From positions 2,380,001 through 2,444,000 of the forward strand of contig NZ_CP029193.1 in the NCBI RefSeq assembly GCF_008642355.1: a stretch of 64,000 nucleotides of DNA, read 5' to 3'. The notes below the pieces were generated by a model. The model did not search any database, was not told the DNA's origin, and saw only the letters and a program-made list of their open reading frames with translations. Of this stretch, positions 1-64,000 are shown in pieces. Each line of letters begins with the position of its first letter. Position 1 is the first letter of the stretch. The translations under genes and the position numbers were made by a program. The stretch comes from Streptomyces venezuelae. GTDB lineage: Bacteria > Actinomycetota > Actinomycetes > Streptomycetales > Streptomycetaceae.

Positions 1-1
1 A

Positions 2-115
2 AGCCCCAGTGGATCTCTGCGCCCCGCATGCGGCGTACGCTGTACAGCTGTCACCAAGGCCGCCCCTGCCGTACTCCGCGACAACAGCGGCAACGCGCTG
101 CCGATCGGGGAGTAA
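2..115 (+). CDS. Possible C-terminal end of a gene entering from the left
   Basis: A frame stays open from base 2 to a TAA at 113-115 and gives 37 residues ending in ...NALPIGE. The stop lies 12 bases before the DedA start, a spacing typical of same-strand neighbours. Third-position G/C preference is good only in the second half, and the fragment carries no motif I can name. It could be the tail of a real gene or a chance open frame; the window edge prevents a decision. Confidence 0.3.
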   Translation, partial: SPSGSLRPACGVRCTAVTKAAPAVLRDNSGNALPIGE

Positions 116-127
116 CGGGGAGTTACG

Positions 128-754
128 GTGCTTGAGATTGTGGGGGCGTTGACCGGCAGTCCGTGGATTTACGCGGTCGTGGCCCTGTCCGTCCTGTTCG
201 ACGTCTTCGTGCCGGTCCTGCCGAGCGGGGTCATCGTCATCATGTCGGCGACCGCCGCCGCGGCGGCGGGGACGGGGGCGGCCGGGCAGGTCCCGCACGC
301 CGTGCCCGACATCATGATGCTCACGCTCTGCGCGGCCACGGCGTCCGTGCTCGGCGACATGGTGGCCTTCCGGCTCGCCTGGCGCGGCGGCGAACGGCTC
401 GACCGCGCCATCGCCCGCTCCCGGCGCCTGACCACCGCGCAGGAACGCCTCGGCACGGCGCTCGCGCGGGGCGGCGGCGTCCTGGTCGTGATCGCCCGCT
501 TCGCGCCCGCCGGCCGTTCGATCGTCTCCCTCGGCGCGGGCGCGGCCCACCGCAAGCTCCGCGAGTTCCTCCCCTGGTCCGCCCTGGCGGGCGTGGCCTG
601 GGCGGGCTACAGCGTCGCCCTCGGCTACTTCGGCGCCCAGTGGCTGGGCGCGACGTGGCTGGCGACGGGCGTCTCGCTCCTCGCCCTGTTCGCGGCGGGG
701 GCGGGTGCGGCTTTCCTGGTCCGGCGCCCCAAGCCGACGACGACGGCGGGCTGA
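128..754 (+). CDS. DedA-family membrane protein
   Basis: This 208-residue protein belongs to the DedA/VTT (SNARE-associated) family. These are polytopic inner-membrane proteins, some of which act in lipid recycling and membrane homeostasis. Hydrophobic segments lie at about 14-48, 63-85, 110-130 and 150-200. The family pattern is visible as an acidic patch after the second segment (LGDMVAFRLAWRGG) and an R-F-x-P-x-x-R motif (ARFAPAGRS) near residues 122-130, followed by a glycine-rich re-entrant region. The start is GTG, preceded by GGGGAG about 7 bases upstream. The exact substrate cannot be read from sequence. The gene appears monocistronic, with a convergent gene beginning 70 bases downstream. 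Confidence 0.85.
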   Translation: MLEIVGALTGSPWIYAVVALSVLFDVFVPVLPSGVIVIMSATAAAAAGTGAAGQVPHAVPDIMMLTLCAATASVLGDMVAFRLAWRGGERLDRAIARSRRLTTAQERLGTALARGGGVLVVIARFAPAGRSIVSLGAGAAHRKLREFLPWSALAGVAWAGYSVALGYFGAQWLGATWLATGVSLLALFAAGAGAAFLVRRPKPTTTAG

Positions 755-823
755 CGGGACGCGTCGTACGCGCACGAGGGCCCGCGCAGGAGACCTCGCG
801 TACGAGAGTTGGCGTACGAAGGC

Positions 824-1051
824 TTACGACGCGCGCGCCGCGGCCCCCCGTACCTCCAGCCCCGCCAGCAGCTCCGTCGTCGCCTTCGCCACCGCGTCCA
901 CCGCCTGGTCGAAGACCTCGCGGTTATGGGCGGCGGGGGCGCGGAAGCCGGAGACCTTGCGGACGTACTGGAGCGCGGCCGCGCGGATCTCCTCCTCGGT
1001 GGCGTCCTCGGGGATCGCGGGCGGACGGAGCGTCTTGATGCTTCGGCACAT
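824..1051 (-). CDS. DUF2277 family protein
   Basis: A 75-residue protein beginning MCRSIKTLRPP, the invariant opening of the DUF2277 family, which includes many small actinobacterial proteins of unknown function. The core (EEIRAAALQYVRKVSGFR and a following helix) is predicted all-helical and resembles the DNA-interaction fold seen in some small stress proteins, but no function is established. A much longer open frame continues upstream in the same register to 2017. I place the start at the ATG because the family always begins there and no related sequence lies upstream. Confidence 0.85.
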   Translation of the reverse strand: MCRSIKTLRPPAIPEDATEEEIRAAALQYVRKVSGFRAPAAHNREVFDQAVDAVAKATTELLAGLEVRGAAARAS

Positions 1052-1168
1052 GCCTCCAGCTTGCCACCGCGCCTCGTCCGCGCGCCCCGGCTGTCCCTGG
1101 CAGAACCCGGCTCGATCGTTCGCGCGCTTCACTCGCACACCTAATTCGAACAGGAGTACCATTACGGT

Positions 1169-1525
1169 GTGCCTGCCACCCCAGCCCCCCATGACTTCCC
1201 GAGCGACCTCCTCGCCGGCCAGGAGGAACTGCACCAGGTCCGCTCCGTGCTCCTGGCGCTGCTCAAACGCCTGCCCTGGTCGGTCGAGCCCCACGACGGG
1301 TTCAGCGACTCCACCGGCTGGCGCAGAACGGAACGCCCCGCCTCCCCGGGGTGGACTCCGGAAGAGCAGGCCGAGGTGGAGGAACTGCGCGCGAAAGAGC
1401 GGGAGTTGGCCGTTTTCGTGACGTGCCACAAGTACTGGGAACAGGTCACCGGATCGGACAACGTTGCCGCGCGCGCCGCGCTCAAGCACGCCCACGAGAC
1501 GCCGGACGAGTCCCTGTCCTCCTAG
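1169..1525 (+). CDS. Conserved hypothetical protein
   Basis: A 118-residue soluble protein rich in Glu, Lys and Ala and predicted mainly helical, with no signal peptide or membrane segment. The middle part (TPEEQAEVEELRAKERELAVFV) has heptad-like spacing and could form a short coiled coil. The GTG start lies 12 bases after AGGAG; a GTG two bases earlier is in a different frame. I do not recognise a named domain, though similar short proteins of this layout are common in Streptomyces. It lies divergently from the DUF2277 gene, with 117 bases between them. Confidence 0.7.
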   Translation: MPATPAPHDFPSDLLAGQEELHQVRSVLLALLKRLPWSVEPHDGFSDSTGWRRTERPASPGWTPEEQAEVEELRAKERELAVFVTCHKYWEQVTGSDNVAARAALKHAHETPDESLSS

Positions 1526-1606
1526 CCATTGACAGCCGCGGGAGGCGGGCGTTGACTCGCTACCAGCCACGCACGAGAGCCCCCTTCGAGCCACGGAGGT
1601 GCAGCC

Positions 1607-1915
1607 TTGAACGTCCTGATAGTCGTCGCGATCCTGGCCCTCTTCGGCCTGGGCTTCAGCCAGCCTCTGCTCTGGCTCGCCGCGGCGGCACTCGCTTTCT
1701 ACCTGGTGCGCTTCTACGAAGGCGGCTCCGCCGCCAAGAAGAGCGGTTCGGGCAGCGGCGCCGCGAGCAGCAGTGGAGGCATGGGTGGAGGCGGCGGCAG
1801 CGGAGGAGGAGGCGGCGGCTACCCCAAGACCTACCGCGACTACCGCATCCGCAAGGAGCGTCAGGAACGCTGGGACCGCAGGTACCGCAGAACGCACCCG
1901 GGATCCGGCCGCTGA
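1607..1915 (+). CDS. Small membrane protein with glycine-rich linker
   Basis: A 102-residue protein. Residues 1-38 form one long or two short hydrophobic helices, residues 40-72 are an almost pure Gly/Ser linker, and the C-terminus is strongly basic and aromatic (YPKTYRDYRIRKERQERWDRRYRR). It is probably an anchored protein whose cytoplasmic tail binds nucleic acid or acidic lipid; this is inference from charge only. The rare TTG start is supported by GGAGGTG six bases upstream. The gene ends 40 bases before a strong bidirectional hairpin. Confidence 0.65.
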   Translation: MNVLIVVAILALFGLGFSQPLLWLAAAALAFYLVRFYEGGSAAKKSGSGSGAASSSGGMGGGGGSGGGGGGYPKTYRDYRIRKERQERWDRRYRRTHPGSGR

Positions 1916-1954
1916 CCCTGCCTCGCCACGAGACGACACGCAGGCCCGACGCCG

Positions 1955-1990
1955 CGAAGGCCCCCCGCCGGAATCGGCGGGGGGCCTTCG
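1955..1990. terminator. Bidirectional Rho-independent-type terminator
   Basis: A perfect 16-bp stem (CGAAGGCCCCCCGCCG with its complement) around a GAAT loop. It lies between the convergent genes ending at 1915 (+) and 2041 (-), so it can serve both. There is no long T tract, as is usual in high-GC actinomycetes. Confidence 0.8.
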
Positions 1991-2040
1991 GCACACCGGC
2001 ACGGTGTCCGCGCGCACGCGGGAGCTGAGACTTCGGCGCG

Positions 2041-2931
2041 TCAGTGACGCGGGCCCTGCTTCCGGTCGCGCCAGCCCTCGCCCTTCGCGCCGCGCTCGCC
2101 CTTGGCGCGGTCGTACTCGATCTGCTCCTTGCGGACCGTGTCCGAGACCTCTTCCGTCTCGGTGACCCGCTCCGTCTCGAGGCGCACGCGCTCGACCGGC
2201 ACGGACTCCTTGCGGACGACCGCCTTCTCGGCGTGCAGGGTCACCTCGGCCTCGGCCTCGCCGATGGTCGCGCGCGTGCCGTCGCCCTCGCGGATGGGCT
2301 CGCGGACGACGCGGACCTCCTCGTGCGACAGCGGCACGGACGTCTTGACGTCCTCGGTGACGACGACCTTGCGCAGCCGCGCCTGTCCGACCACTTCCTC
2401 TTCCGTGCCGACGCGCAGCCGCTCCTCGGAGCGGATCATCTCGTCGGACTTGCTGTCGTCGCGCCCCGTCGAGCGGCTCGCGGCACCCGCTCCGACCATG
2501 CCCGCGCCCGCTCCCGCACCCGCCATGCCCTCGCGCTCACGCATGCCCTCACGGCCACGCATCCCGGCGGCCGGCGCACGACCGGCCGCGCCGCGGGTGG
2601 TCGACTCGGGCCGGGTCAGCCCGTAGTGGGCGTAGAGCTCGTGCTCCTCGCCCGGCTCGATGTGCTGGTCGGCGTCGATGCGGGGAGCGTCCTTGACGGC
2701 TTCCTTGGTCGTCGCCACGTGCAGCTGGTCGTCCTGGCGGCGGGCCCCGGCGAGCGGGACGAAGCTCTGCTTCATGCCGAAGAGACCGGTCTTGACGGTG
2801 ACCCACTCGGGGCGGCCGCTGCGGTCGTCGAGATAGACCTGCTCGACGCTGCCGATCTTCTCGCCGGTGCGGTCGTAGGCCGTCAGGCCCGTGAGCCCGT
2901 CGGGGTTGGTGAAGCCTTCGCCCTGCGTCAT
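2041..2931 (-). CDS. PRC-barrel and DUF2382 stress protein
   Basis: A 296-residue protein with an N-terminal PRC-barrel (about 12-80, TAYDRTGEKIGSVEQVYLDD), a low-complexity Gly/Ala/Met/Arg linker (about 115-160) and a C-terminal DUF2382 (YsnF/AvaK) domain (about 165-285) with the characteristic SEERLRVGTEEE start and alternating charged strands. Proteins of this architecture are general-stress proteins in Gram-positive bacteria; the biochemical activity is unknown. The linker repeats short Met-Arg-Glu-Gly and Ala-Gly units. The gene is convergent with the preceding one and is followed downstream by the shared hairpin. Domain assignment is firm; role is inferred. Confidence 0.88.
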   Translation of the reverse strand: MTQGEGFTNPDGLTGLTAYDRTGEKIGSVEQVYLDDRSGRPEWVTVKTGLFGMKQSFVPLAGARRQDDQLHVATTKEAVKDAPRIDADQHIEPGEEHELYAHYGLTRPESTTRGAAGRAPAAGMRGREGMREREGMAGAGAGAGMVGAGAASRSTGRDDSKSDEMIRSEERLRVGTEEEVVGQARLRKVVVTEDVKTSVPLSHEEVRVVREPIREGDGTRATIGEAEAEVTLHAEKAVVRKESVPVERVRLETERVTETEEVSDTVRKEQIEYDRAKGERGAKGEGWRDRKQGPRH

Positions 2932-3147
2932 GGGTGATCACTCCCTCGGAGCGCGCGACGGGCGATGTCGTTACTCGCCACGGCAGACGCGCGCTTCCCC
3001 TCCATCGCGCTCCGCCACACGGCACACCGCAACCAGGAAAGTGACGGAACGTACACGCAGCGCGCCGCGAACCCGCTTCGACGGCACGCCTGGGGCGATC
3101 GGCGCGATCTGGCCGCCGAGCGGCCGGTTAGCCCATTCGAGGTAACG

Positions 3148-3188
3148 CGGCGGAGCCCCCCACCACTGGATGGTGAGGGGCTCCGCCG
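3148..3188 (-). terminator. Terminator downstream of tRNA-Val
   Basis: A 12-bp perfect stem (CGGCGGAGCCCC with GGGGCTCCGCCG) continues into a CACCA/TGGTG inner stem after one mismatch. It begins 14 bases beyond the tRNA 3' end on the minus strand. The rest of the 2932-3201 gap shows nothing further that I can support. Confidence 0.75.
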
Positions 3189-3201
3189 CTGTACGACCCG
3201 G

Positions 3202-3273
3202 TGGGCGCGGACGGTTTCGAACCGCCGACATCCTCCTTGTAAGGGAGGCGCTCTACCCCTGAGCTACGCGCCC
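3202..3273 (-). tRNA. tRNA-Val (anticodon TAC)
   Basis: Read on the minus strand, this folds as a complete 72-base cloverleaf. It has a 7-bp acceptor stem GGGCGCG/CGCGCCC with discriminator A, a D-arm GCTC/GAGC, an anticodon stem CCTCC/GGAGG with loop CTTACAA (anticodon TAC, reading GUA/GUG valine codons), and a T-arm GGCGG-TTCGAAA-CCGTC. The 3' CCA is not encoded and must be added enzymatically, common for actinomycete tRNAs. It is a single gene, not part of a tRNA cluster, and shows no integrated element or duplicated 3' end that would mark an attachment site. Confidence 0.95.
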
Positions 3274-3471
3274 GGGAACGAGTGGACAGCCTACCTTGCC
3301 GCAGGCCGTGCCCCGCAAACCCCTTTTGCGTCGTCGGCGGGCGGGGCGACGGGAGGGCGGCGTTCGGGGGTTAACCCCACCTGGATCCGGTGGCGGCCCG
3401 GATCCTCCCGGCTCGGAGTGTTCCGTAGAGTCTGTCGGAGAGAGCAAGATCATCTCCAGGGGGAGTCCGTC

Positions 3472-4347
3472 ATGGCCGCTGTCCGCACCCGACGTCCGCG
3501 CGACGCCCGTCGCCCACGCGCCGCCCGCGCCCTCGCCGCCGTCGGCGGAACCGTGGCCGTCGTCCTGCTCGTCGGGGCGTGCGGGGCGGACGCCGACGAC
3601 GACACGGAGCCGGAGCAGCGGACGTTCACGCAGGCGGGCAAGACGCTGACCGTCGAGTCCAGCGACTCGTCGCTGGAGCTGGTCCCCGCGGGGCCGGGCG
3701 CCAAGGGCGTGAAGGTGACCCGATGGTTCCACGGCGAGACCGTGCTCGGTGGCGACCCCAAGGTGACGTGGGAGATGGACGGCGACCGGCTCAAGCTGGG
3801 CATGTCGTGCTCCGGCATCATCGCCAACTGCTCGGCGAAGCACCGCGTGGAGGTGCCCCGCGGGGTCTCCGTCAACGTCGAGAACAAGGATGGCCGGGTC
3901 ACGGCGAGCGGGTTCCGGGACGCCATGAAGGTGCGTTCGCGGGACGGTTCCGTCACCGTCAAGGACGCACGCGCCGCGCTCGACCTGCACAGTTCCGACG
4001 GGGCCATCACCGTCGAGGGGGTCACGGGGGCCCTGGACCTGCGCAGCTCCGACGGGTCCGTCACCGCGCGCGACGTGACGTCCCGGCGCGTGGGCGTCGA
4101 CGCCAGGGACGGGTCCGTGCGGCTGGAGCTGGCCGCCGTGCCGGACCGCGTCGAGGCCCGCAGCAAGGACGGTTCCGTCGACATCGCGGTGCCGGGCTCG
4201 AAGGACGGTGAGCGCGTCCGGTACGACGTGCGGACCGAGACCTCCGACAGCGCCGTCGACGTGTCGGTGCCCAAGGACGACAGCAGCCCCCACCACGTCT
4301 CCGTCCACAGCGCCGACGGCAAAGTCACGGTGCGCAGCGCGAACTAA
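3472..4347 (+). CDS. DUF4097-family repeat lipoprotein
   Basis: A 291-residue secreted lipoprotein. A twin-arginine-rich N-terminus is followed by a hydrophobic stretch ending in the lipobox LVGAC near residue 40, then an acidic linker. The rest consists of repeats with the period motif x-(S/R)-(S/K)-D-G-(S/A)-(V/I)-T-V, seen at least seven times between about residues 140 and 285. This is the right-handed beta pattern of DUF4097/DUF2807-type proteins. Such proteins are probably envelope-associated, with no defined ligand. The ATG follows AGGGGG by about 6 bases, and an upstream in-frame extension to 2965 lacks a ribosome site and runs through the tRNA region. Confidence 0.8.
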   Translation: MAAVRTRRPRDARRPRAARALAAVGGTVAVVLLVGACGADADDDTEPEQRTFTQAGKTLTVESSDSSLELVPAGPGAKGVKVTRWFHGETVLGGDPKVTWEMDGDRLKLGMSCSGIIANCSAKHRVEVPRGVSVNVENKDGRVTASGFRDAMKVRSRDGSVTVKDARAALDLHSSDGAITVEGVTGALDLRSSDGSVTARDVTSRRVGVDARDGSVRLELAAVPDRVEARSKDGSVDIAVPGSKDGERVRYDVRTETSDSAVDVSVPKDDSSPHHVSVHSADGKVTVRSAN

Positions 4348-4424
4348 CGGGCCCGTGTATTCGTCCTTAACCGGTGGGAGAATGTGACACCGGGCAGGGC
4401 GGATGACAGCACGGGAGAGGGATA

Positions 4425-5897
4425 GTGACGGCGACACCTTCGCAGCCGTACACACCGGACAGCAGAGCAGGGGTCGGGAGCGCGCCGGGCACGGGCAGGG
4501 CACAGGGGGCGGCCGGGGTTTCCGCGGCTCGGGCCCCCCGTCCTTTCCGTAGGCGCGCACGCCGCGGCCCCCTGCACGACACCCTCGCTCTCGTCACCGC
4601 CGTCACCCTCTCCCTGCCCCTGCTCGCCCTCGCCGTCCCGGCCGCCTTCGCGGGCGGCGGCACCCGGCGCTGGTTCGGCGGGCGCGGCGAGAGTCTGCGG
4701 GCCGAGGCGCAGGCCGCGAAGGACGCCGCCGCCGCGGCCTTCTACGAACTGGACACCGCCCAGCGCGACCTCCGCATCTCCATCGAGACGATCGTCGCCG
4801 TCGACTCGTCGCCCGCGGCCCGGCGCGCCGTCTCCGACTTCGAGGCGATCGGGCACCGCATCGACGAGGTCAGCCACCAGTACATCAGCGCGGTGGACGC
4901 CCACGACCTGGACCGGGACGACCTGGAGTCCTCCGTCGCCGCCCGCGCGAGGACCGAGCTCACCGCCGCGAAGACGGAGCTGGGCAAGGCCAAGCAGGAC
5001 CTGGAGCGCTTCCAGCAGGGCCTCGGGCCGCTCCTCGACAAGGCGGAGACACAACTCGCCCGGCTCGCACCCGCGGTGGAGCGGGCCCGCCAGACGCTGC
5101 TCGCCGCGAGCAACGCGCTCGACTCCGTGCGTGCGGCCGGTCTCAAGGCCGACGACCTCGCCGCTCGCCTCGCGGCCCTCGGCCGCGAACTGACCAAGCT
5201 CAACCAGGGCGCGGGCCGCCATGGCGTACCGGAGACGCTGCAGCGCGCCGACCGCGTCCTGCGCGACGCGGAGTCCGTGCGTGCCGAGGCCGAGCGCCTG
5301 CCCGAGCGGGCCGCCGAGATCGACCGGCGCCTGGTCTCGCTGCGCACCCGTGCGCAGGCCCTCACAACCCGTACGGGCCAGGTGGATCCGGTCCTCAGCG
5401 AGCTGCGGCGCCGGTTCACCGCCGCGTGCTGGCAGGACCTGCAGCACGTCCCCGACCAGGCCGCGGAGAACGTGCGCCAGGCCGAGGCCAAGCTGAAGGA
5501 GGCCCAGCAGGCGCGCGACGAGCAGCGCTGGCCCGACGCGACCTCGCGCCTCTCCACGGTCCGGGCACTCCTGAACACCACGGACGAGGCGGTCTCCGCG
5601 GCGGGCGACCGCCTGCAGCGGCTCAACGCGGTGTCGAAGGACCCGCAGCAGGAGATCGAGCGCACCCGCTTCGCGATCCGGGACGCGCAGCGCCTGGCGA
5701 TGGCGGGCCGCCAGACACCCGAGCAGCGCCACGCCCGCCCGCTCGACGAGTCCGTGGCCCGCCTGGACCGTGCGGTCGCGTCCCTGGAGGGCCGCCACCC
5801 CGACTACTGGCACTTCCTGACCGAGACCGAGGCGGTCCGCACGACCGTGGCACGCGTGGTCGCGCAGATACGGGAGGAGCGGGGGCAGGGCGCCTGA
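4425..5897 (+). CDS. Membrane-anchored coiled-coil protein
   Basis: A 490-residue protein with a Pro/Gly/Ala-rich N-terminus (1-45), a single hydrophobic segment at about 50-80, and a long Ala/Glu/Leu/Arg-rich region to the end with heptad character, strongly predicted helical coiled coil. It lacks Cys and catalytic motifs. Architecture suggests a structural or scaffold protein facing one side of the membrane, but the family is not characterised. The GTG start is preceded by GGGAGAGGGATA. It follows the lipoprotein gene by 77 bases and is probably separately expressed; the name 'conserved hypothetical' is safest. Confidence 0.75.
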   Translation: MTATPSQPYTPDSRAGVGSAPGTGRAQGAAGVSAARAPRPFRRRARRGPLHDTLALVTAVTLSLPLLALAVPAAFAGGGTRRWFGGRGESLRAEAQAAKDAAAAAFYELDTAQRDLRISIETIVAVDSSPAARRAVSDFEAIGHRIDEVSHQYISAVDAHDLDRDDLESSVAARARTELTAAKTELGKAKQDLERFQQGLGPLLDKAETQLARLAPAVERARQTLLAASNALDSVRAAGLKADDLAARLAALGRELTKLNQGAGRHGVPETLQRADRVLRDAESVRAEAERLPERAAEIDRRLVSLRTRAQALTTRTGQVDPVLSELRRRFTAACWQDLQHVPDQAAENVRQAEAKLKEAQQARDEQRWPDATSRLSTVRALLNTTDEAVSAAGDRLQRLNAVSKDPQQEIERTRFAIRDAQRLAMAGRQTPEQRHARPLDESVARLDRAVASLEGRHPDYWHFLTETEAVRTTVARVVAQIREERGQGA

Positions 5898-6220
5898 CGG
5901 CGCCGGACCTCCGCGCGCCACTCCCCGCACATTTGGCAGCGTCCCTCGGGTGCGGGTCCGTCGGGGCTGGTCGCGCAGTTCCCCGCGCCCCTTGACGGCA
6001 CCTGGCGCCCCGCCCCCGTCTCGCTGAGGCCCCGCAGCCCTGGGGCCGTCCCTCGGGTGCGGGTCCGTCGTGGCTGATCGCGCAGTTCCCCGCGCCCCTT
6101 GACGGCACCTGGCGCCCCGCCCCCGTCTCGCTCAGGCCCCGCACGACTGCGTGCCGTCGCCCACCGGCGGGCTTGCCACCCGGGTCGTTCCGCCGCAAAC
6201 GGCTGTGCGAATGTGGGCAG
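5898..6220. other. Intergenic region made largely of a tandem repeat
   Basis: These 323 bases separate the coiled-coil gene from the aldolase gene and hold no credible gene. About two thirds is the 107-bp-period duplication described separately. The last 75 bases must carry the promoter of the aldolase-kinase pair; I cannot pick out a convincing -35/-10 pair. Confidence 0.7.
5941..6143 (+). repeat. Two tandem copies of a dispersed intergenic repeat
   Basis: A 96-bp unit occurs at 5941-6036 and again at 6048-6143 (period 107), with only about three mismatches. The core GCGCAGTTCCCCGCGCCCCT is a sequence I recall as widely scattered in intergenic regions of Streptomyces genomes. A degenerate copy in inverted orientation lies at 7910-7958, on the other side of the aldolase-kinase pair. 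The near identity of the two tandem copies points to recent duplication. Confidence 0.85.
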
Positions 6221-6916
6221 ATGTTCGACTCTGCCCCGTCCTCTCCGTCCTCTCCGTCCTCCCCTCCCTCGCCTTCCTCGCCGTCCTTCCTCGCGGCTCT
6301 CCGGGCGCGGCGGCTCGTCGCCATTGTGCGCGGGTCCGACCCCGACGCCTCCTTCCGTACGGTGATGACGCTGGTGGAGTCCGGCGTTCCCCTCGTCGAG
6401 GTCTCCCTCAGCGGTGCCGACGCGCCCGGCGTGCTGCGGCGGGCGCGAGCGGAGCTGGGTGCGGACGCGTGGCTCGGCGCGGGTACGGTCCTCACCGCCG
6501 ACGACGCGCACCGCGCGGCCGACGCGGGTGCGAACCTCATCGTCACGCCCGGTCTCGGCGCGGGCGTCGACGAGGCCGTCCGCCTCGGCCTGCCCGTGCT
6601 CGGCGGCGTCCTCACGCCCACCGACGTCATCGCGGCCCGCACGGCGGCGGTGACGGCGCTGAAGATCTTCCCCGCGTCGGCGATGGGTGGCCCCACCTAT
6701 CTCAAGGCGTTGCGCGCCCCGTTCCCGGACGTCCCGTTCGTGCCGGTCGGCGGCGTCGACGCGGTGGCCGCGGAGGCGTACCTGGAGCTCGGCGCGGTCG
6801 CGGTGGGCGTCGGCTCACCGCTGATCGGCGACGCGGCCGACGGCGGCGACCTGGACGGGCTGCGCGGGCGGGCGGCGGAGTTCGTACGGGTGACGGAGGA
6901 GGCGGCGACCCGATGA
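6221..6916 (+). CDS. eda: KDPG/KHG aldolase
   Basis: A 231-residue class I aldolase that splits 2-keto-3-deoxy-6-phosphogluconate (and usually 2-keto-4-hydroxyglutarate) into pyruvate and an aldehyde. The fold markers are present: the Glu in LVEVSLSG, the GAGTVLT loop, and the Schiff-base Lys in ALKIFPAS near residue 148. The N-terminus (residues 4-24) is an unusual Ser/Pro run absent from family members, encoded by a pyrimidine-rich tandem tract. I chose ATG 6221 because residues upstream (possible start 6173) have no family match; neither start has a strong ribosome site. The 3' end overlaps the kinase gene by four bases (ATGA), so the two are translationally coupled. Confidence 0.88.
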   Translation: MFDSAPSSPSSPSSPPSPSSPSFLAALRARRLVAIVRGSDPDASFRTVMTLVESGVPLVEVSLSGADAPGVLRRARAELGADAWLGAGTVLTADDAHRAADAGANLIVTPGLGAGVDEAVRLGLPVLGGVLTPTDVIAARTAAVTALKIFPASAMGGPTYLKALRAPFPDVPFVPVGGVDAVAAEAYLELGAVAVGVGSPLIGDAADGGDLDGLRGRAAEFVRVTEEAATR

Positions 6917-7872
6917 GCAACGCGCCCGACGTCCTCACTTTCGGCGAGACCATGGTCGCCCTGCGCGGCAACGGCCCCCTGAAGCTGGGCGGTTCCATGG
7001 ACGTGTCGGTGGCCGGCGCCGAGAGCAACGTCGCCATCGGCCTGTCGCGCCTCGGCCACGCCGTGCGCTGGTCGGGGGCGGTCGGTGACGACGAGGCCGG
7101 TGAGCTGGTGCTGCGCACGCTGCGCGCGGAGGGCGTCGACGTCGGCGCCGCGACGCGGGATCCGTCGGCGCCGACGGGGCTGCTCCTCTTCGAGCCCCGG
7201 CTGCCCGACGTGACCCGCGTGCACTACTACCGGGCGGGCTCGGCGGGCTCGCGGCTGACGCCCGACGCCGTGGACGCGGCGTTCGCGGCGGGGGCGCCGC
7301 GCGTCCTGCACCTCACGGGCATCACCCCGGCCCTCGGCCCGTCGGCGGCGGAGGCGTGCCGACGGGCCCTGCGGCTCGCCCGCGACCACGGCACGCAGGT
7401 CTGCCTGGACGTCAACTTCCGTTCACGTCTGTGGAGTTCCGACGAGGCGTCGGCGGAGCTGTGCGGGTGGCTCCCCCACGTCGACGTACTCATCGCCTCC
7501 GACGACGAACTCCCCCTGTGCCTCCCGTCCGCCAGAACGGCCTCCCCCGAGCCGGAGAAGACCCTCCTGGCCGGGGGAATCCGCGAACTCGTGGTCAAGC
7601 TCGGCTCCCGGGGCGCCACCGTCCACACGGCCGACAACACGCTGCACTCCCCCGCGCGGCAGGTCCACGCGGTGGACGCGGTAGGGGCGGGCGACGCGTT
7701 CGTCGCCGGTTACTTGTCGGCGCTGCTCGACGGCGCGGACGTGGCGACCCGCCTGGACCGCGCCATCACGACGGGCGCGTTCGCGGTGGCCTCCCGAGGC
7801 GACTGGGAGGGAGCCCCCACGAGAGCGGAACTACGGCTGCTGTCCGCGGACCCGGGAACCGTGGTCCGCTGA
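6913..7872 (+). CDS. PfkB-family sugar kinase, probably 2-keto-3-deoxygluconate kinase
   Basis: A 319-residue ribokinase/PfkB-fold kinase. The N-terminal substrate region FGETMVAL and AGAESNVAIGLSRLG, and the C-terminal signature DAVGAGDAFVAGYL with the catalytic Asp near residue 263, are intact. Pairing with a KDPG aldolase in one operon argues for 2-keto-3-deoxygluconate as substrate: the kinase would make KDPG and the aldolase split it, the lower half of an Entner-Doudoroff or uronate-type route. No dehydratase or transporter gene is nearby, so the source sugar is unknown. The phosphate-acceptor motif has DAVGAGD instead of the commoner DTxGAGD. Confidence 0.85.
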   Translation: MSNAPDVLTFGETMVALRGNGPLKLGGSMDVSVAGAESNVAIGLSRLGHAVRWSGAVGDDEAGELVLRTLRAEGVDVGAATRDPSAPTGLLLFEPRLPDVTRVHYYRAGSAGSRLTPDAVDAAFAAGAPRVLHLTGITPALGPSAAEACRRALRLARDHGTQVCLDVNFRSRLWSSDEASAELCGWLPHVDVLIASDDELPLCLPSARTASPEPEKTLLAGGIRELVVKLGSRGATVHTADNTLHSPARQVHAVDAVGAGDAFVAGYLSALLDGADVATRLDRAITTGAFAVASRGDWEGAPTRAELRLLSADPGTVVR

Positions 7873-7909
7873 CAGCGGGGTCACGGCTGCGGCGCAGGCC
7901 GCGGTGGAC

Positions 7910-7958
7910 CGCTCAGGGGCGCGGGGAACCCGGCGACCATCCCCCACGCACCCGCAGC
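7910..7958 (-). repeat. Inverted, degenerate copy of the dispersed repeat
   Basis: CTCAGGGGCGCGGGGAAC here is the complement of the GTTCCCCGCGCCCCT core found at 5941-6143. The similarity extends through a GCGGGTGCG block at the other end, but the middle is diverged. Confidence 0.6.
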
Positions 7959-7966
7959 TCACCGAC

Positions 7967-8179
7967 TCAGCCGCAGCATCCACCCCCACAGCATCCGCCC
8001 CCGCCCGCCGCAGGCGAGGGCGACGACGACGCCGAACCCCCCACCGCCACCGTCGACAGAAGCTTCACCGTGTCCCCGTGCCCCGCGGGGCACGTCGCCG
8101 GAGCGGAGGACTCCGCCATCGGACGCGACAGCTCGAACGTGTCACCACAGGACCGGCACCGGTACTCATAACGAGGCAT
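7967..8179 (-). CDS. FmdB-type zinc-ribbon protein
   Basis: A 70-residue FmdB-like protein. It begins with the family opening MPRYEYRCRSCGDTFEL (CxxC), followed by the second metal site CPAGHGD where the usual CxxC is reduced to C-x-x-G-H. The C-terminus is a Gly/Cys tail ending CCGGGCCG. These tiny zinc ribbons are often proposed to bind nucleic acid or act as regulatory subunits, and no activity is proven for this one. It starts nine bases after the HAD phosphatase stop, so it is most likely the last gene of the Ter operon. The Cys tail could bind metal. Confidence 0.85.
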   Translation of the reverse strand: MPRYEYRCRSCGDTFELSRPMAESSAPATCPAGHGDTVKLLSTVAVGGSASSSPSPAAGGGGCCGGGCCG

Positions 8180-8188
8180 GGCCCCAGG

Positions 8189-9010
8189 CTACTGGGGCCT
8201 CACCGCAGAGAGGAACGCCCCGGCGATCTTCTCCCCCGCCGCGATCCCCCGCTCCGGCAGCACCGTGAGCCCCGCCGCCACGAACCCCGTGTCCGCGAGC
8301 TCCCCGTGTCCCGGCCTCCAGGACCGGTCCGCCGCGAGGAGCAGGTCCGCGTCGAGCAGCGAGTCGCCCGCGGCGAGGATCTCGTCCGCCCCGGCCCGCC
8401 GCGCGACCTCCCGCACGGCCGCGCTCTTGGTGAGCGGCTTCGGTACGGCGTACAGCTTGCGGCCCTGCAGCGAGACCGTCCAGCCGCGCTCCTCCGCCCA
8501 GACGGCGAGCTCCTTGACCCACTCCTCGGGCAGCAGTGCCCGTTCGACGACGAGGTACGCGAAGAGGTCCTCGGCGACGCGTTCCTTGAGGAGCCACGCC
8601 GGGTCGGCGGTCCGCACCAGATGGCCGCGGACCTCGTCGAGCGTCGCGCACTCCGCGGCGAGGCGGCGGGCGACGGTCGCCTGCCAGTCGGGGTCGGACA
8701 CGCCGTCGACGAGCAGGTGCCCGCCGTTGGCGCAGACCGCGAACTTCGGCGCGGGGCCGGGGAGGTGGATGCGCCCGTACTGTTCGCGCGTGCGCGTCGT
8801 GGTCGGCACGAAGACGCCCGTGCGGGCCAGCTCCGCCAGCAGTCCTGCGGCGGTCTCGGTGACGTACGACAGCGGTTTGCCCTCGTACACCTCGACGCAC
8901 AGCAGCCGCGGCGCCTGCGCGTCCGGCATGGTCAGGCCGAGCGCGGCGGTGGAGTAGATGAGGGTGCGGTCGAGGTCGCTGGCGACAACAGTTGTCGGGG
9001 TCGGGGTCAT
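8189..9010 (-). CDS. HAD-superfamily phosphatase of the Ter operon
   Basis: A 273-residue HAD hydrolase. Motif I is DLDRTLIYS (residues 11-19; nucleophile Asp and acid/base Asp), a Lys lies in LTKSAAV, and the metal site is AGDSLLDADLL near residue 215, with a large cap domain between them. HAD enzymes of this kind recur in Ter gene clusters, where comparative genomic work proposes that they act with a phosphoribosyltransferase and an aldolase in making a nucleoside-like metabolite; the substrate is not known. The ATG overlaps the preceding StiP stop (ATGA). Confidence 0.85.
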   Translation of the reverse strand: MTPTPTTVVASDLDRTLIYSTAALGLTMPDAQAPRLLCVEVYEGKPLSYVTETAAGLLAELARTGVFVPTTTRTREQYGRIHLPGPAPKFAVCANGGHLLVDGVSDPDWQATVARRLAAECATLDEVRGHLVRTADPAWLLKERVAEDLFAYLVVERALLPEEWVKELAVWAEERGWTVSLQGRKLYAVPKPLTKSAAVREVARRAGADEILAAGDSLLDADLLLAADRSWRPGHGELADTGFVAAGLTVLPERGIAAGEKIAGAFLSAVRPQ

Positions 9011-11574
9011 CGGGACGACACCGCCTTGCCGTCCGCGCCCGTCGCACCGCGCGTGTACTGGGGGTGGATCAACCCGACGCAGGTGTAAGGGAGTTCGTCG
9101 ACCTCCTCGACCGGCACGCCTCGCTGCTCGGCGAGCAGGCGCACGTGGTCGAGGTCCGCGCCCGCGCCCTTGCGGGCCAGGATCTTCCAGGGCACGCGGC
9201 GCAGCAGCACGCGCGTCGTCTCGCCGACGCCCGGCTTGACGAGGTTCACGTCGTGGATACCGTACTCCTCGCTGATCCGCTCGACCGCCGCCCAGCCCTC
9301 CCAGGTCGGCGCGCGGTCGGCCGAGAGCAGCTCCTTGACGCGTACGTCCACCGCGTCCGCGACCTCGTCGAAGCGCGCGGCGACCGCGTCGACGAAGTGC
9401 CGGGACACGTCGGCGTCGGCGAGCTCGCGGTAGAACTTGCCGCCGTGGAAGTCGTCGGGGCCGACCAGGTCGGCGCGGAGGACGGTACGCGAGATCAGGC
9501 CGGAGACCGTGGAGTTGAGGCAGGCGGAGGGGATGAGGAAGTCCTCGCGGGTGCCGTAGGTGCGGACACACGAGCCGGGGTCGGCGAGCACGGCGATCTC
9601 GGGGCTGAAGCCGGCGGGACCGCCCGCGGCCTCGAACTCCCGCACCGCGTCCGCGAGTTCACGGGTGATCGCGCCCTTGCCGGTCCACCCGTCGACGAAG
9701 ACGATGTCGGCCGGGTCGTGGTGGGCGGCGAGCCAGCGCAGGGCGTTGGCGTCGATGCCGCGGCCGCGGACGATCGACACGGCGTAGTGCGGCAGGTCGA
9801 GGCCGTGCCGGTGCGCGGCCCAGCGGCGCATCAGGACGCCGACGGGCGTGCCCGCGCGGGCCAGGGAGACCAGGACCGGGCGCGGCGACCGCTCGGCGAG
9901 GACCGTCTCGGTGACCGTGCCGACGGCGTGCGCGATGCGCGCGGCCGAGGTGTCGAGCGCGGCGTGGAACAGCTCCTGGTAGCGCTCGCTCGGCTGGTAC
10001 TCGACGGGCAGCGACTCGGCGTAGTGCGCGCCACCGCTCTGTATCGCCTCCTCGCGTTCCTCCGTGGGCGCTTCGAGCGTCACGTCCGAGAGGTCCTGGA
10101 GCAGCCAGCCGACGTCTTCGGGGGCGTACGAGGAGAAGGCGGGGCCACGGAGTGGCTCGGGAAGCATGCGGGACCTTTCGGAGACGTGCTCAGGTGCGCA
10201 CTCAGGTGTGTACGACGGGACCACGGCCAGCAGGACGTGTCCGGTGTGTGCGGCGAGCTGCGCCAACAGCCCGTCCGGGGCGTGCAGTTCGGGCGTGTCG
10301 GCGACCGAGTCCACGACCACGACGACCGCGTCGAAGCCGGCGCCCGCGACGTTGTAGGCGTACCGCGTGCCGGGCCCGTCGGCGGGATCGTCGTGCGCGG
10401 GGAAGGCGAGGCGGGTGCGGATCGCGTAGCCGGGGTCGTCCACGGCGAGGACGGGTGAGCGGGTCGTGGTGGAGAACCGCACCTCCGCGCCGGTACGCCG
10501 CTCCAGCTCGACGCCGAGCGCCAGCGGCGCGTACATGAGCTCTTCGAAGCCGAGGACGAGTACGCGACCGCTGCGCGCGCTCTCCGGCAGCGCGTCCGCG
10601 ATCCGGGCGGCCATGCCGGGCAGCGCCGCGTCGAGGGCCGCGCGGTGCGCGGGCGTGAAGCCGTGCCGCCCGCCGTCGGGGACACCCGCGGGCCAGCCGA
10701 GCTCGACACGGCCGACGCGGTCGACGTGACCGATCGGGCCGCGCCCCTGCCGGGGCTGCGGGAGGGGCAGCGCGGCAGCGTCCTCGTGACCCGCGTGGCC
10801 CTCGTGCTCGGCGACCAGCGCCTGCCCCTTCTCCAGGACGCCGTCGGGCAGCCGCACCGTGCCGGACGCGGCCGCGACGAGGTCGACGTGCGCGCCGATC
10901 TCGCGGGCGAAGCCGTCGAGCCGCCCCTGGTCCTCCGGCGAGCGCATGTCGACGAGCGCCACGATGACGTACCGCTCGCGCGGGAAGCGCTCGTGGAGGG
11001 CGCGGACGGTGTTCAGGACGGTGTTGCCCGTGGAGAACTCGTCGTCGACGAGGACGAGCGGGCCGTCCCCGGCGAGCAGCCGGGGATCCTCGGGCAGCAG
11101 CAGGTGCGACGTGGCGTGCGAGTGGGACTCCTCGAAGCCGCCCGCGCGCGCGACACCCTCGACGGGGCGCCGGGTGGAGTGCAGGTAGGGCGCGAGGGCG
11201 ACGCCGTCGGCGACGGCGTGGCCGAGGCCCGTCGCGGTCTCCGCGTAGCCGAGGACGACGGCGCGCCCGGCCTCCTCGTCGCCGAGGAGGTTCCGCACCC
11301 GGACGCCGAGGTCGTGCCCGGCCGCGTACACGACCGACGGGAGCTGCGGGACGTGCTTGCCCAGGACGTTCGACACCAGCAGGTGGGCCCGCTTGGGGTT
11401 GCGGCGCAGGGCGAGGCCGAGCATGCCGCGCAGCGCGTCGTCGCCGTCGAGGACGACGCCGAGCCGCTCGGCGACCCAGCTCCCCGACCACACCGGCGCG
11501 TCCGGCACCGCGTTCCCGTCCTCGTTGTTCTCGTTCTCGTTCTCAGATATGTGCGTCATGTCCCTCTTGTTCAT
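9007..11574 (-). CDS. Phosphoribosyltransferase-TRSP / StiP-PELOTA fused frame
   Basis: One uninterrupted 855-codon frame holds what are usually two Ter-cluster proteins. Residues 30-250 are a PRTase domain with the PRPP loop VLVDDEFSTGNTVL (174-187). Residues 290-455 match the TRSP domain (VLVLGFEELMYAPLALG). Residues 470-740 match the StiP family (long annotated as a cysteine protease, more likely PRTase-related; conserved FSSYAPEDVGWLLQDLS and GSGGAHYAESLP-type segments). The last 90 resemble a PELOTA-type RNA-binding domain. An internal ATG at 10167 with GAAAGG upstream matches the usual StiP start, so a separate 386-residue StiP may also be made. The first ATG overlaps the aldolase stop (TGATG); an alternative start is 11559. 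Confidence 0.85.
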   Translation of the reverse strand: MNKRDMTHISENENENNEDGNAVPDAPVWSGSWVAERLGVVLDGDDALRGMLGLALRRNPKRAHLLVSNVLGKHVPQLPSVVYAAGHDLGVRVRNLLGDEEAGRAVVLGYAETATGLGHAVADGVALAPYLHSTRRPVEGVARAGGFEESHSHATSHLLLPEDPRLLAGDGPLVLVDDEFSTGNTVLNTVRALHERFPRERYVIVALVDMRSPEDQGRLDGFAREIGAHVDLVAAASGTVRLPDGVLEKGQALVAEHEGHAGHEDAAALPLPQPRQGRGPIGHVDRVGRVELGWPAGVPDGGRHGFTPAHRAALDAALPGMAARIADALPESARSGRVLVLGFEELMYAPLALGVELERRTGAEVRFSTTTRSPVLAVDDPGYAIRTRLAFPAHDDPADGPGTRYAYNVAGAGFDAVVVVVDSVADTPELHAPDGLLAQLAAHTGHVLLAVVPSYTPECAPEHVSERSRMLPEPLRGPAFSSYAPEDVGWLLQDLSDVTLEAPTEEREEAIQSGGAHYAESLPVEYQPSERYQELFHAALDTSAARIAHAVGTVTETVLAERSPRPVLVSLARAGTPVGVLMRRWAAHRHGLDLPHYAVSIVRGRGIDANALRWLAAHHDPADIVFVDGWTGKGAITRELADAVREFEAAGGPAGFSPEIAVLADPGSCVRTYGTREDFLIPSACLNSTVSGLISRTVLRADLVGPDDFHGGKFYRELADADVSRHFVDAVAARFDEVADAVDVRVKELLSADRAPTWEGWAAVERISEEYGIHDVNLVKPGVGETTRVLLRRVPWKILARKGAGADLDHVRLLAEQRGVPVEEVDELPYTCVGLIHPQYTRGATGADGKAVSSR

Positions 11575-12758
11575 CAGCCGGGCAGCCCGGCCGTCAACAG
11601 CTCCACGAAGCCGACGTCCTCCCTGGCGACGCCGAAGACCTCGGCGCGGCGCAGGGTCCGCTCGGCCCAGGCGCGGTGCGGCTTCACCTCGTTCATCTTG
11701 TTCGTGTACGAGGAGCGCAGGACCCCGCCGCCGCCCCGCTCCGGGCGCAGGATGTCCTCGGCGTCGCTGAACTCCTCGTGACTGACCACGGAGAGCGCGT
11801 GCACGGGCAGCACGTGGGAGGGGTGGATGCAGGTCTTGCCGAGCAGACCGTTGGCGCGGTCGAGCTCGATCTCGCGGAGCAGGCCGTCCATGTCGTGCTC
11901 GATGAGGGCCTGGCGGAGTTCCTCGGCGCGGCTCTCCAGAAAGGGGCTGCGGCGCAGCTGCGGCTTGAACATCCGCTCCTGTACGCGGAAGTACTCCCAG
12001 ACCGGTCCCGTCACGGTGAAGCCGGTGCCGTCGGCCCTGCCGAGGACGTTGACGACGTCGGCGATGACGGAGGCGACGATCTGCACGTCGTACGCGGTCA
12101 TGTCCGGCGGCCTGCGCAGTCCGTACGCCGAGCAGAAGTCGGTGACGCCGAGGCGCAGCGCGAGGATGCGGTCGCGGTACTTGTCGACGGTGCGGGCTAT
12201 GCCGGAGAGGGTCTCGGCGCGGCTCTCCAGGTGGAGGAGCTCGGGCGACTCCAGGACGGGCATGGCGAAGAGCCGCCGCGCCGGGCCGTCCGGCCCCGAC
12301 GGAAGCTCCGCCTCCGCGGCCATCAGCGCCTCCAGGAACGGAACGCCGCGCTCCTCGGTGAACTTGGGCAGGACGAATCCGGACAGCAGCCGGATGCTCG
12401 GGCCGAGTCTGCGGACCAGGTCGGGTATCTGCTCGGCGGCGCGGACCCGGATGAAGAGCAGCGGCGGCTCGACGCCCCGCTCCGCGAGGTCGGCGAACTG
12501 CCGGACCAGGTTCTCCTCGGCGTCGGCGACCTCGGCGTCGTCGATGGAGTCCTCCAGGCAGACCACCATGGAGACCACACCGCGCGCGGCCTGTTTCAGG
12601 ATGTCCTCGGCGAGCCGGGGACGGGTGGCCGGGCTGTAGAGCGTGGCGCCCAGGGCGGGCGCGAGCAGGTGGGGCGGGGAGTCCGCGGTGAAGGCACACG
12701 GCTCCCGGTGGAAGAGGCGGTGCCGCACCTCTGGGGCGATATGCCCGAAATGACGCAT
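11574..12758 (-). CDS. HpcH/HpaI-type (citrate lyase beta-like) aldolase of the Ter operon
   Basis: A 394-residue TIM-barrel aldolase of the CitE/HpcH group, class II, metal-dependent. Recognisable parts are YSPATRPRLAEDI (about 40-52), VCLEDSIDD (metal-region acid pair, about 67-75), the Arg in LLFIRVRAAEQI, and HPSHVLPVHALSVVSHEEF near the C-terminus. In Ter clusters this enzyme accompanies the PRTase and HAD and is thought to act on a small metabolite of the same pathway; this is prediction from gene neighbourhood. It is the first gene of the four-gene operon. Start ATG has AGCAGGG seven bases upstream. Confidence 0.85.
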   Translation of the reverse strand: MRHFGHIAPEVRHRLFHREPCAFTADSPPHLLAPALGATLYSPATRPRLAEDILKQAARGVVSMVVCLEDSIDDAEVADAEENLVRQFADLAERGVEPPLLFIRVRAAEQIPDLVRRLGPSIRLLSGFVLPKFTEERGVPFLEALMAAEAELPSGPDGPARRLFAMPVLESPELLHLESRAETLSGIARTVDKYRDRILALRLGVTDFCSAYGLRRPPDMTAYDVQIVASVIADVVNVLGRADGTGFTVTGPVWEYFRVQERMFKPQLRRSPFLESRAEELRQALIEHDMDGLLREIELDRANGLLGKTCIHPSHVLPVHALSVVSHEEFSDAEDILRPERGGGGVLRSSYTNKMNEVKPHRAWAERTLRRAEVFGVAREDVGFVELLTAGLPG

Positions 12759-13004
12759 GTGATTCCCTGCTATCGCCTGTTTCGTCGACGTGGGCCGTTC
12801 TGATGTGGCCGGTAATAGTACGTAGAGACGGGTGCCGGGGGTTCCCTCCGGGCATGAACTTCAGGTAACCCGGCCATGTCACACATGCTCACCACACAAC
12901 CGTCGCACGCTCGCACCACCCGCAGGTCAGGAGCATGGTGACGCGGCCGGGACCTTGGGCCCCCCGCGTTGTCCCACCCCTGCGGGGGAAGGCAGGATGA
13001 CCGC

Positions 13005-13856
13005 ATGACGCACGCGATGTTGAAGGGGTCGAACGTCCCTCTCGAAGCCTCGGCCGTCCGGGCCGTGCTGCGCTGGACCCCCGGACAGGGCGTCCCCGAC
13101 GTCGACGCGTCGGCGCTGCTGCTCGGCGGCGACGGGCGGGTGCGCTCGGACGAGGACTTCGTCTTCTACAACCAGCCGCGCCACCCGGCGGGCAAGGTCT
13201 GGCGGCTCGGCAAGAAGCGGACCGCGGAGGGTCTGACGGACACCATCCAGACGGACCTGGCGGGCATGGACCCGGCCGTCAGCCGCGTGCTCCTCGCCGC
13301 GTCGGCGGAGGGCGTCGCCTTCGAACACGTGCCGGCGCTGCGGATCCTGCTGTACGACGCCACCGTCACCGACGGCGAGCCGCTCGCCCACTTCGACATC
13401 ACCCCGCAGACCGGTGAGGAGACCGCGCTGATCTGCGGGGAGCTCTACCGCCGTGGCGAGGGCTGGAAGTTCCGCGCCCTCGGCGAGGGGTACTCCAACG
13501 GCCTGGAGGGCCTCGCCTCCGACTTCGGCATCTCCGTGGACGACTCGGACTCCGCGGCTCCGGAGCCCTCGCCCTCGGCATCCTTCCCGCTGCCGCCCCA
13601 GCAGCCCATGCCGCAGCACCAGCCCGCCCCGCAGTCGCCGCCGCAGCCCTCGTACGGCTACCCGCCCGAGCCGCCCCGGCACCCGGCGCCCCAGCCCTCC
13701 TACGGCTATCCGCCGGCCGCGCCCACCCAGCCGACCCCGGTCGTGCAGCCGGCCCCCGTCGCCCAGCCGTCGTACGGCTATCCGCAGCCGGTGGCCCCGA
13801 TGCCGGACCCGAACTTCCGGCTGCCTCCGCAGGGGCCGCAGTTCCTGTCCCGCTGA
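13005..13856 (+). CDS. Divergent TerD-domain protein with proline-rich tail
   Basis: A 283-residue protein. Residues 1-180 form a TerD domain (KGSNVPL start, PDVDASALLLGGDGRVRSDEDFVFYNQP, and the ending GELYRRGEGWKFRALGEGYSNGL). The acidic loop that binds calcium in TerD proteins, present in both paralogues at 15977 and 16688, is replaced here by WRLGKKRTAEGLTDTIQ, so calcium binding is doubtful. Residues 185-283 are a Pro/Gln-rich disordered tail with three copies of PSYGYP. It has a strong ribosome site (GGGGGAAGG) and is transcribed divergently from the aldolase operon across 246 bases. Confidence 0.85.
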   Translation: MTHAMLKGSNVPLEASAVRAVLRWTPGQGVPDVDASALLLGGDGRVRSDEDFVFYNQPRHPAGKVWRLGKKRTAEGLTDTIQTDLAGMDPAVSRVLLAASAEGVAFEHVPALRILLYDATVTDGEPLAHFDITPQTGEETALICGELYRRGEGWKFRALGEGYSNGLEGLASDFGISVDDSDSAAPEPSPSASFPLPPQQPMPQHQPAPQSPPQPSYGYPPEPPRHPAPQPSYGYPPAAPTQPTPVVQPAPVAQPSYGYPQPVAPMPDPNFRLPPQGPQFLSR

Positions 13857-13871
13857 CGGGGCCCGCACGGG

Positions 13872-14609
13872 TCAGCCCACCTTGGACTTGTAGCCCCGGC
13901 CCCACTGGAGCCCCCAGCCGTACAGCCGGTCGAGCTCGGCCTGGAAGCCGTAGACGAACTTGACCTCGCGGCGCACGATCAGTTCGTCCTTGACGTTCTC
14001 GATGGAGACCACGGCGCACGAGCGGGCCTGCGGCTGCCGCTCGTCCAGGTCGATCTCGATCCGGGGGCCGTTGCTGGGGTAGAGCGTGACCTTCGCGTGG
14101 GTACGGTCGAACGCCGGCGTCTGGTCGTAGATGTACACGAAGACCAGCAGCCGCTTGATCGCCTCGCGGTGGTCGAGGTTCACGTAGAGCGTCTCGCCCG
14201 AGCCCGACCCGAACCGGTCGTCGCCGCTGCCCTTCACATACGGCGGGGAGTTGAGGCTCCCGAGGAAGTGGCCCAGCGGCTGCACCACGCCCTTGTCGCC
14301 GTCGGCCAGCTCGTACAGACAGCCCAGGTCGAGGTCGACGTTGACCATGCTCTGCGTGTGCGCCTGGACCGGCTCGGGCCGGAACATCTGGAGGGGGTGC
14401 CGCAGCAGGCCGCCGCCGCGCGGCTTGCCGATGAGGTCGGACGTCCGCATCTGCCAGGACAGGTTGACGCGCAGGTTGCCGGTGGCCGCGCCCTGTTTGG
14501 AGAGCGAGACCGTCGGGTGCCGCTTGGTCAGTTCGATGGAGTTGGTGGCGGCGCTGCCCGATTCATAGTCCGTCGAACGCCCACGCCACAGTCCGTCCCA
14601 GAAGGACAT
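13872..14609 (-). CDS. TerD-superfamily protein, TerA-like
   Basis: A 245-residue protein beginning MSFWDGLWRGRST. The central and C-terminal part has the TerD/TerA beta-sandwich pattern (VNVDLDLGCLYELADGDKG, DDRFGSGSGETLYVNLDH, VFVYIYDQTPAFDRT). The aspartate-rich segments are consistent with calcium or metal binding. It is longer at the front than plain TerD and lacks the TerD ending. Start ATG 14609 is preceded by GGGGGCGG, and a hairpin at 14650-14686 lies just upstream, which argues against longer in-frame starts. It is convergent with the TerD-tail gene, with only 15 bases between. Confidence 0.8.
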   Translation of the reverse strand: MSFWDGLWRGRSTDYESGSAATNSIELTKRHPTVSLSKQGAATGNLRVNLSWQMRTSDLIGKPRGGGLLRHPLQMFRPEPVQAHTQSMVNVDLDLGCLYELADGDKGVVQPLGHFLGSLNSPPYVKGSGDDRFGSGSGETLYVNLDHREAIKRLLVFVYIYDQTPAFDRTHAKVTLYPSNGPRIEIDLDERQPQARSCAVVSIENVKDELIVRREVKFVYGFQAELDRLYGWGLQWGRGYKSKVG

Positions 14610-14649
14610 TCCGCCCCCAAGTGCCCTTGTGCCGCCTACGAATACCGAC

Positions 14650-14686
14650 GGGGCGGCCATGAGGACATCTCCTCGACGGCCGCCCC
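14650..14686 (-). terminator. Terminator after the TerC-like gene
   Basis: An outer 9-bp stem GGGGCGGCC/GGCCGCCCC and an inner GAGGA/TCCTC stem around CATC. It lies 80 bases past the DUF475/TerC-like stop on the same strand. Confidence 0.7.
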
Positions 14687-14766
14687 GCACAGAGCGTTCC
14701 TCGCCTTGGCCGTCGTCACACTCCGGGAACCGGAATCGGACAGCGCGGTGAGGGAATCGGTCAGTC

Positions 14767-15912
14767 TCAGACGCCCGAGGAGACCTCCGCCTTGTCTCCG
14801 GAGCTCCCTTGCCCCTCGGCCGCCGCGATCCGCTTGTTCCTGATCACCGACGAGATGAAGGACCAGGCGATCAGGATGACGCCGACGGAACCGGTGATGA
14901 CCTCGTGGATCTCGTACTGGATCGTGACCAGGAGGATCACGGCGAGGGCGCCGATCGCGTAGTGCGCGCCGTGCTCCAGGTACACGTAGTCGTCCAGGGT
15001 GCCCTGGCGGACCAGGTAGACCGTGAGGGACCGGACGTACATGGCGCCGATACCGAGGCCGAGAGCCATCAGCACGATGTCGTTGGTGACGGCGAAGGCG
15101 CCGATGACACCGTCGAAGGAGAACGACGCGTCCAGGACCTCGAGGTAGAGGAACATGAAGAACGCGGCCTTGCCGGCCAGGACGACGGCAGGAACCTTCT
15201 TGCCCGACTTCGCGGCGGCTTCCTCCTGCTCGTGCTCGCGCTCCTCCTCTTCCTCGAGCTTGTTCTCGAAGTAACTGGAGAGGCCGCCGACCACGAGATA
15301 CGTGATCAGACCCGCGACACCCGAGATGAGGACGGTCTGCGCCTTGTCCACATGCACGCCGCCGTGCTGGTGGGCGTGGGTGGCGACGGTCATGGCGGAG
15401 ATCAGGAGCACGACGAGCGCGATGCAGACCGACAGCATGTCGACCTTGCCGAGCTTGGCGAGCGGACGCTCCAGCCAGCCCAGCCACTTGATGTCCCGGT
15501 CCTCGAAGATGAAGTCGAGGAAGATCATCAGCAGGAACATGCCACCGAAGGCGGCGATCGACGGGTGCGCGTCGGTGACCAGCTGCTGGTACTGGTCCTT
15601 GTCGTTGAGCGCGAGACGGACGGCCTCGATCGGGCCGATCTTGGCGCTGACGGCCACGATGACGACGGGGAAGACCAGCCGCATGCCGAAGACCGCGATC
15701 AGCACACCGATGGTGAGGAAGATCTTCTGCCAGAAGGCATTCATCTTCTTCAGGATTCCGGCGTTGACCACCGCGTTGTCGAAGGACAGCGAGATCTCGA
15801 GGACGGACAGGATCGCCACGACGCCGAAGCCTGTCCACCCCCCGTAGAACACCGCGGCGACCAGGCCGAGCGCGGTGACCGCGAACGACCAGCCGAAGGT
15901 TTTCAGAAGCAC
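14767..15912 (-). CDS. TerC-like DUF475 integral membrane protein
   Basis: A 381-residue polytopic protein of the TerC superfamily, DUF475 branch. Hydrophobic helices fill residues 5-75, 115-135, 155-180, 200-220, 250-330 and 335-360. The conserved acidic/Asn helix motifs characteristic of TerC are seen twice: LEISLSFDNAVVNA (about 37-50) and LEVLDASFSFDGVIGAF (about 262-278), consistent with metal handling in the membrane. A charged loop (residues 228-245, EEEEEREHEQEE) and a His-rich segment (ATHAHQHGGVH) are further potential metal ligands. It starts with GTG. It is expected to act with the soluble TerD proteins encoded just upstream. Confidence 0.88.
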   Translation of the reverse strand: MLLKTFGWSFAVTALGLVAAVFYGGWTGFGVVAILSVLEISLSFDNAVVNAGILKKMNAFWQKIFLTIGVLIAVFGMRLVFPVVIVAVSAKIGPIEAVRLALNDKDQYQQLVTDAHPSIAAFGGMFLLMIFLDFIFEDRDIKWLGWLERPLAKLGKVDMLSVCIALVVLLISAMTVATHAHQHGGVHVDKAQTVLISGVAGLITYLVVGGLSSYFENKLEEEEEREHEQEEAAAKSGKKVPAVVLAGKAAFFMFLYLEVLDASFSFDGVIGAFAVTNDIVLMALGLGIGAMYVRSLTVYLVRQGTLDDYVYLEHGAHYAIGALAVILLVTIQYEIHEVITGSVGVILIAWSFISSVIRNKRIAAAEGQGSSGDKAEVSSGV

Positions 15913-15976
15913 TGGCTACCCAATCGTGTGTGTACGGGCTCCCGTGTAGCGGTCTCCCCCGCGCCGGTCCCCTGCT

Positions 15977-16552
15977 TTACGAAACGTTGACCCCGAAGTC
16001 TAGAGCGATACCGCGCAGACCCGACGCGTACCCCTGCCCGACTGCACGGAACTTCCACTCTCCCCCGTACCGGTACACCTCGCCGAAGATCATCGCCGTC
16101 TCCGAGGAGGCGTCCTCACTGAGGTCGTAACGGGCGAGTTCCTGGCCGTCCGCCTGGTTCACGACGCGGATGAACGCGTTGCTGACCTGGCCGAACGTCT
16201 GGCCCCTGTTGTCCGCGTCATGGATCGAGACCGGGAAGATGATCTTGTCGCAGTTCTCCGGGACCTTGGAGAGGTCGATCAGGAGCGACTCGTCGTCGCC
16301 GTCACCCTCGCCCGTGAGGTTGTCGCCGGTGTGCTCGACGGAGCCGTCGGGGCTCTTCAGGTTGTTGTAGAAGACGAACCACTCGTCGCCGAGGACCCGG
16401 CCCGCGTTGCACAGCAGCGCGCTGGCGTCGAGGTCGAAGGGGGCGCCGGTGGTGGAGCGCGCGTCCCAGCCCAGGCCGACGAGGATCTGGGTGAGGTTCG
16501 GTGCGGCCTTGGAGAGGGAGACATTGCCTCCCTTGGCGAGCGTGACGCCCAT
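15977..16552 (-). CDS. terD: TerD calcium-binding stress protein (copy 1)
   Basis: A 191-residue TerD protein covering the full domain: [15 protein letters not shown] start, [13 protein letters not shown], the acidic loop [15 protein letters not shown] (residues 73-87) with conserved Asp/Glu calcium ligands, FPVSIHDAD, and the ending [14 protein letters not shown]. TerD proteins are soluble calcium-binding proteins linked to tellurite, oxidative and DNA-damage stress; in Streptomyces they are also reported to affect differentiation. The ribosome site GGGGAGGA lies seven bases before ATG. It is separated from its paralogue upstream by a strong terminator, so it has its own promoter within 16553-16625. 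Confidence 0.92.
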
Positions 16553-16625
16553 GGTGAAGTCCTCCCCGTGGTGAACGGAAACCCCCGGACAGCGGTGACC
16601 GCGCGCGGGGTGGTGAGCGTGAGCA

Positions 16626-16664
16626 CGTCCGGCGCCGCACCTCGAAACTGTGCGGCGCCGGACG
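16626..16664 (-). terminator. Terminator between the two terD paralogues
   Basis: A perfect 15-bp stem CGTCCGGCGCCGCAC/GTGCGGCGCCGGACG with a 9-base loop, 24 bases beyond the stop of the terD copy at 16688-17263. Confidence 0.8.
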
Positions 16665-16687
16665 GAGAGCGCTGGGGCGTGCTCGGC

Positions 16688-17263
16688 TCAGACGTTGACG
16701 CCGAAGTCCTGCGCGATGCCGCGCAGACCCGAGGCGTAGCCCTGGCCGACCGCGCGGAACTTCCACTCGGCGCCGTGGCGGTACAGCTCGCCGAAGACCA
16801 TGGCGGTCTCCGTCGAGGCGTCCTCGGAGAGGTCGTACCGCGCGATCTCCGCGCCGCCCGCCTGGTTCACGACGCGGATGAACGCGTTGCGCACCTGGCC
16901 GAACGACTGCTGGCGGTTCTCCGCGTCGTAGATCGAGACCGGGAAGACGATCTTCTCGACGTCGGCGGGGACCGCGGCCAGGTCGACCTTGATCGCCTCG
17001 TCGTCGCCCTCGCCCTCACCGGTCGTGTTGTCACCGGTGTGCTCGACGGAGCCGTCGGGGCTCTTCAGGTTGTTGAAGAAGACGAAGTTCTGGTCACTGC
17101 TGACCTTGCCCTCCGCGTTCGTCAGGATCGCGCTTGCGTCGAGGTCGAAGTCCGTACCGGTGGTGGTGCGGACGTCCCAGCCGAGGCCGACCAGAACCGC
17201 GGTCAGGCCCGGCGCCTCCTTGCTCAGCGATACGTTGCCGCCCTTGCTGAGGCTGACTCCCAC
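16688..17263 (-). CDS. terD: TerD calcium-binding stress protein (copy 2)
   Basis: A 191-residue TerD paralogue of identical length to copy 1. All key blocks are present: [26 protein letters not shown], the calcium loop [32 protein letters not shown] and the C-terminal [28 protein letters not shown] 17263 is chosen as start because GGGAGGA lies five bases upstream and the length then equals copy 1; in-frame codons reach to 17317. An ECF-type promoter candidate lies 60 bases upstream. A stretch of about 42 bases is identical in both copies, including synonymous sites. Confidence 0.92.
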
Positions 17264-17323
17264 GAGTCCTCCCAATTGGTGTCCAGGGGCGGGGAGCCCC
17301 AAGCGTTGCGTTGCCATCGGATC

Positions 17324-17350
17324 AACGTGTGGATCCTAGTGACCGGTTCC
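17324..17350 (-). promoter_or_regulatory. Possible ECF-sigma (SigR-like) promoter of terD copy 2
   Basis: On the minus strand GGAAC (17350-17346) is followed after 19 bases by GTT (17326-17324). The Streptomyces disulfide-stress factor SigR recognises GGAAT-N18/19-GTT, so this differs in one base. It lies about 60 bases before the GTG start and would link this terD to thiol-oxidative stress. Short motifs of this kind also occur by chance. Confidence 0.35.
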
Positions 17351-17376
17351 CGGCCGCGAGCGAAAACAGGGCTTGC

Positions 17377-17844
17377 TCAGAGCGTTTCGAGCGCCTCGAC
17401 GTACTCGTTCAGGTCACGCGCGTCGGGCAGGTCGTTGACGACGGTCCAGCGCACCACGCCCTCCTTGTCGATGATGAAGGTGCCGCGCACCGCGCAGCCC
17501 TTCTCCTCGTCGAAGACGCCGTACGCCCGCGAGACCTCGCCGTGCGGCCAGAAGTCGGAGACCAGCGGGTACTCCAGGCCCTCCTGCTCGGCGAAGACGC
17601 GCAGCGTGTGGATGGAGTCGTTGGAGACGGCGAGCAGCTGGGTGTCGTCGTTGACGAACTTCGGGAGCTCGTCGCGGAGCGCGCAGAGCTCCCCGGTGCA
17701 CACGCCGGTGAAGGCGAACGGGTAGAACAGCAGCACCACGTTCTTCTCACCGCGGAAGTCGGACAGCCGCACGGTCCGGCCGTGGTTGTCCTTCAGCTCG
17801 AAATCCGGGGCCTTGGTGCCGGCCGCGATTCCATCGAGCGCCAT
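17377..17844 (-). CDS. AhpE-like peroxiredoxin
   Basis: A 155-residue thiol peroxidase that reduces hydroperoxides and peroxynitrite in the cytoplasm. The active site is FAFTGVCTGELC with peroxidatic Cys49 and the supporting Thr46 and, later, Arg; a further Cys at 54 and one near 118 could act as resolving residues. The block VSDFWPHGEVSRAYGVFDE is very close to mycobacterial AhpE as I remember it, which is usually a 1-Cys enzyme. It is probably expressed alone: the divergent-side neighbour has its own terminator, and the stop is 114 bases before the next gene's start. No operator is recognised. Confidence 0.9.
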   Translation of the reverse strand: MALDGIAAGTKAPDFELKDNHGRTVRLSDFRGEKNVVLLFYPFAFTGVCTGELCALRDELPKFVNDDTQLLAVSNDSIHTLRVFAEQEGLEYPLVSDFWPHGEVSRAYGVFDEEKGCAVRGTFIIDKEGVVRWTVVNDLPDARDLNEYVEALETL

Positions 17845-17944
17845 GTGTACGCATCCCTTCGACGGGGCCCATTCGAATGGGGCTGTTCGGGTGACCCCAC
17901 CCTACGTCCGCGCGTTCCCCGCGGCCCGTACCCCACGCATGCGC

Positions 17945-17982
17945 GAGGCTCCCCGCCGACCAGCAGGTCGGCGAGGAGCCTC
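17945..17982 (-). terminator. Terminator of the DUF3052 gene
   Basis: A 17-bp stem with one mismatch (GAGGCTCCCCGCCGACC pairing with GGTCGGCGAGGAGCCTC) around a four-base loop, starting 25 bases after the DUF3052 stop. Confidence 0.75.
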
Positions 17983-18006
17983 ACCAGCACTCGTTCCGGC
18001 GGAGCG

Positions 18007-18438
18007 CTATCGCTTCTTGGCGGCGCCCTTCGGCGTGAGGAGACGGCTGCCGCTCCAGTCCTTGCCGGCGTTGACGCTCTTGGTCGCCGACAGACCCGCG
18101 GTGGTGGCCGCCTCGCCGATCTCGCTCGGCTCGACGTAACCGTCACGACCGGTCTTCGGAGTCAGCAGCAGGATCGAGCCGCCCTCCTCCATGTACGCGA
18201 TGGCATCCACCAGCGCATCAGTCAGGTCCCCGTCGTCCTCACGGAACCAGAGCACCACGGCGTCGGCCACGTCGTCGTACTCCTCGTCGACGAGCTCAGT
18301 GCCTGTGGCCTGCTCGATGGCCTCGCGGAGCTCCTGGTCGACGTCGTCGTCGTAGCCGATCTCCTGGACCACCTGGTCGGGCTGGAAACCAAGCCTTACG
18401 GCCAGGTTCGTCTCCGCGTGGTCCGCGGTCGCGCTCAC
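18007..18438 (-). CDS. DUF3052 family protein
   Basis: A 143-residue acidic soluble protein of the actinobacterial DUF3052 family. It has LGFQPDQVVQEIGYDDDVDQ near the front, an acidic centre (VDEEYDDVADAVVLWFREDDGDL) and a basic C-terminus ending KGAAKKR. Family proteins are widespread in actinobacteria next to aceE, function unknown. The GTG start is supported by AGGAGG at seven bases; the frame stays open far upstream to 21624, antisense to aceE, which is not coding. It is divergent from aceE. Confidence 0.88.
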   Translation of the reverse strand: MSATADHAETNLAVRLGFQPDQVVQEIGYDDDVDQELREAIEQATGTELVDEEYDDVADAVVLWFREDDGDLTDALVDAIAYMEEGGSILLLTPKTGRDGYVEPSEIGEAATTAGLSATKSVNAGKDWSGSRLLTPKGAAKKR

Positions 18439-18807
18439 GGATTGCCTCCTGATCATGTTTTTGGGAATGCCTGTCAGCCACGCGCGTGCGCGGGGCGTTG
18501 GCCGTAGTCCACACGGGCGGGACCGATCGCGCAAGTACCCGGCCGCCGAGACCGCCGAAACGGTGACGTTCCCGACCGTGTCGCCGCAACTGTCGCCACA
18601 TCCGTACGAGACCGAACGGCTCTGCGAAGCGGTTAGGCAGGATGGGCGTATCGTTGCGATTTGGGCCGAGCCTACCCCAGGGACGGCCGACCGGGCGTCT
18701 CGGTTACCTCTCGGTAGACATGACGTTTGCGTCCGCGAGGTACACGATGGGGAGCGGTGCAAGGCCAGGCATGACCCAGGCGAGAGCCCCAACAGCGAAG
18801 GAACAGC
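18439..18807. other. Divergent control region between DUF3052 and aceE
   Basis: This 369-base stretch without a gene must hold the promoters of both flanking genes. Candidate boxes are weak: a TAGACA near 18715 is followed by TACACG with 20-base spacing on the aceE side, which I do not consider convincing. No riboswitch or strong hairpin is apparent. The aceE side ends with GAAGGAA as ribosome site. Confidence 0.55.
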
Positions 18808-21540
18808 GTGGCTTCCGGATCCGATCGCAACCCGATCATCATTGGCGGCCTGCCGAGTCAGGTCCCGGACTTCGATCCCGAAGAGACCCAGGAGTGGCTC
18901 GACTCCCTCGATGCCGCGGTCGACGAACGCGGCCGTGAGCGGGCCAGGTACCTGATGCTCCGGCTGATCGAGCGCGCGCGGGAGAAGCGCGTCGCCGTGC
19001 CGGAGATGCGCAGTACGGACTACGTCAACACGATCGCCACCAAGGACGAGCCGTTCTTCCCCGGCAACGAGGAAATCGAACGCAAGGTCCTGAACGCCAC
19101 CCGCTGGAACGCCGCGGTGATGGTCTCGCGCGCCCAGCGCCCCGGCATCGGCGTCGGCGGCCACATCGCCACCTTCGCCTCCTCCGCCTCGCTCTACGAC
19201 GTGGGCTTCAACCACTTCTTCCGCGGCAAGGACGAGGGCGACGGCGGCGACCAGATCTTCTTCCAGGGGCACGCGTCCCCCGGCATCTACGCCCGCGCCT
19301 TCCTCCTCGACCGGCTCTCGGAGGAGCAGCTCGACGCGTTCCGCCAGGAGAAGTCGAAGGCCCCCAACGGTCTCTCGTCCTATCCCCACCCGCGCCTCAT
19401 GCCGGACTTCTGGGAGTTCCCGACCGTCTCGATGGGCCTCGGCCCGCTCGGCGCGATCTTCCAGGCCCGCATGAACCGCTACATGGAGGCGCGCGGCATC
19501 GCCGACACCTCCAAGTCGCACGTGTGGGCCTACCTCGGCGACGGCGAGATGGACGAGCCCGAGTCGCTCGGCCAGCTCTCCATCGCCGCCCGCGAGGGCC
19601 TGGACAACCTGACCTTCGTCGTCAACTGCAACCTGCAGCGCCTCGACGGTCCGGTGCGCGGCAACGGCAAGATCATCCAGGAGCTGGAGTCGCAGTTCCG
19701 CGGCGCCGGCTGGAACGTCATCAAGCTGGTCTGGGACCGCAGCTGGGACCCGCTGCTCGCGCAGGACCGCGACGGCGTCCTGGTCAACCGGCTCAACACC
19801 ACGCCCGACGGCCAGTTCCAGACGTACGCGACCGAGACCGGCGCGTACATCCGCGAGCACTTCTTCGGCGACGACCACCGGCTGCGCGCCATGGTCGAGA
19901 ACATGACCGACGAGCAGATCCTGCACCTGGGCCGCGGCGGTCACGACCACAAGAAGGTCTACGCGGCGTACGCGGCGGCGAAGGCCCACAAGGGCCAGCC
20001 GACGGTGATCCTCGCGCAGACGGTCAAGGGCTGGACCCTCGGCCCGAACTTCGAGGGCCGCAACGCCACGCACCAGATGAAGAAGCTCACGGTCGACGAC
20101 CTCAAGGGTTTCCGCGACCGGCTGCACATCCCGATCACGGACAAGCAGCTGGAGGGCGGCGCCCCGCCGTACTACCACCCGGGCCGCGACTCCGAAGAGA
20201 TCCAGTACATGCACGACCGCCGCAAGGGCCTGGGCGGTTACGTCCCGACCCGCGTCGTGCGCTCCAAGCCCCTCCAGCTCCCGGAGGACAAGGCGTACGC
20301 GGCCGCGAAGAAGGGCTCGGGCCAGCAGTCGATCGCCACCACCATGGCGTTCGTCCGCATCCTGAAGGACCTCATGCGGGACAAGGAGATCGGCAAGCGC
20401 TTCGTGCTGATCGCCCCCGACGAGTACCGCACCTTCGGCATGGACGCGTTCTTCCCGAGCGCGAAGATCTACAACCCGCTCGGCCAGCAGTACGAGGCGG
20501 TGGACCGCGAGCTCCTCCTCGCGTACAAGGAGTCGCCGACGGGCCAGATGCTGCACGACGGCATCTCGGAGGCGGGCTGCACGGCGTCCCTGATCGCCGC
20601 CGGTTCGGCCTACGCGACGCACGGCGAGCCGCTGATCCCCGTCTACGTCTTCTACTCGATGTTCGGCTTCCAGCGCACCGGCGACCAGTTCTGGCAGATG
20701 GCCGACCAGCTCGCGCGCGGTTTCGTCCTCGGCGCGACCGCGGGACGCACGACGCTGACCGGTGAGGGGCTGCAGCACGCGGACGGCCACTCGCAGCTGC
20801 TGGCCTCCACGAACCCGGGCTGCGTCGCCTACGACCCGGCGTTCGGCTACGAGATCGCGCACATCGTCAAGGACGGCCTGCGCCGGATGTACGGCCCCGA
20901 CAGTGAGGACGTCTTCTACTACCTCACCGTCTACAACGAGCCGATCCAGCACCCGGCCGAGCCCGCCGACGTGGACGTCGACGGCATCCTCAAGGGCATC
21001 TACCGCTTCAAGGCGGGCGAGCAGGGCGCCATCCCGGCGCAGATCCTCGCGTCCGGTGTCGCGGTGCCGTGGGCGGTCGAGGCGCAGCAGATCCTGGCCT
21101 CGGAGTGGAACGTCAAGGCGGACGTCTGGTCGGCGACCTCCTGGAACGAGCTGCGCCGCGAGGCGGTGGACGTGGAGCGCCACAACCTCCTGCACCCGGA
21201 GGAGGAGCAGCGCGTGCCGTACGTGACGCGGAAGCTGTCCGGCGCCGAAGGGCCGTTCGTGGCCGTCTCGGACTGGATGCGGAGCGTTCCGGACCAGATC
21301 TCCCGCTGGGTTCCCGGTACGTACCAGTCGCTCGGCGCGGACGGCTTCGGCTTCGCGGACACGCGTGGTGCGGCCCGCCGTTACTTCCACATCGACGCGC
21401 AGTCGATCGTGGTGGGCGTGCTGACCGAGCTGGCGCGCGAGGGCAAGGTGGACCGCTCCGTCCTGAAGCAGGCGGTCGACCGCTACCAGCTCCTCGACGT
21501 CGCGGCGGCCGACCCGGGTGCGGCGGGCGGCGACGCGTAG
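18808..21540 (+). CDS. aceE: Pyruvate dehydrogenase E1 component (homodimeric type)
   Basis: A 910-residue thiamine-diphosphate enzyme that decarboxylates pyruvate and passes the acetyl group to the lipoyl E2 component, feeding acetyl-CoA into the TCA cycle and fatty acid synthesis. It is the long homodimeric AceE type. The ThDP/magnesium motif [10 protein letters not shown] begins near residue 244 and closes with [11 protein letters not shown] about 30 residues later. The N-terminus has the AceE signature STDYVNTI and a [21 protein letters not shown] block. Full length, no truncation. E2/E3 genes are not adjacent, as is usual in actinobacteria. GTG start with GAAGGAA. Confidence 0.97.
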
Positions 21541-21572
21541 CCGTTGCGGCACGCCCGGCAGGGCACATACGG

Positions 21573-21615
21573 AAGCCGGAGGGCGACGGGATGGGATCCC
21601 GTCGCCCTCCGGCTT
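21573..21615 (+). terminator. Strong terminator of aceE
   Basis: A perfect 20-bp stem (AAGCCGGAGGGCGACGGGAT and complement) with a three-base loop, followed by TCTT, 33 bases after the aceE stop. Confidence 0.88.
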
Positions 21616-21756
21616 TCTTCCCATGTCACCCGCGGGCCCGTCAGGACTCGTCCTGCGTCGCGCGATCCGGCCGACTCCGCGACCCCGTACGGCCGCGTGA
21701 GCCGGGGAGCTTGCGCCTGGTGCGTCCGGGGCCCGCCACCCTCCGGGTACCCGCCT

Positions 21757-22131
21757 TCAGCTCTCCCAGACCTTGAAGGCCCGGATGCGGTACGGCGATT
21801 CGGGTGCCCAGGTGCCGCCGCCGGGGTACGTGTCGAACTCGCCGGTCTCCGCGCACTCCGCCGACTGGTACGTGGTGACGGGTCGTCCGGTGCGGTTGGC
21901 GAGGGCCTGCGCGCTGCCCCCCTCCGGCAGCGCGGTGCAGCTCTCGATGTCGATGTCCGACAGCTCGTACACCTGGCGTGCGCCCTTGAACTGCGCCTTC
22001 TGCCAGAGACAGAGCTCTCCGGGGCCGCAGGCGCGCAGCGTCGGCGGGGCGGCGGCTCCGGCGTGGGCGGGTGTGAGGATGACGGCGGCGAGTGCGGCTG
22101 CCGTGACGGCCGCGGGCATGGTCGTACGCAT
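21757..22131 (-). CDS. Secreted peptidase-inhibitor family I36-like protein
   Basis: A 124-residue exported protein. It has a signal peptide of about 27 residues ending AHAGAAA, then a small beta-rich domain with four Cys (positions 35, 41, 65 and 93) suited to two disulfides. The block ACGPGELCLWQKAQFKGARQVYE resembles the gamma-crystallin-like family that includes the Streptomyces metalloprotease inhibitor SMPI (I36). Many such genes encode inhibitors of secreted proteases, but inhibition is not proven for this branch. The ATG at 22131 is the only start giving a signal peptide. It is convergent with aceE. Confidence 0.75.
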   Translation of the reverse strand: MRTTMPAAVTAAALAAVILTPAHAGAAAPPTLRACGPGELCLWQKAQFKGARQVYELSDIDIESCTALPEGGSAQALANRTGRPVTTYQSAECAETGEFDTYPGGGTWAPESPYRIRAFKVWES

Positions 22132-22245
22132 GTGTCGAACCCCCGTGTGCTGCGGATCTTCTGATTGCTCGGTTCTTCTGACCGCACTGTGGACCCGCTT
22201 GTCGGCGCGCCGGAAGGGGTACGGACGCCGCTCATCCTGATAGGC

Positions 22246-22278
22246 GAAAGCCCCCCAGGATGTCCCTGAGGGGCTTTC
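22246..22278 (-). terminator. Terminator of the MFS transporter gene
   Basis: A GAAAGCCCC/GGGGCTTTC stem enclosing a CAGG-TGT-CCTG inner stem, 20 bases beyond the transporter stop; a run of nine G lies between stop and hairpin. Confidence 0.7.
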
Positions 22279-22298
22279 CCTGATCCCCGGGGGGGGGC

Positions 22299-23909
22299 TC
22301 AGATGTGACCGACGCCCGCGCCCGCCTCCGCGTTGTCGCCGCGCTTGGTCAGGAACGCGACGAAGACCGCGACCACGGCGACGCCGGTGGCGACCAGGCA
22401 GGCCATGCCCATGCCCGACATGAACGTGTCGTGCGCGACGGTGGTGATCTGGTCGGCGACGGACGGCGGCGCCTTGGGCGGCACCGGTGCCACGCCGACC
22501 TGGACGGCCTCCGCCGCCTGGTCGAGCTGGGCCTCGCTGAGCGGCGGGAGCTTCGCGTCGGCCCAGTTCTCGGGCAGGTCGCTGTCGACCTTCGAGGCCA
22601 TGACGGCGCCGAGGACGGCCGTGCCGAGACTGCCGCCGATCTGCATGGCGGCCTGCTGGAGGCCGCCCGCGACGCCGGAGAGCTCCATCGGCGCGTTGCC
22701 GACGATGACCTCGGTGGCGCCGACCATGACGGGGGCGAGGCCGAGGCCGAGGAGGGCGAACCAGACCGACATGAGGCCGCTGCCGGTGCCGGCCTCCAGC
22801 GTGGACATGCCGTACATGGCGATGGCGGTGCAGAGCATGCCTCCCGCCAGCGGGATGCGCGGACCCATCTTGGTGATCATGGCGCCCGCCAGCGGCGAGC
22901 CGATGATCATCATGCCGGTGAGCGGCAGCAGGTGCAGGCCGCTGTCGACGGGGCTCATCCCGTGCACGTTCTGCAGGTAGAAGGTGACGAAGAACAGTCC
23001 GCCCATGAACGCGATGGCCATGAGCACCATCAGGACCACGCCGGCGGAGAGCGGCACCGAGCGGAACAGGGCCAGCGGGACGAGCGGCTCCTCGACCTTC
23101 GACTCCCAGACCGCGAAGAGCGCGAAGCTCACCACGGAGGCGCCGATGAAGGTCCAGGTCAGGCCCGCGCCCCAGCCCCACTCCGGGGCCTTGATGAGCG
23201 CCCAGACCAGGCAGAACATGGCCGCCGAGAGCAGCGCGATGCCGACGACGTCGAAGGACTTCGGCGCGTTCTCCGCGCGGTGGTCCTTGAGGATGACGAT
23301 GCCGAGCACCAGGGCGATGACGCCGACGGGCACGTTGATGAAGAAGACGGACTGCCAGCTGACGTGCTGGACCAGGAGGCCGCCGAGGATCGGGCCGCCG
23401 GCCGTGGAGGCACCGATGACCATGCCCCAGATGCCGATGGCCATGTTGAGCTTCTCGGCCGGGAACGTCGCCCTGAGGAGGCCGAGCGCGGCGGGCATCA
23501 GCAGGGCTCCGAAGAGTCCCTGGAGCACGCGGAAGGTGACCACGAACGCGATGCTGTCGGAGAGGCCGATGGCTCCGGAGGCGGCGGCGAAGCCGACCAC
23601 GCCGATGAGGAAGGTCTGCCGGTGGCCGAAGCGGTCGCCCAGCTTGCCCGCGGTGATCAGCGCGACGGCGAGCGCGAGGAAGTAGCCGTTGGTGATCCAC
23701 TGGACGTCCGCGAAGGTGGCGCCGAGGTCCTTCTGGATGGCCGGGTTGGCTATCGCCACGATGGTGCCGTCGAGGGCGACCATCATCACGCCGATCGCCA
23801 CGGCGAACAGCGTCAGCCAGGGGTGGCCACGGAGCCCCTTGGCCGGGGCCGGACCGGATGCCGGTTCCGGCGCCTTGTCCGCCTTGTCGACGGTGATCTG
23901 ACTAGTCAT
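22299..23909 (-). CDS. MFS multidrug exporter, DHA2 (EmrB/QacA) type
   Basis: A 536-residue proton antiporter with about 14 membrane helices, the DHA2 layout. Recognisable signatures are the helix-1 motif ALDGTIVAIANPAIQ (about 45-59), motif A GKLGDRFGHRQTF after helix 2, the RVLQGLFGALLMPAALGL antiporter-type helix, and a large external loop near residues 430-490 before the last helix. Substrates of this group are usually lipophilic drugs or dyes. It is divergently transcribed from a TetR gene across 137 bases that contain repeated TGACAG boxes, so TetR repression is likely. Confidence 0.9.
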   Translation of the reverse strand: MTSQITVDKADKAPEPASGPAPAKGLRGHPWLTLFAVAIGVMMVALDGTIVAIANPAIQKDLGATFADVQWITNGYFLALAVALITAGKLGDRFGHRQTFLIGVVGFAAASGAIGLSDSIAFVVTFRVLQGLFGALLMPAALGLLRATFPAEKLNMAIGIWGMVIGASTAGGPILGGLLVQHVSWQSVFFINVPVGVIALVLGIVILKDHRAENAPKSFDVVGIALLSAAMFCLVWALIKAPEWGWGAGLTWTFIGASVVSFALFAVWESKVEEPLVPLALFRSVPLSAGVVLMVLMAIAFMGGLFFVTFYLQNVHGMSPVDSGLHLLPLTGMMIIGSPLAGAMITKMGPRIPLAGGMLCTAIAMYGMSTLEAGTGSGLMSVWFALLGLGLAPVMVGATEVIVGNAPMELSGVAGGLQQAAMQIGGSLGTAVLGAVMASKVDSDLPENWADAKLPPLSEAQLDQAAEAVQVGVAPVPPKAPPSVADQITTVAHDTFMSGMGMACLVATGVAVVAVFVAFLTKRGDNAEAGAGVGHI

Positions 23910-23921
23910 ACCGGGAGGCTA

Positions 23922-23972
23922 GTGACAGCGGCTGACAGTTGACAAACCATTTCGCATGCCGGTCACTGTCAC
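23922..23972. promoter_or_regulatory. TGACAG-box cluster, candidate TetR operator
   Basis: In the divergent gap, GTGACAG (23922-23928), TGACAG (23933-23938) and TTGACA (23939-23944) are followed by the inverted CTGTCAC (23966-23972). The outer pair forms an inverted repeat spaced 37 bases. TTGACA may also be a -35 box. This is the only ordered symmetry in the gap between the exporter and its neighbouring TetR gene. Confidence 0.5.
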
Positions 23973-24046
23973 ATCGCTCACAGGTATGGTGAACTGGGAA
24001 AACGCGACGAAGAACGCGAGCGGTGCGCGAGGAAGAGGGCCACGGT

Positions 24047-24700
24047 GTGAAGACGACCCAGCCGGCGACAGGACTGCGCGAGCTCAAGAAGCAGCGCACC
24101 CGCGACACCCTCCTGCGCGTGGCTCTCGAACTCTTCACGACCAAGGGGTACGAGGAGACGACCGTCGACGAGATCGTCGAGGCCGTCGACGTCTCGCAGC
24201 GCACCTTCTTCCGCTACTTCGCCAACAAGCAGGAAGCCGCCTTCGCCGTCCAGGAGATGATCGAGGCGCGCTTCGTCCAGGCCGTGCGCGACCGCCCCGC
24301 CCACGAGGCCCCGCTGGAAGCGCTGCGCGGCGCCGTCCTCGGCACCTGGGAGGCGATGGGGCAGTCCATCGAGGAGGTCGTCCCCGTCGAACTCCACATG
24401 CGCACCTACCAGATGATCGAGTCGACGCCCGCGCTGCTCGCCGTCCACCTGCGCCGCTCCATCGAGACCGAGGACGAGGTCGCCCGCGTGATCGCCGAGC
24501 GCGAGGGGCTCGACCTGGAGACCGACCCGCGGCCGCGCGTGGCGGTGGCCGCGTTCAGCGGGGTCATGCGGATCACGGGACGCCAGTGGGGCGCGGGCCA
24601 GGACACGAGCCCCGAGTCGATCCGCGCGCTGACGGAGACGTATCTCGACCACCTGGGGCCCGCGTTGGCGGAGGGCTGGCGCGGCACACACAGAGCGTGA
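24047..24700 (+). CDS. TetR-family regulator of the adjacent exporter
   Basis: A 217-residue TetR regulator. The N-terminal helix-turn-helix spans about residues 12-58 (RDTLLRVALELFTTKGYEETTVDEIVEAVDVSQRTFFRYFANKQ, quoted in part: ELFTTKGYEETTVDEI). The C-terminal ligand domain is of the AcrR/RutR-like helical kind. GTG 24047 is preferred over 24023, since AGAGGG lies seven bases ahead and the eight extra residues are not conserved-looking. Its position suggests repression of the DHA2 exporter and of itself, relieved by an exporter substrate. Confidence 0.88.
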   Translation: MKTTQPATGLRELKKQRTRDTLLRVALELFTTKGYEETTVDEIVEAVDVSQRTFFRYFANKQEAAFAVQEMIEARFVQAVRDRPAHEAPLEALRGAVLGTWEAMGQSIEEVVPVELHMRTYQMIESTPALLAVHLRRSIETEDEVARVIAEREGLDLETDPRPRVAVAAFSGVMRITGRQWGAGQDTSPESIRALTETYLDHLGPALAEGWRGTHRA

Positions 24701-24806
24701 CCCCTCGCGGCACATGCGCCCGCTATGCCTCGATTCACCCTTCAGAAACGTGATCTGCACCACGCGATGCACGGTAAACATCACGGTTCTCCTAGGGTGT
24801 TCCGTA

Positions 24807-26018
24807 GTGACTTCCTTCGACTCCTCCCCTCAACTCAACGCATGGCGCGCTCTGCTCGCGCTGGCCGTCGTGTTCGTCATGCTGGCGACCACCGGCTGGA
24901 CCGCCGTGCGCCACAACAAGGACAACGCGTCGCCCCTGCAAGCCGCGCTCTCCGCCTGGGAGCGGGGAAGCATCGACGGGCGCGCGCTGCCCGACGCCGA
25001 TGCCCCCGCGGGCCGGCTCGCCCGATTCTTCGCCTCCCTCGACGGGCACCAGCGCCACCGGCTCGCCGGCCGCTACCCGCTCGCGGTCGGCAACATGAAC
25101 GGCGCGCCCGCCACGCTCCGCTACCGGGCGAACCGCATCGCGCTGGGGCAGGCCCGCAAGGTCGAGCGTGAACGGATGCACGACAAGCGCCTCTCCCCGC
25201 TGGGGCAGCAGGAGGCCGAGCGCAGGATGAAGCGGTTCGGCGTGATGATGCGCCCGGGGCGCCAGGTCCTCGCCTTCGACCCGATGGGCTCCGGACGCAT
25301 GGCGGAGGTCTTCGGAGACCTGGACAAGGCCCGCCGCGTCTCCGTCGTCGTGCCCGGCGTCGACACCAACGTGCTGACCTTCGAGCGGACGTTCCGCAAG
25401 TACTCGGCACCGGTGGGCATGGCGAAGTCGCTCTACCGCGCGGAGCGCGCGGTCAGCCCACGCGCGCGTACCGCCGTGATCGCCTGGGCCGACTACACCG
25501 CGCCCGTCGGCATCGGCGTGGACGCGGCCACCGCCATGCGCGCCGAGGACGGGGCCACCCGCCTCGAAGCGCTGGTGCGCGGCCTGCCCGGCCGTACGCC
25601 GGTCGCGCTGTACTGCCACAGCTACGGCTCCGTGGTGTGCGGTGTGGCCGCGCGGAACCTGCCCCCGCGGGTCACGGACATCGCGGTGGCGGGAAGCCCC
25701 GGCATGCGGGCCGACTCGGCCTCCCAGCTGGGCACGGGCGCCCGGGTCTGGGCGACCCGGGACGGCGACGACTGGATCCAGGATGTCCCGAACATGGAAT
25801 TCGGCGGGCTCGGCCACGGCGCCGACCCGGTGGCCGAGGGCTTCGGGGCGCGCGTGTTCTCCGCGGCGGGCGCGCGGGGGCACACCGGCTATTTCGAGCC
25901 GGGCACGGAGAGCCTGCGGAACTTCGCCGAAATCGGGACTGGTTCGTACCACGCGGTGCGGTGCGCGAGCGGGGACGGTGCCTGCCGGAAGAACATTTCC
26001 GGTGGGGCAGCGGCCTGA
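24807..26018 (+). CDS. Membrane-anchored alpha/beta hydrolase (DUF1023-like)
   Basis: A 403-residue protein with an N-terminal signal anchor (about residues 13-32) and an extracellular alpha/beta hydrolase domain. The nucleophile elbow is YCHSYGSVVCG (Ser near residue 274), preceded by the VVVPGVDTN oxyanion-type strand and followed by VAGSPG and a late His (GHTGYFEP), as in DUF1023 hydrolases of Streptomyces. Substrate unknown, perhaps an ester or lipid outside the cell. The GTG has no good ribosome site; a TAGGGT box ends eight bases upstream, which would give a nearly leaderless transcript, though the -35 region is poor. Confidence 0.8.
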   Translation: MTSFDSSPQLNAWRALLALAVVFVMLATTGWTAVRHNKDNASPLQAALSAWERGSIDGRALPDADAPAGRLARFFASLDGHQRHRLAGRYPLAVGNMNGAPATLRYRANRIALGQARKVERERMHDKRLSPLGQQEAERRMKRFGVMMRPGRQVLAFDPMGSGRMAEVFGDLDKARRVSVVVPGVDTNVLTFERTFRKYSAPVGMAKSLYRAERAVSPRARTAVIAWADYTAPVGIGVDAATAMRAEDGATRLEALVRGLPGRTPVALYCHSYGSVVCGVAARNLPPRVTDIAVAGSPGMRADSASQLGTGARVWATRDGDDWIQDVPNMEFGGLGHGADPVAEGFGARVFSAAGARGHTGYFEPGTESLRNFAEIGTGSYHAVRCASGDGACRKNISGGAAA

Positions 26019-26072
26019 CGCGCGTAGAAATCGATGAAACAGCGGCCCGCCGCGGGAGGGACGGAGGAGCGC

Positions 26073-26978
26073 GTGCCGCCTACGATGAGCCGCATGGGTG
26101 ATGTTCTGGCCGGATTTCATGCCGCCTGGGAGTTCGAGTCCGACTCCGTGCTCATCCGCTTCGAACGGGGAATCCGCACGCCGAAGCTGTTCCAGGCGCT
26201 CGGCGAACGGCGCATCCCCCATGAGGCGATCTCGGCGGTGACGCTCTCCTCCGGCAAGCGCGGGACCGTGGTCCTGCATGCCGTGCCGAGACCGGGCGCC
26301 GATCCTCTGATGGAGGCCGCGGCGGGGCAGCTCAAGGAGAACTGCGACCCGTACCGCCTGGTGCTGCCCGCGGAGCGGGAGACGCTCGCCGAGTACTACG
26401 CGGACGAGCTGCGGGCGCAGCTCCCGCCGGACGACGGCGAGAGCCCGGACCGCTTCCTGGTGGCGCCGCCCGAGGCGCCGCTGCAGTTCAAGGCGTACGA
26501 CGGCAAGGCGTCCTTCGACGGGAAGCTGGTGTCGTTCCGCTGGTTCTGGACGGGCGCGTCCTCGGCGAAGTGGAAGGCCGGTGACCAGAGTTTCCCGGTC
26601 ACCGACCTGAGCGGCATCGAGTGGCGCTCGCCCGAGGTGTTCGAGGGCCATCTGCGGCTGCTGCGCCGCGAGACGCCGGTGGCGCAGCCCGCACAGGCCG
26701 ACCAGGACCCGGCGGCCGTCGTCTTCGGCCTCGGCTACGGCCCGGTCCACGAGTCACTGCCGTTCGCCGCGTCGGTCCTCGCCGCGGTGCGGGCGTCGGG
26801 CCCGGCGCCGAACTCCGACGGCCTGGGCGCCGTCGCCGCCGCCGTGACGCCCGCCGTGCGGCGCGATCCGGCGGACATCGCGGAGCGCATCCGGCACCTG
26901 GGCGAGCTGCACCGGGCCGGTCTGCTCACGGACGACGAGTTCACGGTGAAGAAGACCGAGCTGCTCGCCGAGCTGTGA
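26073..26978 (+). CDS. DUF4429 protein with C-terminal SHOCT domain
   Basis: About 301 residues. It has two DUF4429 repeats (first from GFHAAWEFESDSVLIRFERG, second from FKAYDGKASFDGKLVSFRW), each a PH-like beta sandwich with a VxLxxGKxGxxVLH-type strand pair. After a low-complexity spacer, the last 35 residues (ERIRHLGELHRAGLLTDDEFTVKKTELLAEL, quoted in part: AGLLTDDEFTVKK) form a SHOCT motif, a short helical pair found at the ends of many bacterial proteins. Function unknown. GTG 26073 has GGAGG at five bases; ATG 26085 and ATG 26094 are possible and lack a ribosome site. Confidence 0.82.
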   Translation: MPPTMSRMGDVLAGFHAAWEFESDSVLIRFERGIRTPKLFQALGERRIPHEAISAVTLSSGKRGTVVLHAVPRPGADPLMEAAAGQLKENCDPYRLVLPAERETLAEYYADELRAQLPPDDGESPDRFLVAPPEAPLQFKAYDGKASFDGKLVSFRWFWTGASSAKWKAGDQSFPVTDLSGIEWRSPEVFEGHLRLLRRETPVAQPAQADQDPAAVVFGLGYGPVHESLPFAASVLAAVRASGPAPNSDGLGAVAAAVTPAVRRDPADIAERIRHLGELHRAGLLTDDEFTVKKTELLAEL

Positions 26979-27000
26979 GCCCCGTGCCGTTCCGCTGCCG

Positions 27001-28017
27001 CTACTCCCGTCCCGCCGACGTGAAGGACATGTCGGCGTAGCGGTCGCCCGCGACGCCCGCGGCGATCGGTTCGAGGGCGGCGAGGTCGTTCTCGGTGAGG
27101 GTGATGCGGGTGGCCGCGGTGTTCTCCTCGACCCGGGTGGCCTTGCGGGTGCCGGGGATCGGGACGACGGGCAGGCCGTGGATGTCCGCCTGCTGCTGGA
27201 CCCAGGCGAGCGCGACCTGGCCGAGGCTGGCTCCGTGCGCCTCGGCGACGGAGCGGACGGGGGCGAGGAGGGCCGCGTTGGCGGTGGCGTTGTCGCCGGT
27301 GAAGCGGGGCTGACGGCGCCGGAAGTCGTCCTCGCCGAGCTCCTTGTCGGCGCTGACGAACGCGCCGGTGAGGAAGCCGCGGCCGAGTGGGGAGTACGGC
27401 ACGAGGGCCACCCCGAGGTCGGCCGCCGCCGGGACCACGCCGCGCTCGATGTCGCGGCTGAACAGCGACCACTCCGACTGCACGGCGGCGACGGGGTGGA
27501 CGGCGTGCGCGGCGCGCAGTTCGGGGCCGGTGACCTCGCTCAGGCCGATGTGCTTGACCTTGCCCGCGGCGACGAGCTCCGCGAGCACGCCGGCGGTCTC
27601 CTCGATCGGCACGTCCGGGTCGCGGCGGTGCATGTAGTAGAGGTCGATGACGTCCGTGCCGAGGCGGCGCAGGCTCGCGTCGACGCTGGCGCGGATGTAC
27701 GCGGGGCTGTTGTCGATGCGCCGCTTCGTCGGCTCCGCCGGGTCGATGGCCAGGGCGAACTTCGTGGCGAGGACGATCTCGTCGCGGTGTGCCTTGACGA
27801 AGGGGGCGAGGAACTTCTCGTTCTCGCCCATGCCGTAGACGTCGGCGGTGTCGTAGAGGGTGACGCCGAGCTCCAGGGCGCGGTCCAGGGTGGCGCGGGC
27901 CTGGTCGGTGTCCGTGGGGCCGTAGGCGAAGCTCATGCCCATGCAGCCGAGACCCTGGACGCCGACCTCGGGGCCGCCCGTGCCGAGCCGCACCTTCGCT
28001 ATTGCCTTGTCCGTCAT
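27001..28017 (-). CDS. Aldo/keto reductase
   Basis: A 338-residue NADPH-dependent aldo/keto reductase, (beta/alpha)8 barrel, of the AKR13-like group. The catalytic tetrad is visible: Asp and Tyr in YDTADVYGMGENE, Lys in ATKFAL and His in YYMHRRD. The cofactor end VPIPGTRKATRVEEN is intact. It follows a MerR regulator gene by only three bases on the same strand, so regulator and enzyme form an operon. The natural substrate is likely a reactive aldehyde or ketone, by analogy with other MerR-controlled reductases. Confidence 0.9.
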   Translation of the reverse strand: MTDKAIAKVRLGTGGPEVGVQGLGCMGMSFAYGPTDTDQARATLDRALELGVTLYDTADVYGMGENEKFLAPFVKAHRDEIVLATKFALAIDPAEPTKRRIDNSPAYIRASVDASLRRLGTDVIDLYYMHRRDPDVPIEETAGVLAELVAAGKVKHIGLSEVTGPELRAAHAVHPVAAVQSEWSLFSRDIERGVVPAAADLGVALVPYSPLGRGFLTGAFVSADKELGEDDFRRRQPRFTGDNATANAALLAPVRSVAEAHGASLGQVALAWVQQQADIHGLPVVPIPGTRKATRVEENTAATRITLTENDLAALEPIAAGVAGDRYADMSFTSAGRE

Positions 28018-28020
28018 CAG

Positions 28021-28440
28021 TCAGGGCCTTTCCGACGCCTTGCGGGCGCCCGCATAGTGATCGATCTTGTAGTCGAGGACGGCGAGGGTGTCCTGCAGCT
28101 CCGCGATCCGCGCGCGGACGTCGCGCCGGGTCCGCTCCAGGAGTTCCTGGCGCTGCGGGAAGGTGTGCTGCCCTTCGCGCACCAGCTCCGCGTACCGGAC
28201 CATGTCCGCCACGGGCATCCCGGTCAGGCGCAGCTTCCCGACGAACGCCAGCCAGTCGAGGTCGCGGTTGCGGTAGCGGCGCTGGCCCGTGTGGGAGCGG
28301 TCGATGTGCGGCATCAGGCCGATCCGCTCGTACCACCGCAGGGTGTAGGCGGAGAGACCGGTCCGGTCGACGACTTCACTGATCGTGTAGTGGTCCTGCC
28401 CGTCCGGTTTCGCCTGGGTCCTGGTCTCCGTCACCGTCAT
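28021..28440 (-). CDS. MerR-family regulator of the aldo/keto reductase
   Basis: A 139-residue MerR regulator. Residues 19-85 are the winged helix-turn-helix (YTISEVVDRTGLSAYTLRWYERIGL, quoted in part: VVDRTGLSAYTLRWYE), followed by a dimerising coiled coil (about 90-130). No Cys-rich metal site is present in the C-terminus, so it probably senses an organic or redox signal rather than metal. Its start ATG lies at the predicted transcription start of a 19-bp-spaced promoter over an 18-bp palindrome, giving a leaderless message and autoregulation. It is co-transcribed with the reductase. Confidence 0.9.
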   Translation of the reverse strand: MTVTETRTQAKPDGQDHYTISEVVDRTGLSAYTLRWYERIGLMPHIDRSHTGQRRYRNRDLDWLAFVGKLRLTGMPVADMVRYAELVREGQHTFPQRQELLERTRRDVRARIAELQDTLAVLDYKIDHYAGARKASERP

Positions 28441-28447
28441 GAACCAC

Positions 28448-28478
28448 ACGCTAGAACCTTGGAGTGCACTCCAAGCAA
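28448..28478 (-). promoter_or_regulatory. MerR-type promoter with perfect 18-bp palindrome
   Basis: On the minus strand TTGCTT (28478-28473) and TAGCGT (28453-28448) are separated by 19 bases, the over-long spacing typical of MerR-controlled promoters. The perfect palindrome CTTGGAGTGCACTCCAAG (28458-28475) fills the spacer. The start codon is at about +1 or +2. Confidence 0.75.
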
Positions 28479-28534
28479 GCGGATTTGGTGGAAATCCGGA
28501 AGACACCTCCGCGCCTGGTCACTACGGTCCCGGC

Positions 28535-28895
28535 ATGAATTCCGTACGCCGTGCCACGCCGGAAGACGCCGAGGAACTGCTCAGACTGAGGCAGGTGATG
28601 ATCGACTCCGTCTTCGCGGGGCGCTCAGCGGCCGGAAGCGCCACCGCGTCGGACACGGGCTGGCACGCCGAGTCCCTGCCGACCGTACGGCGTCGGCTCG
28701 GCGAACCCGACGGGGACTTCGCGGCGTTCGTCGTCGATCATCCGGAGCGCCCCGGCGGGCTCGCCGCGCCGGCCGTCGGCACGCTCGACCACCGGATCGG
28801 GCGCGCGGGCAACCCGCACGGCCTGACCGGCTCCGTCTTCAGCGTCGCTGGGCTTCGTCCGCAAGCCCGACCCCTCGATGCGGCTCAACCTGTGA
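28535..28895 (+). pseudogene. GNAT acetyltransferase remnant with internal deletion
   Basis: The N-terminal half is a normal GNAT acetyltransferase start: MNSVRRATPEDAEELLRLRQ, then FAAFVVDHPE and the strand GLTGSVFSV at about residue 100. A GNAT would continue with the acetyl-CoA motif (R/Q-x-x-G-x-G/A) and two more strands. Instead the sequence jumps, one frame over, straight to LGFVRKPDPSMRLNL and TGA at 28893, the typical end of this GNAT group. Roughly 130-150 bases including the whole acetyl-CoA site are missing, and the frame is shifted. The literal frame ends at 28933. I judge it non-functional. Confidence 0.75.
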
Positions 28896-28914
28896 GCCGC
28901 TTAGGCTCGGGGGC

Positions 28915-29736
28915 ATGCAGAGCCTCGCGTTGATCGAGAACTGGCCCGTTCCCACCGCCGCAGCGGCCGTCGTCCGGGCGGACGGCACCGTCGTGGGGGC
29001 GCACGGCCCCACGGACCGGCGGTTCGCGCTCGCCTCGGTCACCAAGCCCCTCGCTGCGTACGCCGCACTCGTCGCGTACGAGGAGGGGGCGATCGAGCTC
29101 GACGAGCCCGCGGGGCCCGAGGGGTCGACGGTGCGGCACCTGCTCGCGCACACCAGCGGCCTCGCGTTCGACGAGCACCGGGTGACGTCGGCGCCGGGGA
29201 CACGGCGGCTGTACTCCAACGCGGGGTTCGAGGTGCTCGGCGACCACATCGCCAAGGCGACCGACATCCCCTTCGCGGAGTACCTGCGGCAGGCGGTCCT
29301 GACGCCGCTGGGGATGACGTACACGACGCTGGAGGGCGACCTCTCGCCCGCCAAGGACGGCGTGTCGACGGTCGACGACCTGGTGCGGTTCGCGGCGGAG
29401 GTGCAGGCACCCCGCCTCCTCGACGCGCGGACCGTGGCGGCGGCGATGACCGTGACGTACCCCGGGCTGAAGGGCGTCCTTCCCGGGTACGGGCACCAGA
29501 ACCCCAACGACTGGGGGCTCGGCTTCGAGATCCGGGACTCCAAGTCGCCCCACTGGACGGGGAGTTCGTCCTCGCCCCGGACCTTCGGGCACTTCGGGCA
29601 GGCGGGTACGTTCCTGTGGATCGACCCCGACGCGCAGGCGGCCTGCGTCGCGCTCACCGACCGGCCCTTCGGGCCGTGGGCCGCCGAGGTGTGGCCCCCG
29701 TTCACCGACGCGGTGCTCGCCGACCTCCGCGACTAG
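28915..29736 (+). CDS. Serine hydrolase of the beta-lactamase/DD-peptidase fold
   Basis: A 273-residue cytoplasmic-looking enzyme (no signal peptide) of the class C beta-lactamase/esterase family. SxxK is SVTK near residue 41 (ALASVTKPLAAYA), the YxN-type motif is YSN near residue 100, and the third motif is in FGHFGQAGTFLW (HFG in place of KTG). Without export it is more likely an esterase or amidase than a wall enzyme. The ATG follows GGGGG closely, and the gene begins 20 bases after the GNAT remnant. Confidence 0.85.
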   Translation: MQSLALIENWPVPTAAAAVVRADGTVVGAHGPTDRRFALASVTKPLAAYAALVAYEEGAIELDEPAGPEGSTVRHLLAHTSGLAFDEHRVTSAPGTRRLYSNAGFEVLGDHIAKATDIPFAEYLRQAVLTPLGMTYTTLEGDLSPAKDGVSTVDDLVRFAAEVQAPRLLDARTVAAAMTVTYPGLKGVLPGYGHQNPNDWGLGFEIRDSKSPHWTGSSSSPRTFGHFGQAGTFLWIDPDAQAACVALTDRPFGPWAAEVWPPFTDAVLADLRD

Positions 29737-29745
29737 GGCATCGGG

Positions 29746-30417
29746 TCAGGCGGCGCTCGTCATCTCCCAGATCAGTATCTCGGCCGCGCCCCGGGCCTCC
29801 CCTTCCAGGTCCGGCTCCGCGCTGATCCGCGCGGAGTCCCCCGGGCCCAGCAGGTCGCCCGCGAGGGACAGCCTGCCGCGTACCACGTGGACGTACACGA
29901 ACGGCGCCTCCGGCACCGCGAGGCGCTCCCCCGTCGCGAGCCGCCGCACGTGCAGCAGCGCCCCCGCGTCCGGCACCGCGTACGGCGTCGAGTCGGCGAT
30001 CCCGCGCACCACCTCGTAGGACGGGTCGCCGCCCGGGGCGAGCGGGGCCAGCCACATCTGGACGAAGACCAGCGGGTCCGGGCCGTCGTTGCGTTCCACG
30101 TGGCGGACACCGCCCGCGGCCGACAGGTGCTGCACGTCGCCGGGGCGGACCCGGGACGCGTGGCCCCGCGAATCGCGGTGGGTGAGCTCGCCCTCCACGA
30201 CCCACGTCACGATCTCCGTGTGGCTGTGCGGATGCTCGTCGAAGCCCGCGCCGGGCGCGAGACGCTCTTCGTTGCAGGCGAGGACCGCGCCGAAGCGGAG
30301 GTTGTCGGGGTCGTAGTGGGGGCCGAAGGAGAAGGCGTGGCAGGACTCGATGCCGGCCGCGGTCTCCCCGCCGCGGTACCGGTCGCCGGAGCGCCGTACG
30401 TCAATCACGCCCCCCAC
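29746..30417 (-). CDS. Pirin-family bicupin protein
   Basis: A 223-residue pirin. The N-terminal cupin carries the metal ligands in FDEHPHSHTEIVTWVVEGELTHRD (quoted in part: FDEHPHSHTE, residues about 58-67), His-x-His plus Glu, as in YhhW-type quercetinases. The C-terminal cupin is degenerate, also usual. Function ranges from quercetin dioxygenase to transcription cofactor; not resolvable here. Start may be the GTG at 30417 or the in-frame GTG at 30408 (beginning IDVRRSGDRY). It is divergent from fasR across 62 bases and convergent with the serine hydrolase. Confidence 0.87.
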   Translation of the reverse strand: MGGVIDVRRSGDRYRGGETAAGIESCHAFSFGPHYDPDNLRFGAVLACNEERLAPGAGFDEHPHSHTEIVTWVVEGELTHRDSRGHASRVRPGDVQHLSAAGGVRHVERNDGPDPLVFVQMWLAPLAPGGDPSYEVVRGIADSTPYAVPDAGALLHVRRLATGERLAVPEAPFVYVHVVRGRLSLAGDLLGPGDSARISAEPDLEGEARGAAEILIWEMTSAA

Positions 30418-30479
30418 GGTAGGACAGGTCCTGGCCCCTGCACCGCATGTCCCCGCCCCGATAAGGCAGTCTTGTCCCC

Positions 30480-31688
30480 GTGCCCGAACCTTCAGCGAAC
30501 GCAGCCCATCAGGACGCCCGACGGTCCGCCCACGCCCATGCCGCGACCCTGAAGCGCCTGGAGAAGTCGTCCGGGAGCCTCGCGGCGCAGGCCATCGCGC
30601 GCATGGACGAGACGCTGTCCTGGTACCGGGCGATGCCGCCGGAGAACCGCTCCTGGATCGGCCTGGTGGCCCAGGCCGGTATCGCCGCGTTCACCGAGTG
30701 GTTCCGGCACCCGGATGCCCCCCAGGCCATCTCCACCGACGTCTTCGGCACCGCCCCGCGCGAACTGACCAGGGCGATCACCCTGCGCCAGACCGTGGAG
30801 ATGGTGCGTACGACGATCGAGGTCATGGAGTCGGCGATCGACGAGGTCGCCGCGCCGGGCGACGAGTCGGTGCTGCGGGAGGCCCTCCTCGTCTACGCCC
30901 GCGAGATCGCCTTCGCCACGGCGCAGGTGTACGCGCAGGCCGCCGAGGCACGCGGTGCCTGGGACGCCCGGCTCGAATCGCTCGTCGTGAACGCGGTCCT
31001 CTCCGGCGAGGCCGACGAGGGCGCCGTCTCGCGGGCCGCGGCCCTCGGGTGGAACTCGCCCGAACACGTCTGCGTGGTCCTCGGCACCGCGCCCGACGGC
31101 GACAGCGAGCTCACCGTGGAGGCCATCCGCCGTGCCGCCCGGCACGCGAAGCTGCAGGTCCTGACGGGTGTGCTCGGGGACCGCCTGGTCGTCATCGCGG
31201 GCGGCAACGACAATCCGCTGCACGTCGCGAAGTCCCTGATCGGGCCGTACGCCGCCGGTCCCGTGGTGGCCGGTCCCATCGTCCCCGACCTGCTCGCCGC
31301 CACCCGCTCCGCGCAGGCCGCGGCCGCCGGACTCAAGGCCTCCGCCGCCTGGCAGGACGCCCCGCGGCCGGTCCTCGCGGACGATCTGCTGCCCGAACGC
31401 GCGATCGCCGGGGATCCGGCGGCGCGCGAGCAGTTGGTGGAGGAGATCTACAGACCACTGGAGGAAGCGGGCTCCGCGCTCCTGGAGACGCTCAGCGTCT
31501 ATCTGGAACAAGCCAGCAGTCTCGAAGGCGCGGCCAGAATGCTCTTCGTCCACCCCAACACCGTGCGCTACCGGCTCCGACGTGTGACTGACGTCACCGG
31601 CTGGTCACCTTCCGATGTCCGCTCGGCCTTCACGCTGCGGATCGCGCTGATCCTGGGGCGGCTGGCCGACGGCGATCCTCAGTCGTAG
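30480..31688 (+). CDS. fasR: PucR-type activator of fatty acid synthesis genes, FasR
   Basis: A 402-residue regulator with an N-terminal helical domain, a GGDEF-like/CdaR central part (about 150-250, VCVVLGTAP) and a C-terminal PucR helix-turn-helix (AARMLFVHPNTVRYRLRRVTDVTG, quoted in part: HPNTVRYRLRRVTDVTG, about 350-370). It sits directly upstream of fabD with 100 bases between, the arrangement of S. coelicolor FasR, reported to activate fabD-fabH-acpP-fabF. Starts with GTG, no evident Shine-Dalgarno. Repeats right after its stop codon are candidate binding sites. Confidence 0.9.
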   Translation: MPEPSANAAHQDARRSAHAHAATLKRLEKSSGSLAAQAIARMDETLSWYRAMPPENRSWIGLVAQAGIAAFTEWFRHPDAPQAISTDVFGTAPRELTRAITLRQTVEMVRTTIEVMESAIDEVAAPGDESVLREALLVYAREIAFATAQVYAQAAEARGAWDARLESLVVNAVLSGEADEGAVSRAAALGWNSPEHVCVVLGTAPDGDSELTVEAIRRAARHAKLQVLTGVLGDRLVVIAGGNDNPLHVAKSLIGPYAAGPVVAGPIVPDLLAATRSAQAAAAGLKASAAWQDAPRPVLADDLLPERAIAGDPAAREQLVEEIYRPLEEAGSALLETLSVYLEQASSLEGAARMLFVHPNTVRYRLRRVTDVTGWSPSDVRSAFTLRIALILGRLADGDPQS

Positions 31689-31725
31689 GGTTTGTCGGCG
31701 GGTTTGTCGGCCTCCTACAAATCCC
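31688..31725 (+). promoter_or_regulatory. Repeated GGGTTTGTCGGC boxes, candidate FasR site
   Basis: Two perfect tandem 12-bp copies of GGGTTTGTCGGC (31688-31699 and 31700-31711) are followed by ACAAATCCC (31717-31725), an inverted, one-base-extended form of GGGTTTGT. They lie 64-101 bases before fabD, the right place for an activator site. Assignment to FasR is inference. Confidence 0.5.
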
Positions 31726-31788
31726 CCACCGGTTCTTCGTCCCTGTCCCCACGGGCGGGTCCCACCGTCCACAAGAGAGAGTGTAAGA

Positions 31789-32700
31789 GTGCTCGTACTC
31801 GTCGCTCCCGGCCAAGGCGCTCAGACGCCCGGCTTCCTGACCCCCTGGCTCGACCTCCCCGGTGCTGCCGACCGCATCGCCGCCTGGTCGGACGCCATCG
31901 GGCTCGACCTCGCCCACTACGGCACCCAGGCCGACGCGGACGCGATCCGTGACACGGCCGTGGCCCAGCCGCTGCTCGTGGCCGCCGGTCTGCTCTCGGC
32001 CGCGGCACTCGGTGACATCACGCCGGGCGCCGTCGCCGGACACAGCGTCGGCGAGATCACGGCCGCCGCGTACGCCGGAGTGCTCTCCGACGACGCGGCC
32101 CTCGGTCTCGTCCGCGCCCGCGGTCTGGCCATGGCCGAGGCGGCCGCCGTCACGGAGACCGGCATGGCCGCCCTCCTCGGCGGCGACCCCGAGGTCACCG
32201 TCCCGCACCTGGAGAAGCTCGGGCTGACCCCGGCCAACGTGAACGGCGCCGGCCAGATCGTTGCCGCAGGCACCCTGGAGCAGCTCGCGGCGCTGCAGGA
32301 GGACAAGCCCGAGGGCGTCCGCAAGGTCGTTCCCCTCAAGGTCGCGGGCGCGTTCCACACCGAGCACATGGCTCCCGCGGTCGCCGCGCTGGAGGAGGCT
32401 GCCAAGGACCTCACCGTCGCCGACCCGCGTTTCGCATACGTCTCGAACCGCGACGGCAAGACGGTCGCCACCGGCACCGACGTGATCTCCCGCCTGGTCG
32501 GGCAGGTCGCCAACCCGGTCCGCTGGGACCTGTGCATGGAGACCTTCAAGGAGCTCGGCGTGACGGCGCTGATCGAGGTGTGCCCCGGCGGCACGCTGAC
32601 CGGTCTGGCCAAGCGCGCCCTCAAGGGCGTCCAGACCCTCGCGGTGAAGACCCCCGACGACCTCGACGCGGCCCGCGCGCTCGTCGCCGAGCATTCCTGA
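31789..32700 (+). CDS. fabD: Malonyl-CoA:ACP transacylase
   Basis: A 303-residue FabD that loads malonate onto acyl carrier protein. Motifs: GQGAQTPGFL (residues 7-16), nucleophile GHSVGE (Ser near residue 86), Arg in VRARGLAMAE, and the catalytic His in VAGAFHTEHM (about 187). The C-terminal PVRWD and ECPGG-like motif EVCPGG are also conserved. In Streptomyces this enzyme also serves polyketide synthases. It is the first gene of the four-gene fab operon, with 28 bases to fabH. GTG start with AGAGAG upstream. Confidence 0.97.
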   Translation: MLVLVAPGQGAQTPGFLTPWLDLPGAADRIAAWSDAIGLDLAHYGTQADADAIRDTAVAQPLLVAAGLLSAAALGDITPGAVAGHSVGEITAAAYAGVLSDDAALGLVRARGLAMAEAAAVTETGMAALLGGDPEVTVPHLEKLGLTPANVNGAGQIVAAGTLEQLAALQEDKPEGVRKVVPLKVAGAFHTEHMAPAVAALEEAAKDLTVADPRFAYVSNRDGKTVATGTDVISRLVGQVANPVRWDLCMETFKELGVTALIEVCPGGTLTGLAKRALKGVQTLAVKTPDDLDAARALVAEHS

Positions 32701-32728
32701 GCCGACGACAGACAAGGAGCCGTAGCGC

Positions 32729-33733
32729 ATGTCGAAGATCAAGGCCGCACAGGGCCATCCGTACGCGCGGATCATGGGCGTCGGCGGCTACCGTCCCACC
32801 CGGGTCGTGCCGAACGAGGTCATCCTCGAGACGATCGACTCGTCCGACGAGTGGATCCGTTCCCGCTCCGGCATCGCGACCCGCCACTGGGCCTCCGACG
32901 AGGAGACCGTGGCCGCGATGTCCGTCGAGGCCGCGGGCAAGGCGATCGCCGACGCCGGCATCACGCCCGAGCAGGTCGGAGCCGTCATCGTCTCCACCGT
33001 CTCGCACTTCAAGCAGACACCGGCGATCGCGACCGAGATCGCGGACAAGGTCGGCGCGGGCAAGCCCGCCGCGTTCGACATCTCCGCGGGCTGCGCCGGT
33101 TTCGGTTACGGTCTGACCCTCGCCAAGGGCATGGTCGTCGACGGTTCCGCCGAGTACGTCCTGGTGATCGGTGTGGAGCGGCTGAGCGACCTCACCGACC
33201 TGCACGACCGTGCCACGGCGTTCCTCTTCGGTGACGGCGCGGGCGCCGTGATCGTCGGCCCCTCCAAGGAGCCGCGGATCGGTCCGACGGTGTGGGGCTC
33301 GGAGGGCGACAAGGCCGAGACGATCAAGCAGACCGAGGCGTGGGACGTGTACCGCAACGGTGGCGCGCCCGCGAAGTACCCTGCCATCACCCAGGAGGGC
33401 CAGGCGGTCTTCCGCTGGGCCGTGTTCGAGATGGCGAAGGTCGCCCAGCAGGCGCTGGACGCGGCCGGAATCACCGCGGACGACCTGGACGTCTTCATTC
33501 CGCACCAGGCCAACGAGCGGATCATCGACTCGATGGTGAAGACTCTGAAACTGCCGGAACACGTCACGGTCGCCCGTGACGTGCGCACCACCGGGAACAC
33601 CTCGGCCGCCTCGATCCCGCTCGCGATGGAGCGGCTCCTGGCGACCGGCGAGGCGAAGAGCGGCGACACCGCCCTCGTCATCGGCTTCGGGGCGGGTCTC
33701 GTCTACGCAGCCACGGTCGTTACCCTCCCCTAG
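32729..33733 (+). CDS. fabH: Beta-ketoacyl-ACP synthase III
   Basis: A 334-residue FabH starting fatty acid chains by condensing an acyl-CoA starter with malonyl-ACP; in Streptomyces the branched starters isobutyryl-, isovaleryl- and anteisovaleryl-CoA are preferred. The triad is present: Cys in SAGCAGF (about residue 122), His in HQANERI (about 258) and Asn in GNTSAAS (about 289). The dimer loop FKQTP carries Gln-Thr. AAGGAG lies nine bases before ATG. Full length, in the canonical order after fabD. Confidence 0.97.
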   Translation: MSKIKAAQGHPYARIMGVGGYRPTRVVPNEVILETIDSSDEWIRSRSGIATRHWASDEETVAAMSVEAAGKAIADAGITPEQVGAVIVSTVSHFKQTPAIATEIADKVGAGKPAAFDISAGCAGFGYGLTLAKGMVVDGSAEYVLVIGVERLSDLTDLHDRATAFLFGDGAGAVIVGPSKEPRIGPTVWGSEGDKAETIKQTEAWDVYRNGGAPAKYPAITQEGQAVFRWAVFEMAKVAQQALDAAGITADDLDVFIPHQANERIIDSMVKTLKLPEHVTVARDVRTTGNTSAASIPLAMERLLATGEAKSGDTALVIGFGAGLVYAATVVTLP

Positions 33734-33830
33734 GCATCACGTCCGGATCATCCGGTCCGGGCGTCGCAACCAACCTGCCGCTGCCGCGGCGGGCGCCACA
33801 CCCTCTGGATACATAAGAAGGAGCGCCAAC

Positions 33831-34079
33831 ATGGCCGCCACTCAGGAAGAGATCGTCGCCGGTCTCGCGGAGATCGTCAACGAGATCGCCGGCATCCCGG
33901 TCGAGGACGTCCAGCTGGACAAGTCCTTCACCGACGACCTGGACGTCGACTCGCTGTCCATGGTCGAGGTCGTCGTCGCCGCCGAAGAGCGCTTCGACGT
34001 GAAGATCCCGGACGACGACGTCAAGAACCTCAAGACGGTCGGCGACGCGACCAAGTACATCCTCGAGCACCAGAGCTGA
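33831..34079 (+). CDS. acpP: Acyl carrier protein
   Basis: An 82-residue ACP carrying growing acyl chains on 4'-phosphopantetheine. The attachment Ser41 lies in DVDSLSMVE; helix II (SLSMVEVVVAAEERFDV) and the acidic surface are typical of fatty acid, not polyketide, ACPs. ATG 33831 is preceded by AAGGAG. Small gene nested between fabH and fabF, with 97 and 70 bases of spacer respectively, so some separate translation control is possible. Confidence 0.97.
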   Translation: MAATQEEIVAGLAEIVNEIAGIPVEDVQLDKSFTDDLDVDSLSMVEVVVAAEERFDVKIPDDDVKNLKTVGDATKYILEHQS

Positions 34080-34149
34080 CCCAGCTCGTGCTCTGTCGCC
34101 ACCCGGCGGTGGCGCCGCTGATCCCCTCAACACCGTGGAGAAATTTCCT

Positions 34150-35412
34150 GTGAACTCGACCAATCGCACCGTGGTCGTCACCGGTATCGGCGCAACCACA
34201 CCGCTGGGTGGCGACGCAGCGTCGACGTGGGAGGGCCTGCTCGCGGGCCGCTCCGGCGTCAGCACGCTGGAACAGGACTGGGCAGCCGAGCTGCCCGTCC
34301 GCATCGCCGGTCAGATCGCCGTGGAGCCGGGCGAGGTCATCCCCCGCCCGCAGGCCCGCAAGCTGGACCGGTCGGCGCAGTTCGCGCTGATCGCGGCCAA
34401 GGAGGCCTGGGCGGACGCCGGTTTCACCGCCAAGGCGGGCGAGGACGCCTCGGTGGACCCGCACCGTCTCGGCGCGGTCATCGCCTCCGGCATCGGCGGC
34501 GTGACCACGCTTCTCGACCAGTACGACGTGCTGAAGGAGAAGGGCGTACGCCGCGTCTCCCCGCACACCGTGCCGATGCTGATGCCCAACTCCCCGGCGG
34601 CCAACGTCGGCATCGAGCTGGGCGCCCAGTCGGGTGTCCACACCCCGGTGTCGGCCTGCGCCTCGGGCGCGGAGGCCATCGGCTACGCGATCGAGATGAT
34701 CCGCACCGGCCGCGCCGACGTCGTCGTCGCGGGCGGCACGGAGGCGGCGATCCACCCGCTGCCGATCGTCGCGTTCGGCAACATGATGGCGATGTCGAAG
34801 AACAACGACGACCCGCAGGGCGCGTCGCGTCCCTACGACGCCGACCGCAACGGCTTCGTGCTCGGCGAGGGCGCCGGTGTGATCGTCCTGGAGTCCGAGG
34901 AGCACGCCAAGGCCCGCGGCGCGAAGGTCTACGCCGAGGCCGTCGGCCAGGGCATCTCGGCCGACGCGCACCACATCACGCAGCCCGAGCCGTCCGGCAA
35001 CGGCATCGCCGCGGCGCTGCAGAACCTGATCGACACGACGGACCTCAAGCCCGCCGAGATCGTGCACGTGAACGCGCACGCGACCTCGACGCCGCAGGGT
35101 GACGTCGCGGAGATCAAGGCGCTGCGCAAGGCGTTCGGCGACGACGTGGACCACATGGCGATCGCCAGCACCAAGTCGATGACCGGTCACCTGCTCGGTG
35201 GCGCCGGCGGCGTGGAGACCGTGGCGACGGTCCTCGCGCTGAAGCACCGGATGGCCCCGCCGACGATCAACGTCGAGAACCTCGACCCCGAGGTCGACGC
35301 GGACATCGTCCGGGGCGAGGCGCGTGCGCTGCCCGAGGGCAGGATCGCGGCGCTGAACGACTCGTTCGGTTTCGGCGGTCACAACGTCGTCCTGGCGTTC
35401 CGTACCGTCTGA
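34150..35412 (+). CDS. fabF: Beta-ketoacyl-ACP synthase II
   Basis: A 420-residue KAS II, the elongating condensing enzyme. The Cys-His-His set is VSACASGAEAI (Cys near 172), VNAHATSTPQGD (His near 312) and KSMTGHLLGGAGGVE (His near 348), and FGFGGHNVVL closes the protein, as usual for FabF. GTG 34150 is preferred (GGAGAA eight bases upstream); another GTG at 34135 would add five residues. A perfect 36-base palindromic terminator follows, marking the end of the operon. Confidence 0.96.
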   Translation: MNSTNRTVVVTGIGATTPLGGDAASTWEGLLAGRSGVSTLEQDWAAELPVRIAGQIAVEPGEVIPRPQARKLDRSAQFALIAAKEAWADAGFTAKAGEDASVDPHRLGAVIASGIGGVTTLLDQYDVLKEKGVRRVSPHTVPMLMPNSPAANVGIELGAQSGVHTPVSACASGAEAIGYAIEMIRTGRADVVVAGGTEAAIHPLPIVAFGNMMAMSKNNDDPQGASRPYDADRNGFVLGEGAGVIVLESEEHAKARGAKVYAEAVGQGISADAHHITQPEPSGNGIAAALQNLIDTTDLKPAEIVHVNAHATSTPQGDVAEIKALRKAFGDDVDHMAIASTKSMTGHLLGGAGGVETVATVLALKHRMAPPTINVENLDPEVDADIVRGEARALPEGRIAALNDSFGFGGHNVVLAFRTV

Positions 35413-35430
35413 CCTCGCCGCAGTAGGTAC

Positions 35431-35466
35431 GCGAAGGGCCCCCACCACGTGGTGGGGGCCCTTCGC
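35431..35466. terminator. Fab operon terminator, perfect palindrome
   Basis: GCGAAGGGCCCCCACCAC is followed at once by its exact complement, 18 bp per arm with no free loop bases (the central pairs will open). It lies between fabF and the convergent DUF3145 gene, so it serves both. Confidence 0.9.
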
Positions 35467-35471
35467 GCATG

Positions 35472-35966
35472 TCAGACCACCTGGTGGAGCCACCGCACGG
35501 GCGCGCCCTCGCCCGCGTACCTGAACGGTTCGAGTTCGTCGTCCCAGGGCTTGCCGAGGAGCTTGGCGAGTTCCGCCTCCAGGTCGCTCTCGCCGCGCTG
35601 CGAGCGCGCCAGTGCGGCGCGGAGCCGGTCCTCGGGGATGAGGATGTCACCGTGCATTCCGGTGACGGCGTGGTAGATGCCGAGCTCGGGCGTGGCGCTG
35701 TACCGCTCGCCCTCGGCGCCGGCGCAGGGCTCCGCCGTGACCTCGAACCGCAGCAGATCCCAGCCGCGCAGGGCGGAGGCGAGCTTGGAGGCGGTGCCCA
35801 CCGAGCCCTGCCAGGAGAATTCGGATCTCCAGGTGCCCGGCGCGGCGGGCTGCCTGATCCAGTCGAGGCTCACGCGCGCGCCGAGCACGCCCGCGACGGC
35901 CCACTCGACGTGTGGGCACAGCGCGCGCGGAGCGGAGTGCACGTACAGAACTCCACGTGTCGTCAC
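35472..35966 (-). CDS. DUF3145 family protein
   Basis: A 164-residue protein of the actinobacterial DUF3145 family. It starts TTRGVLYVHSAPRALCPHVEWAV, the family opening, and contains ELGIYHAVTGMHGDILIPED in the middle and WDDELEPFRYAGEG near the end. Soluble, without signal peptide; no function known. In S. coelicolor it also adjoins fabF, as I recall, so an indirect role in lipid metabolism or growth is thinkable but unproven. GTG 35966 has GGAGG eight bases ahead, better than the open frame start at 36038. Confidence 0.9.
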   Translation of the reverse strand: MTTRGVLYVHSAPRALCPHVEWAVAGVLGARVSLDWIRQPAAPGTWRSEFSWQGSVGTASKLASALRGWDLLRFEVTAEPCAGAEGERYSATPELGIYHAVTGMHGDILIPEDRLRAALARSQRGESDLEAELAKLLGKPWDDELEPFRYAGEGAPVRWLHQVV

Positions 35967-36304
35967 CGGGACCTCCAGTGTGGGTCGAGGTTCGCCTTCC
36001 CCAGCGGCCTCGCGCCCGTGCCGAGCAGTTTTCCCCAAATACTAGATAAACCTGGGAAAAGGGGACAGATGTGACGTGATGTAATTTAGCGGAACCACTA
36101 GAGCGAGGCGCCACCGGGTGGATCACCCGCCCTGTCGCTGCCGTGACAGCAGGGGCCCGGCGGCTACGGGCCCGAGGCTACCGTGCGGCGGCGCAAGGAG
36201 TGTGACGTACCGTCGGTCCGAAGGCCAGGAAACTCCGACCTTTCACCCGGCGGGGCGCAACCCCGGGCACGCGCACGACGTCACGTTGAACGACCGAGGG
36301 GAGC
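35967..36304. other. Divergent intergenic region, partly AT-rich
   Basis: These 338 bases carry no gene. A stretch at about 36030-36110 is much richer in A/T than its surroundings (CAAATACTAGATAAACC and GATGTAATTTAGC) and probably contains the DUF3145 promoter. A TAGTAT-like -10 on the minus strand near 36035-36042 has no good -35. Toward the lipoprotein gene the sequence returns to high G+C with GAGGGG as ribosome site. Confidence 0.45.
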
Positions 36305-37222
36305 ATGGGGATGCGGAACCGCAGGCGCCGGTCGCGCGCCGTCGTCGCCCTCGCGACGGCGGCTCTGCTCTGTGGCGGAGCGCTGACCGCGTGCGACGCG
36401 CAGGGCGGGAACTCGGGGGCGCCGGGCGGCTCGTCCGCGCCCCGCAAGCCGTCGCCGAAACCCACTCCCACGTGGGACACCTCGCCGCGCTCGCTGGCCG
36501 CCGTCGGCGACTCCATCACGCGCGGCTTCGACGCCTGCTCGGTGCTGTCCGACTGCCCCGAGGCGTCCTGGGCGACCGGCACGGACACCGAGGTCGACAG
36601 CCTGGCGACGCGGCTGCTCGGGAAGGGGCGGGCCGCGTCGCACAGTTGGAACCACGCGAAGACCGGCGCGCGTATGGCGGATCTGACCCGGCAGGTCGAG
36701 GTGGCCGCCGCGGACCGTCCGGAGCTGGTGACGGTGATGACGGGTGCCAACGACGCGTGCCGTCCGACGGCCGCGTCGATGACGCCGGTCGGCGAGTTCC
36801 GTGCCGACTTCGAGGAGGCGATGCGCACCCTGCGCCGCGAGCTGCCGAAGGCGCAGGTGTACGTGGCGTCCGTGCCGGACCTGAAGCGGCTCTGGTCCCA
36901 GGGGCGGACGAACCCGCTGGGCAAGCAGGTGTGGAAGCTGGGCATCTGCGCCTCCATGCTGGCCGACCCCGACGACCTGAACGCCTCGGCGACGCAGCGG
37001 CGCGCGTCGGTGCAGGACCGCGTCATCGCGTACAACAAGGTTCTCGAAGACGTGTGCGACAAGGAACGGCGCTGTCGTTACGACGGCGGGGCGGTCTTTG
37101 ACTACCGCTTCGACGGCGACCAGTTGAGCCACTGGGACTGGTTCCACCCCAGCAAGAACGGTCAGGCGCGGCTGGCGGAGATCGCGTACCGGCAGGTGAC
37201 GTCGAGGAAGCCGGTGACGTAG
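36305..37222 (+). CDS. Secreted SGNH/GDSL hydrolase lipoprotein
   Basis: A 305-residue lipoprotein. It has a basic start, a hydrophobic core and lipobox LTAC (Cys about residue 31), then a Ser/Pro-rich spacer and an SGNH esterase domain. Block I is VGDSITRGFD (nucleophile Ser about 70), block III GANDA (about 151), and block V DWFHPSKNG (Asp/His near the C-terminus, about 283). Six further Cys after the lipobox suggest extracellular disulfides. Natural substrate likely an ester on wall polymers or lipids. ATG 36305 is close to GAGGGG; ATG 36311 is equally possible. Confidence 0.88.
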   Translation: MGMRNRRRRSRAVVALATAALLCGGALTACDAQGGNSGAPGGSSAPRKPSPKPTPTWDTSPRSLAAVGDSITRGFDACSVLSDCPEASWATGTDTEVDSLATRLLGKGRAASHSWNHAKTGARMADLTRQVEVAAADRPELVTVMTGANDACRPTAASMTPVGEFRADFEEAMRTLRRELPKAQVYVASVPDLKRLWSQGRTNPLGKQVWKLGICASMLADPDDLNASATQRRASVQDRVIAYNKVLEDVCDKERRCRYDGGAVFDYRFDGDQLSHWDWFHPSKNGQARLAEIAYRQVTSRKPVT

Positions 37223-37268
37223 GTCTTGGCGGCCCGGGTCCCGGCGGCGTCCGCGTAGGGTCTTGATC

Positions 37269-38258
37269 ATGCGCAGTGAACTCTTCGGGACGCTTCCCGA
37301 CGGCAGCCCGGTCCACCGCTGGACTCTGGAGAGGGCCGGGGTGCGGGCGCGCGTCCTGACCTACGGCGGCATCGTGCAGTCGGTGGACGTGCCCGACCGG
37401 TCGGGGCGGGTGGCGCCGGTGGCGCTCGGGTTCCAGGACCTCGGCGGGTATCTGGCGCATCCGGGGCCGTACTTCGGGGCGCTGGTGGGACGGTACGCGA
37501 ACCGCGTCGCGGGCGGCTCGTTCTCCCTCGACGGACGTACGTACCGGCTGGCGCGCAACAACGGGCCCAACGCGTTGCACGGGGGCGAGCGCGGCTTCGA
37601 CCAGCACGTCTGGGACGCGGAGCCCGCGGACGGCGGGCTCGGGGTGCGGCTCTCGCGGATCTCCCCCGACGGCGAGGAGGGCTATCCGGGGCGGCTCGCG
37701 GTCTCGGTGACGTACACGCTGGACGAGTCGGGTGCGCTGCGCATCGCCTACGAGGCGACGACGGACGCGCCGACGGTCGTGAACCTCACCAACCACACGT
37801 ACTGGAACCTCGCGGGCGCGGCGGCCGGGACCGCGCTCGGACACGAGGTGCGGATCGCCGCCGCCCGCTTCACCCCGGTGGACGGCACCGGGATTCCCAC
37901 CGGGGAGTACGCGGAGGTGGCCGGGACGCGCTGCGACTTCCGCGCGGCACGCGCTGCCGGGCCCGGCTTCGACCACAACTACGTCCTGGACAAGGGTGTC
38001 ACGCCGGACCCGGTCGAGGTGGCCGAGCTGCGCGATCCCGCCTCCGGCCGGACGCTGACGGTCTCGACGACGGAGCCGGGACTCCAGCTCTACACGGCGG
38101 ACCACTTCGCGCCGGACCTCCCCTTCGCGCCGGGCGCCGGGATCGCGCTGGAGACCCAGCACTTCCCGGACTCCCCGAACCGGCCGGAGTTCCCTGGGAC
38201 GGAGCTGCGGCCGGGCGGGGCGTACCGGTCGGAGACGGTGTACGGCTTCTCGTGGTGA
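37269..38258 (+). CDS. Aldose 1-epimerase
   Basis: A 329-residue mutarotase of the GalM family, interconverting alpha- and beta-anomers of hexoses. Conserved residues: NGPNALHGG (substrate), Tyr-Glu pair, catalytic His in NLTNHTYWNLAG (about 176) and catalytic Glu in GIALETQHFPDSPN (about 297). No signal peptide, thus cytoplasmic. A TTG six bases earlier is a possible start, but ATG 37269 has AGGG at a suitable distance. It follows the SGNH gene by 46 bases and may share its transcript. Confidence 0.9.
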   Translation: MRSELFGTLPDGSPVHRWTLERAGVRARVLTYGGIVQSVDVPDRSGRVAPVALGFQDLGGYLAHPGPYFGALVGRYANRVAGGSFSLDGRTYRLARNNGPNALHGGERGFDQHVWDAEPADGGLGVRLSRISPDGEEGYPGRLAVSVTYTLDESGALRIAYEATTDAPTVVNLTNHTYWNLAGAAAGTALGHEVRIAAARFTPVDGTGIPTGEYAEVAGTRCDFRAARAAGPGFDHNYVLDKGVTPDPVEVAELRDPASGRTLTVSTTEPGLQLYTADHFAPDLPFAPGAGIALETQHFPDSPNRPEFPGTELRPGGAYRSETVYGFSW

Positions 38259-38267
38259 ATGGGGGAG

Positions 38268-38669
38268 CTACCGGGCGGCCGCCCCTGTGGCGCCGGTGAG
38301 GGCCGCGACGACCTCGACCTCGACCAGCGCACGCGGCGGGACGAGCCGTGAGACGGCGACGGTCGTGCTGGTGGGCGGGGTCGCGGTGAGGAACTCCTTG
38401 CGGACGGCGGCGTAGTCGGCGAAGCCGTCCATGTCCGTGAGGTACGTACGGATGTTGATGATGTCGTCGAGCCCTGCGCCGTGCGCCGCGAGCAGCAGCT
38501 TGAGGGCCTCGAAGACCCCGCGGGACTGGGCGGCCATGTCGTCCCCGTCCGCGCACTGCCCGGAGACGTACAACAGGACTCCCCCGTCGGCGTGTTCGAC
38601 GCGGGCGACCTGCGAGTAGGGCCCGAAGGGCTGCGGGGCGCCGGCGGGGTTGTCGATGGATGTCCGCAT
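38268..38669 (-). CDS. RidA/YjgF/UK114-family deaminase
   Basis: A 133-residue RidA-like protein; family members hydrolyse reactive enamine/imine intermediates made by PLP enzymes. GQCADGD, NIRTYLTDMDGF and a final VEVEVVAAL strand match the trimer core. The catalytic Arg of RidA proper (in the RNVLAR-type motif) seems replaced here by SRLVPPRALVEVE, which retains an Arg two positions away, so it may belong to another Rid subgroup. It starts 16 bases after a dehydrogenase gene on the same strand, suggesting co-transcription. Confidence 0.85.
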   Translation of the reverse strand: MRTSIDNPAGAPQPFGPYSQVARVEHADGGVLLYVSGQCADGDDMAAQSRGVFEALKLLLAAHGAGLDDIINIRTYLTDMDGFADYAAVRKEFLTATPPTSTTVAVSRLVPPRALVEVEVVAALTGATGAAAR

Positions 38670-38685
38670 GTCTGGTGCGCTCTCC

Positions 38686-39564
38686 TCAGCTGTCGCGGTG
38701 GGTGAGGTCGCGGGTACGGATGTAAGTGACGGCGCGGGCGATGTCCTCGTGGACGACGTCGGGGTCGGCGGCGGCAGCCCGGAAGTACCCCAACACCGCC
38801 TCCATGGCGGGTAGTTGTGTGGTGCGCGTCGCGAGGGAGACGTCCTTCACGGCGAGGTCGCTGCCGAAGTGCACGTCGGTCGCGAAGGCGCGGGCGACGG
38901 CGCCGGCGAGCGGGCCCGCGGCGAGGGCGTTCCTGGCGGCGCCCTCGTCCAGGCCGAGCGCGTCGGCGAGCCTCATCGCCTCGGCGACGAGGGCGACGCC
39001 GCCGATGACGGCGGTGTTGACGACGAGCTTGAGCGCGGCGCCCGAGCCGAGTGGGCCGGTACGGGTGACGGGACCGAAGCGGGCGAGCACGTGCTCCACG
39101 CCTGCGGCGTCACCGCCCGCGAGGACGCCGAGCCGCCCCGCGGCGGCCTTGTCCGTACTGCCCATGACGGGCGCGTCGACGAGGGTGACCCCTTCCGGTA
39201 CGAGCTCCGCCAGCTCCTTCACCGTGTCCGGCCCGATGGTCGACATCTCCACCCAGTACGCGCCGGGGCGCAGCGCCGGGAGGATGGCGTCGGCGACCGC
39301 GCGCACGGCGTCGGGCCCGGCGAGCATGGTGATGACGACGTCGGCGTCACGGACGGCCTCGCTGGGGCTCGCGGCGACGGTGACGGTCCCGGTGCCCCGA
39401 GCGGCTTCTGCCTCCGCTTCCACTTCCGCTCGCGCCTCCGCGGCGAGGGCGTCGGCCTTCGCCGGGGTGCGGTTCCAGAGGGTCAACGGGAGCCGGGCCG
39501 CCACCAGTTGGCGGGCCATCGGCTCGCCCATGTGCCCCAGACCGAGGAATGCGATCTTTTCCAT
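38686..39564 (-). CDS. NAD(P)-binding beta-hydroxyacid dehydrogenase
   Basis: A 292-residue enzyme of the 3-hydroxyisobutyrate dehydrogenase/tartronate semialdehyde reductase family. Its parts are the Rossmann glycine motif FLGLGHMGEPMA (residues 5-16), the substrate loop DAPVMGSTDKAAAG, the catalytic Lys in GSGAALKLVVN (about 174) and a helical C-terminal dimer domain. Long Glu/Ala insert near residues 43-58 is unusual (ARAEVEAEAEAAR). The exact substrate is unclear. Start ATG 39564; frames further upstream lack homology. Confidence 0.88.
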   Translation of the reverse strand: MEKIAFLGLGHMGEPMARQLVAARLPLTLWNRTPAKADALAAEARAEVEAEAEAARGTGTVTVAASPSEAVRDADVVITMLAGPDAVRAVADAILPALRPGAYWVEMSTIGPDTVKELAELVPEGVTLVDAPVMGSTDKAAAGRLGVLAGGDAAGVEHVLARFGPVTRTGPLGSGAALKLVVNTAVIGGVALVAEAMRLADALGLDEGAARNALAAGPLAGAVARAFATDVHFGSDLAVKDVSLATRTTQLPAMEAVLGYFRAAAADPDVVHEDIARAVTYIRTRDLTHRDS

Positions 39565-39794
39565 GGGCCCGACGCTAGGCCGGGCCCCGTGATGCGACAA
39601 GCGAATGTCCAGCACGCGTGACATGCCGAACCCGCATGCCGTACCGCCCAACTGGTCCAGCCCCGCAGGAGCGCCGAGCCCGCCGCTTCGCGGCGGATCA
39701 CTCCCACCCCCCCGCCTGTTCACCCCGCGACGTCCAGCGGGAGCAAGGACGAGTGGGGCGCGCTGGTCGAGGCCGGTTGGGCAACTCGAGGGTT

Positions 39795-40391
39795 CTACCG
39801 CCTCAAGCCCTTCACGTACCCCCTCAGCAACCCCCGCGCCCCCTCCCCTGTCTGATGACCAACCAGAACCTGCGATGTCAAGCCCTCCGTCAAGGCCAGC
39901 AGCGTCCTCGCCTCCGCCTGCGTGTCCAGCCCCGGGCGCAGTTCCCCCGTCGAGCCGCCGTAGTCAAGGAGCCAGACCAGGAGGTCGTGGAGTTTCGCGT
40001 ACGTGTCGCGGAGCACCGTCGCCAGGTCGTCGCTGACCGCCGCCCGCGCGACGAACGCCCCCCAGACCTGCGCCTCCGTCCTGTCCTCCGGCTCCAGCAG
40101 CGCCAGCGCCGACAGGGTCTGGTCCAGCAGTGTCAGTGCCGACTCCGGCGTGCCCGACGCCTCGATGCGGGATCTCGCACGCTCCCCGATCCGGTCCGAG
40201 ATGCCCTCCAGGGCGAACTGGAGCATCTCGTCCTTCGTGCGGAAGCAGCGCTGCACCGCCCCCATCGACACTCCCGCCTCGGCGGCCACGTCCCGCAGGC
40301 TGACGGACTCCATCCCAGAGCGGGCGATCAGGTGGCAGACCGCTTCGGCGATACGACCGCGGCGGTCCTCGTAGTCGACCTGCTTGGGCAT
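39795..40391 (-). CDS. TetR-family regulator
   Basis: A 198-residue TetR repressor with helix-turn-helix at about 12-55 (AEAVCHLIARSGMESVSLRDVAAEAGVSMGAVQ, quoted in part: VSLRDVAAEAGVSMGAVQ). The C-terminal domain is of the BetI-like/TetR_C_6 kind. ATG 40391 is used because the divergent region with two operator-like boxes starts just upstream. It faces a small membrane protein gene 131 bases away, its most likely target. The boxes overlap where both promoters should be, fitting autorepression. Confidence 0.9.
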   Translation of the reverse strand: MPKQVDYEDRRGRIAEAVCHLIARSGMESVSLRDVAAEAGVSMGAVQRCFRTKDEMLQFALEGISDRIGERARSRIEASGTPESALTLLDQTLSALALLEPEDRTEAQVWGAFVARAAVSDDLATVLRDTYAKLHDLLVWLLDYGGSTGELRPGLDTQAEARTLLALTEGLTSQVLVGHQTGEGARGLLRGYVKGLRR

Positions 40392-40414
40392 GGCGGGCAG
40401 CACCCCTTCTTTTT

Positions 40415-40482
40415 CGATGCGGTTGCATCGTATCGAAAGCCCGTGCATGATCTGTGCGACACGATTCGATGCGATCGCATCG
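40415..40482. promoter_or_regulatory. Two identical operator boxes CGATGC-N4-GCATCG
   Basis: Inverted repeats CGATGC-GGTT-GCATCG (40415-40430) and CGATGC-GATC-GCATCG (40467-40482) have identical 6-bp arms and spacers. They sit in the gap between a TetR gene and its divergent neighbour, one close to each start. The identity of both boxes is strong evidence for a dimer operator. Confidence 0.8.
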
Positions 40483-40522
40483 GAAACCAGGAATCCGAAA
40501 CGAACGGAACAGGCACACGCAC

Positions 40523-40759
40523 ATGGCTGCTCAGACCAAGAAGTCCTCCGCCGGACTCCTCGCCCTCTTCGGGGCCATCCTCGTCGTGCAGGGGTTCGGC
40601 TCCGCGATCACGGAAGCCGGGTGGGACACCTCGTTCGGCGTCTCCGCCCTGCTGCGGGAAGCCGGCGCGCCCGCCTGGGTCGACCTCGCCGTCGGAGCCG
40701 TCGGCTGCGCGCTGCTCGTCGCCGCGGCCCGCGCCCGCGGTCTGCGCGACGCGCCGTAG
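40523..40759 (+). CDS. Small membrane protein, likely TetR target
   Basis: A 78-residue protein with two membrane helices (about residues 11-33 and 50-70), a short polar loop and a basic C-terminus. ATG 40523 gives the standard length; the in-frame extension upstream to 40454 runs through the operator boxes. No domain name is known to me. Being the only gene read away from the divergent operators, it is probably derepressed by the ligand of the TetR regulator, and may be a small transporter subunit or membrane modulator. Confidence 0.75.
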   Translation: MAAQTKKSSAGLLALFGAILVVQGFGSAITEAGWDTSFGVSALLREAGAPAWVDLAVGAVGCALLVAAARARGLRDAP

Positions 40760-40818
40760 CGCTCACCCCTCCCGCCCCGCGATACTTCCGCCACCTCACC
40801 CGTCACGGAAGGACTCGC

Positions 40819-42075
40819 GTGCTCTCACGACTTGGCGCCCTCGGCGTCGCCGCCCTCCTCGCCGGGATCGGTGTCCCGGCCTCCGCCTCCGCCACCACCG
40901 CCCCCGCCGGACGCACCGCCGCGCCCACCGCCGAGGAGGCCCGCCTCGACCGTGCCGCGCCGCGGGAGATCCTGCGGAAGAGCGGATTCGACTCCGTCGC
41001 CCCGGAGTTCACCGAGGCCCTGAAGAACGCCCGCTCCTACGACCACGCGCGCCGCGTCGTCGTACGCGAAGGCCGGTCTCTGTGGCAGCGGGCCGTCGAC
41101 CGGGCCCAGGGCGAGCAGCAGACCGGCATCAGCGCGGACGACGACCGGCCGCTCTACTGGGCGCGGCTCGGGATGACGCGAGCGCTGCGGCAGTGGGAGC
41201 CGGATCGTTTCGCCCTCACCCCGGAGCGGCGGAACCGGCTCATGGGCGCCCTGGAGCGGTCCTCCCGGGGGCAGGACTCCGTCGGCCATCACGCACGCGA
41301 GCGGGGGCACGGGCACGTCAAGCGCATCCTCGTGACCGGGTTCGACCCGTTCACCCTCGACCGCGACGTGCGCATCAGCAATCCGTCCGGCGCCGCAGCC
41401 CTCGCCCTCGACGGGACCACGATCCGGACCGCCGACGGGCCCGCCCGCGTCGAGGCCGTCGTCTTCCCCGTCCGGTGGGACGACTTCGCCGACGGTGCCG
41501 TTGAGCGGGCGCTGCGCCCGTACCTGCCCCGCGTCGACCTCTTCACCACCATCAGCCAGGGGCGGGTGGGCAAGTTCGACATCGAGCGGACCAACGGCGC
41601 CTGGCGCGGCGGCTTCGCCGACAACGAGAACCTGTCACGGACCGGGACCGTGCCGGTGAGCGATCCCGCCACGCAGCCCCAGTGGACGTCGACGACCCTC
41701 CCGTACAAGGAGATCGTGGCCGCGAAGACGGGGCGTTTCCCGGTGTACGACAACACGTCGGTGACCGAGATACCGGCGGGCGGCGGCGCCCCCGTGGTCC
41801 GGCCCGACGGCCCCACCGAGGGGTCCACGGCCCGTGCGGGCGGCGGCGGGGACTACCTCTCCAACGAGATCGCCTACCGCGCGACCCTGCTCCGCGACCG
41901 GCTCGGCCTGCACGACCGGCTGCCCGGCGGCCACGTCCACACGCCGGTGCTCCAGTTCGGCGCGGGCAACACCGACCCGGCGACGGGCGACGTCACCGAC
42001 CCCGAGTTCGTACGGAACCGGCTCGACATCATCGCCCAGGTGCGGGGGATCCTCCGGACCGCCGCCTCGTCCTGA
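40819..42075 (+). CDS. Secreted pyroglutamyl-peptidase-like (C15) protein, catalytic Cys replaced by Ser
   Basis: A 418-residue exported protein. It has a signal peptide (about 1-28, VPASASA end), a helical N-terminal domain of about 140 residues, then a peptidase C15 fold from KRILVTGFDPF (about 171). Pyroglutamyl peptidases have a Glu-Cys-His triad. The Glu region (QGRVGKFDIERTNG) and the His region (GHVHTPVLQF) can be found, but the GxYxCN segment reads GDYLSNEIAY, with Ser348 at the Cys position. The protein may be a Ser-type relative or non-catalytic. Typical C15 enzymes are about 215 residues and cytoplasmic. GGAAGGA precedes the GTG. Confidence 0.78.
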   Translation: MLSRLGALGVAALLAGIGVPASASATTAPAGRTAAPTAEEARLDRAAPREILRKSGFDSVAPEFTEALKNARSYDHARRVVVREGRSLWQRAVDRAQGEQQTGISADDDRPLYWARLGMTRALRQWEPDRFALTPERRNRLMGALERSSRGQDSVGHHARERGHGHVKRILVTGFDPFTLDRDVRISNPSGAAALALDGTTIRTADGPARVEAVVFPVRWDDFADGAVERALRPYLPRVDLFTTISQGRVGKFDIERTNGAWRGGFADNENLSRTGTVPVSDPATQPQWTSTTLPYKEIVAAKTGRFPVYDNTSVTEIPAGGGAPVVRPDGPTEGSTARAGGGGDYLSNEIAYRATLLRDRLGLHDRLPGGHVHTPVLQFGAGNTDPATGDVTDPEFVRNRLDIIAQVRGILRTAASS

Positions 42076-42088
42076 GCAGCGCCTCTTC

Positions 42089-42880
42089 CTAGGCGCCGGC
42101 CACGGCGGTACGTGAGCCGTCGCCGTCCTCGGTGCGTTCGTCGTTCTCGCCCATCAGGTCCCGCGCCATCAGCGTCGCCCCCGCGACCGCGCCCGGCATC
42201 AGGAACACCGCGACGAACGGCACCAGGAAGGCGACGGCGAGCGGCGTCCCGAAGCCCCAGGCGAGCGTCTTGCGGGCCCGCAACAGGGCGAGGCGCTCCC
42301 GTAGTTCCACGCCCCGGCGCTGCAGGGCCACCGCCGTGAGCTCCTCCACCAGGAAGAAACCCGTCACGCAGAAACCGATCACCGGGACCACGGTCTGGCC
42401 GACGACGGGGATGAAGCCGAGGGCGAAGAGCAGCACGCCCCAGACCAGGGCGCGCACCACGATGCGCAGGCTGTCCCGCGCGGAGATCCACAGGTCACGC
42501 CAGAGCGGCAGGCCCGACTCGGGCGCGTGTCCGCCCTCGGAGATGTCGACCTGCTCGGACAGCGACTCGTAGAACGGCTCGCCGATGAGCAGCGTCACCG
42601 CGGTGAACGTGAGGACGGACAGCAGCAGCGCGAGGGCGAAGAGGAGCGCCGTCAGGAAGCCGCGGAAGACGCCCTGCCAGGGCGAGGACCAGTCGTCGGC
42701 GAACGGCGTGGCCCAGCCGACGAGGTCGCCGCCCCACAGGGCGAGCGAGACGAGCGCCGCCGCGTAGAGGACGAGCGTGATGAGGCCGGGCAGCAGCCCC
42801 CATCCGTACTGCTTGCCGTGCTGGGCGACCCAGCGCTGCCCCTTCATCAAGTAGCCGAAGCCCACACCCAGATCGCGCAT
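42089..42880 (-). CDS. EI24/CysZ-like membrane protein
   Basis: A 263-residue integral membrane protein of the EI24/CysZ family with about five helices (32-55, 75-108, 142-185 in two, 215-240). The family includes CysZ sulfate permeases, but for actinobacterial members sulfate transport is unproven. Tail is acidic (residues 240-263, GENDERTEDGDG). Start could be the ATG at 42880 or a GTG at 42889 (three more residues). It converges with the C15-like gene, with 13 bases between the stops. Confidence 0.82.
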   Translation of the reverse strand: MRDLGVGFGYLMKGQRWVAQHGKQYGWGLLPGLITLVLYAAALVSLALWGGDLVGWATPFADDWSSPWQGVFRGFLTALLFALALLLSVLTFTAVTLLIGEPFYESLSEQVDISEGGHAPESGLPLWRDLWISARDSLRIVVRALVWGVLLFALGFIPVVGQTVVPVIGFCVTGFFLVEELTAVALQRRGVELRERLALLRARKTLAWGFGTPLAVAFLVPFVAVFLMPGAVAGATLMARDLMGENDERTEDGDGSRTAVAGA

Positions 42881-42981
42881 GCGGCACACCTTAGCCGCAG
42901 GTCAGGGCCTGGCAGTAACGCCCTCTTGTTGAACGTGAGTTGAACCGGTAGACCTCGCGTACCGATCTTCCGGAGGTACGT

Positions 42982-45585
42982 ATGGGTACATCAGGGCGAA
43001 TATCACCGTCCATATCCCGGCCGTTCAGACCCGTTCCGCTCACCGTGACCGCAGCGGTCGGCGCGCTGGTCCTCACCGCGCTCGCGCCGGGCAGCGCGAC
43101 CGCCGATCCGACACCGCGCCCGGTCACCCGCGAGGGCTCGCCGCTCGGCGCCGACCGGGCCGCCACGACCCCGGAGGCCGCCGCCGAGCGCGCACTCAGG
43201 GATGCGTCATCCGCCGCGCAGGGACTCGGCACCGACAACGGCCGCGGGTACCCGCGCGAGCGCAAGCTCGACGTCCCCCCGGCCAATCCTGCCGACAAGT
43301 CGATAAAGCTGGGGCTGACGCCGTACCACGGCATCGCCCCGAAACTGAACGCCCTCCAGCGCGTCGGCGACCGCGTGAGCGTGGAGATCGCCGGCCGTTC
43401 GGCGGGCGGTCACCAGCTCTACCTCGTGACCGTCACCGCACCCGAGTCCGCGCGCGAGACGGCCCGGCAGACACGGATGCGGGAGCGGATCGAGAACGAC
43501 CCCGCGCGAGCCGCGAAGGACCGGGCGATCAAGTCCTCGTACAAGACACCCGTCTTCGTCAACAACAACATCCACGGCAACGAGTGGGAGGGCACGGACG
43601 CGGCCCTGAGACTCATCGAGAGGCTCGCGAAGGCCGAGGACAAGGACAGTCGGGAGCTGCTCGCGCGCAACCGGCTCTACTTCAACATCACCACCAACCC
43701 CGACGGCCGTATCGCGGGCACCCGCGCCAACGCCAACGGCTTCGACCTGAACCGCGACTTCATCACCGCCTCGCAGCCCGAGGCCCGCGCGGTCCGGCGG
43801 ATCGCCGTCGACAAGCAGCCAGCGGTCATGATCGACCTGCACGGGTACGTCAACGGCACGCTGATCGAGCCGACCACTCCCCCGCACGGCGAGAACTACG
43901 AGTACGACCTCTTCCTCAAGAATTCCTACGCCAACGCCCTCGGCATGGAGGCCGCCGTCAACGGTCTCGGCTACACCGAGGAGAAGGACGGCGTGAAACC
44001 CGCCGTCATCCCCTTCCGCGACCAGCAGGAGGGGTGGGACGACTGGCCGCCGATCTTCACGCCGCAGTACATGCCGTTCCACGGCGCGGTCGCGACGCAC
44101 ACCATCGAGTTCCCACTGCAGGTGAACAACAGCGCGTACGAGTCGCAGCCGGTCGCCGAGCTGCGCCGCAGGGCCGCCGTCAACGTGGACATCGCGGGCG
44201 CCGCGATGCGCGCCACCCTCGACTGGACCGACCACCACCGCACCTCGGTGATCGCCGACCAGATCGAGGTGTTCCGGCGGGGCGCGGCGGGTGCCGAGCA
44301 GGTGCCGGTGTCGGAGGAGACCGTGCCGGGGGTGCCGGGGATCGGCCCCGAGGACGTCTACACGACCGAGTTCCCGCGCGCGTACGTGATCCCGGCGCAC
44401 GGGCGCGGGCAGCGGTCCGCGCCGGCGGCAGCGCGGCTCGTCGACCATCTGATCGCCAACGACGTGCGGGTGGAGCGCGCGAGCCACGGCTTCCGGCTCG
44501 GCGGGCGGACGTATCCGAAGGGCTCGTACGTCGTCGACATGCACCAGCCGAAGCGCGGCCTCGCCAATGTGATGCTGGCCGACGGGCGGGACATCAGCGA
44601 CAAGGTGTCGACCATGTACGACATCTCGGGGTGGAGCCTCGGACGGCTGTGGGGCGCGAGCGTGGACTCCGTGGAGCGCGGCGACCTGCGGGGCGTGCAC
44701 GGTCGTACGGTGCGTGCCGCGTCCCGCGTCGGGTACGTGGCGCCGCACGGCGACCTGCGGCTGCGTCTCGACGACCCCCGCGAGATCGCCGCTCTCAACT
44801 CCCTCCTGGAGAAGGGGGTTTCCGTACGCCGGGACCGTGACGGGAGCGTCGTCGTGCCGTCGTCCGCGCGCCGTGCCGCGACCGCCGCCGCGAAGAAGTA
44901 CGACGTCGCGTTCGACGCCACGAAGGCGAAGGGCGGCCCGGCCCTGCACCGGACCCGCGTCGCCGCGGCTGTCACGCCGGGCGAGCTGTTCGCGCTGCGG
45001 GAGATGAACTTCGACGTGGTGCCCGTGTCGACCACCGTGCTCAACTCCGGCTTCGACTGGCAGAAGGCGGATGTCCTCTTCGTGTCGGCCGGGCTCGACC
45101 GGGGCAAGCTGAACGCGGCGGCCAGGGCCGCGCTCGACCGGTTCCTCGCCGGGGGCGGCGGCCTGGTCGGGCGCGGCGGGACCGGTGCCGCGCTCAACGC
45201 CGACGCCGGGCTGCTGCCCGTGAAGGCCGTCACCGGCAACGGCGACGCGAACGGCGTGGTCCGCGTGGTGAACGCGGGCGGCACGGTCACGGGCGGGGCG
45301 CCGGACCACAGCTTCGTCTACTCCCCTTCGTGGTTCACCGACCTCGGGCGCGGGGTGCGCGTCGAGCAGAGGTACGGCACCGGCGACCCGCTGGTCTCCG
45401 GGCACTGGCGGGCCACGGAGGACGGCTCGGGCGGTCCTGCGGACGCGGCGGGCCGGGCCTCGGCCGTCAGCGGCTCCGCGGGCGGCGCGGACGTGGTGCT
45501 CTTCGGCACGGAGCCGCTCTTCCGCGACCATCCGAAGGGGGCGTTCCCGCAGGTCGGGCGGGCGCTGCTGAGCGTGGGCCGGTAG
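42982..45585 (+). CDS. Secreted M14 zinc carboxypeptidase
   Basis: An 867-residue exported metallopeptidase. It has a signal peptide (about 18-42, ending ATA-DP), a pro-like region to about 100, and an M14 catalytic domain from about 105 to 410. Zinc ligands are His and Glu in NNNIHGNEWEG (about 195-205) and His in MIDLHGYVNG (about 287); substrate Arg/Asn in FDLNRDF; catalytic Glu in THTIEFPLQ (about 375). The remaining 450 residues are beta-rich with a FLAGGGGLVGRGG segment, probably accessory. Likely degrades peptides or wall fragments outside the cell. Confidence 0.9.
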   Translation: MGTSGRISPSISRPFRPVPLTVTAAVGALVLTALAPGSATADPTPRPVTREGSPLGADRAATTPEAAAERALRDASSAAQGLGTDNGRGYPRERKLDVPPANPADKSIKLGLTPYHGIAPKLNALQRVGDRVSVEIAGRSAGGHQLYLVTVTAPESARETARQTRMRERIENDPARAAKDRAIKSSYKTPVFVNNNIHGNEWEGTDAALRLIERLAKAEDKDSRELLARNRLYFNITTNPDGRIAGTRANANGFDLNRDFITASQPEARAVRRIAVDKQPAVMIDLHGYVNGTLIEPTTPPHGENYEYDLFLKNSYANALGMEAAVNGLGYTEEKDGVKPAVIPFRDQQEGWDDWPPIFTPQYMPFHGAVATHTIEFPLQVNNSAYESQPVAELRRRAAVNVDIAGAAMRATLDWTDHHRTSVIADQIEVFRRGAAGAEQVPVSEETVPGVPGIGPEDVYTTEFPRAYVIPAHGRGQRSAPAAARLVDHLIANDVRVERASHGFRLGGRTYPKGSYVVDMHQPKRGLANVMLADGRDISDKVSTMYDISGWSLGRLWGASVDSVERGDLRGVHGRTVRAASRVGYVAPHGDLRLRLDDPREIAALNSLLEKGVSVRRDRDGSVVVPSSARRAATAAAKKYDVAFDATKAKGGPALHRTRVAAAVTPGELFALREMNFDVVPVSTTVLNSGFDWQKADVLFVSAGLDRGKLNAAARAALDRFLAGGGGLVGRGGTGAALNADAGLLPVKAVTGNGDANGVVRVVNAGGTVTGGAPDHSFVYSPSWFTDLGRGVRVEQRYGTGDPLVSGHWRATEDGSGGPADAAGRASAVSGSAGGADVVLFGTEPLFRDHPKGAFPQVGRALLSVGR

Positions 45586-45622
45586 GCGGGAGCACCCTCC
45601 CGCCGATAGCGGGAATGCACTG

Positions 45623-45670
45623 CCGGGGCGCGGCGGTTCATCGGGGCACTGTCCCACCGCCGCGCCCCGG
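45623..45670 (+). terminator. Intergenic hairpin abutting the next ribosome site
   Basis: A perfect 14-bp stem CCGGGGCGCGGCGG/CCGCCGCGCCCCGG with a 20-base loop lies 38 bases past the peptidase stop. Its 3' arm overlaps by two bases the GGAGG ribosome site of the following hydrolase gene. It may terminate the peptidase transcript or mask translation of the next gene. Confidence 0.55.
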
Positions 45671-45683
45671 AGGTTCCGCCGCC

Positions 45684-46859
45684 ATGACCCGTGAGATCCG
45701 AGTGCAGGGAACGGTCGCCGACGGATACGAGGCGGTGCGCGAGGAGTTCACCGCCGTACTCGCGAACGAACTGCCCGAATACGAGGGTCAGTTGGCCGCC
45801 CACGTGCGGGGGCGTCGGGTCGTCGACCTGTGGGTGGGCCCGGACGTCACCGGGGAGAGTCTGTACGGCGTGTTCTCGTCCACCAAGGGCGCCGCCCACC
45901 TCGTCGTGGCCCTGCTCGTGCAGGACGGCGTCCTCGACCTGGACCGCGTGGTCGCCGCGTACTGGCCGGAGTTCGCCGCCGAGGGCAAGGGCGCGGTGAC
46001 CCTGCGGGAGCTGCTCGCGCACCGGGCGGGCGTCGCGGGCCCCGACGTCGGCTTCTCGCCCGAGGAGCTCGCCGACGACCGGGCCATCGCCGCGCGCCTC
46101 GCCGCGCAGCGCCCGTGGTGGCGCCCGGGGAGCGCCTTCGGCTACCACGCCTTCTCCATCGGGGCCCTCGCCGGCGAGGTGGTGTTCCGCGCCACCGGGC
46201 GGACCTTGCGGGAGGTGTACGAGGAGCGGGTCCGCGCACCGTACGGCCTCGACTTCTTCCTCGGGCTGCCCGAGGAGCACGAGAAGCGGTTCCGGTCCGT
46301 GCAGCCGATGGCGCCCACGCCCGAGCAGGCTGCCCTGCTCGACGCGGAACCGGCCCAGCCGCACACCTTCAACGCCCTCGCGTTCAACCGGCACGCGGCC
46401 GAGCCCACCGACCTGGAGGCGGCGCCCAACTCCCGGCTCCTGCGCGCCGAGGGGAACGCGTCGATCGGCGGCGTGGCGTCCGCGCGGGGCCTCGCCGGGA
46501 TGTACGCGGCGGCGGTCACCGGCCTCGGTGGCCGGGAGGCGCTGCTCACGCCGGACACCATCGCCGCGTTCGGGCAGGTCCAGTCCGTCGGGCACGACCT
46601 GGTCGCGGGCGCCTTCAAGGCGTTCGCGGTCGGTTTCCAGGCGACGTCGGTGGCCGTGTACCCGTTCCTGGGCGCGGGCACGATCGGGCACAGCGGCGTG
46701 GCGGGGTCGCAGGCGTTCGCGGACCCGCGCAGCGGCCTCGCCTACGGCTACACGCGGCGCCGGTTCGCCTATCCGGGCGGCCCGGCCTTCGAGAACGAGC
46801 GGCTGGTCAGGGCCATCCATGAGGCGGCGATCGCGGCGGGCCGAGCCGGGCACGCGTGA
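45684..46859 (+). CDS. Beta-lactamase-fold serine hydrolase (EstB-like)
   Basis: A 391-residue enzyme of the beta-lactamase/EstB esterase family without signal peptide. The nucleophile motif is SSTK (SxxK, about residue 66-69, GVFSSTKGAAH), the Tyr motif is YHAFS (Y-x-A in place of YAN, about 154), and the last motif is GHSGVAGS (HSG in place of KTG). These changes are typical of esterases and lipases in this family rather than true beta-lactamases. GGAGG is 10 bases before ATG and touches a hairpin stem. A convergent terminator overlaps its last codons. Confidence 0.87.
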   Translation: MTREIRVQGTVADGYEAVREEFTAVLANELPEYEGQLAAHVRGRRVVDLWVGPDVTGESLYGVFSSTKGAAHLVVALLVQDGVLDLDRVVAAYWPEFAAEGKGAVTLRELLAHRAGVAGPDVGFSPEELADDRAIAARLAAQRPWWRPGSAFGYHAFSIGALAGEVVFRATGRTLREVYEERVRAPYGLDFFLGLPEEHEKRFRSVQPMAPTPEQAALLDAEPAQPHTFNALAFNRHAAEPTDLEAAPNSRLLRAEGNASIGGVASARGLAGMYAAAVTGLGGREALLTPDTIAAFGQVQSVGHDLVAGAFKAFAVGFQATSVAVYPFLGAGTIGHSGVAGSQAFADPRSGLAYGYTRRRFAYPGGPAFENERLVRAIHEAAIAAGRAGHA

Positions 46860-46892
46860 GGGCCGCCCCCGGGGCGGGGTGCGGCCCTCACG
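46855..46892. terminator. Bidirectional terminator between hydrolase and ohr
   Basis: Stem CGTGAGGGCCGC/GCGGCCCTCACG (12 bp, perfect) with a G/C-rich 14-base loop. It starts inside the last codon of the hydrolase gene and ends 16 bases before the convergent Ohr gene's stop. Confidence 0.8.
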
Positions 46893-46908
46893 GACGTACG
46901 GCCTGCGG

Positions 46909-47337
46909 TCAGGCGGCCGAGACCTCGACCTTGATGTTGCCGCGCGTGGCGTTCGAGTACGGGCACACCTGGTGCGCCTTCTCGACCAGCGACTGCGCGG
47001 TGGCCGCGTCCACGTTCGGGATGGAGGCGGTGATGGCGACCTCCAGGCCGAAGCCGCCGGACTCGTTCTGGCCGATGCCGACCTTCGCGGTCACGGTCGA
47101 GCCGGAGATGTCGGCGTTCTCCTTGCGGGCGACGACACCGAGGGCGCCCTGGAAGCAGGCGCTGTAGCCGGCGGCGAAGAGCTGCTCCGGGTTGGTGCCC
47201 GCGCCGCTGCCGCCCATCTCCTTCGGCGGGTTCACGACGACGTCGAGCTTGCCGTCGTCGCTGGCGACACGGCCGTCGCGGCCGTTCTCCGCGGTGGCCA
47301 CGGCGGTGTACTTGACGTCGATCTTCTGGATGGACAT
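46909..47337 (-). CDS. ohr: Organic hydroperoxide resistance protein (OsmC/Ohr)
   Basis: A 142-residue Ohr-type peroxidase that reduces organic and lipid hydroperoxides using two Cys: SACFQGAL (Cys about 61) and the CxxS-type QVCPYSNATRGN (Cys about 125). Arg 19-20 region and the Glu of PEQLFAAG complete the site. AGGAGG lies eight bases ahead of ATG. No OhrR is adjacent; the nearest regulator is the MarR gene beyond the oxidoreductase on the same strand, at 98 bases. A GGTTGT half box resembling the MarR operator occurs in this gap (near 47378). Confidence 0.92.
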   Translation of the reverse strand: MSIQKIDVKYTAVATAENGRDGRVASDDGKLDVVVNPPKEMGGSGAGTNPEQLFAAGYSACFQGALGVVARKENADISGSTVTAKVGIGQNESGGFGLEVAITASIPNVDAATAQSLVEKAHQVCPYSNATRGNIKVEVSAA

Positions 47338-47434
47338 AACGCTCTTTCCTCCTGAGATGTGACGTGGTGCGCGCCCACAACCACGGTTTGCGGAATCAGG
47401 TTATCGGATGCCGGAAGTGGGCCGGTGGGGCAGT

Positions 47435-48469
47435 TCAGCCGAGGGAGACGATCATCTTTCCGGTGTTCTCGCCGCGGAGCATGCCGAGGAACGCCTCCAC
47501 GCCGTTCTCGACGCCCTCGACGACCGTCTCGCGGTACTTGAGCTCGCCGGAACGGATCCACCCGCCGACCTCGCGCACGAACTCGGGCTGCAGCGCCGCG
47601 TGATCCTGGACGAGCATGCCCGTCAGGCGCAGGCGCTTGCCGATGACCAGGGCGAGGTTGCGCGGGGCGGGGGTCGGCTCGGTGTCGTTGTAGCCCGCGA
47701 TCATGCCGCAGATGGTGACGCGGCCGTGCACGTTGAGGCGGCTGATCGCGGCCTCCAGGTGCTCGCCGCCGACGTTGTCGAAGTAGACGTCGATGCCGTC
47801 GGGGGCCGCCTCCTTGAGCTGCTCGGCGACGGGCTTGTCGTCCTTGTAGTTGAAGGCGGCGTCGAAGCCGTACTCCTCGACGAGGAGCTTGACCTTGTCG
47901 TCCGAGCCGGCCGAGCCGACGACGCGCGAGGCGCCCTTCAGCTTGGCGATCTGGCCGACCTGGCCGCCGACGGCACCGGCGGCGCCGGAGACGAAGACGG
48001 CGTCGCCCTCCTTGAACGAGGCCACTTCGAGCAGCCCGGCGTACGCGGTCAGGCCCGTCATGCCGAGGACGCCGAGGTACGCGGAGAGTGGCGCGGCCTC
48101 CGGGTCGACCTTCGTGGCGTGCTGGGCGGGCACGGACGCGTACTCGCGCCAGCCCGCGAAGTGCAGGACGTGGTCGCCCACGGCGAAGCCCTCGGCGTTC
48201 GACGCGACGACCTCGCCGACCGCGCCGCCCTCCATGGGGCGGTCGAGCTGGAACGGCGGCACGTACGACTTCACGTCGTTCATCCGGCCCCGCATGTACG
48301 GGTCCACGGAGAAGTGCAGGTTGCGCACGAGGACGCGGCCCTCGGCGGGGGCCTCCACGGGAACCTCGCGCAGCGCGAAGTCCTCCGGCACCGGCCAGCC
48401 GGAGGGGCGCCGCACGAGGTGCCACTCGCGACTGACGGAGGGAAGCTGCTGCTCGGGGGTGACGGTCAT
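47435..48469 (-). CDS. Zinc-independent NADPH oxidoreductase (MDR, LTB4DH type)
   Basis: A 344-residue medium-chain reductase resembling leukotriene B4 12-hydroxydehydrogenase/curcumin-type enone reductases. The N-terminal GroES-like part has LHFSVDPYMRGRM; the Rossmann motif is VSGAAGAVGGQVGQIAKLKG (quoted to 20 residues, about 150-169); FDNVGGEHLEA and the C-terminal GENTGKMIVSLG are family marks. No structural or catalytic zinc Cys. It probably reduces alpha,beta-unsaturated carbonyls. It is divergent from a MarR gene with ordered repeats between them. Confidence 0.92.
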   Translation of the reverse strand: MTVTPEQQLPSVSREWHLVRRPSGWPVPEDFALREVPVEAPAEGRVLVRNLHFSVDPYMRGRMNDVKSYVPPFQLDRPMEGGAVGEVVASNAEGFAVGDHVLHFAGWREYASVPAQHATKVDPEAAPLSAYLGVLGMTGLTAYAGLLEVASFKEGDAVFVSGAAGAVGGQVGQIAKLKGASRVVGSAGSDDKVKLLVEEYGFDAAFNYKDDKPVAEQLKEAAPDGIDVYFDNVGGEHLEAAISRLNVHGRVTICGMIAGYNDTEPTPAPRNLALVIGKRLRLTGMLVQDHAALQPEFVREVGGWIRSGELKYRETVVEGVENGVEAFLGMLRGENTGKMIVSLG

Positions 48470-48506
48470 GGGGGCGTCCTCCTACTGCGGATCAGCGTCA
48501 GGAAAA

Positions 48507-48558
48507 TACTTGAGGTTGTAAAACAACCATGCTCCTGGATATTTCATGATGTCAAGTA
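48507..48558. promoter_or_regulatory. MarR operator candidates between oxidoreductase and marR
   Basis: An inverted repeat GGTTGT-AAA-ACAACC (48514-48528) is bracketed by TACTTGA (48507-48513) and its complement TCAAGTA (48552-48558). The region is AT-rich compared with its flanks and holds both divergent promoters. Confidence 0.65.
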
Positions 48559-48577
48559 AACGGGTAGCCTGGTCAGC

Positions 48578-49048
48578 ATGGCCACCAGTAGCTCAGGCGA
48601 CCGCGTACCTCGCGACCGCCCTCCTCACACCGACCCGCTGACGCTCGAAGTCGTCGAGCTCATCGGCACGGTCGTGGCGCGCTACCACGAGGAGTACGAG
48701 GAGGCCGCCGCCGGGCACGCGCTGACCGGGGCACAGGCCCGCGTCCTCGGGCTGCTCTCCCTCGAACCTATGCCCATGCGCCGCATCGCGCAGAAGCTGA
48801 AGTGCGAGCCCTCGAACATCACGGGCATCGTCGACCGCCTGGAGGCGCGCGGGCTCGTCGAGCGGCGCCCCGACGCGGCCGACCGCCGCGTCAAGCTGGC
48901 GGCGCCCACGGCACAGGGCGCGGAGGTCGCACGGAGCCTGCGGGAGTCCCTGGACTTCGCACGCGAGCCCCTGGCGGAACTGTCACGCGAGGAGCGGCTG
49001 GTGCTGCGCGGGCTGCTGCGGAGGATGGCCGGCGGGGCGACGACCTGA
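48578..49048 (+). CDS. MarR-family regulator
   Basis: A 156-residue MarR repressor. The winged helix-turn-helix spans about residues 60-125: MRRIAQKLKCEPSNITGIVDRLEARGLVERR (quoted in part: LKCEPSNITGIVDRLE), then the wing DAADRRVKLAAPT. A single Cys (about 71, in the recognition region) could be a redox switch, but typical OhrR sensors have Cys near residue 15-22, absent here. Its likely target is the divergent oxidoreductase and, if transcription reads on, ohr. Confidence 0.9.
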   Translation: MATSSSGDRVPRDRPPHTDPLTLEVVELIGTVVARYHEEYEEAAAGHALTGAQARVLGLLSLEPMPMRRIAQKLKCEPSNITGIVDRLEARGLVERRPDAADRRVKLAAPTAQGAEVARSLRESLDFAREPLAELSREERLVLRGLLRRMAGGATT

Positions 49049-49079
49049 GCGGCCGAGCCGCCGCTCACGGCGACACCGC

Positions 49080-49808
49080 TTACGTGCACCACCACAGGAA
49101 GCGGTCGCACGTCTCGGTGGGCTCGGGCTCCGGAGGGCGCGTCGGCTCCGGGTCGTCCGCGGGAGGCGGGGACGTCGGGTCGGGCGTGTCCGGGGTGCCG
49201 CCCTGCGGCGGGGGCGCGGTGGAGGTGGGCGCACCGGGACCGTCGTCGCCCCCGCCCGCCTCGCTTCCCGGGTCCCGCTCGCCGCTGCCGGCGTCGCCGT
49301 CCCCGGCCTCGGCGTCGTCCCGCTTCTTCTCTCCCTGCCCGTCCTTGTCCCGCGCCTCGGCGTCCTTGGAAGCGTCCGCGCTCGGGCGGGACGACGTGGC
49401 CGCCGCGTCCTCGGCCGTCGTGCCGCCGGGAGCGCTCCCGTCCGCGCCCGCGGACTCCGAGGGGGACGGGTCCGCGGCGCCGCCGTCCGGCGCGGAGGCC
49501 GCCCGGTCGCCGGAGCTCCCCTCCGTGCCCAGCTCGGCGAGGCTCAGGCCGCCCGCCGCGAGGGCGAGGCCCGCGGTCGCGAACAGGATCTTGCGGCGTC
49601 TGCGCCGGTGCGCCCTGCGGGTGCGCTCCTTGCGGCGACCGCGGACGCGCGGGGACGACTCCTCGTACGCGCCGTCGTGGGCGTCGGGCTCCTCATGCGG
49701 CCCGGCGACGGACTGCGCGTACTCCCGGCAGGCTTCGGCCGGGGTTCCGCACCCCGGGCAGGCGAGGGCGCCGTTGAGGTGCCTGCGGCACGGGTGGCAG
49801 TAGTCCAT
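49080..49808 (-). CDS. Zinc-ribbon, single-pass membrane protein (SCO2400-like)
   Basis: A 242-residue protein beginning with a double CxxC (CHPC at 4-7 and CPGC at 17-20) zinc ribbon, then a strongly basic stretch RGRRKERTRRAHRRRRRK, one membrane helix (about 73-92) and a 140-residue Ser/Pro/Asp/Glu disordered extracellular region ending TCDRFLWWCT, with two Cys that could form a disulfide. This matches what is named SCO2400 family in Streptomyces. Cytoplasmic metal sensor plus external tail is a plausible layout; function unknown. Expressed after or apart from the PucR gene, 102 bases away. Confidence 0.8.
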   Translation of the reverse strand: MDYCHPCRRHLNGALACPGCGTPAEACREYAQSVAGPHEEPDAHDGAYEESSPRVRGRRKERTRRAHRRRRRKILFATAGLALAAGGLSLAELGTEGSSGDRAASAPDGGAADPSPSESAGADGSAPGGTTAEDAAATSSRPSADASKDAEARDKDGQGEKKRDDAEAGDGDAGSGERDPGSEAGGGDDGPGAPTSTAPPPQGGTPDTPDPTSPPPADDPEPTRPPEPEPTETCDRFLWWCT

Positions 49809-49910
49809 GAGGCATGGAGGCTAAGTGCCGTGCCGGTGACTGCGGAAGCCGCCGCTGTGAAAGTTGTGTGCGGAATCGAGCAGTCCGGCCCATTCCGGGC
49901 ACCGGCCTGC

Positions 49911-51293
49911 TCACGCCCTTCCCAATTGTCCCCTCAACCTGCGGGCCCGCAGCACGAGTTCCAGCTCGAATCGCCGGTCGGGGTCGTCCACCTCGTCGCC
50001 CCAGAGTTCCCTTATCTGACGGAGGCGGTAGCGGACCGTCTGGGGGTGCACGCCGAGCCGGGCCGCCACCTCGGGGGCGCCGCCGCGGGTCTCCAGCCAG
50101 GCCAGGAGGGTCTCCGCGAGGCGGCGGCCGTGAGCGGGGCCGCAGTGCTCCAGGGGTGCCAGGCAGCGGCGGGCCAGGTCCTCGATCAGCTCCTCGGGCT
50201 GGAGCAGCACCAGCGCCTCGGTGTGCTCCGTGCAGTGCAGGACCTCGCCGGAGGGCAGCAGTCCGCGCTCCATGAGGCGCACCGCCGCCTCCGCCCAGCG
50301 CAGCGACTTCGCGGCGTCGGCGAGGGCCACGGGCGGGCCGATGGCGCCGGACCAGCCGGTCATGGCGCGGCGCAGCAGTTCGGGGCGGCCCGCCGCGTCG
50401 GGGTCGGGCACGACCATGCGGGGCTGCTCCGCCTCCATGTCGAGCAGGACGCCCTCGCCGACGGCGGGTGCGACGGCCTCCGGTGCGGGGCGCAGCAGGA
50501 CGCCGACGGCGACGCGTTCGGGCAGCTGCCAGCCGACGCGGGCGGCGCGCTCGCCGAGTCCGTTGCCGAGAGCCGTGGCTCCGGAGCCCGAGCCTGAGCC
50601 GTGACCCGAGCCGTACGACGAGCCCGGCACGCTGTCGGAGCGCCGTTCGGAGAGCAGCAGCTCCATCAACTTGCGTTGCAGGCGCAGCCGTTCCCCCGCC
50701 TCGCGGGCCGCCGCCTCCGCGTAGCCGCGTACGGACTGGTCGACCAGGCCGTCCAGGTACTCGAAACCGGACTCGGCGAGTTCGTACATGGCGGGCGGCG
50801 GGATCTGGATCTGCTGGCCGATCTCGGCGAGGCGGCGCCAGGCGAGACGTACACCCAGGCGGTAGATGGCCTGGAGCGAGTCGAGGCTGCGGCCGTGCAG
50901 GCCCTCGCCGCGGCCGAACTCCTGGAAGACCTCCAGGTGGTAGCGCGGGCGGCCCTCCTGCGACGCCAACTGCTGCACGAAGCCCTCCAGGGCGCGGCGG
51001 ATGCCGATCAGCGCCATCGGCTCGCCCGAGTCGTCGAGGACGACGGGCAGGCCGGGGTACTCGGCGCGGATCTCACGCAGGATGTCCTGGGCGAGCGCGG
51101 GCACCTCCTCCAGGGCGAGCGCGGCGAACTCCCGTACCTGCCGGGGCGGTACGTCGCGCCACGCCGAGCGGAAGGGGGCGCGGTCGCCCGAAGGGCGGTC
51201 GTCCCGGGTGCGGGCGGCATCCGGAGTGCCGCCGTCCGGGAAGGCTCCGTCAGCCGTCAGGTCGTCGGACGCCTTGGCATGAGTCGCGGCCAC
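49911..51293 (-). CDS. PucR-type helix-turn-helix regulator
   Basis: A 460-residue CdaR/PucR regulator without a signal domain I recognise. The N-terminal 45 residues are disordered, then a helical domain (50-225), a Gly/Ser linker (about 229-243, SSYGSGHGSGSGSG), a central beta/alpha domain and the PucR helix-turn-helix (APEVAARLGVHPQTVRYRLR, about 405-424). Same class as FasR at 30480 but clearly a different member, with a longer N-terminus. GTG start six bases after a small membrane protein stop, so translation is probably coupled. Targets unknown. Confidence 0.85.
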   Translation of the reverse strand: MAATHAKASDDLTADGAFPDGGTPDAARTRDDRPSGDRAPFRSAWRDVPPRQVREFAALALEEVPALAQDILREIRAEYPGLPVVLDDSGEPMALIGIRRALEGFVQQLASQEGRPRYHLEVFQEFGRGEGLHGRSLDSLQAIYRLGVRLAWRRLAEIGQQIQIPPPAMYELAESGFEYLDGLVDQSVRGYAEAAAREAGERLRLQRKLMELLLSERRSDSVPGSSYGSGHGSGSGSGATALGNGLGERAARVGWQLPERVAVGVLLRPAPEAVAPAVGEGVLLDMEAEQPRMVVPDPDAAGRPELLRRAMTGWSGAIGPPVALADAAKSLRWAEAAVRLMERGLLPSGEVLHCTEHTEALVLLQPEELIEDLARRCLAPLEHCGPAHGRRLAETLLAWLETRGGAPEVAARLGVHPQTVRYRLRQIRELWGDEVDDPDRRFELELVLRARRLRGQLGRA

Positions 51294-51299
51294 GGTCGC

Positions 51300-51452
51300 T
51301 CACTGCCCCTGAGCCGGGGCCTCGTAATGCACGAGTGGCGTGTTCGGCTGGTCCGGCGTGGCGTCGAGGAGGGCGACGATGCCGAGGGCCGCGCCCACGG
51401 CGAGGAGCGCCGCGGCGGCGACGGTGAGTGAAGCGGCGAGCAGTCGGTGCAT
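51300..51452 (-). CDS. 50-residue membrane peptide upstream of the PucR gene
   Basis: An ATG-to-TGA frame of 50 codons encodes a peptide with one hydrophobic helix (about residues 4-30) and a polar, Pro-rich C-terminus (DATPDQPNTPLVHYEAPAQG). Most third codon positions are G or C, as in real genes here. It ends six bases before the GTG of the PucR regulator. A start signal is weak (AGAGG 13 bases ahead). It may be an exported or anchored small protein, or a leader that couples translation of the regulator. Confidence 0.6.
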   Translation of the reverse strand: MHRLLAASLTVAAAALLAVGAALGIVALLDATPDQPNTPLVHYEAPAQGQ

Positions 51453-51606
51453 TGCGAGGGTCAGCCTCTCTGTCGGAGGTCGTCCCCACCCCGGTCGCGC
51501 AGTCCCTCGGCCGGTGGCCCGGTTCCGGCCACGAAGTCCTGGCCGAAGTCCTGGTCACACAGCCCGCGCCGGCCCCGCCCGGCAAGTCCTCAGTCTCTGC
51601 AATGCA

Positions 51607-51636
51607 TTGACACTTCGTCAAGGGTCGGCCTACGGT
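51607..51636 (+). promoter_or_regulatory. Vegetative-type promoter of the DUF3068/glycan region
   Basis: A perfect -35 box TTGACA (51607-51612) and TACGGT (51631-51636) with 18-base spacing, fitting the Streptomyces principal sigma factor consensus (TTGACA-N18-TAGAPuT) at four of six -10 positions. It lies 56 bases before the DUF3068 start. Confidence 0.65.
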
Positions 51637-51692
51637 TCCCGGCCCATACGGCTCGGTAACACTCTCCCGCCCTCAGCCCAGGAGTGACCCCA

Positions 51693-52727
51693 ATGCGCCG
51701 CACCGCCTCTCCTCTGTCGCTGATCCTTCTCGGGCTCGGCGCGTTTCTTCTGGTCCTGGCACCGATGCTGGCCTGGTACGTCGAGCCACGCGCGAAACGC
51801 ACGCCCGTGGATGTCGACATCACGACCGTCTTCAAAGGCAAGGGAAGCTATTTCGACACCGAGAAGATCAAGACGGTCCACGACAAGGACCTCACCATCA
51901 CCCGTCAGGTGCGCGGCGACGTGGCCGACAGCGAGGACAGCGGACGCGCGGTCTGGGACGTGTCCACCTCGGTGGATCCGGACAAATCCCTGCCCGCGGC
52001 CGACCCGCACGACTCGCTCCAGTGGACGCTGGAGCGCTGGGTCACCGACCGGAAGACGAACGCGCCGGTGCACTGCTGCGGCGAGGAGCCGTACTTCGAG
52101 GGCGAGGCGTACCTGAAGTTCCCCTTCGACGTGGAGAAGCGGTCCTACACCTGGTGGGACAACACGCTGGGCGCGACCGTGCCGCTCACGTACCGCGGCA
52201 CGAAGAAGATCCAGGGGTACGAGGGATACAGGTTCACGGCGACGGTGAAGCCCACCAAGACGGGCACGCGCCAGGTGCCGGGGCGGATGGTCGGGCAGCC
52301 GAAGAAGAGCCAGGTCATCGCCGACGAGTACTACGCCAACCACGGCATCGAGCTCGTCGCGGACCAGCGCACCGGCCGGATCATCTACGCCGCGATCGGC
52401 CCCCGCAAGACGTTGCGCGCGCCCGGGTCGGAGAAGGACGCGACGGTGCTGCTCGACAGCGACCGGATCGCGTTCACGCCCGCCACGCAGAAGGCTCAGG
52501 TGAAGCTCGCGGACGACGACAGCAGTCGGCTGGAACTGGTCGGCGAGACGCTGCCGCTCGGTGCGGGCGTGCTGGGCGGGGTACTCGCCGTGGCGGGCAT
52601 CGTGCTCGTCGTACGAGGGCGTCAGGACGACGGGGCGAACGGTCCCGGGCGGCGCGGAGGCGGAGCGGAGCCGGACAGTCCGAATCCGGAAACGTCACCG
52701 ACCGCCCTGCAGTCCAGCACGATGTGA
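51693..52727 (+). CDS. DUF3068 membrane protein
   Basis: A 344-residue protein of the actinobacterial DUF3068 (PorA-like) family. It has an N-terminal helix (about 8-28), a large extracellular domain with a Cys pair (HCCGEEPYF), conserved WWDNTLG and YEGYRF blocks, and a second helix near residue 288-310, then a disordered tail. As I recall, the mycobacterial and corynebacterial DUF3068 protein (Rv0227c and its relatives) is needed for lipomannan maturation/lipoarabinomannan formation. It precedes GT4, methyltransferase and AftD-type genes, as in the mycobacterial locus. AGGAG is eight bases before ATG. Confidence 0.88.
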   Translation: MRRTASPLSLILLGLGAFLLVLAPMLAWYVEPRAKRTPVDVDITTVFKGKGSYFDTEKIKTVHDKDLTITRQVRGDVADSEDSGRAVWDVSTSVDPDKSLPAADPHDSLQWTLERWVTDRKTNAPVHCCGEEPYFEGEAYLKFPFDVEKRSYTWWDNTLGATVPLTYRGTKKIQGYEGYRFTATVKPTKTGTRQVPGRMVGQPKKSQVIADEYYANHGIELVADQRTGRIIYAAIGPRKTLRAPGSEKDATVLLDSDRIAFTPATQKAQVKLADDDSSRLELVGETLPLGAGVLGGVLAVAGIVLVVRGRQDDGANGPGRRGGGAEPDSPNPETSPTALQSSTM

Positions 52728-52937
52728 TGAGACGTCAGCTGTTGAAAGCGCAGAAATTGTCACTTCGGTGAGTAGCCGCGCGGTACGGGTCGGCGAAAAC
52801 TATCCACCCCCACCCGCGCACAGTCCCCGCACCACCGCACGACCCCGCATGGAGCACCACCCCGCAGAACCCAGCAGGATCGTTCCGCCCGACCGGACCC
52901 CCCACAGTTCCGCACCCTGAGACGAGTTGGAGCACGC

Positions 52938-54155
52938 ATGCCCCAGCACGTACCGTCCTCGCTGCGCGCGGCCACCCCACGCCGCGCGGAGCGTGTTCCG
53001 GCGCTTCCCCCACAGCCGCGCCGGATCGTCTTCCTCGCCCACCGCGACCTCGGCAACCCGGCCGCGGGCGGCTCCGAACTCCTCGTCGACCGGCTCGCCG
53101 ACGGCCTCAGCAAACAGGGCCACCAGGTCACCTTGCTGTGCGGCGGGCCGGCCGCCTACCGCGACTACCGAGTCGTGTCGGCCGGCGGCGACCTCGGCCA
53201 CTACCTGCGGGCCCGCACCGCGTTCACGCGGCAGGTCGGCGACTGCGACCTGCTCGTCGAGGTCTGCAACGGCATGCCGTACCTGGCGCCGCTGTGGCAC
53301 CGCGGGCCCACCCTGTGCCTCGTCAACCACGTCCACACCGACCTGTGGGGGATGCGCTTCCAGGGCGCGCTCGCCCCCGCGGCCCGGATCGGCCGGAGAC
53401 TCGAACACTGGGCGCTCTCGGGCGCGCAGCGCGGCAATCTCCTCGTGGCCGTCTCGCCGTCGACGGCCACGGCGCTGCGCGCCATCGGCGTCGACCGGGA
53501 CCGCATCCGCATCGTGCACAACGGGGTGGAGGAGCCGGGCCCGCTGCACGCCCGCTCCGACGACCCGATGTTCCTGGCGATGGGCCGGCTCGTCGAGTAC
53601 AAGCGCATCGATCTGCTGCTGCGGCTCTGGGAGCGGGTCAGACCCGTCACGGGCGGCCGCCTCGTGATCGTGGGCGACGGCCCCGAACGGCAACGGCTCG
53701 AACAACTCGCCGGTCCCGGAGTCGAGTTCAAGGGACATGTCTCGGAGGCGGAGAAGCACCGGCTGCTCTGTGAGGCGTGGATGCTGCTGCATCCGTCGGC
53801 GGTGGAGGGCTGGGGGCTCGTCATCACCGAGGCGGCGACCCGCTCGACGCCCTCCATCGGTTTCGACGTGCCGGGCGTACGCGACTCCGTGGAGGACGGT
53901 GTGACCGGTCTCCTCGCCCGGGGCGAGAGCTCCTTCGCCGCCGCCTGGTGCACCCTCGCGCTCAGCGCCGAGCGCCGCAGGGCCCTCGGCAAGGCCGCCG
54001 GGGAGCGGGCCGTCCAGTTCCGCTGGGGCAACACCGTGCGGCAGTTCCAGGCCGTGGCGGCCGAAGCGGTCGCCGCACACCAGGTGTCCCAGGGACGCCC
54101 CGTGTCCAAGGACCAGGCGCCCCAAGGACCCCCGACTCCCCCGAGGTCTGCGTGA
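52938..54155 (+). CDS. GT4-type glycosyltransferase
   Basis: A 405-residue GT-B fold transferase. The N-terminal domain begins RRIVFLAHRDLGNPAAGGSELLV (quoted in part: NPAAGGSELLV), with NHVHTDLWG in the acceptor region. The C-terminal donor domain has the GT4 signature EGWGLVITEA (E-x7-E, about residue 289-297), plus MGRLVEYKRIDLLLRLWE and VIVGDGPER. Family members use nucleotide sugars, often mannose or related hexoses. It resembles mycobacterial Rv0225 in position and type. First gene of the coupled operon; GTGA overlap with the following methyltransferase. Confidence 0.9.
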   Translation: MPQHVPSSLRAATPRRAERVPALPPQPRRIVFLAHRDLGNPAAGGSELLVDRLADGLSKQGHQVTLLCGGPAAYRDYRVVSAGGDLGHYLRARTAFTRQVGDCDLLVEVCNGMPYLAPLWHRGPTLCLVNHVHTDLWGMRFQGALAPAARIGRRLEHWALSGAQRGNLLVAVSPSTATALRAIGVDRDRIRIVHNGVEEPGPLHARSDDPMFLAMGRLVEYKRIDLLLRLWERVRPVTGGRLVIVGDGPERQRLEQLAGPGVEFKGHVSEAEKHRLLCEAWMLLHPSAVEGWGLVITEAATRSTPSIGFDVPGVRDSVEDGVTGLLARGESSFAAAWCTLALSAERRRALGKAAGERAVQFRWGNTVRQFQAVAAEAVAAHQVSQGRPVSKDQAPQGPPTPPRSA

Positions 54156-54871
54156 AGGACCCTTCGCTGCGCCGCTCCGCCACGCTCTTCCGGGCCTTCC
54201 TGCGCGAGCAGCAGGAGCCCGAGCGGTGCTACACACTCCTCGCCCGCGACGCCGCCGACCAGGTCGAGGCGTACGGACCGGTGAACGGCCGCGTCGTCGT
54301 CGACATCGGCGGCGGTGGCGGTTACTTCACGGAGGAGTTCCGGCGGCGCGGCGCGCAGTCCTTCCTCTTCGAGCCCGACCCCGCCGAGCTGGGGCCCAAG
54401 CCGCCCGAGGGCGCGGTCGTCGCCGACGGGTACCTGCTGCCCCTCGCGGACGGCGTCGCCGACGTCACGTTCTCCTCGAACGTCCTGGAGCACGTCGACG
54501 ACCCGCAGACGTTCCTGAGCGAGATGGTCCGGGTCACCAGGCCCGGCGGACTGATCTACGTCTCGTTCACCAACTGGCTGTCCCCGTGGGGCGGTCACGA
54601 ATGGGCGCCCTGGCACTATCTGGGCGCCGAACGGGCCCGGGCCCGCTATGAACGACGTAACGGCAAGGCCGCGAAGCACACGCTCGGCGAGAACCTCTTC
54701 GTCCACCACGTCGGAGCGACGCTGCGCCAGGTGCGCGGCCGCGACGACGTGGAGATCGTGTCGGCGCGCTCCCGCTACTGGCCCTTCCTGGCCGGGGCGA
54801 TCACCAAGGTGCCGGGTGTGCGCGAGTTCGCGACCTGGAATCTCCTCCTCATCCTCAGGCGGTGTCCATGA
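54152..54871 (+). CDS. SAM-dependent methyltransferase (Rv0224c-like)
   Basis: A 239-residue class I methyltransferase. Motif I VVDIGGGGGYF (about 49-59), acidic motif II FEPDPAELG, and SSNVLEHVDD (about 110) and LIYVSFTNWLSPWGGHE give the Rossmann core. The run of N-terminal LRRSATLFRAFLREQQEPERCY and WLSPWGGHEWAPWHYLG closely matches, from memory, mycobacterial Rv0224c of the arabinan locus. Substrate unknown, perhaps a lipid carrier or sugar. GTG start inside the GT4 stop; ATGA overlap with the AftD-type gene, so tightly coupled. Confidence 0.88.
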   Translation: MKDPSLRRSATLFRAFLREQQEPERCYTLLARDAADQVEAYGPVNGRVVVDIGGGGGYFTEEFRRRGAQSFLFEPDPAELGPKPPEGAVVADGYLLPLADGVADVTFSSNVLEHVDDPQTFLSEMVRVTRPGGLIYVSFTNWLSPWGGHEWAPWHYLGAERARARYERRNGKAAKHTLGENLFVHHVGATLRQVRGRDDVEIVSARSRYWPFLAGAITKVPGVREFATWNLLLILRRCP

Positions 54872-57800
54872 CCACGGTCCAGGCCCCACCCCCGGCGGCC
54901 GCAAGACCCACGACCGCTGCCCCTGAACCCTCGCGGGGGCCGCGCTCGCGGCGCTGGCTCGTGGGGTTCTGGGCCGTGGTGTTCGTCTCCTTCCTCGCGG
55001 TGAAGCCGGGGCGGATGACGTTCGACACCAAACTCGGTGTCGCCGTCGACCCCTGGCAGTTCCTCTCCGACCTGGGGCAGCTCTGGCACGACAGGGGCGG
55101 CTTCGGCGGCATCCAGGACCAGTACGTCGGCTACGCCTTCCCGATGCTGCCGTTCTACGGCCTGGCCGACCTCGTGCAGCTGCCGGTGTGGCTGGCGGAG
55201 CGGCTCTGGTTCTCGCTGATCGTGGCGGTCGCGTTCTGGGGCGCGCTGCGGCTCGCCGAACGCCTGGGCATCGGCAGCCGCCACAGCCGGCTGCTCGGCG
55301 CGGTGGTGTACGCGCTGTGGCCGACGTTCACCGTGGTCATCGGCTCGACGTCGGCGGCGGCGCTGCCCGGCGCGTTCCTGCCGTGGGTGCTGCTGCCGCT
55401 GGCCGACGACCGGTTCAGCGCGCGCATCGCGGCGTGCCGCTCGGCGCTGATCATCCCGTTCATGGGTGGTGTGAACGCGGCGGCGACGCTCGCCTCGCTG
55501 CTGCCCGTGGGCCTGTACCTGCTGTCCCGCCCGAACGGCCCACGCAAGCGGAAGCTGATCACGTGGTGGGTGCCGGGCGTCGTCCTGGCCACGGCGTGGT
55601 GGGTCGTACCGCTCCTGATGCTCGGCATCTACGGCGAGAACTTCCTGCCGTTCGTCGAGGACTCGGCGACCACGACGGGCACGATGTCGGCGACCGAGGC
55701 GCTGCGCGGCGCCGGCAACTGGGTCGCGTACCTGCACTTCGGCGAGGCCTGGCTGCCCGCGGGGTGGACCGTGGCGACGGCCGTCGTCGCCGTCGTCTGC
55801 TCGGCGCTCGCCGCCGCACTGGGGCTCGCGGGTCTTGCGCGACGTGACCTGCCGGAGCGGCGCTGGCTGGTCCTGACCGTCCTGTCGGTCGCCCTGGTGA
55901 CGCTCGCCGGGTACGGCGGCGCGTTCGGCGCACCCTTCCACGGCACGGTCCAGTCGTGGCTCGACGGCGGACTCGTCCCCTTCCGCAACATCTACAAGTT
56001 CCAGACGGGTCTCGCACTCGCGCTGGTCTTCGGCCTGATGCACCTGGTGGGCGTGGCCGCGCAGGCGCGCGGAGCCCGGCGGGTGCGCGGCAGGCGGTAC
56101 GCGCCGCTGATCGCGGCGGTCCTTGTCCTTCCCGGGCTCGCCCTGCCCTACGTCAACGGGTCGATCCTGCAGCCCGGTTCGTTCCAGAAGCTGCCCACGT
56201 ACTGGCAGACGACGGCCGACTGGCTGGAGAAGTACTCGCCCGACTCGCGCGCCCTCGTGGTGCCCGCCACCGCGCACGGCATCTACACCTGGGGCTCCCC
56301 CATCGACCAGCCCCTCGACGTGCTCGCCGACTCGCGCTGGGCGCAGCGCGACTACGTGCCGTTCGGCGCCCCGGGCAACCGGCGCGCGATGGACGCCGTC
56401 GAGCAGGCGCTGATGACCGGCGCCGAAGTGCCCGGTCTGCGCGACTTCGTGACGCGGGCCGGTCTGTACTACGTCGTCGTGCGCAACGACCTCGACCCGG
56501 ACCAGGTCGGCAACGTGCCCACCGCGACGGTCAAGCGGACCCTGGAGGAGTCCGGTTTCCGCCGCGTCACCGGCTTCGGACCGCAGACCACCGGCGGCAT
56601 CATCCCCGACGACACCCCGGTCCAGGTGGAGGGCCTCTACCCGCGCCAGCGCGCGGTCGAGATCTACGCCCCCGCGGAGGGCGCCGAGCGACCCGGCCAG
56701 GCGGGCCTGAAGCCGGTGTCGAACACGGCGGTCGTCAGCGGCGGCCCCGAATCCCTGCTTCCGCTCTCCGCCGACCCGTCGATGCGCGACCGCCCCACCG
56801 TCCTGACCGGAGACAACCATCCGGGCATCGGAGCCCCCGCCCTGCAGGCGGTCGGTGACGGCATGCGCCGCGCCGACACCCGCTTCGGGCTGGTCAACTC
56901 CAACACCTCGTACACGTACGGGCGTGACGAGCGGAACGCGGTCGACGCGCTGCAGAACCCCGACGAGAAACCGCACCAGATCCTGCCGAGCAAGGGCGTC
57001 GAGCACCAGACGACGTCGGAGCTGCGGGGTGCCAAGTCGGTGTCGGCGTCCAGCTACGGCAACTGGCTCTTCCACCTGCCGCAGTACGACCCGGCGAACG
57101 CCTTCGACGGAAACCCGGCCACGGCCTGGGCGGAGGGCAACGCCGGGTCGGCGGACGGCGAGTGGATCAAGGCGGAGTTCACCACGAAGGTCACGGTGCC
57201 TTCCTCGTTCCGCGTCACCCCGCTGCCGCAGAACGGCACGCGGGCGGCGCCCACCCGGATCCGGGTGGAGACGGAGCACGGCAGCATCACCAGCCCCCTC
57301 CGGCCCGACGGGCAGCCGCAGCGCGTAAAGGCCAAGGCCGGCTCCACGGACTTCGTGAAGATCACGATCCTGGACACGCAGGTGGCACGGCCCGGTCTCA
57401 CCGGCGCGGGCTTCTCGGAGATCTCCATCCCCGAGGTGCGGGTCACCCGCCTCCTCCAGCTCCCGACGGACGCGGAGAAGTCCACCGACGCGAAGTCCAC
57501 GACGTACTCCCTGCACCGCACGTCCGACCCGGGCGCCTTCTCGCAGGTGGACACCGAATCGGGGCTGCACCGCCGCTTCACGACGACGGCGGAGGGCGCG
57601 TACGACGTGAAGGCGAGCGCGGTGGCCGTGCCGGGCCGTGAACTCGACGAGCTGCTGTACAAGGTGGCGCCCGAGCAGGAGCAGCAGATCATCGCGACGG
57701 CCGACTCCACCGCGAAGCTCGGCAGCGGTCTCTCGCCGCGCAACCTCACCGACGGCGACCTGACCACGGCGTGGGTCGCGGGCAGCGACAACCGGCCCGT

Positions 57801-59307
57801 CATCCACCTCAAGTGGCCGGGCAAGACGCCGGTCGGCGAGATCGTGCTGCCCGCGGCGGGCGGTCTGTCCACGCGGCCCGTGAAGATCGAGATCAGCTCG
57901 CCGGACGGCGCGGCGACCGCGGGCGTCGACGAGAACGGCAACGCCCGCTTCGCGCCGATCACCACCGACGAGATGGACATCACCATCACGGAGACGGCGC
58001 CGCTGACGGTCCACAACCCGGTCGCGGACGACGACCTCCAGCTGCCGGTGGGTCTCACCGAGGTGTACGTCCCCGCGCTCGACAAGTACCGCACGAAGCA
58101 GCCCGACCCGAAGGACCGCTTCTCGCTGCCGTGCGGCCAGGGCCCGGTCCTCTCGATCGACGGCGAGCTGTACGAGACGAGCGCGAAGGGCAGGGTCCGG
58201 GACCTCACCGACCGGCGCCCGGTCGACATCACGCTCTGCCAGGAGGGCGAGAAGTCGCCGTCGGTCCGCCTCGACGCGGGGGCGCACAGCCTGGAGACGG
58301 GTGACGCGGGTCCGCTCGCCGTCATGGACGCGTCCCTGACCACCGGCACGCCGGCGGCGCCCGACACGGCCGCGCGCGAGCTGAAGGTCAAGGACTGGCT
58401 GGGCGACCGCCGCGAGCTGACGGTCGGCTCGGGCGCGGCCTCGTACCTCACGACGTACGAGAACGTGAACGACGGCTGGAAGGCGACGCTCAACGGCAAG
58501 GAGCTGACGTCCGTCCGGCTCGACGGCTGGCAGCAGGGCTGGCTGGTGCCGAACGGCGAGGGCGGCACGGTCAAGCTGACCTACGAGCCGTCGCAGATCT
58601 ACGAGATCGGCCTGATCCTCGCCGGTGTCGGCGTCCTCGCCCTGGTGGCGCTGGTCCTCGTACGGCGGCGCGACCCGAACACGGACGGCCCGACCGCCGC
58701 GCCGCCCGCCCCGGGCATCGTCCTCGGCACGGTGGCGCTCACGCTGGTGGCCGCGGTGATCGCGGGACCGTTCGCACTCCTGGTCCCCGCGCTCGCCCTC
58801 CTCGCGTGGTGGCGGCACGCGCTGCTGGTGCCGATCGCGTTCCTCGCGATGGCGGGGGCGGGCATCGCGGCGGCGACGGGAGCAGGCGAGCCGGTCGCGT
58901 CCGACGAGGGAGCGTTCGGCCACGCGGCCCAACTCCTGGCCCTCATCGCACTGTTCGCGGCGCTGGTGACCGTAGGGGAGACACGGCGGCGCACCGTGGA
59001 AACGTTGGAGTACGGCCCGGACACGGTCGGCGGCCCCCCGCCGTACACACCCGCCCCCGCACCGACCCACGACCCGGCGACGCCCCCGCTCGGCACGGAC
59101 CGCGACCCGGCCGCGCACACGCCGCCGCTGCCCCGCCGCAAGCGCGCGGACGACGGCACGGACGGCGCGCCGGAGACGGCCGCGGGCCCGACGGTCTCGG
59201 CCCGTGGCCCGGCATCGGCCCAGCCGGAGCCCGCGCCACCCGGCCGGACGATGCGTTTCCCGCGCCGCAGGCGCCCGTCCACGACAGGAGAAGGCACCCA
59301 GCGATGA
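54868..59307 (+). CDS. AftD-family alpha-(1->3)-arabinofuranosyltransferase
   Basis: A 1479-residue GT-C membrane glycosyltransferase, the size of mycobacterial AftD. Residues 30-420 hold about ten helices. The first extracytoplasmic loop has KPGRMTFDTKLGVAVDPWQF, with the catalytic acidic residues typical of GT-C enzymes using decaprenyl-phospho-arabinose. The large extracellular part carries two discoidin-like carbohydrate-binding segments (AFDGNPATAWAEG about 740; LTDGDLTTAWVAG about 962). Four C-terminal helices follow (about 1245-1385) with a Pro/Thr-rich tail. Mycobacterial AftD acts on arabinogalactan and lipoarabinomannan; neither is known in Streptomyces. Confidence 0.9.
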   Translation: MTTVQAPPPAAARPTTAAPEPSRGPRSRRWLVGFWAVVFVSFLAVKPGRMTFDTKLGVAVDPWQFLSDLGQLWHDRGGFGGIQDQYVGYAFPMLPFYGLADLVQLPVWLAERLWFSLIVAVAFWGALRLAERLGIGSRHSRLLGAVVYALWPTFTVVIGSTSAAALPGAFLPWVLLPLADDRFSARIAACRSALIIPFMGGVNAAATLASLLPVGLYLLSRPNGPRKRKLITWWVPGVVLATAWWVVPLLMLGIYGENFLPFVEDSATTTGTMSATEALRGAGNWVAYLHFGEAWLPAGWTVATAVVAVVCSALAAALGLAGLARRDLPERRWLVLTVLSVALVTLAGYGGAFGAPFHGTVQSWLDGGLVPFRNIYKFQTGLALALVFGLMHLVGVAAQARGARRVRGRRYAPLIAAVLVLPGLALPYVNGSILQPGSFQKLPTYWQTTADWLEKYSPDSRALVVPATAHGIYTWGSPIDQPLDVLADSRWAQRDYVPFGAPGNRRAMDAVEQALMTGAEVPGLRDFVTRAGLYYVVVRNDLDPDQVGNVPTATVKRTLEESGFRRVTGFGPQTTGGIIPDDTPVQVEGLYPRQRAVEIYAPAEGAERPGQAGLKPVSNTAVVSGGPESLLPLSADPSMRDRPTVLTGDNHPGIGAPALQAVGDGMRRADTRFGLVNSNTSYTYGRDERNAVDALQNPDEKPHQILPSKGVEHQTTSELRGAKSVSASSYGNWLFHLPQYDPANAFDGNPATAWAEGNAGSADGEWIKAEFTTKVTVPSSFRVTPLPQNGTRAAPTRIRVETEHGSITSPLRPDGQPQRVKAKAGSTDFVKITILDTQVARPGLTGAGFSEISIPEVRVTRLLQLPTDAEKSTDAKSTTYSLHRTSDPGAFSQVDTESGLHRRFTTTAEGAYDVKASAVAVPGRELDELLYKVAPEQEQQIIATADSTAKLGSGLSPRNLTDGDLTTAWVAGSDNRPVIHLKWPGKTPVGEIVLPAAGGLSTRPVKIEISSPDGAATAGVDENGNARFAPITTDEMDITITETAPLTVHNPVADDDLQLPVGLTEVYVPALDKYRTKQPDPKDRFSLPCGQGPVLSIDGELYETSAKGRVRDLTDRRPVDITLCQEGEKSPSVRLDAGAHSLETGDAGPLAVMDASLTTGTPAAPDTAARELKVKDWLGDRRELTVGSGAASYLTTYENVNDGWKATLNGKELTSVRLDGWQQGWLVPNGEGGTVKLTYEPSQIYEIGLILAGVGVLALVALVLVRRRDPNTDGPTAAPPAPGIVLGTVALTLVAAVIAGPFALLVPALALLAWWRHALLVPIAFLAMAGAGIAAATGAGEPVASDEGAFGHAAQLLALIALFAALVTVGETRRRTVETLEYGPDTVGGPPPYTPAPAPTHDPATPPLGTDRDPAAHTPPLPRRKRADDGTDGAPETAAGPTVSARGPASAQPEPAPPGRTMRFPRRRRPSTTGEGTQR

Positions 59308-60716
59308 CCGCACTGGAACACCCGGCACGACGCGCGGAAGGACCCGGGCGGCCGCCCGCGCGCGTGCCGTTCCCCGTCGTCGACGAGGTCTCACGGCACT
59401 GCCTCCAGGAGGAGGAGCCGGAGACCGTGCACATCGAGGTGCACCTGCCGGGCACGCCGGACCAGGCCCGCCTCCGGGCCGCCTTCACGGAGGCCCTGCG
59501 CCGTCACCCGCGCATCCTGATGCGGGAGGCGCGGGGCCCCTGGTACCGCCGCCGCTACGAGTGGGAACTCACCCCGGACCCGGACGTGGAGGTGGTGACG
59601 TTCCCGCCGCCGGAACCGGACGCGCTGAAGCGGGCCCGCGAACGCGCCCTGGCCGAGGCCCCACCCCTGACCTCCTCACCGCCGATCCGGCTGGAGGTGG
59701 TGGCACAGGTCCCGGCCGCCGAGGACACCGCGTCCGGGGAAGGCGACGGAAGCTCCTCTGCGAAGGACCCCGGTTCCGTCCTCTTCCTCACCATCAACCA
59801 CACCGCCCTCGACGGCCCCGCCTGTCTCCGCGTGCTCGCCACCGCCGCCGAGCTGTACGGGGGCGAGGACAACTCCCCGGCGGCGCCCCCCACCCGAGCC
59901 CCCGCCGCGCCACAGGCGACGGCCGAGCAGACCCCTGCCGACGCGCCCTCGGGCTGGGCGCCCCCCGCCCGGGTCGCGAAGGGGCGGCCCGAGCCCTCCC
60001 CCGGCAACGGCATGCTCGTCGCGGAGCTGCCCGTGCCGAAGCGCCCCAAGGGGTCCCCGTTCACCGTGAACGACCAGCTCATGGTCGCCACCGCGCTGAT
60101 GATCGCCCACTGGAACCGTGAGCACGGCGCCCGCCCGCGCCCGTTCCGCATCACGATGCCCGTGGACGACCGTCCCCGGGACGCCACCATGCCGATCGGC
60201 AACGGCACCCGGCTGGTGGAAGTCCCCTTCGGCGCGGACGAGTTGGCCGCACGGGACTGGACCCCGGAGGCCACCCGCGACCTCCTGCGCCGCACCTCCG
60301 AGAGAACCCGCGCCCTCAAGGCGCTCTCCCGCCCCCAACTGGGCCACGGCGCGACGCTCCTGACCGCGCCCGTCCTGCCCGTCACCCTCCGCGCCGCCGT
60401 CACGCGGGGCCTGCGCAGGGCCGCCGCGCCCTGGACGTCGACGACGCTCCTGAGCAACATCGGCCGGGTCCCCTACGCCCTGGACTTCGGCGACGCGGGC
60501 CGCGCGCACGCCGTCTGGTTCTCCGCGCCCGCCCGGCTGCCACGCGGCCTCACCGTGACCACCGCGTCGACGGCGGGCCGGCTGCACCTCGCCCTGCGCT
60601 GGTCGAAGACGCTGCTCAGCCACGGCGACGGCTCGCACCTGCGCGACCTGTTCGAGCACTACCTCCACGCGACGGAACACACCGAACCCCACGAGACCCA
60701 CGGGGGGTCCACGTGA
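59304..60716 (+). CDS. Condensation-fold acyltransferase
   Basis: A 470-residue CoA-dependent/condensation-domain-like protein (PapA and NRPS-C superfamily). The catalytic HxxxDG is present as NHTALDGPAC (about residue 170); the C-terminal floor-loop region is recognisable around TLLSNIGRVPY (about 383). An Ala/Pro-rich loop (about 190-230) replaces the usual linker. PapA-like relatives add acyl chains to sugars or polyketide diols in glycolipids. Its ATGA overlap with aftD strongly suggests acylation of the same product. Carrier or acyl-CoA donor is unknown. Confidence 0.85.
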   Translation: MTALEHPARRAEGPGRPPARVPFPVVDEVSRHCLQEEEPETVHIEVHLPGTPDQARLRAAFTEALRRHPRILMREARGPWYRRRYEWELTPDPDVEVVTFPPPEPDALKRARERALAEAPPLTSSPPIRLEVVAQVPAAEDTASGEGDGSSSAKDPGSVLFLTINHTALDGPACLRVLATAAELYGGEDNSPAAPPTRAPAAPQATAEQTPADAPSGWAPPARVAKGRPEPSPGNGMLVAELPVPKRPKGSPFTVNDQLMVATALMIAHWNREHGARPRPFRITMPVDDRPRDATMPIGNGTRLVEVPFGADELAARDWTPEATRDLLRRTSERTRALKALSRPQLGHGATLLTAPVLPVTLRAAVTRGLRRAAAPWTSTTLLSNIGRVPYALDFGDAGRAHAVWFSAPARLPRGLTVTTASTAGRLHLALRWSKTLLSHGDGSHLRDLFEHYLHATEHTEPHETHGGST

Positions 60717-61462
60717 CCAGCGCCCCCACGACCACCGCCCGCCAACGCCCGAAAGGACTCCGGGACTTCTACGAGAACCCGGCCGTCCCCGTCGCGTCGG
60801 GCGACGCCCGCTCCATCCGCCAGGCCCGCATCCTCGCCGCCGCGCTCGGCCCCGCCACCACCCGCACCGCCACGGTCCTCGACATCGGCTGCGGCGACGG
60901 CACGGCGGCGGCGACCGCGGCGCCGCTCCTCGCCGGGCACCGCGTCGTCGGCGTGGACTGGTCGCAGGACGCCCTGAAGCGCGCACACGCCCGCCTGCCG
61001 TACGTCGTGCGCGGCGAACTCTCCGACGGCGGACTGCCGTTCGCCGACGGGGCGGCCGACGCCGTGCTGTTCAGCGAGGTCGTCGAGCACCTCGTCGACC
61101 CGGACAGCGCCCTGGACGAGCTGAGAAGGGTGCTGCGACCGGGCGGGCACCTGATGCTGTCCACCCCGAACCTCGCCGCCTGGTACAACCGCGGCCTGCT
61201 TCTCGCCGGAGTGCAGCCCGTGTTCTCCGAGGTGAGCCTGCGCGGCATCCACGGCAGGCCGGGCAAGGAGGTCGTGGGGCACCTGCGGCTCTACACGGCA
61301 CGCGCGCTGCGCGAGTTCGTCGCCGCGTCCGGCTTCGAGGTCGTACGCCTGTCGGGGGCACCCTTCCATGGCGTGCCACGCCCGCTGCGCGCCCTGGACC
61401 GGCTGGCCTGCGCCGTACCGAGCGCCGCGTCGATCCTCCTGCTGCACGCCCGAAAGGCCTGA
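60713..61462 (+). CDS. SAM-dependent methyltransferase
   Basis: A 249-residue class I methyltransferase. Motif I VLDIGCGDGTAA (about 55-66), LFSEVVEHLVDPDSAL (about 120) and RVLRPGGHLMLSTPN mark the UbiE/Methyltransf_11 group. The N-terminus RPKGLRDFYENP is also seen in methyltransferases of surface-polysaccharide loci, as I recall. GTG start overlapping the condensation gene's stop (GTGA). Second of three methyltransferases in the operon, unrelated in detail to the first. Confidence 0.87.
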   Translation: MTSAPTTTARQRPKGLRDFYENPAVPVASGDARSIRQARILAAALGPATTRTATVLDIGCGDGTAAATAAPLLAGHRVVGVDWSQDALKRAHARLPYVVRGELSDGGLPFADGAADAVLFSEVVEHLVDPDSALDELRRVLRPGGHLMLSTPNLAAWYNRGLLLAGVQPVFSEVSLRGIHGRPGKEVVGHLRLYTARALREFVAASGFEVVRLSGAPFHGVPRPLRALDRLACAVPSAASILLLHARKA

Positions 61463-61464
61463 CC

Positions 61465-62385
61465 ATGTGGTGGGGCGTGGCCGCGGCGCTGATCGCGAAC
61501 CTGCTCTACAGCACCGGTTTCGTCCTGGAGAAACGGGCGTTGACGGCGATGCCGTCGGTGAGCGTCCGCAGCCCCGCGCGGCTGCTGCGCCAGGTGCTCG
61601 GCAGCCCGCTGTGGATCGGCGGCTCGCTGGCCCTCGCGGCGGGCTTCGGCGCGCAGCTCGCCGTGTACCGCACACTGCCGATCGCCGCGGCGCAGGGCAT
61701 CTTCGTGTCGGGTCTCGTCCTTCTCCTGCTGCTCTCCTCCGTCCTGCTCGGCGAGCGGACGTCGGGCCGTGAGCGGTACGCGGTCGCCGGGATCCTGATC
61801 GCGCTCCTGATGGTGGTCCTCTCCCTCAACGAGGACAACGACACGGTCGGCCACGGCGCGCCCGTGCCACTGATCCTCACCGTGTGCCTGCCCTCGCTCG
61901 CCGCGGGCGTCTGGCTGTACGGCTCCGCGGAGCGCCGCGCCAAGCACCGGCACCGCATGCCGACGGCGGGCGTCGAGTACGGCGTCGCGGTCGGGCTCCT
62001 GTACGGGGTGAGTTCACTCGCCATCAAAGGCGTGTCCAGCTATCTGACGACGGAGGACATCGGCGGCGCGGTCGGCGACCTGCTGCGCTCGCCCTACCCC
62101 TACCTGCTGCTCTTCACCGGCGCGTTCGGCCTGGTCATGTCGCAGGCGGCCCTCCAGCGCTGCCGGGCGTCCCTCATCGTCCCCGTGTGCACCACGGTGA
62201 CGTCACTGTTCACGGCGGTGCTGGGGACGCTGGCGTTCGGCGAGGCACTGCCGCACGAACCGGTGCGCCTCACGCTGCGCATCGCGGGCACGGTCCTCGC
62301 CGTGTCCGTCCTCGTCGCCATGCCGAAGCACGACACGGCACCTCCCCCTCCCTCGACCGCTCCCAAGGAGTTGACCAGCGGATGA
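61465..62385 (+). CDS. DMT-superfamily (EamA-like) transporter
   Basis: A 306-residue protein with nine to ten membrane helices (about 1-25, 45-70, 75-93, 97-118, 130-152, 170-190, 210-230, 240-258, 268-285), two EamA-like halves and a Pro/Thr tail. Opens WWGVAAALIANLLYSTGFVLEKRAL, the form of NIPA/EamA-like exporters. In a glycan operon it may flip a lipid-linked intermediate or a precursor across the membrane, but small metabolite or magnesium export cannot be excluded. Starts two bases after the methyltransferase stop. Confidence 0.87.
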   Translation: MWWGVAAALIANLLYSTGFVLEKRALTAMPSVSVRSPARLLRQVLGSPLWIGGSLALAAGFGAQLAVYRTLPIAAAQGIFVSGLVLLLLLSSVLLGERTSGRERYAVAGILIALLMVVLSLNEDNDTVGHGAPVPLILTVCLPSLAAGVWLYGSAERRAKHRHRMPTAGVEYGVAVGLLYGVSSLAIKGVSSYLTTEDIGGAVGDLLRSPYPYLLLFTGAFGLVMSQAALQRCRASLIVPVCTTVTSLFTAVLGTLAFGEALPHEPVRLTLRIAGTVLAVSVLVAMPKHDTAPPPPSTAPKELTSG

Positions 62386-62609
62386 ACCCCGAAGACCCGC
62401 TGCTGAAGATCCTCGCGTGCCCGCTCGACAAGGGCCCCCTGCACCTGCTCGCCGCCGAGGAACCCCTCGTACCGGAGGAGTCGCTGTACAACCCCCGGCT
62501 GCGGCGCCGCTACCCGGTCCTCGACGGCATACCCCAGCTGCTCCCCTCCTCCGGCGAGCAGGTCCCCGAGGAGGAGCACGAGCAGCTGCTCCAGCGCATG
62601 TCCCCGTGA
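62382..62609 (+). CDS. Trm112-like small protein
   Basis: A 75-residue Trm112/UPF0434-like protein. LLKILACPLDKGPLHLL (residues 7-23) is the family opening, and RRRYPVLDGIPQLLPS (about 40-55) its conserved end. Only one Cys remains of the usual CPxC zinc knuckle (CPLD), so metal binding is doubtful. In eukaryotes and archaea Trm112 activates several methyltransferases; in bacteria it often neighbours glycosyl- or methyltransferases. With three methyltransferases in this operon, a partner role is plausible. ATGA overlap with the transporter. Confidence 0.85.
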   Translation: MNPEDPLLKILACPLDKGPLHLLAAEEPLVPEESLYNPRLRRRYPVLDGIPQLLPSSGEQVPEEEHEQLLQRMSP

Positions 62610-62638
62610 CGAGAACACCCCGTGACGAGAGGGTCCGC

Positions 62639-63442
62639 ATGACTTTCGCCGCCCGCGTGGCGCCCTATGTCCCCGACCGTCTGATCGCCTCCCTGGCCCG
62701 TCTCGTCTATCCGCGCTTCGAGCCGGAGCTCGGCAGGCTCGCCGACCTCTGCCCGCCGGGCTGCGGCACCGCGGTGGACGTCGGCGGCTGGTACGGCCCC
62801 TGGTCGCACCGGCTCGCCTCGCGCGCGCAGCGCGTGGTGACCGTCGAGCCGGTGCCGCATCTGGCGCGGCTCCTCGCGGCCAGTACACCCCGCAACGTCC
62901 GGGTGATCCAGGGCGCGGCGACGGACCGGCCCGGCACGGCCAGGCTCTGGCTGCCGCGCGGCGACCGCGGGGAGAGAGGTGTGTCGTCCCTGGTCCGCAG
63001 GGACATCCACCACGTGGCGGTGGACGTGCCGTGTCTGACCCTGGACGGCCTGGGCCTGCGGGACGTGCACTTCGTCAAGATCGACGTGGACGGCAACGAG
63101 CTGCGGGTCCTGCACGGCGCGCGCGAGCTGATCGCCCGCGACCGTCCGGCGATCTTCCTGGAGCTGGAGTCACGCATCCAGCCGACCGCCCCGATCGTGG
63201 AACTCCTGACCGCCCGGCACGGCTACCGGGGCTGGGTGCTGCCGCACGACAGCTGGGTGCCGCTCGACGCGTTCGATCTGGAGACGCACCAGTCCGGCAC
63301 GTCGTACGTCGTGTCGCAGGGACTGCTGCGCCGCGTCCTCACGCCGCGCCACCCCCGCTACGTCAACTCGGTCCTGTTCCTCCCCGACGGGCACCGCCCG
63401 GGAGCGCTCGCGGTGCGCGACGATGGGGTGCATGCCCGCTAG
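62639..63442 (+). CDS. FkbM-family methyltransferase
   Basis: A 267-residue FkbM-type methyltransferase: AVDVGGWYGPWSH (motif I, about 43-55), VEPVPHLARLL, VKIDVDGNELRVLHGA (about 147-162) and IFLELES. Members O-methylate sugars or polyketides, and are common in glycan clusters. ATG 62639 has GAGAGGG five to six bases upstream. Gap of 29 bases after trm112, the longest in the operon apart from the start. No signal peptide. Confidence 0.88.
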   Translation: MTFAARVAPYVPDRLIASLARLVYPRFEPELGRLADLCPPGCGTAVDVGGWYGPWSHRLASRAQRVVTVEPVPHLARLLAASTPRNVRVIQGAATDRPGTARLWLPRGDRGERGVSSLVRRDIHHVAVDVPCLTLDGLGLRDVHFVKIDVDGNELRVLHGARELIARDRPAIFLELESRIQPTAPIVELLTARHGYRGWVLPHDSWVPLDAFDLETHQSGTSYVVSQGLLRRVLTPRHPRYVNSVLFLPDGHRPGALAVRDDGVHAR

Positions 63443-64000
63443 CTCTTCGCCCGCCTCCGGCCCGTTCACCGCGCTGGACTTCCAGCTGGTCCTGCTGCGC
63501 CGGATGGCCGACCACAACGCCGACCTCGTGGAGCGCGCACGGCACACGCTGGGTGTCTCCGTCGCGGAGATGCGGGAGGCCAACCGCCGCTGGCAGGCGA
63601 TGACCCGCTCCTCGCGGTCGCGGAGCGCTGCCTCCCGGTACCGCTCGGTCCTCGGCCCGCCCGAGGCGACGGTCCGCCGCCGGATCGGCGACCTGGAGTG
63701 CGAGGCGCTGCTGTGGCCGGTGCCGCTCTGGCCCGAGCTGCGCTTCGAGGTGCTGCGGGCACCGAACGGAGCGGTGTGGAACATGGGGGCACCTCCCATG
63801 CTTTTCGAGCTATGGGGGAGGTTGGTGCGCGCGCCGGGGACCGCCGGTCCCGAGCTGCGCACGCTCGACGACCTCACGCCCTGGTCGTGCACGGTCGACG
63901 AGGCAGCGCGCGCGTTCGCGCCGGCGCGCCCCATGGAGGGGACGGCGCCGACGCGGTGGGGCCTCGCGTTCGAGGCGGTGGACGGGGCCGGTGAACGGCG
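63432..64000 (+). CDS. Hypothetical protein, incomplete at window end
   Basis: A frame starting at ATG 63432, 11 bases inside the end of the FkbM gene, stays open to the last base (over 189 codons). It encodes an Arg/Leu/Trp-rich protein (FQLVLLRRMADHN, VSVAEMREANRRW, ECEALLWPVPLWPEL) without signal peptide. Strong G/C third-position bias except in a 40-base stretch at 63783-63820 that looks like an inserted dispersed palindrome, read through in frame as MGAPPMLFELWGR. Function not recognised; overlap suggests it belongs to the glycan operon. Confidence 0.65.
   Translation, partial: MPASSSPASGPFTALDFQLVLLRRMADHNADLVERARHTLGVSVAEMREANRRWQAMTRSSRSRSAASRYRSVLGPPEATVRRRIGDLECEALLWPVPLWPELRFEVLRAPNGAVWNMGAPPMLFELWGRLVRAPGTAGPELRTLDDLTPWSCTVDEAARAFAPARPMEGTAPTRWGLAFEAVDGAGER
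63783..63820 (+). repeat. Dispersed palindromic repeat inside a coding frame
   Basis: ATGGGGGCACCTCCCATGCT and the following GGGGGAGG form an imperfect hairpin (CCTCCCAT with ATGGGGGAGG). The pattern GGGGGCACCTCCC...GGGGGAG is one I recall as widely dispersed in Streptomyces genomes. It sits in frame within the gene at 63432. Confidence 0.6.

Follow-up and report, generated by a model that had tools for sequence, protein, structure and literature searches.

The nine genes at positions 51693..63442 of the window (the whole 64,000-nucleotide stretch of Streptomyces venezuelae DNA analysed here) may constitute an operon for an acylated and methylated envelope glycolipid or lipoglycan, whose assembly would depend on a polyprenyl-phosphate sugar and which would be arabinofuranosylated in this strain. 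We would give this view of the putative product an even chance of being correct. It draws on the content, order, conservation and families of the genes, on genes for decaprenyl-phospho-arabinose (DPA) synthesis elsewhere in the genome, and on the lack of any match to an Emb polymerase.

Layout and conservation of the operon

Open reading frames and profile searches confirmed the nine genes, their order and their families as described in an earlier sequence-only reading, all on the + strand. Gene starts were taken by eye from the ORF data, and lengths were then checked. The genes and the flanking regulator are:

49911..51293, - strand, PucR-type regulator, divergent, flanking the operon (HTH_30)
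51693..52727, + strand, PgfA/LmcA (DUF3068, Pfam 'PorA'), 344 aa, membrane-anchored and lipid-carrier-like (NF053601, PF11271)
52938..54155, + strand, GT4-family glycosyltransferase, 405 aa (PF00534/PF13692/PF13439 over cut-offs), in an Rv0225/cg3166-like position
54152..54871, + strand, SAM methyltransferase MT1, MtrP/Rv0224c-like, 239 aa (Methyltransf_11)
54868..59307, + strand, AftD GT-C transferase with C-terminal carbohydrate-binding modules, 1479 aa (PF11847, CBM_AftD)
59304..60716, + strand, condensation-fold acyltransferase by its predicted model (NCBI name 'condensation protein'), 470 aa, HxxxD intact
60713..61462, + strand, SAM methyltransferase MT2, 249 aa (Methyltransf_23/11)
61465..62385, + strand, DMT/EamA-superfamily membrane protein, candidate flippase/exporter, 306 aa (NF038012 and EamA below cut-offs)
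62382..62609, + strand, Trm112-like protein, 75 aa (PF03966 41.2 bits, cut-off 22)
62639..63442, + strand, FkbM-family methyltransferase, 267 aa (TIGR01444 69.7 bits, cut-off 37.7)

The first gene, PgfA, begins 86 nt downstream of the start previously given, 51607. The junctions had been described as mostly ATGA/GTGA overlaps, which holds for five of the eight (4 nt each); the other three are gaps of +2, +29 and +210 nt, the widest separating PgfA from GT4. No sigma-70-like promoter was found in 51000-64000, and terminator-like sites there did not exceed the shuffled level, both tests being uninformative for Streptomyces. The PucR-type regulator may have a role in control of the operon, judging by its position.

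AftD is patchy in the genus, being present in 72/179 Streptomyces genomes, but where the operon occurs it is strongly conserved. The linkage of these genes extends to other Streptomyces, since their order is kept in 54/54 usable loci among 80 named loci, which is more than chance, with all nine genes in 45. The flanks are also constant: PucR is found in 53/53 named loci with enough flank, and the downstream gene in 52/53. Literature searches found neither a description of the nine-gene Streptomyces locus nor a report of a Streptomyces arabinan, and a search for Rv0225 together with Rv0224c gave no match. Homologues of the operon genes carry automatic annotation only. An S. rimosus paper mentions aftD in passing among often-recombined genes (PMC6437091), and the sole mention of Streptomyces in PMC2440535 is as a source of resistance genes.

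PgfA and the tailoring proteins

PgfA exceeds the cut-offs of both NF053601 (334.7 bits, cut-off 160) and PF11271 (273.5 bits, cut-off 29.5), and has hydrophobic segments near both ends. Its predicted model (pLDDT 82) resembles M. smegmatis LmcA (7shw/7n3v, TMt 0.78-0.82), with CD36/LIMP-2 folds as the next, weaker matches, so that on the evidence of the model PgfA has the LmcA fold. To our knowledge mycolates are absent from Streptomyces, and trehalose monomycolate is therefore impossible as its ligand. PMC9678360 proposes this molecule as the ligand of M. smegmatis PgfA/LmcA, reports binding of it in mycobacteria and a role in LM/LAM maturation in corynebacteria, and questions whether LmcA of corynebacteria and PgfA of mycobacteria are functional orthologues. 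The Streptomyces protein thus shares the NCBIfam equivalog score and predicted fold of LmcA/PgfA, but differs in its mycolate-free setting and in the presence of a second, distant PgfA at the polA-rpsA site. The idea that the operon PgfA is a recent copy of this second protein was rejected: the two are 26-30% identical and lie in separate starred clades.

The acyltransferase has no Pfam match at E <= 0.1. Its medium-confidence model (mean pLDDT 66) is of the condensation superfamily, resembling condensation domains (Foldseek best E 2.7e-13, TM about 0.5), and H166 and D170 of the HxxxD motif are invariant in 32 aligned sequences. The C-terminal half gives a weak match to the WS/DGAT family TIGR02946 (31.3 bits, cut-off 309.95). 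The GT4, methyltransferase, Trm112p and FkbM models were all matched over their cut-offs, while the DMT protein falls below those of NF038012 (39.6 bits, cut-off 50) and EamA (18.1 bits, cut-off 28.2).

AftD and its likely sugar donor

The PF11847 GT-C domain covers 655 residues of AftD at 754.5 bits (cut-off 26), and the C-terminal part matches CBM_AftD and F5_F8_type_C, with four hydrophobic segments at 1247-1367. The match is not limited to generic GT-C helices: residues 26-855 and 922-1372 align with the solved mycobacterial AftD 6wbx (507.5 bits), which bears out the identification as a full-length AftD. In common with the mycobacterial enzymes (6w98, 6wbx) it has the GT-C domain, the carbohydrate-binding modules (CBMs) and an Asp-Thr-Lys motif in the first extracytoplasmic loop (PGRMTFDTKLG, after the first hydrophobic segment). 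According to a rule for GT-C enzymes, which points to an acidic residue of this loop (PMC12041299), the Asp may be the catalytic residue; PMC6034362 instead points to motifs that follow TMH6 and that lie between TMH10 and TMH11. Outside Streptomyces, this Asp is present at all 45 AftD loci examined, which come from 29 genomes (44 scored by pattern, L212 by eye).

The genes expected for an arabinofuranose donor are present in the same genome, as determined by family searches and fetched stretches. DprE1, DprE2, a PAP2 phosphatase and a UbiA-type DPPR synthase lie together at C1:5014635-5018529, and the NCBIfam equivalog cut-offs are exceeded by DprE1 (682.6, cut-off 500), DprE2 (388.7, cut-off 250) and DPPR synthase (419.9, cut-off 207). 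Over residues 42-501 DprE1 aligns with the solved structure of DprE1, and the alignment takes in the C-terminal AKDSR segment. The only matches of the PAP2-like gene are to general undecaprenyl-diphosphatase models and fall below cut-off. This AftD is a putative D-Araf transferase using decaprenyl-phospho-arabinose. The cluster is 2.6 Mb from the operon, which we count against arabinofuranose as the sugar. Six GT87 genes in the genome were considered as AftC or PimE, three of them resembling the PRK13375 mannosyltransferase, below cut-off.

The mycobacterial arabinogalactan/LAM system has EmbA/B/C, whereas PF04602 (Emb) found no match in nine Streptomyces genomes including this one. Among 326 genomes sampled across the phylum, Emb exceeds its cut-off only in 10 of the mycobacterial-type family f3, with three others below cut-off. 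An arabinogalactan- or LAM-like arabinan is therefore unlikely, and one or a few Araf residues would be expected instead. Each of the three checks that could have overturned the sequence-only reading turned out in its favour: the genome has DPA genes, the AftD match spans nearly the whole protein, and the genes are linked in other Streptomyces.

Nor is arabinose obligatory for the operon, because AftD and DprE1 are only moderately associated within the genus and genomes negative for DprE1 keep the operon. Of the 179 Streptomyces genomes, 53 have both AftD and DprE1, 19 only AftD, 45 only DprE1 and 62 neither. The 19 have neither DprE1 (E <= 1e-90) nor DPPR synthase (E <= 1e-25), and eight of them are single-contig assemblies; 15 of their loci were fetched and 13 were usable, with the order kept in 13/13 and all nine genes in 8.

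These observations favour a rather improbable but serious alternative, in which the operon and its role are the same but the sugar moved by AftD is something other than D-Araf, such as ribofuranose or a different polyprenyl-phosphate sugar, and the DPA genes belong to an unrelated pathway. There must be another user of DPA in the 45/98 DprE1-bearing Streptomyces genomes that lack AftD. The first loop points the same way: Glu replaces Asp in 19/66 Streptomyces AftD rows (including second copies in two genomes, with one row unread), which we again count against arabinofuranose, and it does so in 11/17 DprE1-negative rows versus 8/49 DprE1-positive rows (Asp in 41 positive and 6 negative rows; Fisher p 3.6e-4). 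On the AftD tree, however, there are only 5 changes of Asp/Glu and 8 of the DprE1 trait, and comparison of independent pairs shows no significant link; the association is suggestive only. A precedent comes from GT136 three-component systems, in which, according to PMC11127046, a GT-C enzyme moves pentofuranoses other than Araf from polyprenyl phosphate. As proposed here, a DPPRS-like enzyme makes the polyprenyl-phosphate pentofuranose donor and the GT-C enzyme has a CBM, but the GT-C family is another one and the genes lie within glycan clusters, whereas the DPA genes here are far from the transferase.

Against this alternative stands the strong co-occurrence of AftD and DprE1 across the phylum: of 326 genomes, 34 have full AftD and DprE1, 11 only AftD, 16 only DprE1 and 265 neither, in counts that ignore relatedness and treat six genomes with weak AftD matches as lacking AftD. 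The two genes are moreover linked in a family of another class (f29), AftD being 6-25 kb from DprE1 in 6/8 AftD-bearing genomes and on a separate contig in the remaining 2/8. In four of these loci (L251-L254) UbiA, DprE1 and DprE2 stand in a row, and a GT4 gene lies 0.1-6.4 kb beyond DprE2.

Related loci in other actinobacteria

The sequence-only reading had called this a mycobacterial-type locus. In support, counterparts of GT4, the MtrP-like methyltransferase and PgfA lie 13-19 kb from an AftD domain in an f3 genome (L198, L247), and in four f3 loci (L247-L250) the GT4 counterpart adjoins a methyltransferase 40-45% identical to MT1. We take Rv0225 to be the number of the GT4 counterpart. The Streptomyces operon shares AftD, PgfA/LmcA, GT4, an MtrP-like methyltransferase and an acyltransferase gene with both mycobacterial Rv0224c-Rv0236c and C. 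glutamicum aftD-tmaT-lmcA-mmpA-GT-mtrP (cg3161-cg3168). In PMC8698533 and PMC7775120, from which this gene list was taken (cg3164 as LmcA and cg3165 as MmpA by gene order), the C. glutamicum neighbourhood holds AftD, TmaT, LmcA, MmpA, a putative glycosyltransferase and MtrP. The Streptomyces operon differs in having no MmpA match, no TmaT-type acyltransferase, no Emb match and no mycolates, and in adding the condensation-fold acyltransferase, MT2, DMT, Trm112 and FkbM.

The label is nevertheless too narrow as a mycobacterial arabinan locus, because C. glutamicum TmaT, MmpA and MtrP serve acetylation and transport of trehalose-corynomycolates (PMC8698533, PMC7775120) and because two other actinobacterial families carry the core, accompanied by MmpA, in genomes that have neither DprE1 nor Emb. 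Loci L201 (f7) and L202 (f5) each contain MmpA (NF053599, 445.4 and 310.8 bits, cut-off 210), GT4, MT1, AftD and PgfA, in genomes without DprE1 (E <= 1e-60) and without Emb.

Such loci suggest a further possibility, that the operon is an acylation and transport module like TmaT-MmpA-MtrP-PgfA, with AftD serving chiefly as a membrane scaffold or acceptor binder and without any involvement of arabinose. The position of the acyltransferase after AftD would suit this, as would the partial homology of MmpA to the N-terminal part of AftD stated in PMC8698533. We consider it unlikely: MmpA was found in 0/179 Streptomyces genomes, this one included, at E <= 1e-10, and AftD retains its CBMs and acidic first-loop residue, features that would be superfluous in a mere scaffold. 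The predicted fold of the acyltransferase is also unlike that of the AT3 family, to which TmaT presumably belongs. A specialised-metabolite cluster making a glycosylated small molecule, either secreted or bound to the cell, would account for the condensation-fold acyltransferase, three methyltransferases, transporter and patchy distribution, but is very improbable given the constant flanks, a core shared with envelope loci in mycobacteria and in other actinobacteria, and the fact that none of the nine genes encodes a carrier protein, an NRPS or a PKS.

Proposed function and implications

For the preferred envelope glycolipid or lipoglycan, the acceptor, donor, order of steps and direction of transport would be as follows. 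On the inner side of the membrane, GT4 would start or extend an acceptor, to be decorated by the condensation-fold acyltransferase and by three methyltransferases, the MtrP-like one, MT2 and FkbM. The DMT protein may then carry the lipid-linked intermediate across the membrane. Outside, AftD would add a sugar from a polyprenyl-phosphate donor while its CBMs hold the acceptor, and the product, a lipidic molecule, would be escorted by PgfA. The donor in this strain is probably polyprenyl-phospho-arabinofuranose, for which DprE1, DprE2, PAP2 and the UbiA-type DPPR synthase would provide the pathway.

More tentatively, and with somewhat less than an even chance, PgfA-GT4-MtrP-AftD could be an ancient, DPA-independent envelope module of actinobacteria, older than mycolic acids. 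Streptomyces would have added genes for acylation, methylation and flipping to it, and would use this extended version to make an Emb-independent lipoglycan carried by PgfA and arabinofuranosylated in DPA-bearing strains, and mycobacteria would later have rebuilt it into the machinery for trehalose-mycolate and arabinan.

The operon resembles a mycobacterial cell-wall cluster, outside the bacteria in which such chemistry is best known. If our interpretation is correct, D-arabinofuranosylation of envelope glycans would extend to a major antibiotic-producing genus that has neither Emb nor mycolates. What PgfA and MtrP originally did, for which mycolate trafficking is the present explanation, could be studied in Streptomyces, which are harmless and genetically tractable. 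Because the operon occurs naturally in strains with and without DPA genes, the question of the donor can be tested directly.

The operon and its surroundings

The window covers C1:2380001-2444000 of a genome that forms a single contig of 8.02 Mb, and the nine genes of the operon run in the same direction:

51693-63442, + strand: PgfA, GT4, MT1, AftD, acyltransferase, MT2, DMT, Trm112, FkbM, in that order

Five of the eight junctions are 4-nt overlaps, in agreement with the sequence-only reading, which described most junctions as overlapping; two others have gaps of +2 and +29 nt, and 210 nt lie between PgfA and GT4. Upstream lies a divergent gene for a PucR-type regulator. In a first set of 80 Streptomyces loci, this gene flanks the operon in all 53 loci with enough flank, and the downstream neighbour is kept in 52/53, so the surroundings of the operon are constant. 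Elsewhere in the window, a tRNA-Val (tac) gene (3200-3273, - strand) overlaps the 5' part of a mechanically called ORF (2965-4347, DUF4097), whose real start is probably further downstream.

Protein families and predicted folds

AftD matches PF11847 with 754.5 bits over 655 residues, and also the AftD CBM model. Its residues 26-855 and 922-1372 align with solved mycobacterial AftD, and the match is thus not confined to generic GT-C helices, an outcome that the sequence-only reading had named as fatal to its case. For PgfA, the NCBIfam PgfA equivalog gives 334.7 bits, with a cut-off of 160. The structure predicted for PgfA (mean pLDDT 82) resembles M. smegmatis LmcA as solved by crystallography (TM 0.78-0.82, by target) and, less closely, LIMP-2/CD36; by sequence the match to LmcA is weak (E 6.6e-4 across 51 residues).

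No Pfam model matches the acyltransferase at E <= 0.1, and a sequence search among solved structures gave no relevant relative. The structure predicted for this protein has medium confidence (mean pLDDT 66, pTM 0.63), and nearly all of the best 50 Foldseek matches shown are titled as condensation or heterocyclization domains or as NRPS/PKS structures; CmnI and AzeD are also among the matches, with titles that are insufficient to place them. The HxxxD motif (H166, D170) is invariant across 32 aligned sequences. Homologues are named 'condensation protein' in the databases, and those of AftD 'alpha-(1->3)-arabinofuranosyltransferase' or 'DUF3367', so automatic annotation already leads in this direction.

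Conservation across Streptomyces

Linkage of these genes in other Streptomyces, the synteny that the sequence-only reading proposed to check, is conserved. Gene order is preserved in all 54 loci of the first set with sufficient flank for analysis, 45 of which have all nine genes; PgfA is missing from five and FkbM from four. Of the AftD proteins in the 80 loci kept, that of S. atriruber is closest (92% identity in the best segment). A second set of 40 loci, chosen from AftD places in a sample of 179 Streptomyces genomes and sharing species with the first set, gave 38 usable loci, all with preserved order and 23 with all nine genes (FkbM missing in 12, DMT in two, PgfA in one). The two left out were L167, because of its insufficient length, and L172, where the locus search missed the AftD that other searches show. 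The operon is not universal in the genus, AftD being found in 72 of the 179 genomes.

Genes for decaprenyl-phospho-arabinose

The genes for decaprenyl-phospho-arabinose (DPA), for which the sequence-only reading had suggested a search, are present. Searches of the genome with PF04030 and PF01040 located DprE2, DprE1, a PAP2-like phosphatase and DPPR synthase together at C1:5014635-5018529. Three exceed their NCBIfam equivalog cut-offs: DprE2 (388.7 bits, cut-off 250), DprE1 (682.6, 500) and DPPR synthase (419.9, 207). The phosphatase matches general models only, all below cut-off. Among solved structures, DPPR synthase matches decaprenyl-phosphate phosphoribosyltransferase (8j8j), and residues 42-501 of DprE1 match solved DprE1.

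G000:C1:5015413-5016918 (L008:7413-8918), - strand: DprE1

In this Streptomyces DprE1, Ala replaces the Cys of the solved mycobacterial DprE1 sequences shown (segment W-N-[IV]-C-V-D-F-P); that Cys is the residue modified by covalent DprE1 inhibitors.

DprE1 is over cut-off in 93/179 Streptomyces genomes and at E <= 1e-90 in 98, a count that takes in a fragment in G464 and places G398, with two separate pieces, among genomes without DprE1. For DPPR synthase, 65 genomes pass the cut-off, 64 of them with DprE1, and 14 more have matches below it. Twenty DprE1 neighbourhoods were examined, 18 picked for genomes without DPPR synthase over cut-off and two (G171, G193) as positives. DprE1 adjoins DprE2 in all 20; PAP2 and UbiA genes lie beside the pair in the two positives, G456 has remnants, and the other 17 have nothing (L227, L228, L229, L231-L242, L245, L246). 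Since the pair is kept there without an adjoining PAP2 or DPPR synthase gene, in genomes with no DPPR synthase over cut-off, another enzyme may supply the ribosyl lipid, perhaps a below-cut-off UbiA relative.

PF04602, the model for the mycobacterial Emb arabinosyltransferases, has no match in the genome. In a sample of 326 genomes of the phylum it is over cut-off in ten, all of the mycobacterial-type family f3, and below cut-off in three others. A long arabinan like that of arabinogalactan or LAM is therefore unlikely. Among the papers listed, titles and the starts of abstracts gave no report of a Streptomyces arabinan or of this operon; in a literature poor in subscription papers, this is weak evidence of novelty.

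Co-occurrence of AftD and DprE1

Among the 326 phylum genomes, 34 have full-length AftD and DprE1, 11 AftD only, 16 DprE1 only and 265 neither, with kinship ignored and six genomes with weak AftD matches counted as lacking it. In family f29, which belongs to another class, AftD and DprE1 are separated by 6-25 kb in six of eight AftD-bearing genomes and stand on different contigs in the other two. Four f29 loci (L251-L254) have UbiA, DprE1 and DprE2 in a row, GT4 0.1-6.4 kb beyond, and one or two whole or partial AftD genes; judged by gene content, each is a compact arabinosylation-type locus, and their genomes have no Emb match. Twelve further genomes with both genes have them 103 and 495 kb apart on one contig (two genomes) or on different contigs (ten), so linkage outside mycobacteria is seen for f29 only.

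Within Streptomyces the association is moderate (both genes in 53 genomes, AftD only in 19, DprE1 only in 45, neither in 62; odds ratio 3.8). In the 19 AftD-only genomes, DPPR synthase likewise has no match at E <= 1e-25; eight of them are single contigs, and G374 is just 82% complete. Operon loci were obtained for 15 of them, and all 13 usable loci preserve the order, eight with all nine genes. It is concluded that the operon survives without known DPA genes.

An acidic residue in the first loop of AftD is Asp in 45/45 non-Streptomyces loci from 29 genomes (one locus by eye). It is Glu in 5/80 loci of the first Streptomyces set and in 19/66 rows from the genome sample, 11 of these 19 being DprE1-negative. 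The association of Asp/Glu with DprE1 vanishes under independent contrasts on the AftD tree, and is therefore treated as a lead only.

Origin of the core module and a second PgfA

In four f3 loci, GT4 and an MtrP-like methyltransferase stand side by side in divergent orientation, with PgfA nearby in two; this methyltransferase shares 40-45% identity with MT1. L201 and L202, from the actinobacterial families f7 and f5, have MmpA (445.4 and 310.8 bits, cut-off 210), GT4, MT1, AftD and PgfA, all between polA and rpsA; two more f5 loci (L203, L204) have GT4, MT1, AftD and PgfA. Searches for DprE1 (E <= 1e-60) and for Emb found nothing in any of the four genomes. Among the best 120 of 289 matches, the L202 PgfA has its closest named relatives in Pedococcus and Phycicoccus, which are not known as mycolate bacteria. 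Thus, a gene set labelled by NCBI for trehalose-lipid delivery is present where mycolates are not expected.

MmpA was found in 0/179 Streptomyces genomes. The polA-rpsA site of our strain holds a second PgfA, 26-30% identical to that of the operon:

G000:C1:1929237-1930235 (L259:9737-10735): second PgfA, between polA and rpsA

PgfA is likewise flanked by polA and rpsA, by eye, in L262, L263 and L264. At least one PgfA match (E <= 1e-20) occurs in 132/179 Streptomyces genomes, making it commoner than AftD.

Proposed mechanism

A crude hydropathy scan found no hydrophobic helix in GT4, MT1, MT2, FkbM or the acyltransferase, and these five proteins are assumed to be cytoplasmic. DMT and AftD lie in the membrane, to which PgfA is anchored. 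Beyond the presence of the genes, we infer every step: a glycolipid or lipoglycan would be assembled, acylated and methylated in the cytoplasm, the product would cross the membrane, AftD would add sugar outside, and PgfA would then handle it.

According to PMC9678360, C. glutamicum that has lost lmcA makes no LAM and only a truncated LM. In M. smegmatis, by the same account, trehalose monomycolate is a ligand of PgfA, and LAM rises when PgfA is depleted; lmcA fails to replace pgfA, and orthology is left open. A glycolipid or lipoglycan as the PgfA/LmcA ligand would suit C. glutamicum, M. smegmatis and Streptomyces.
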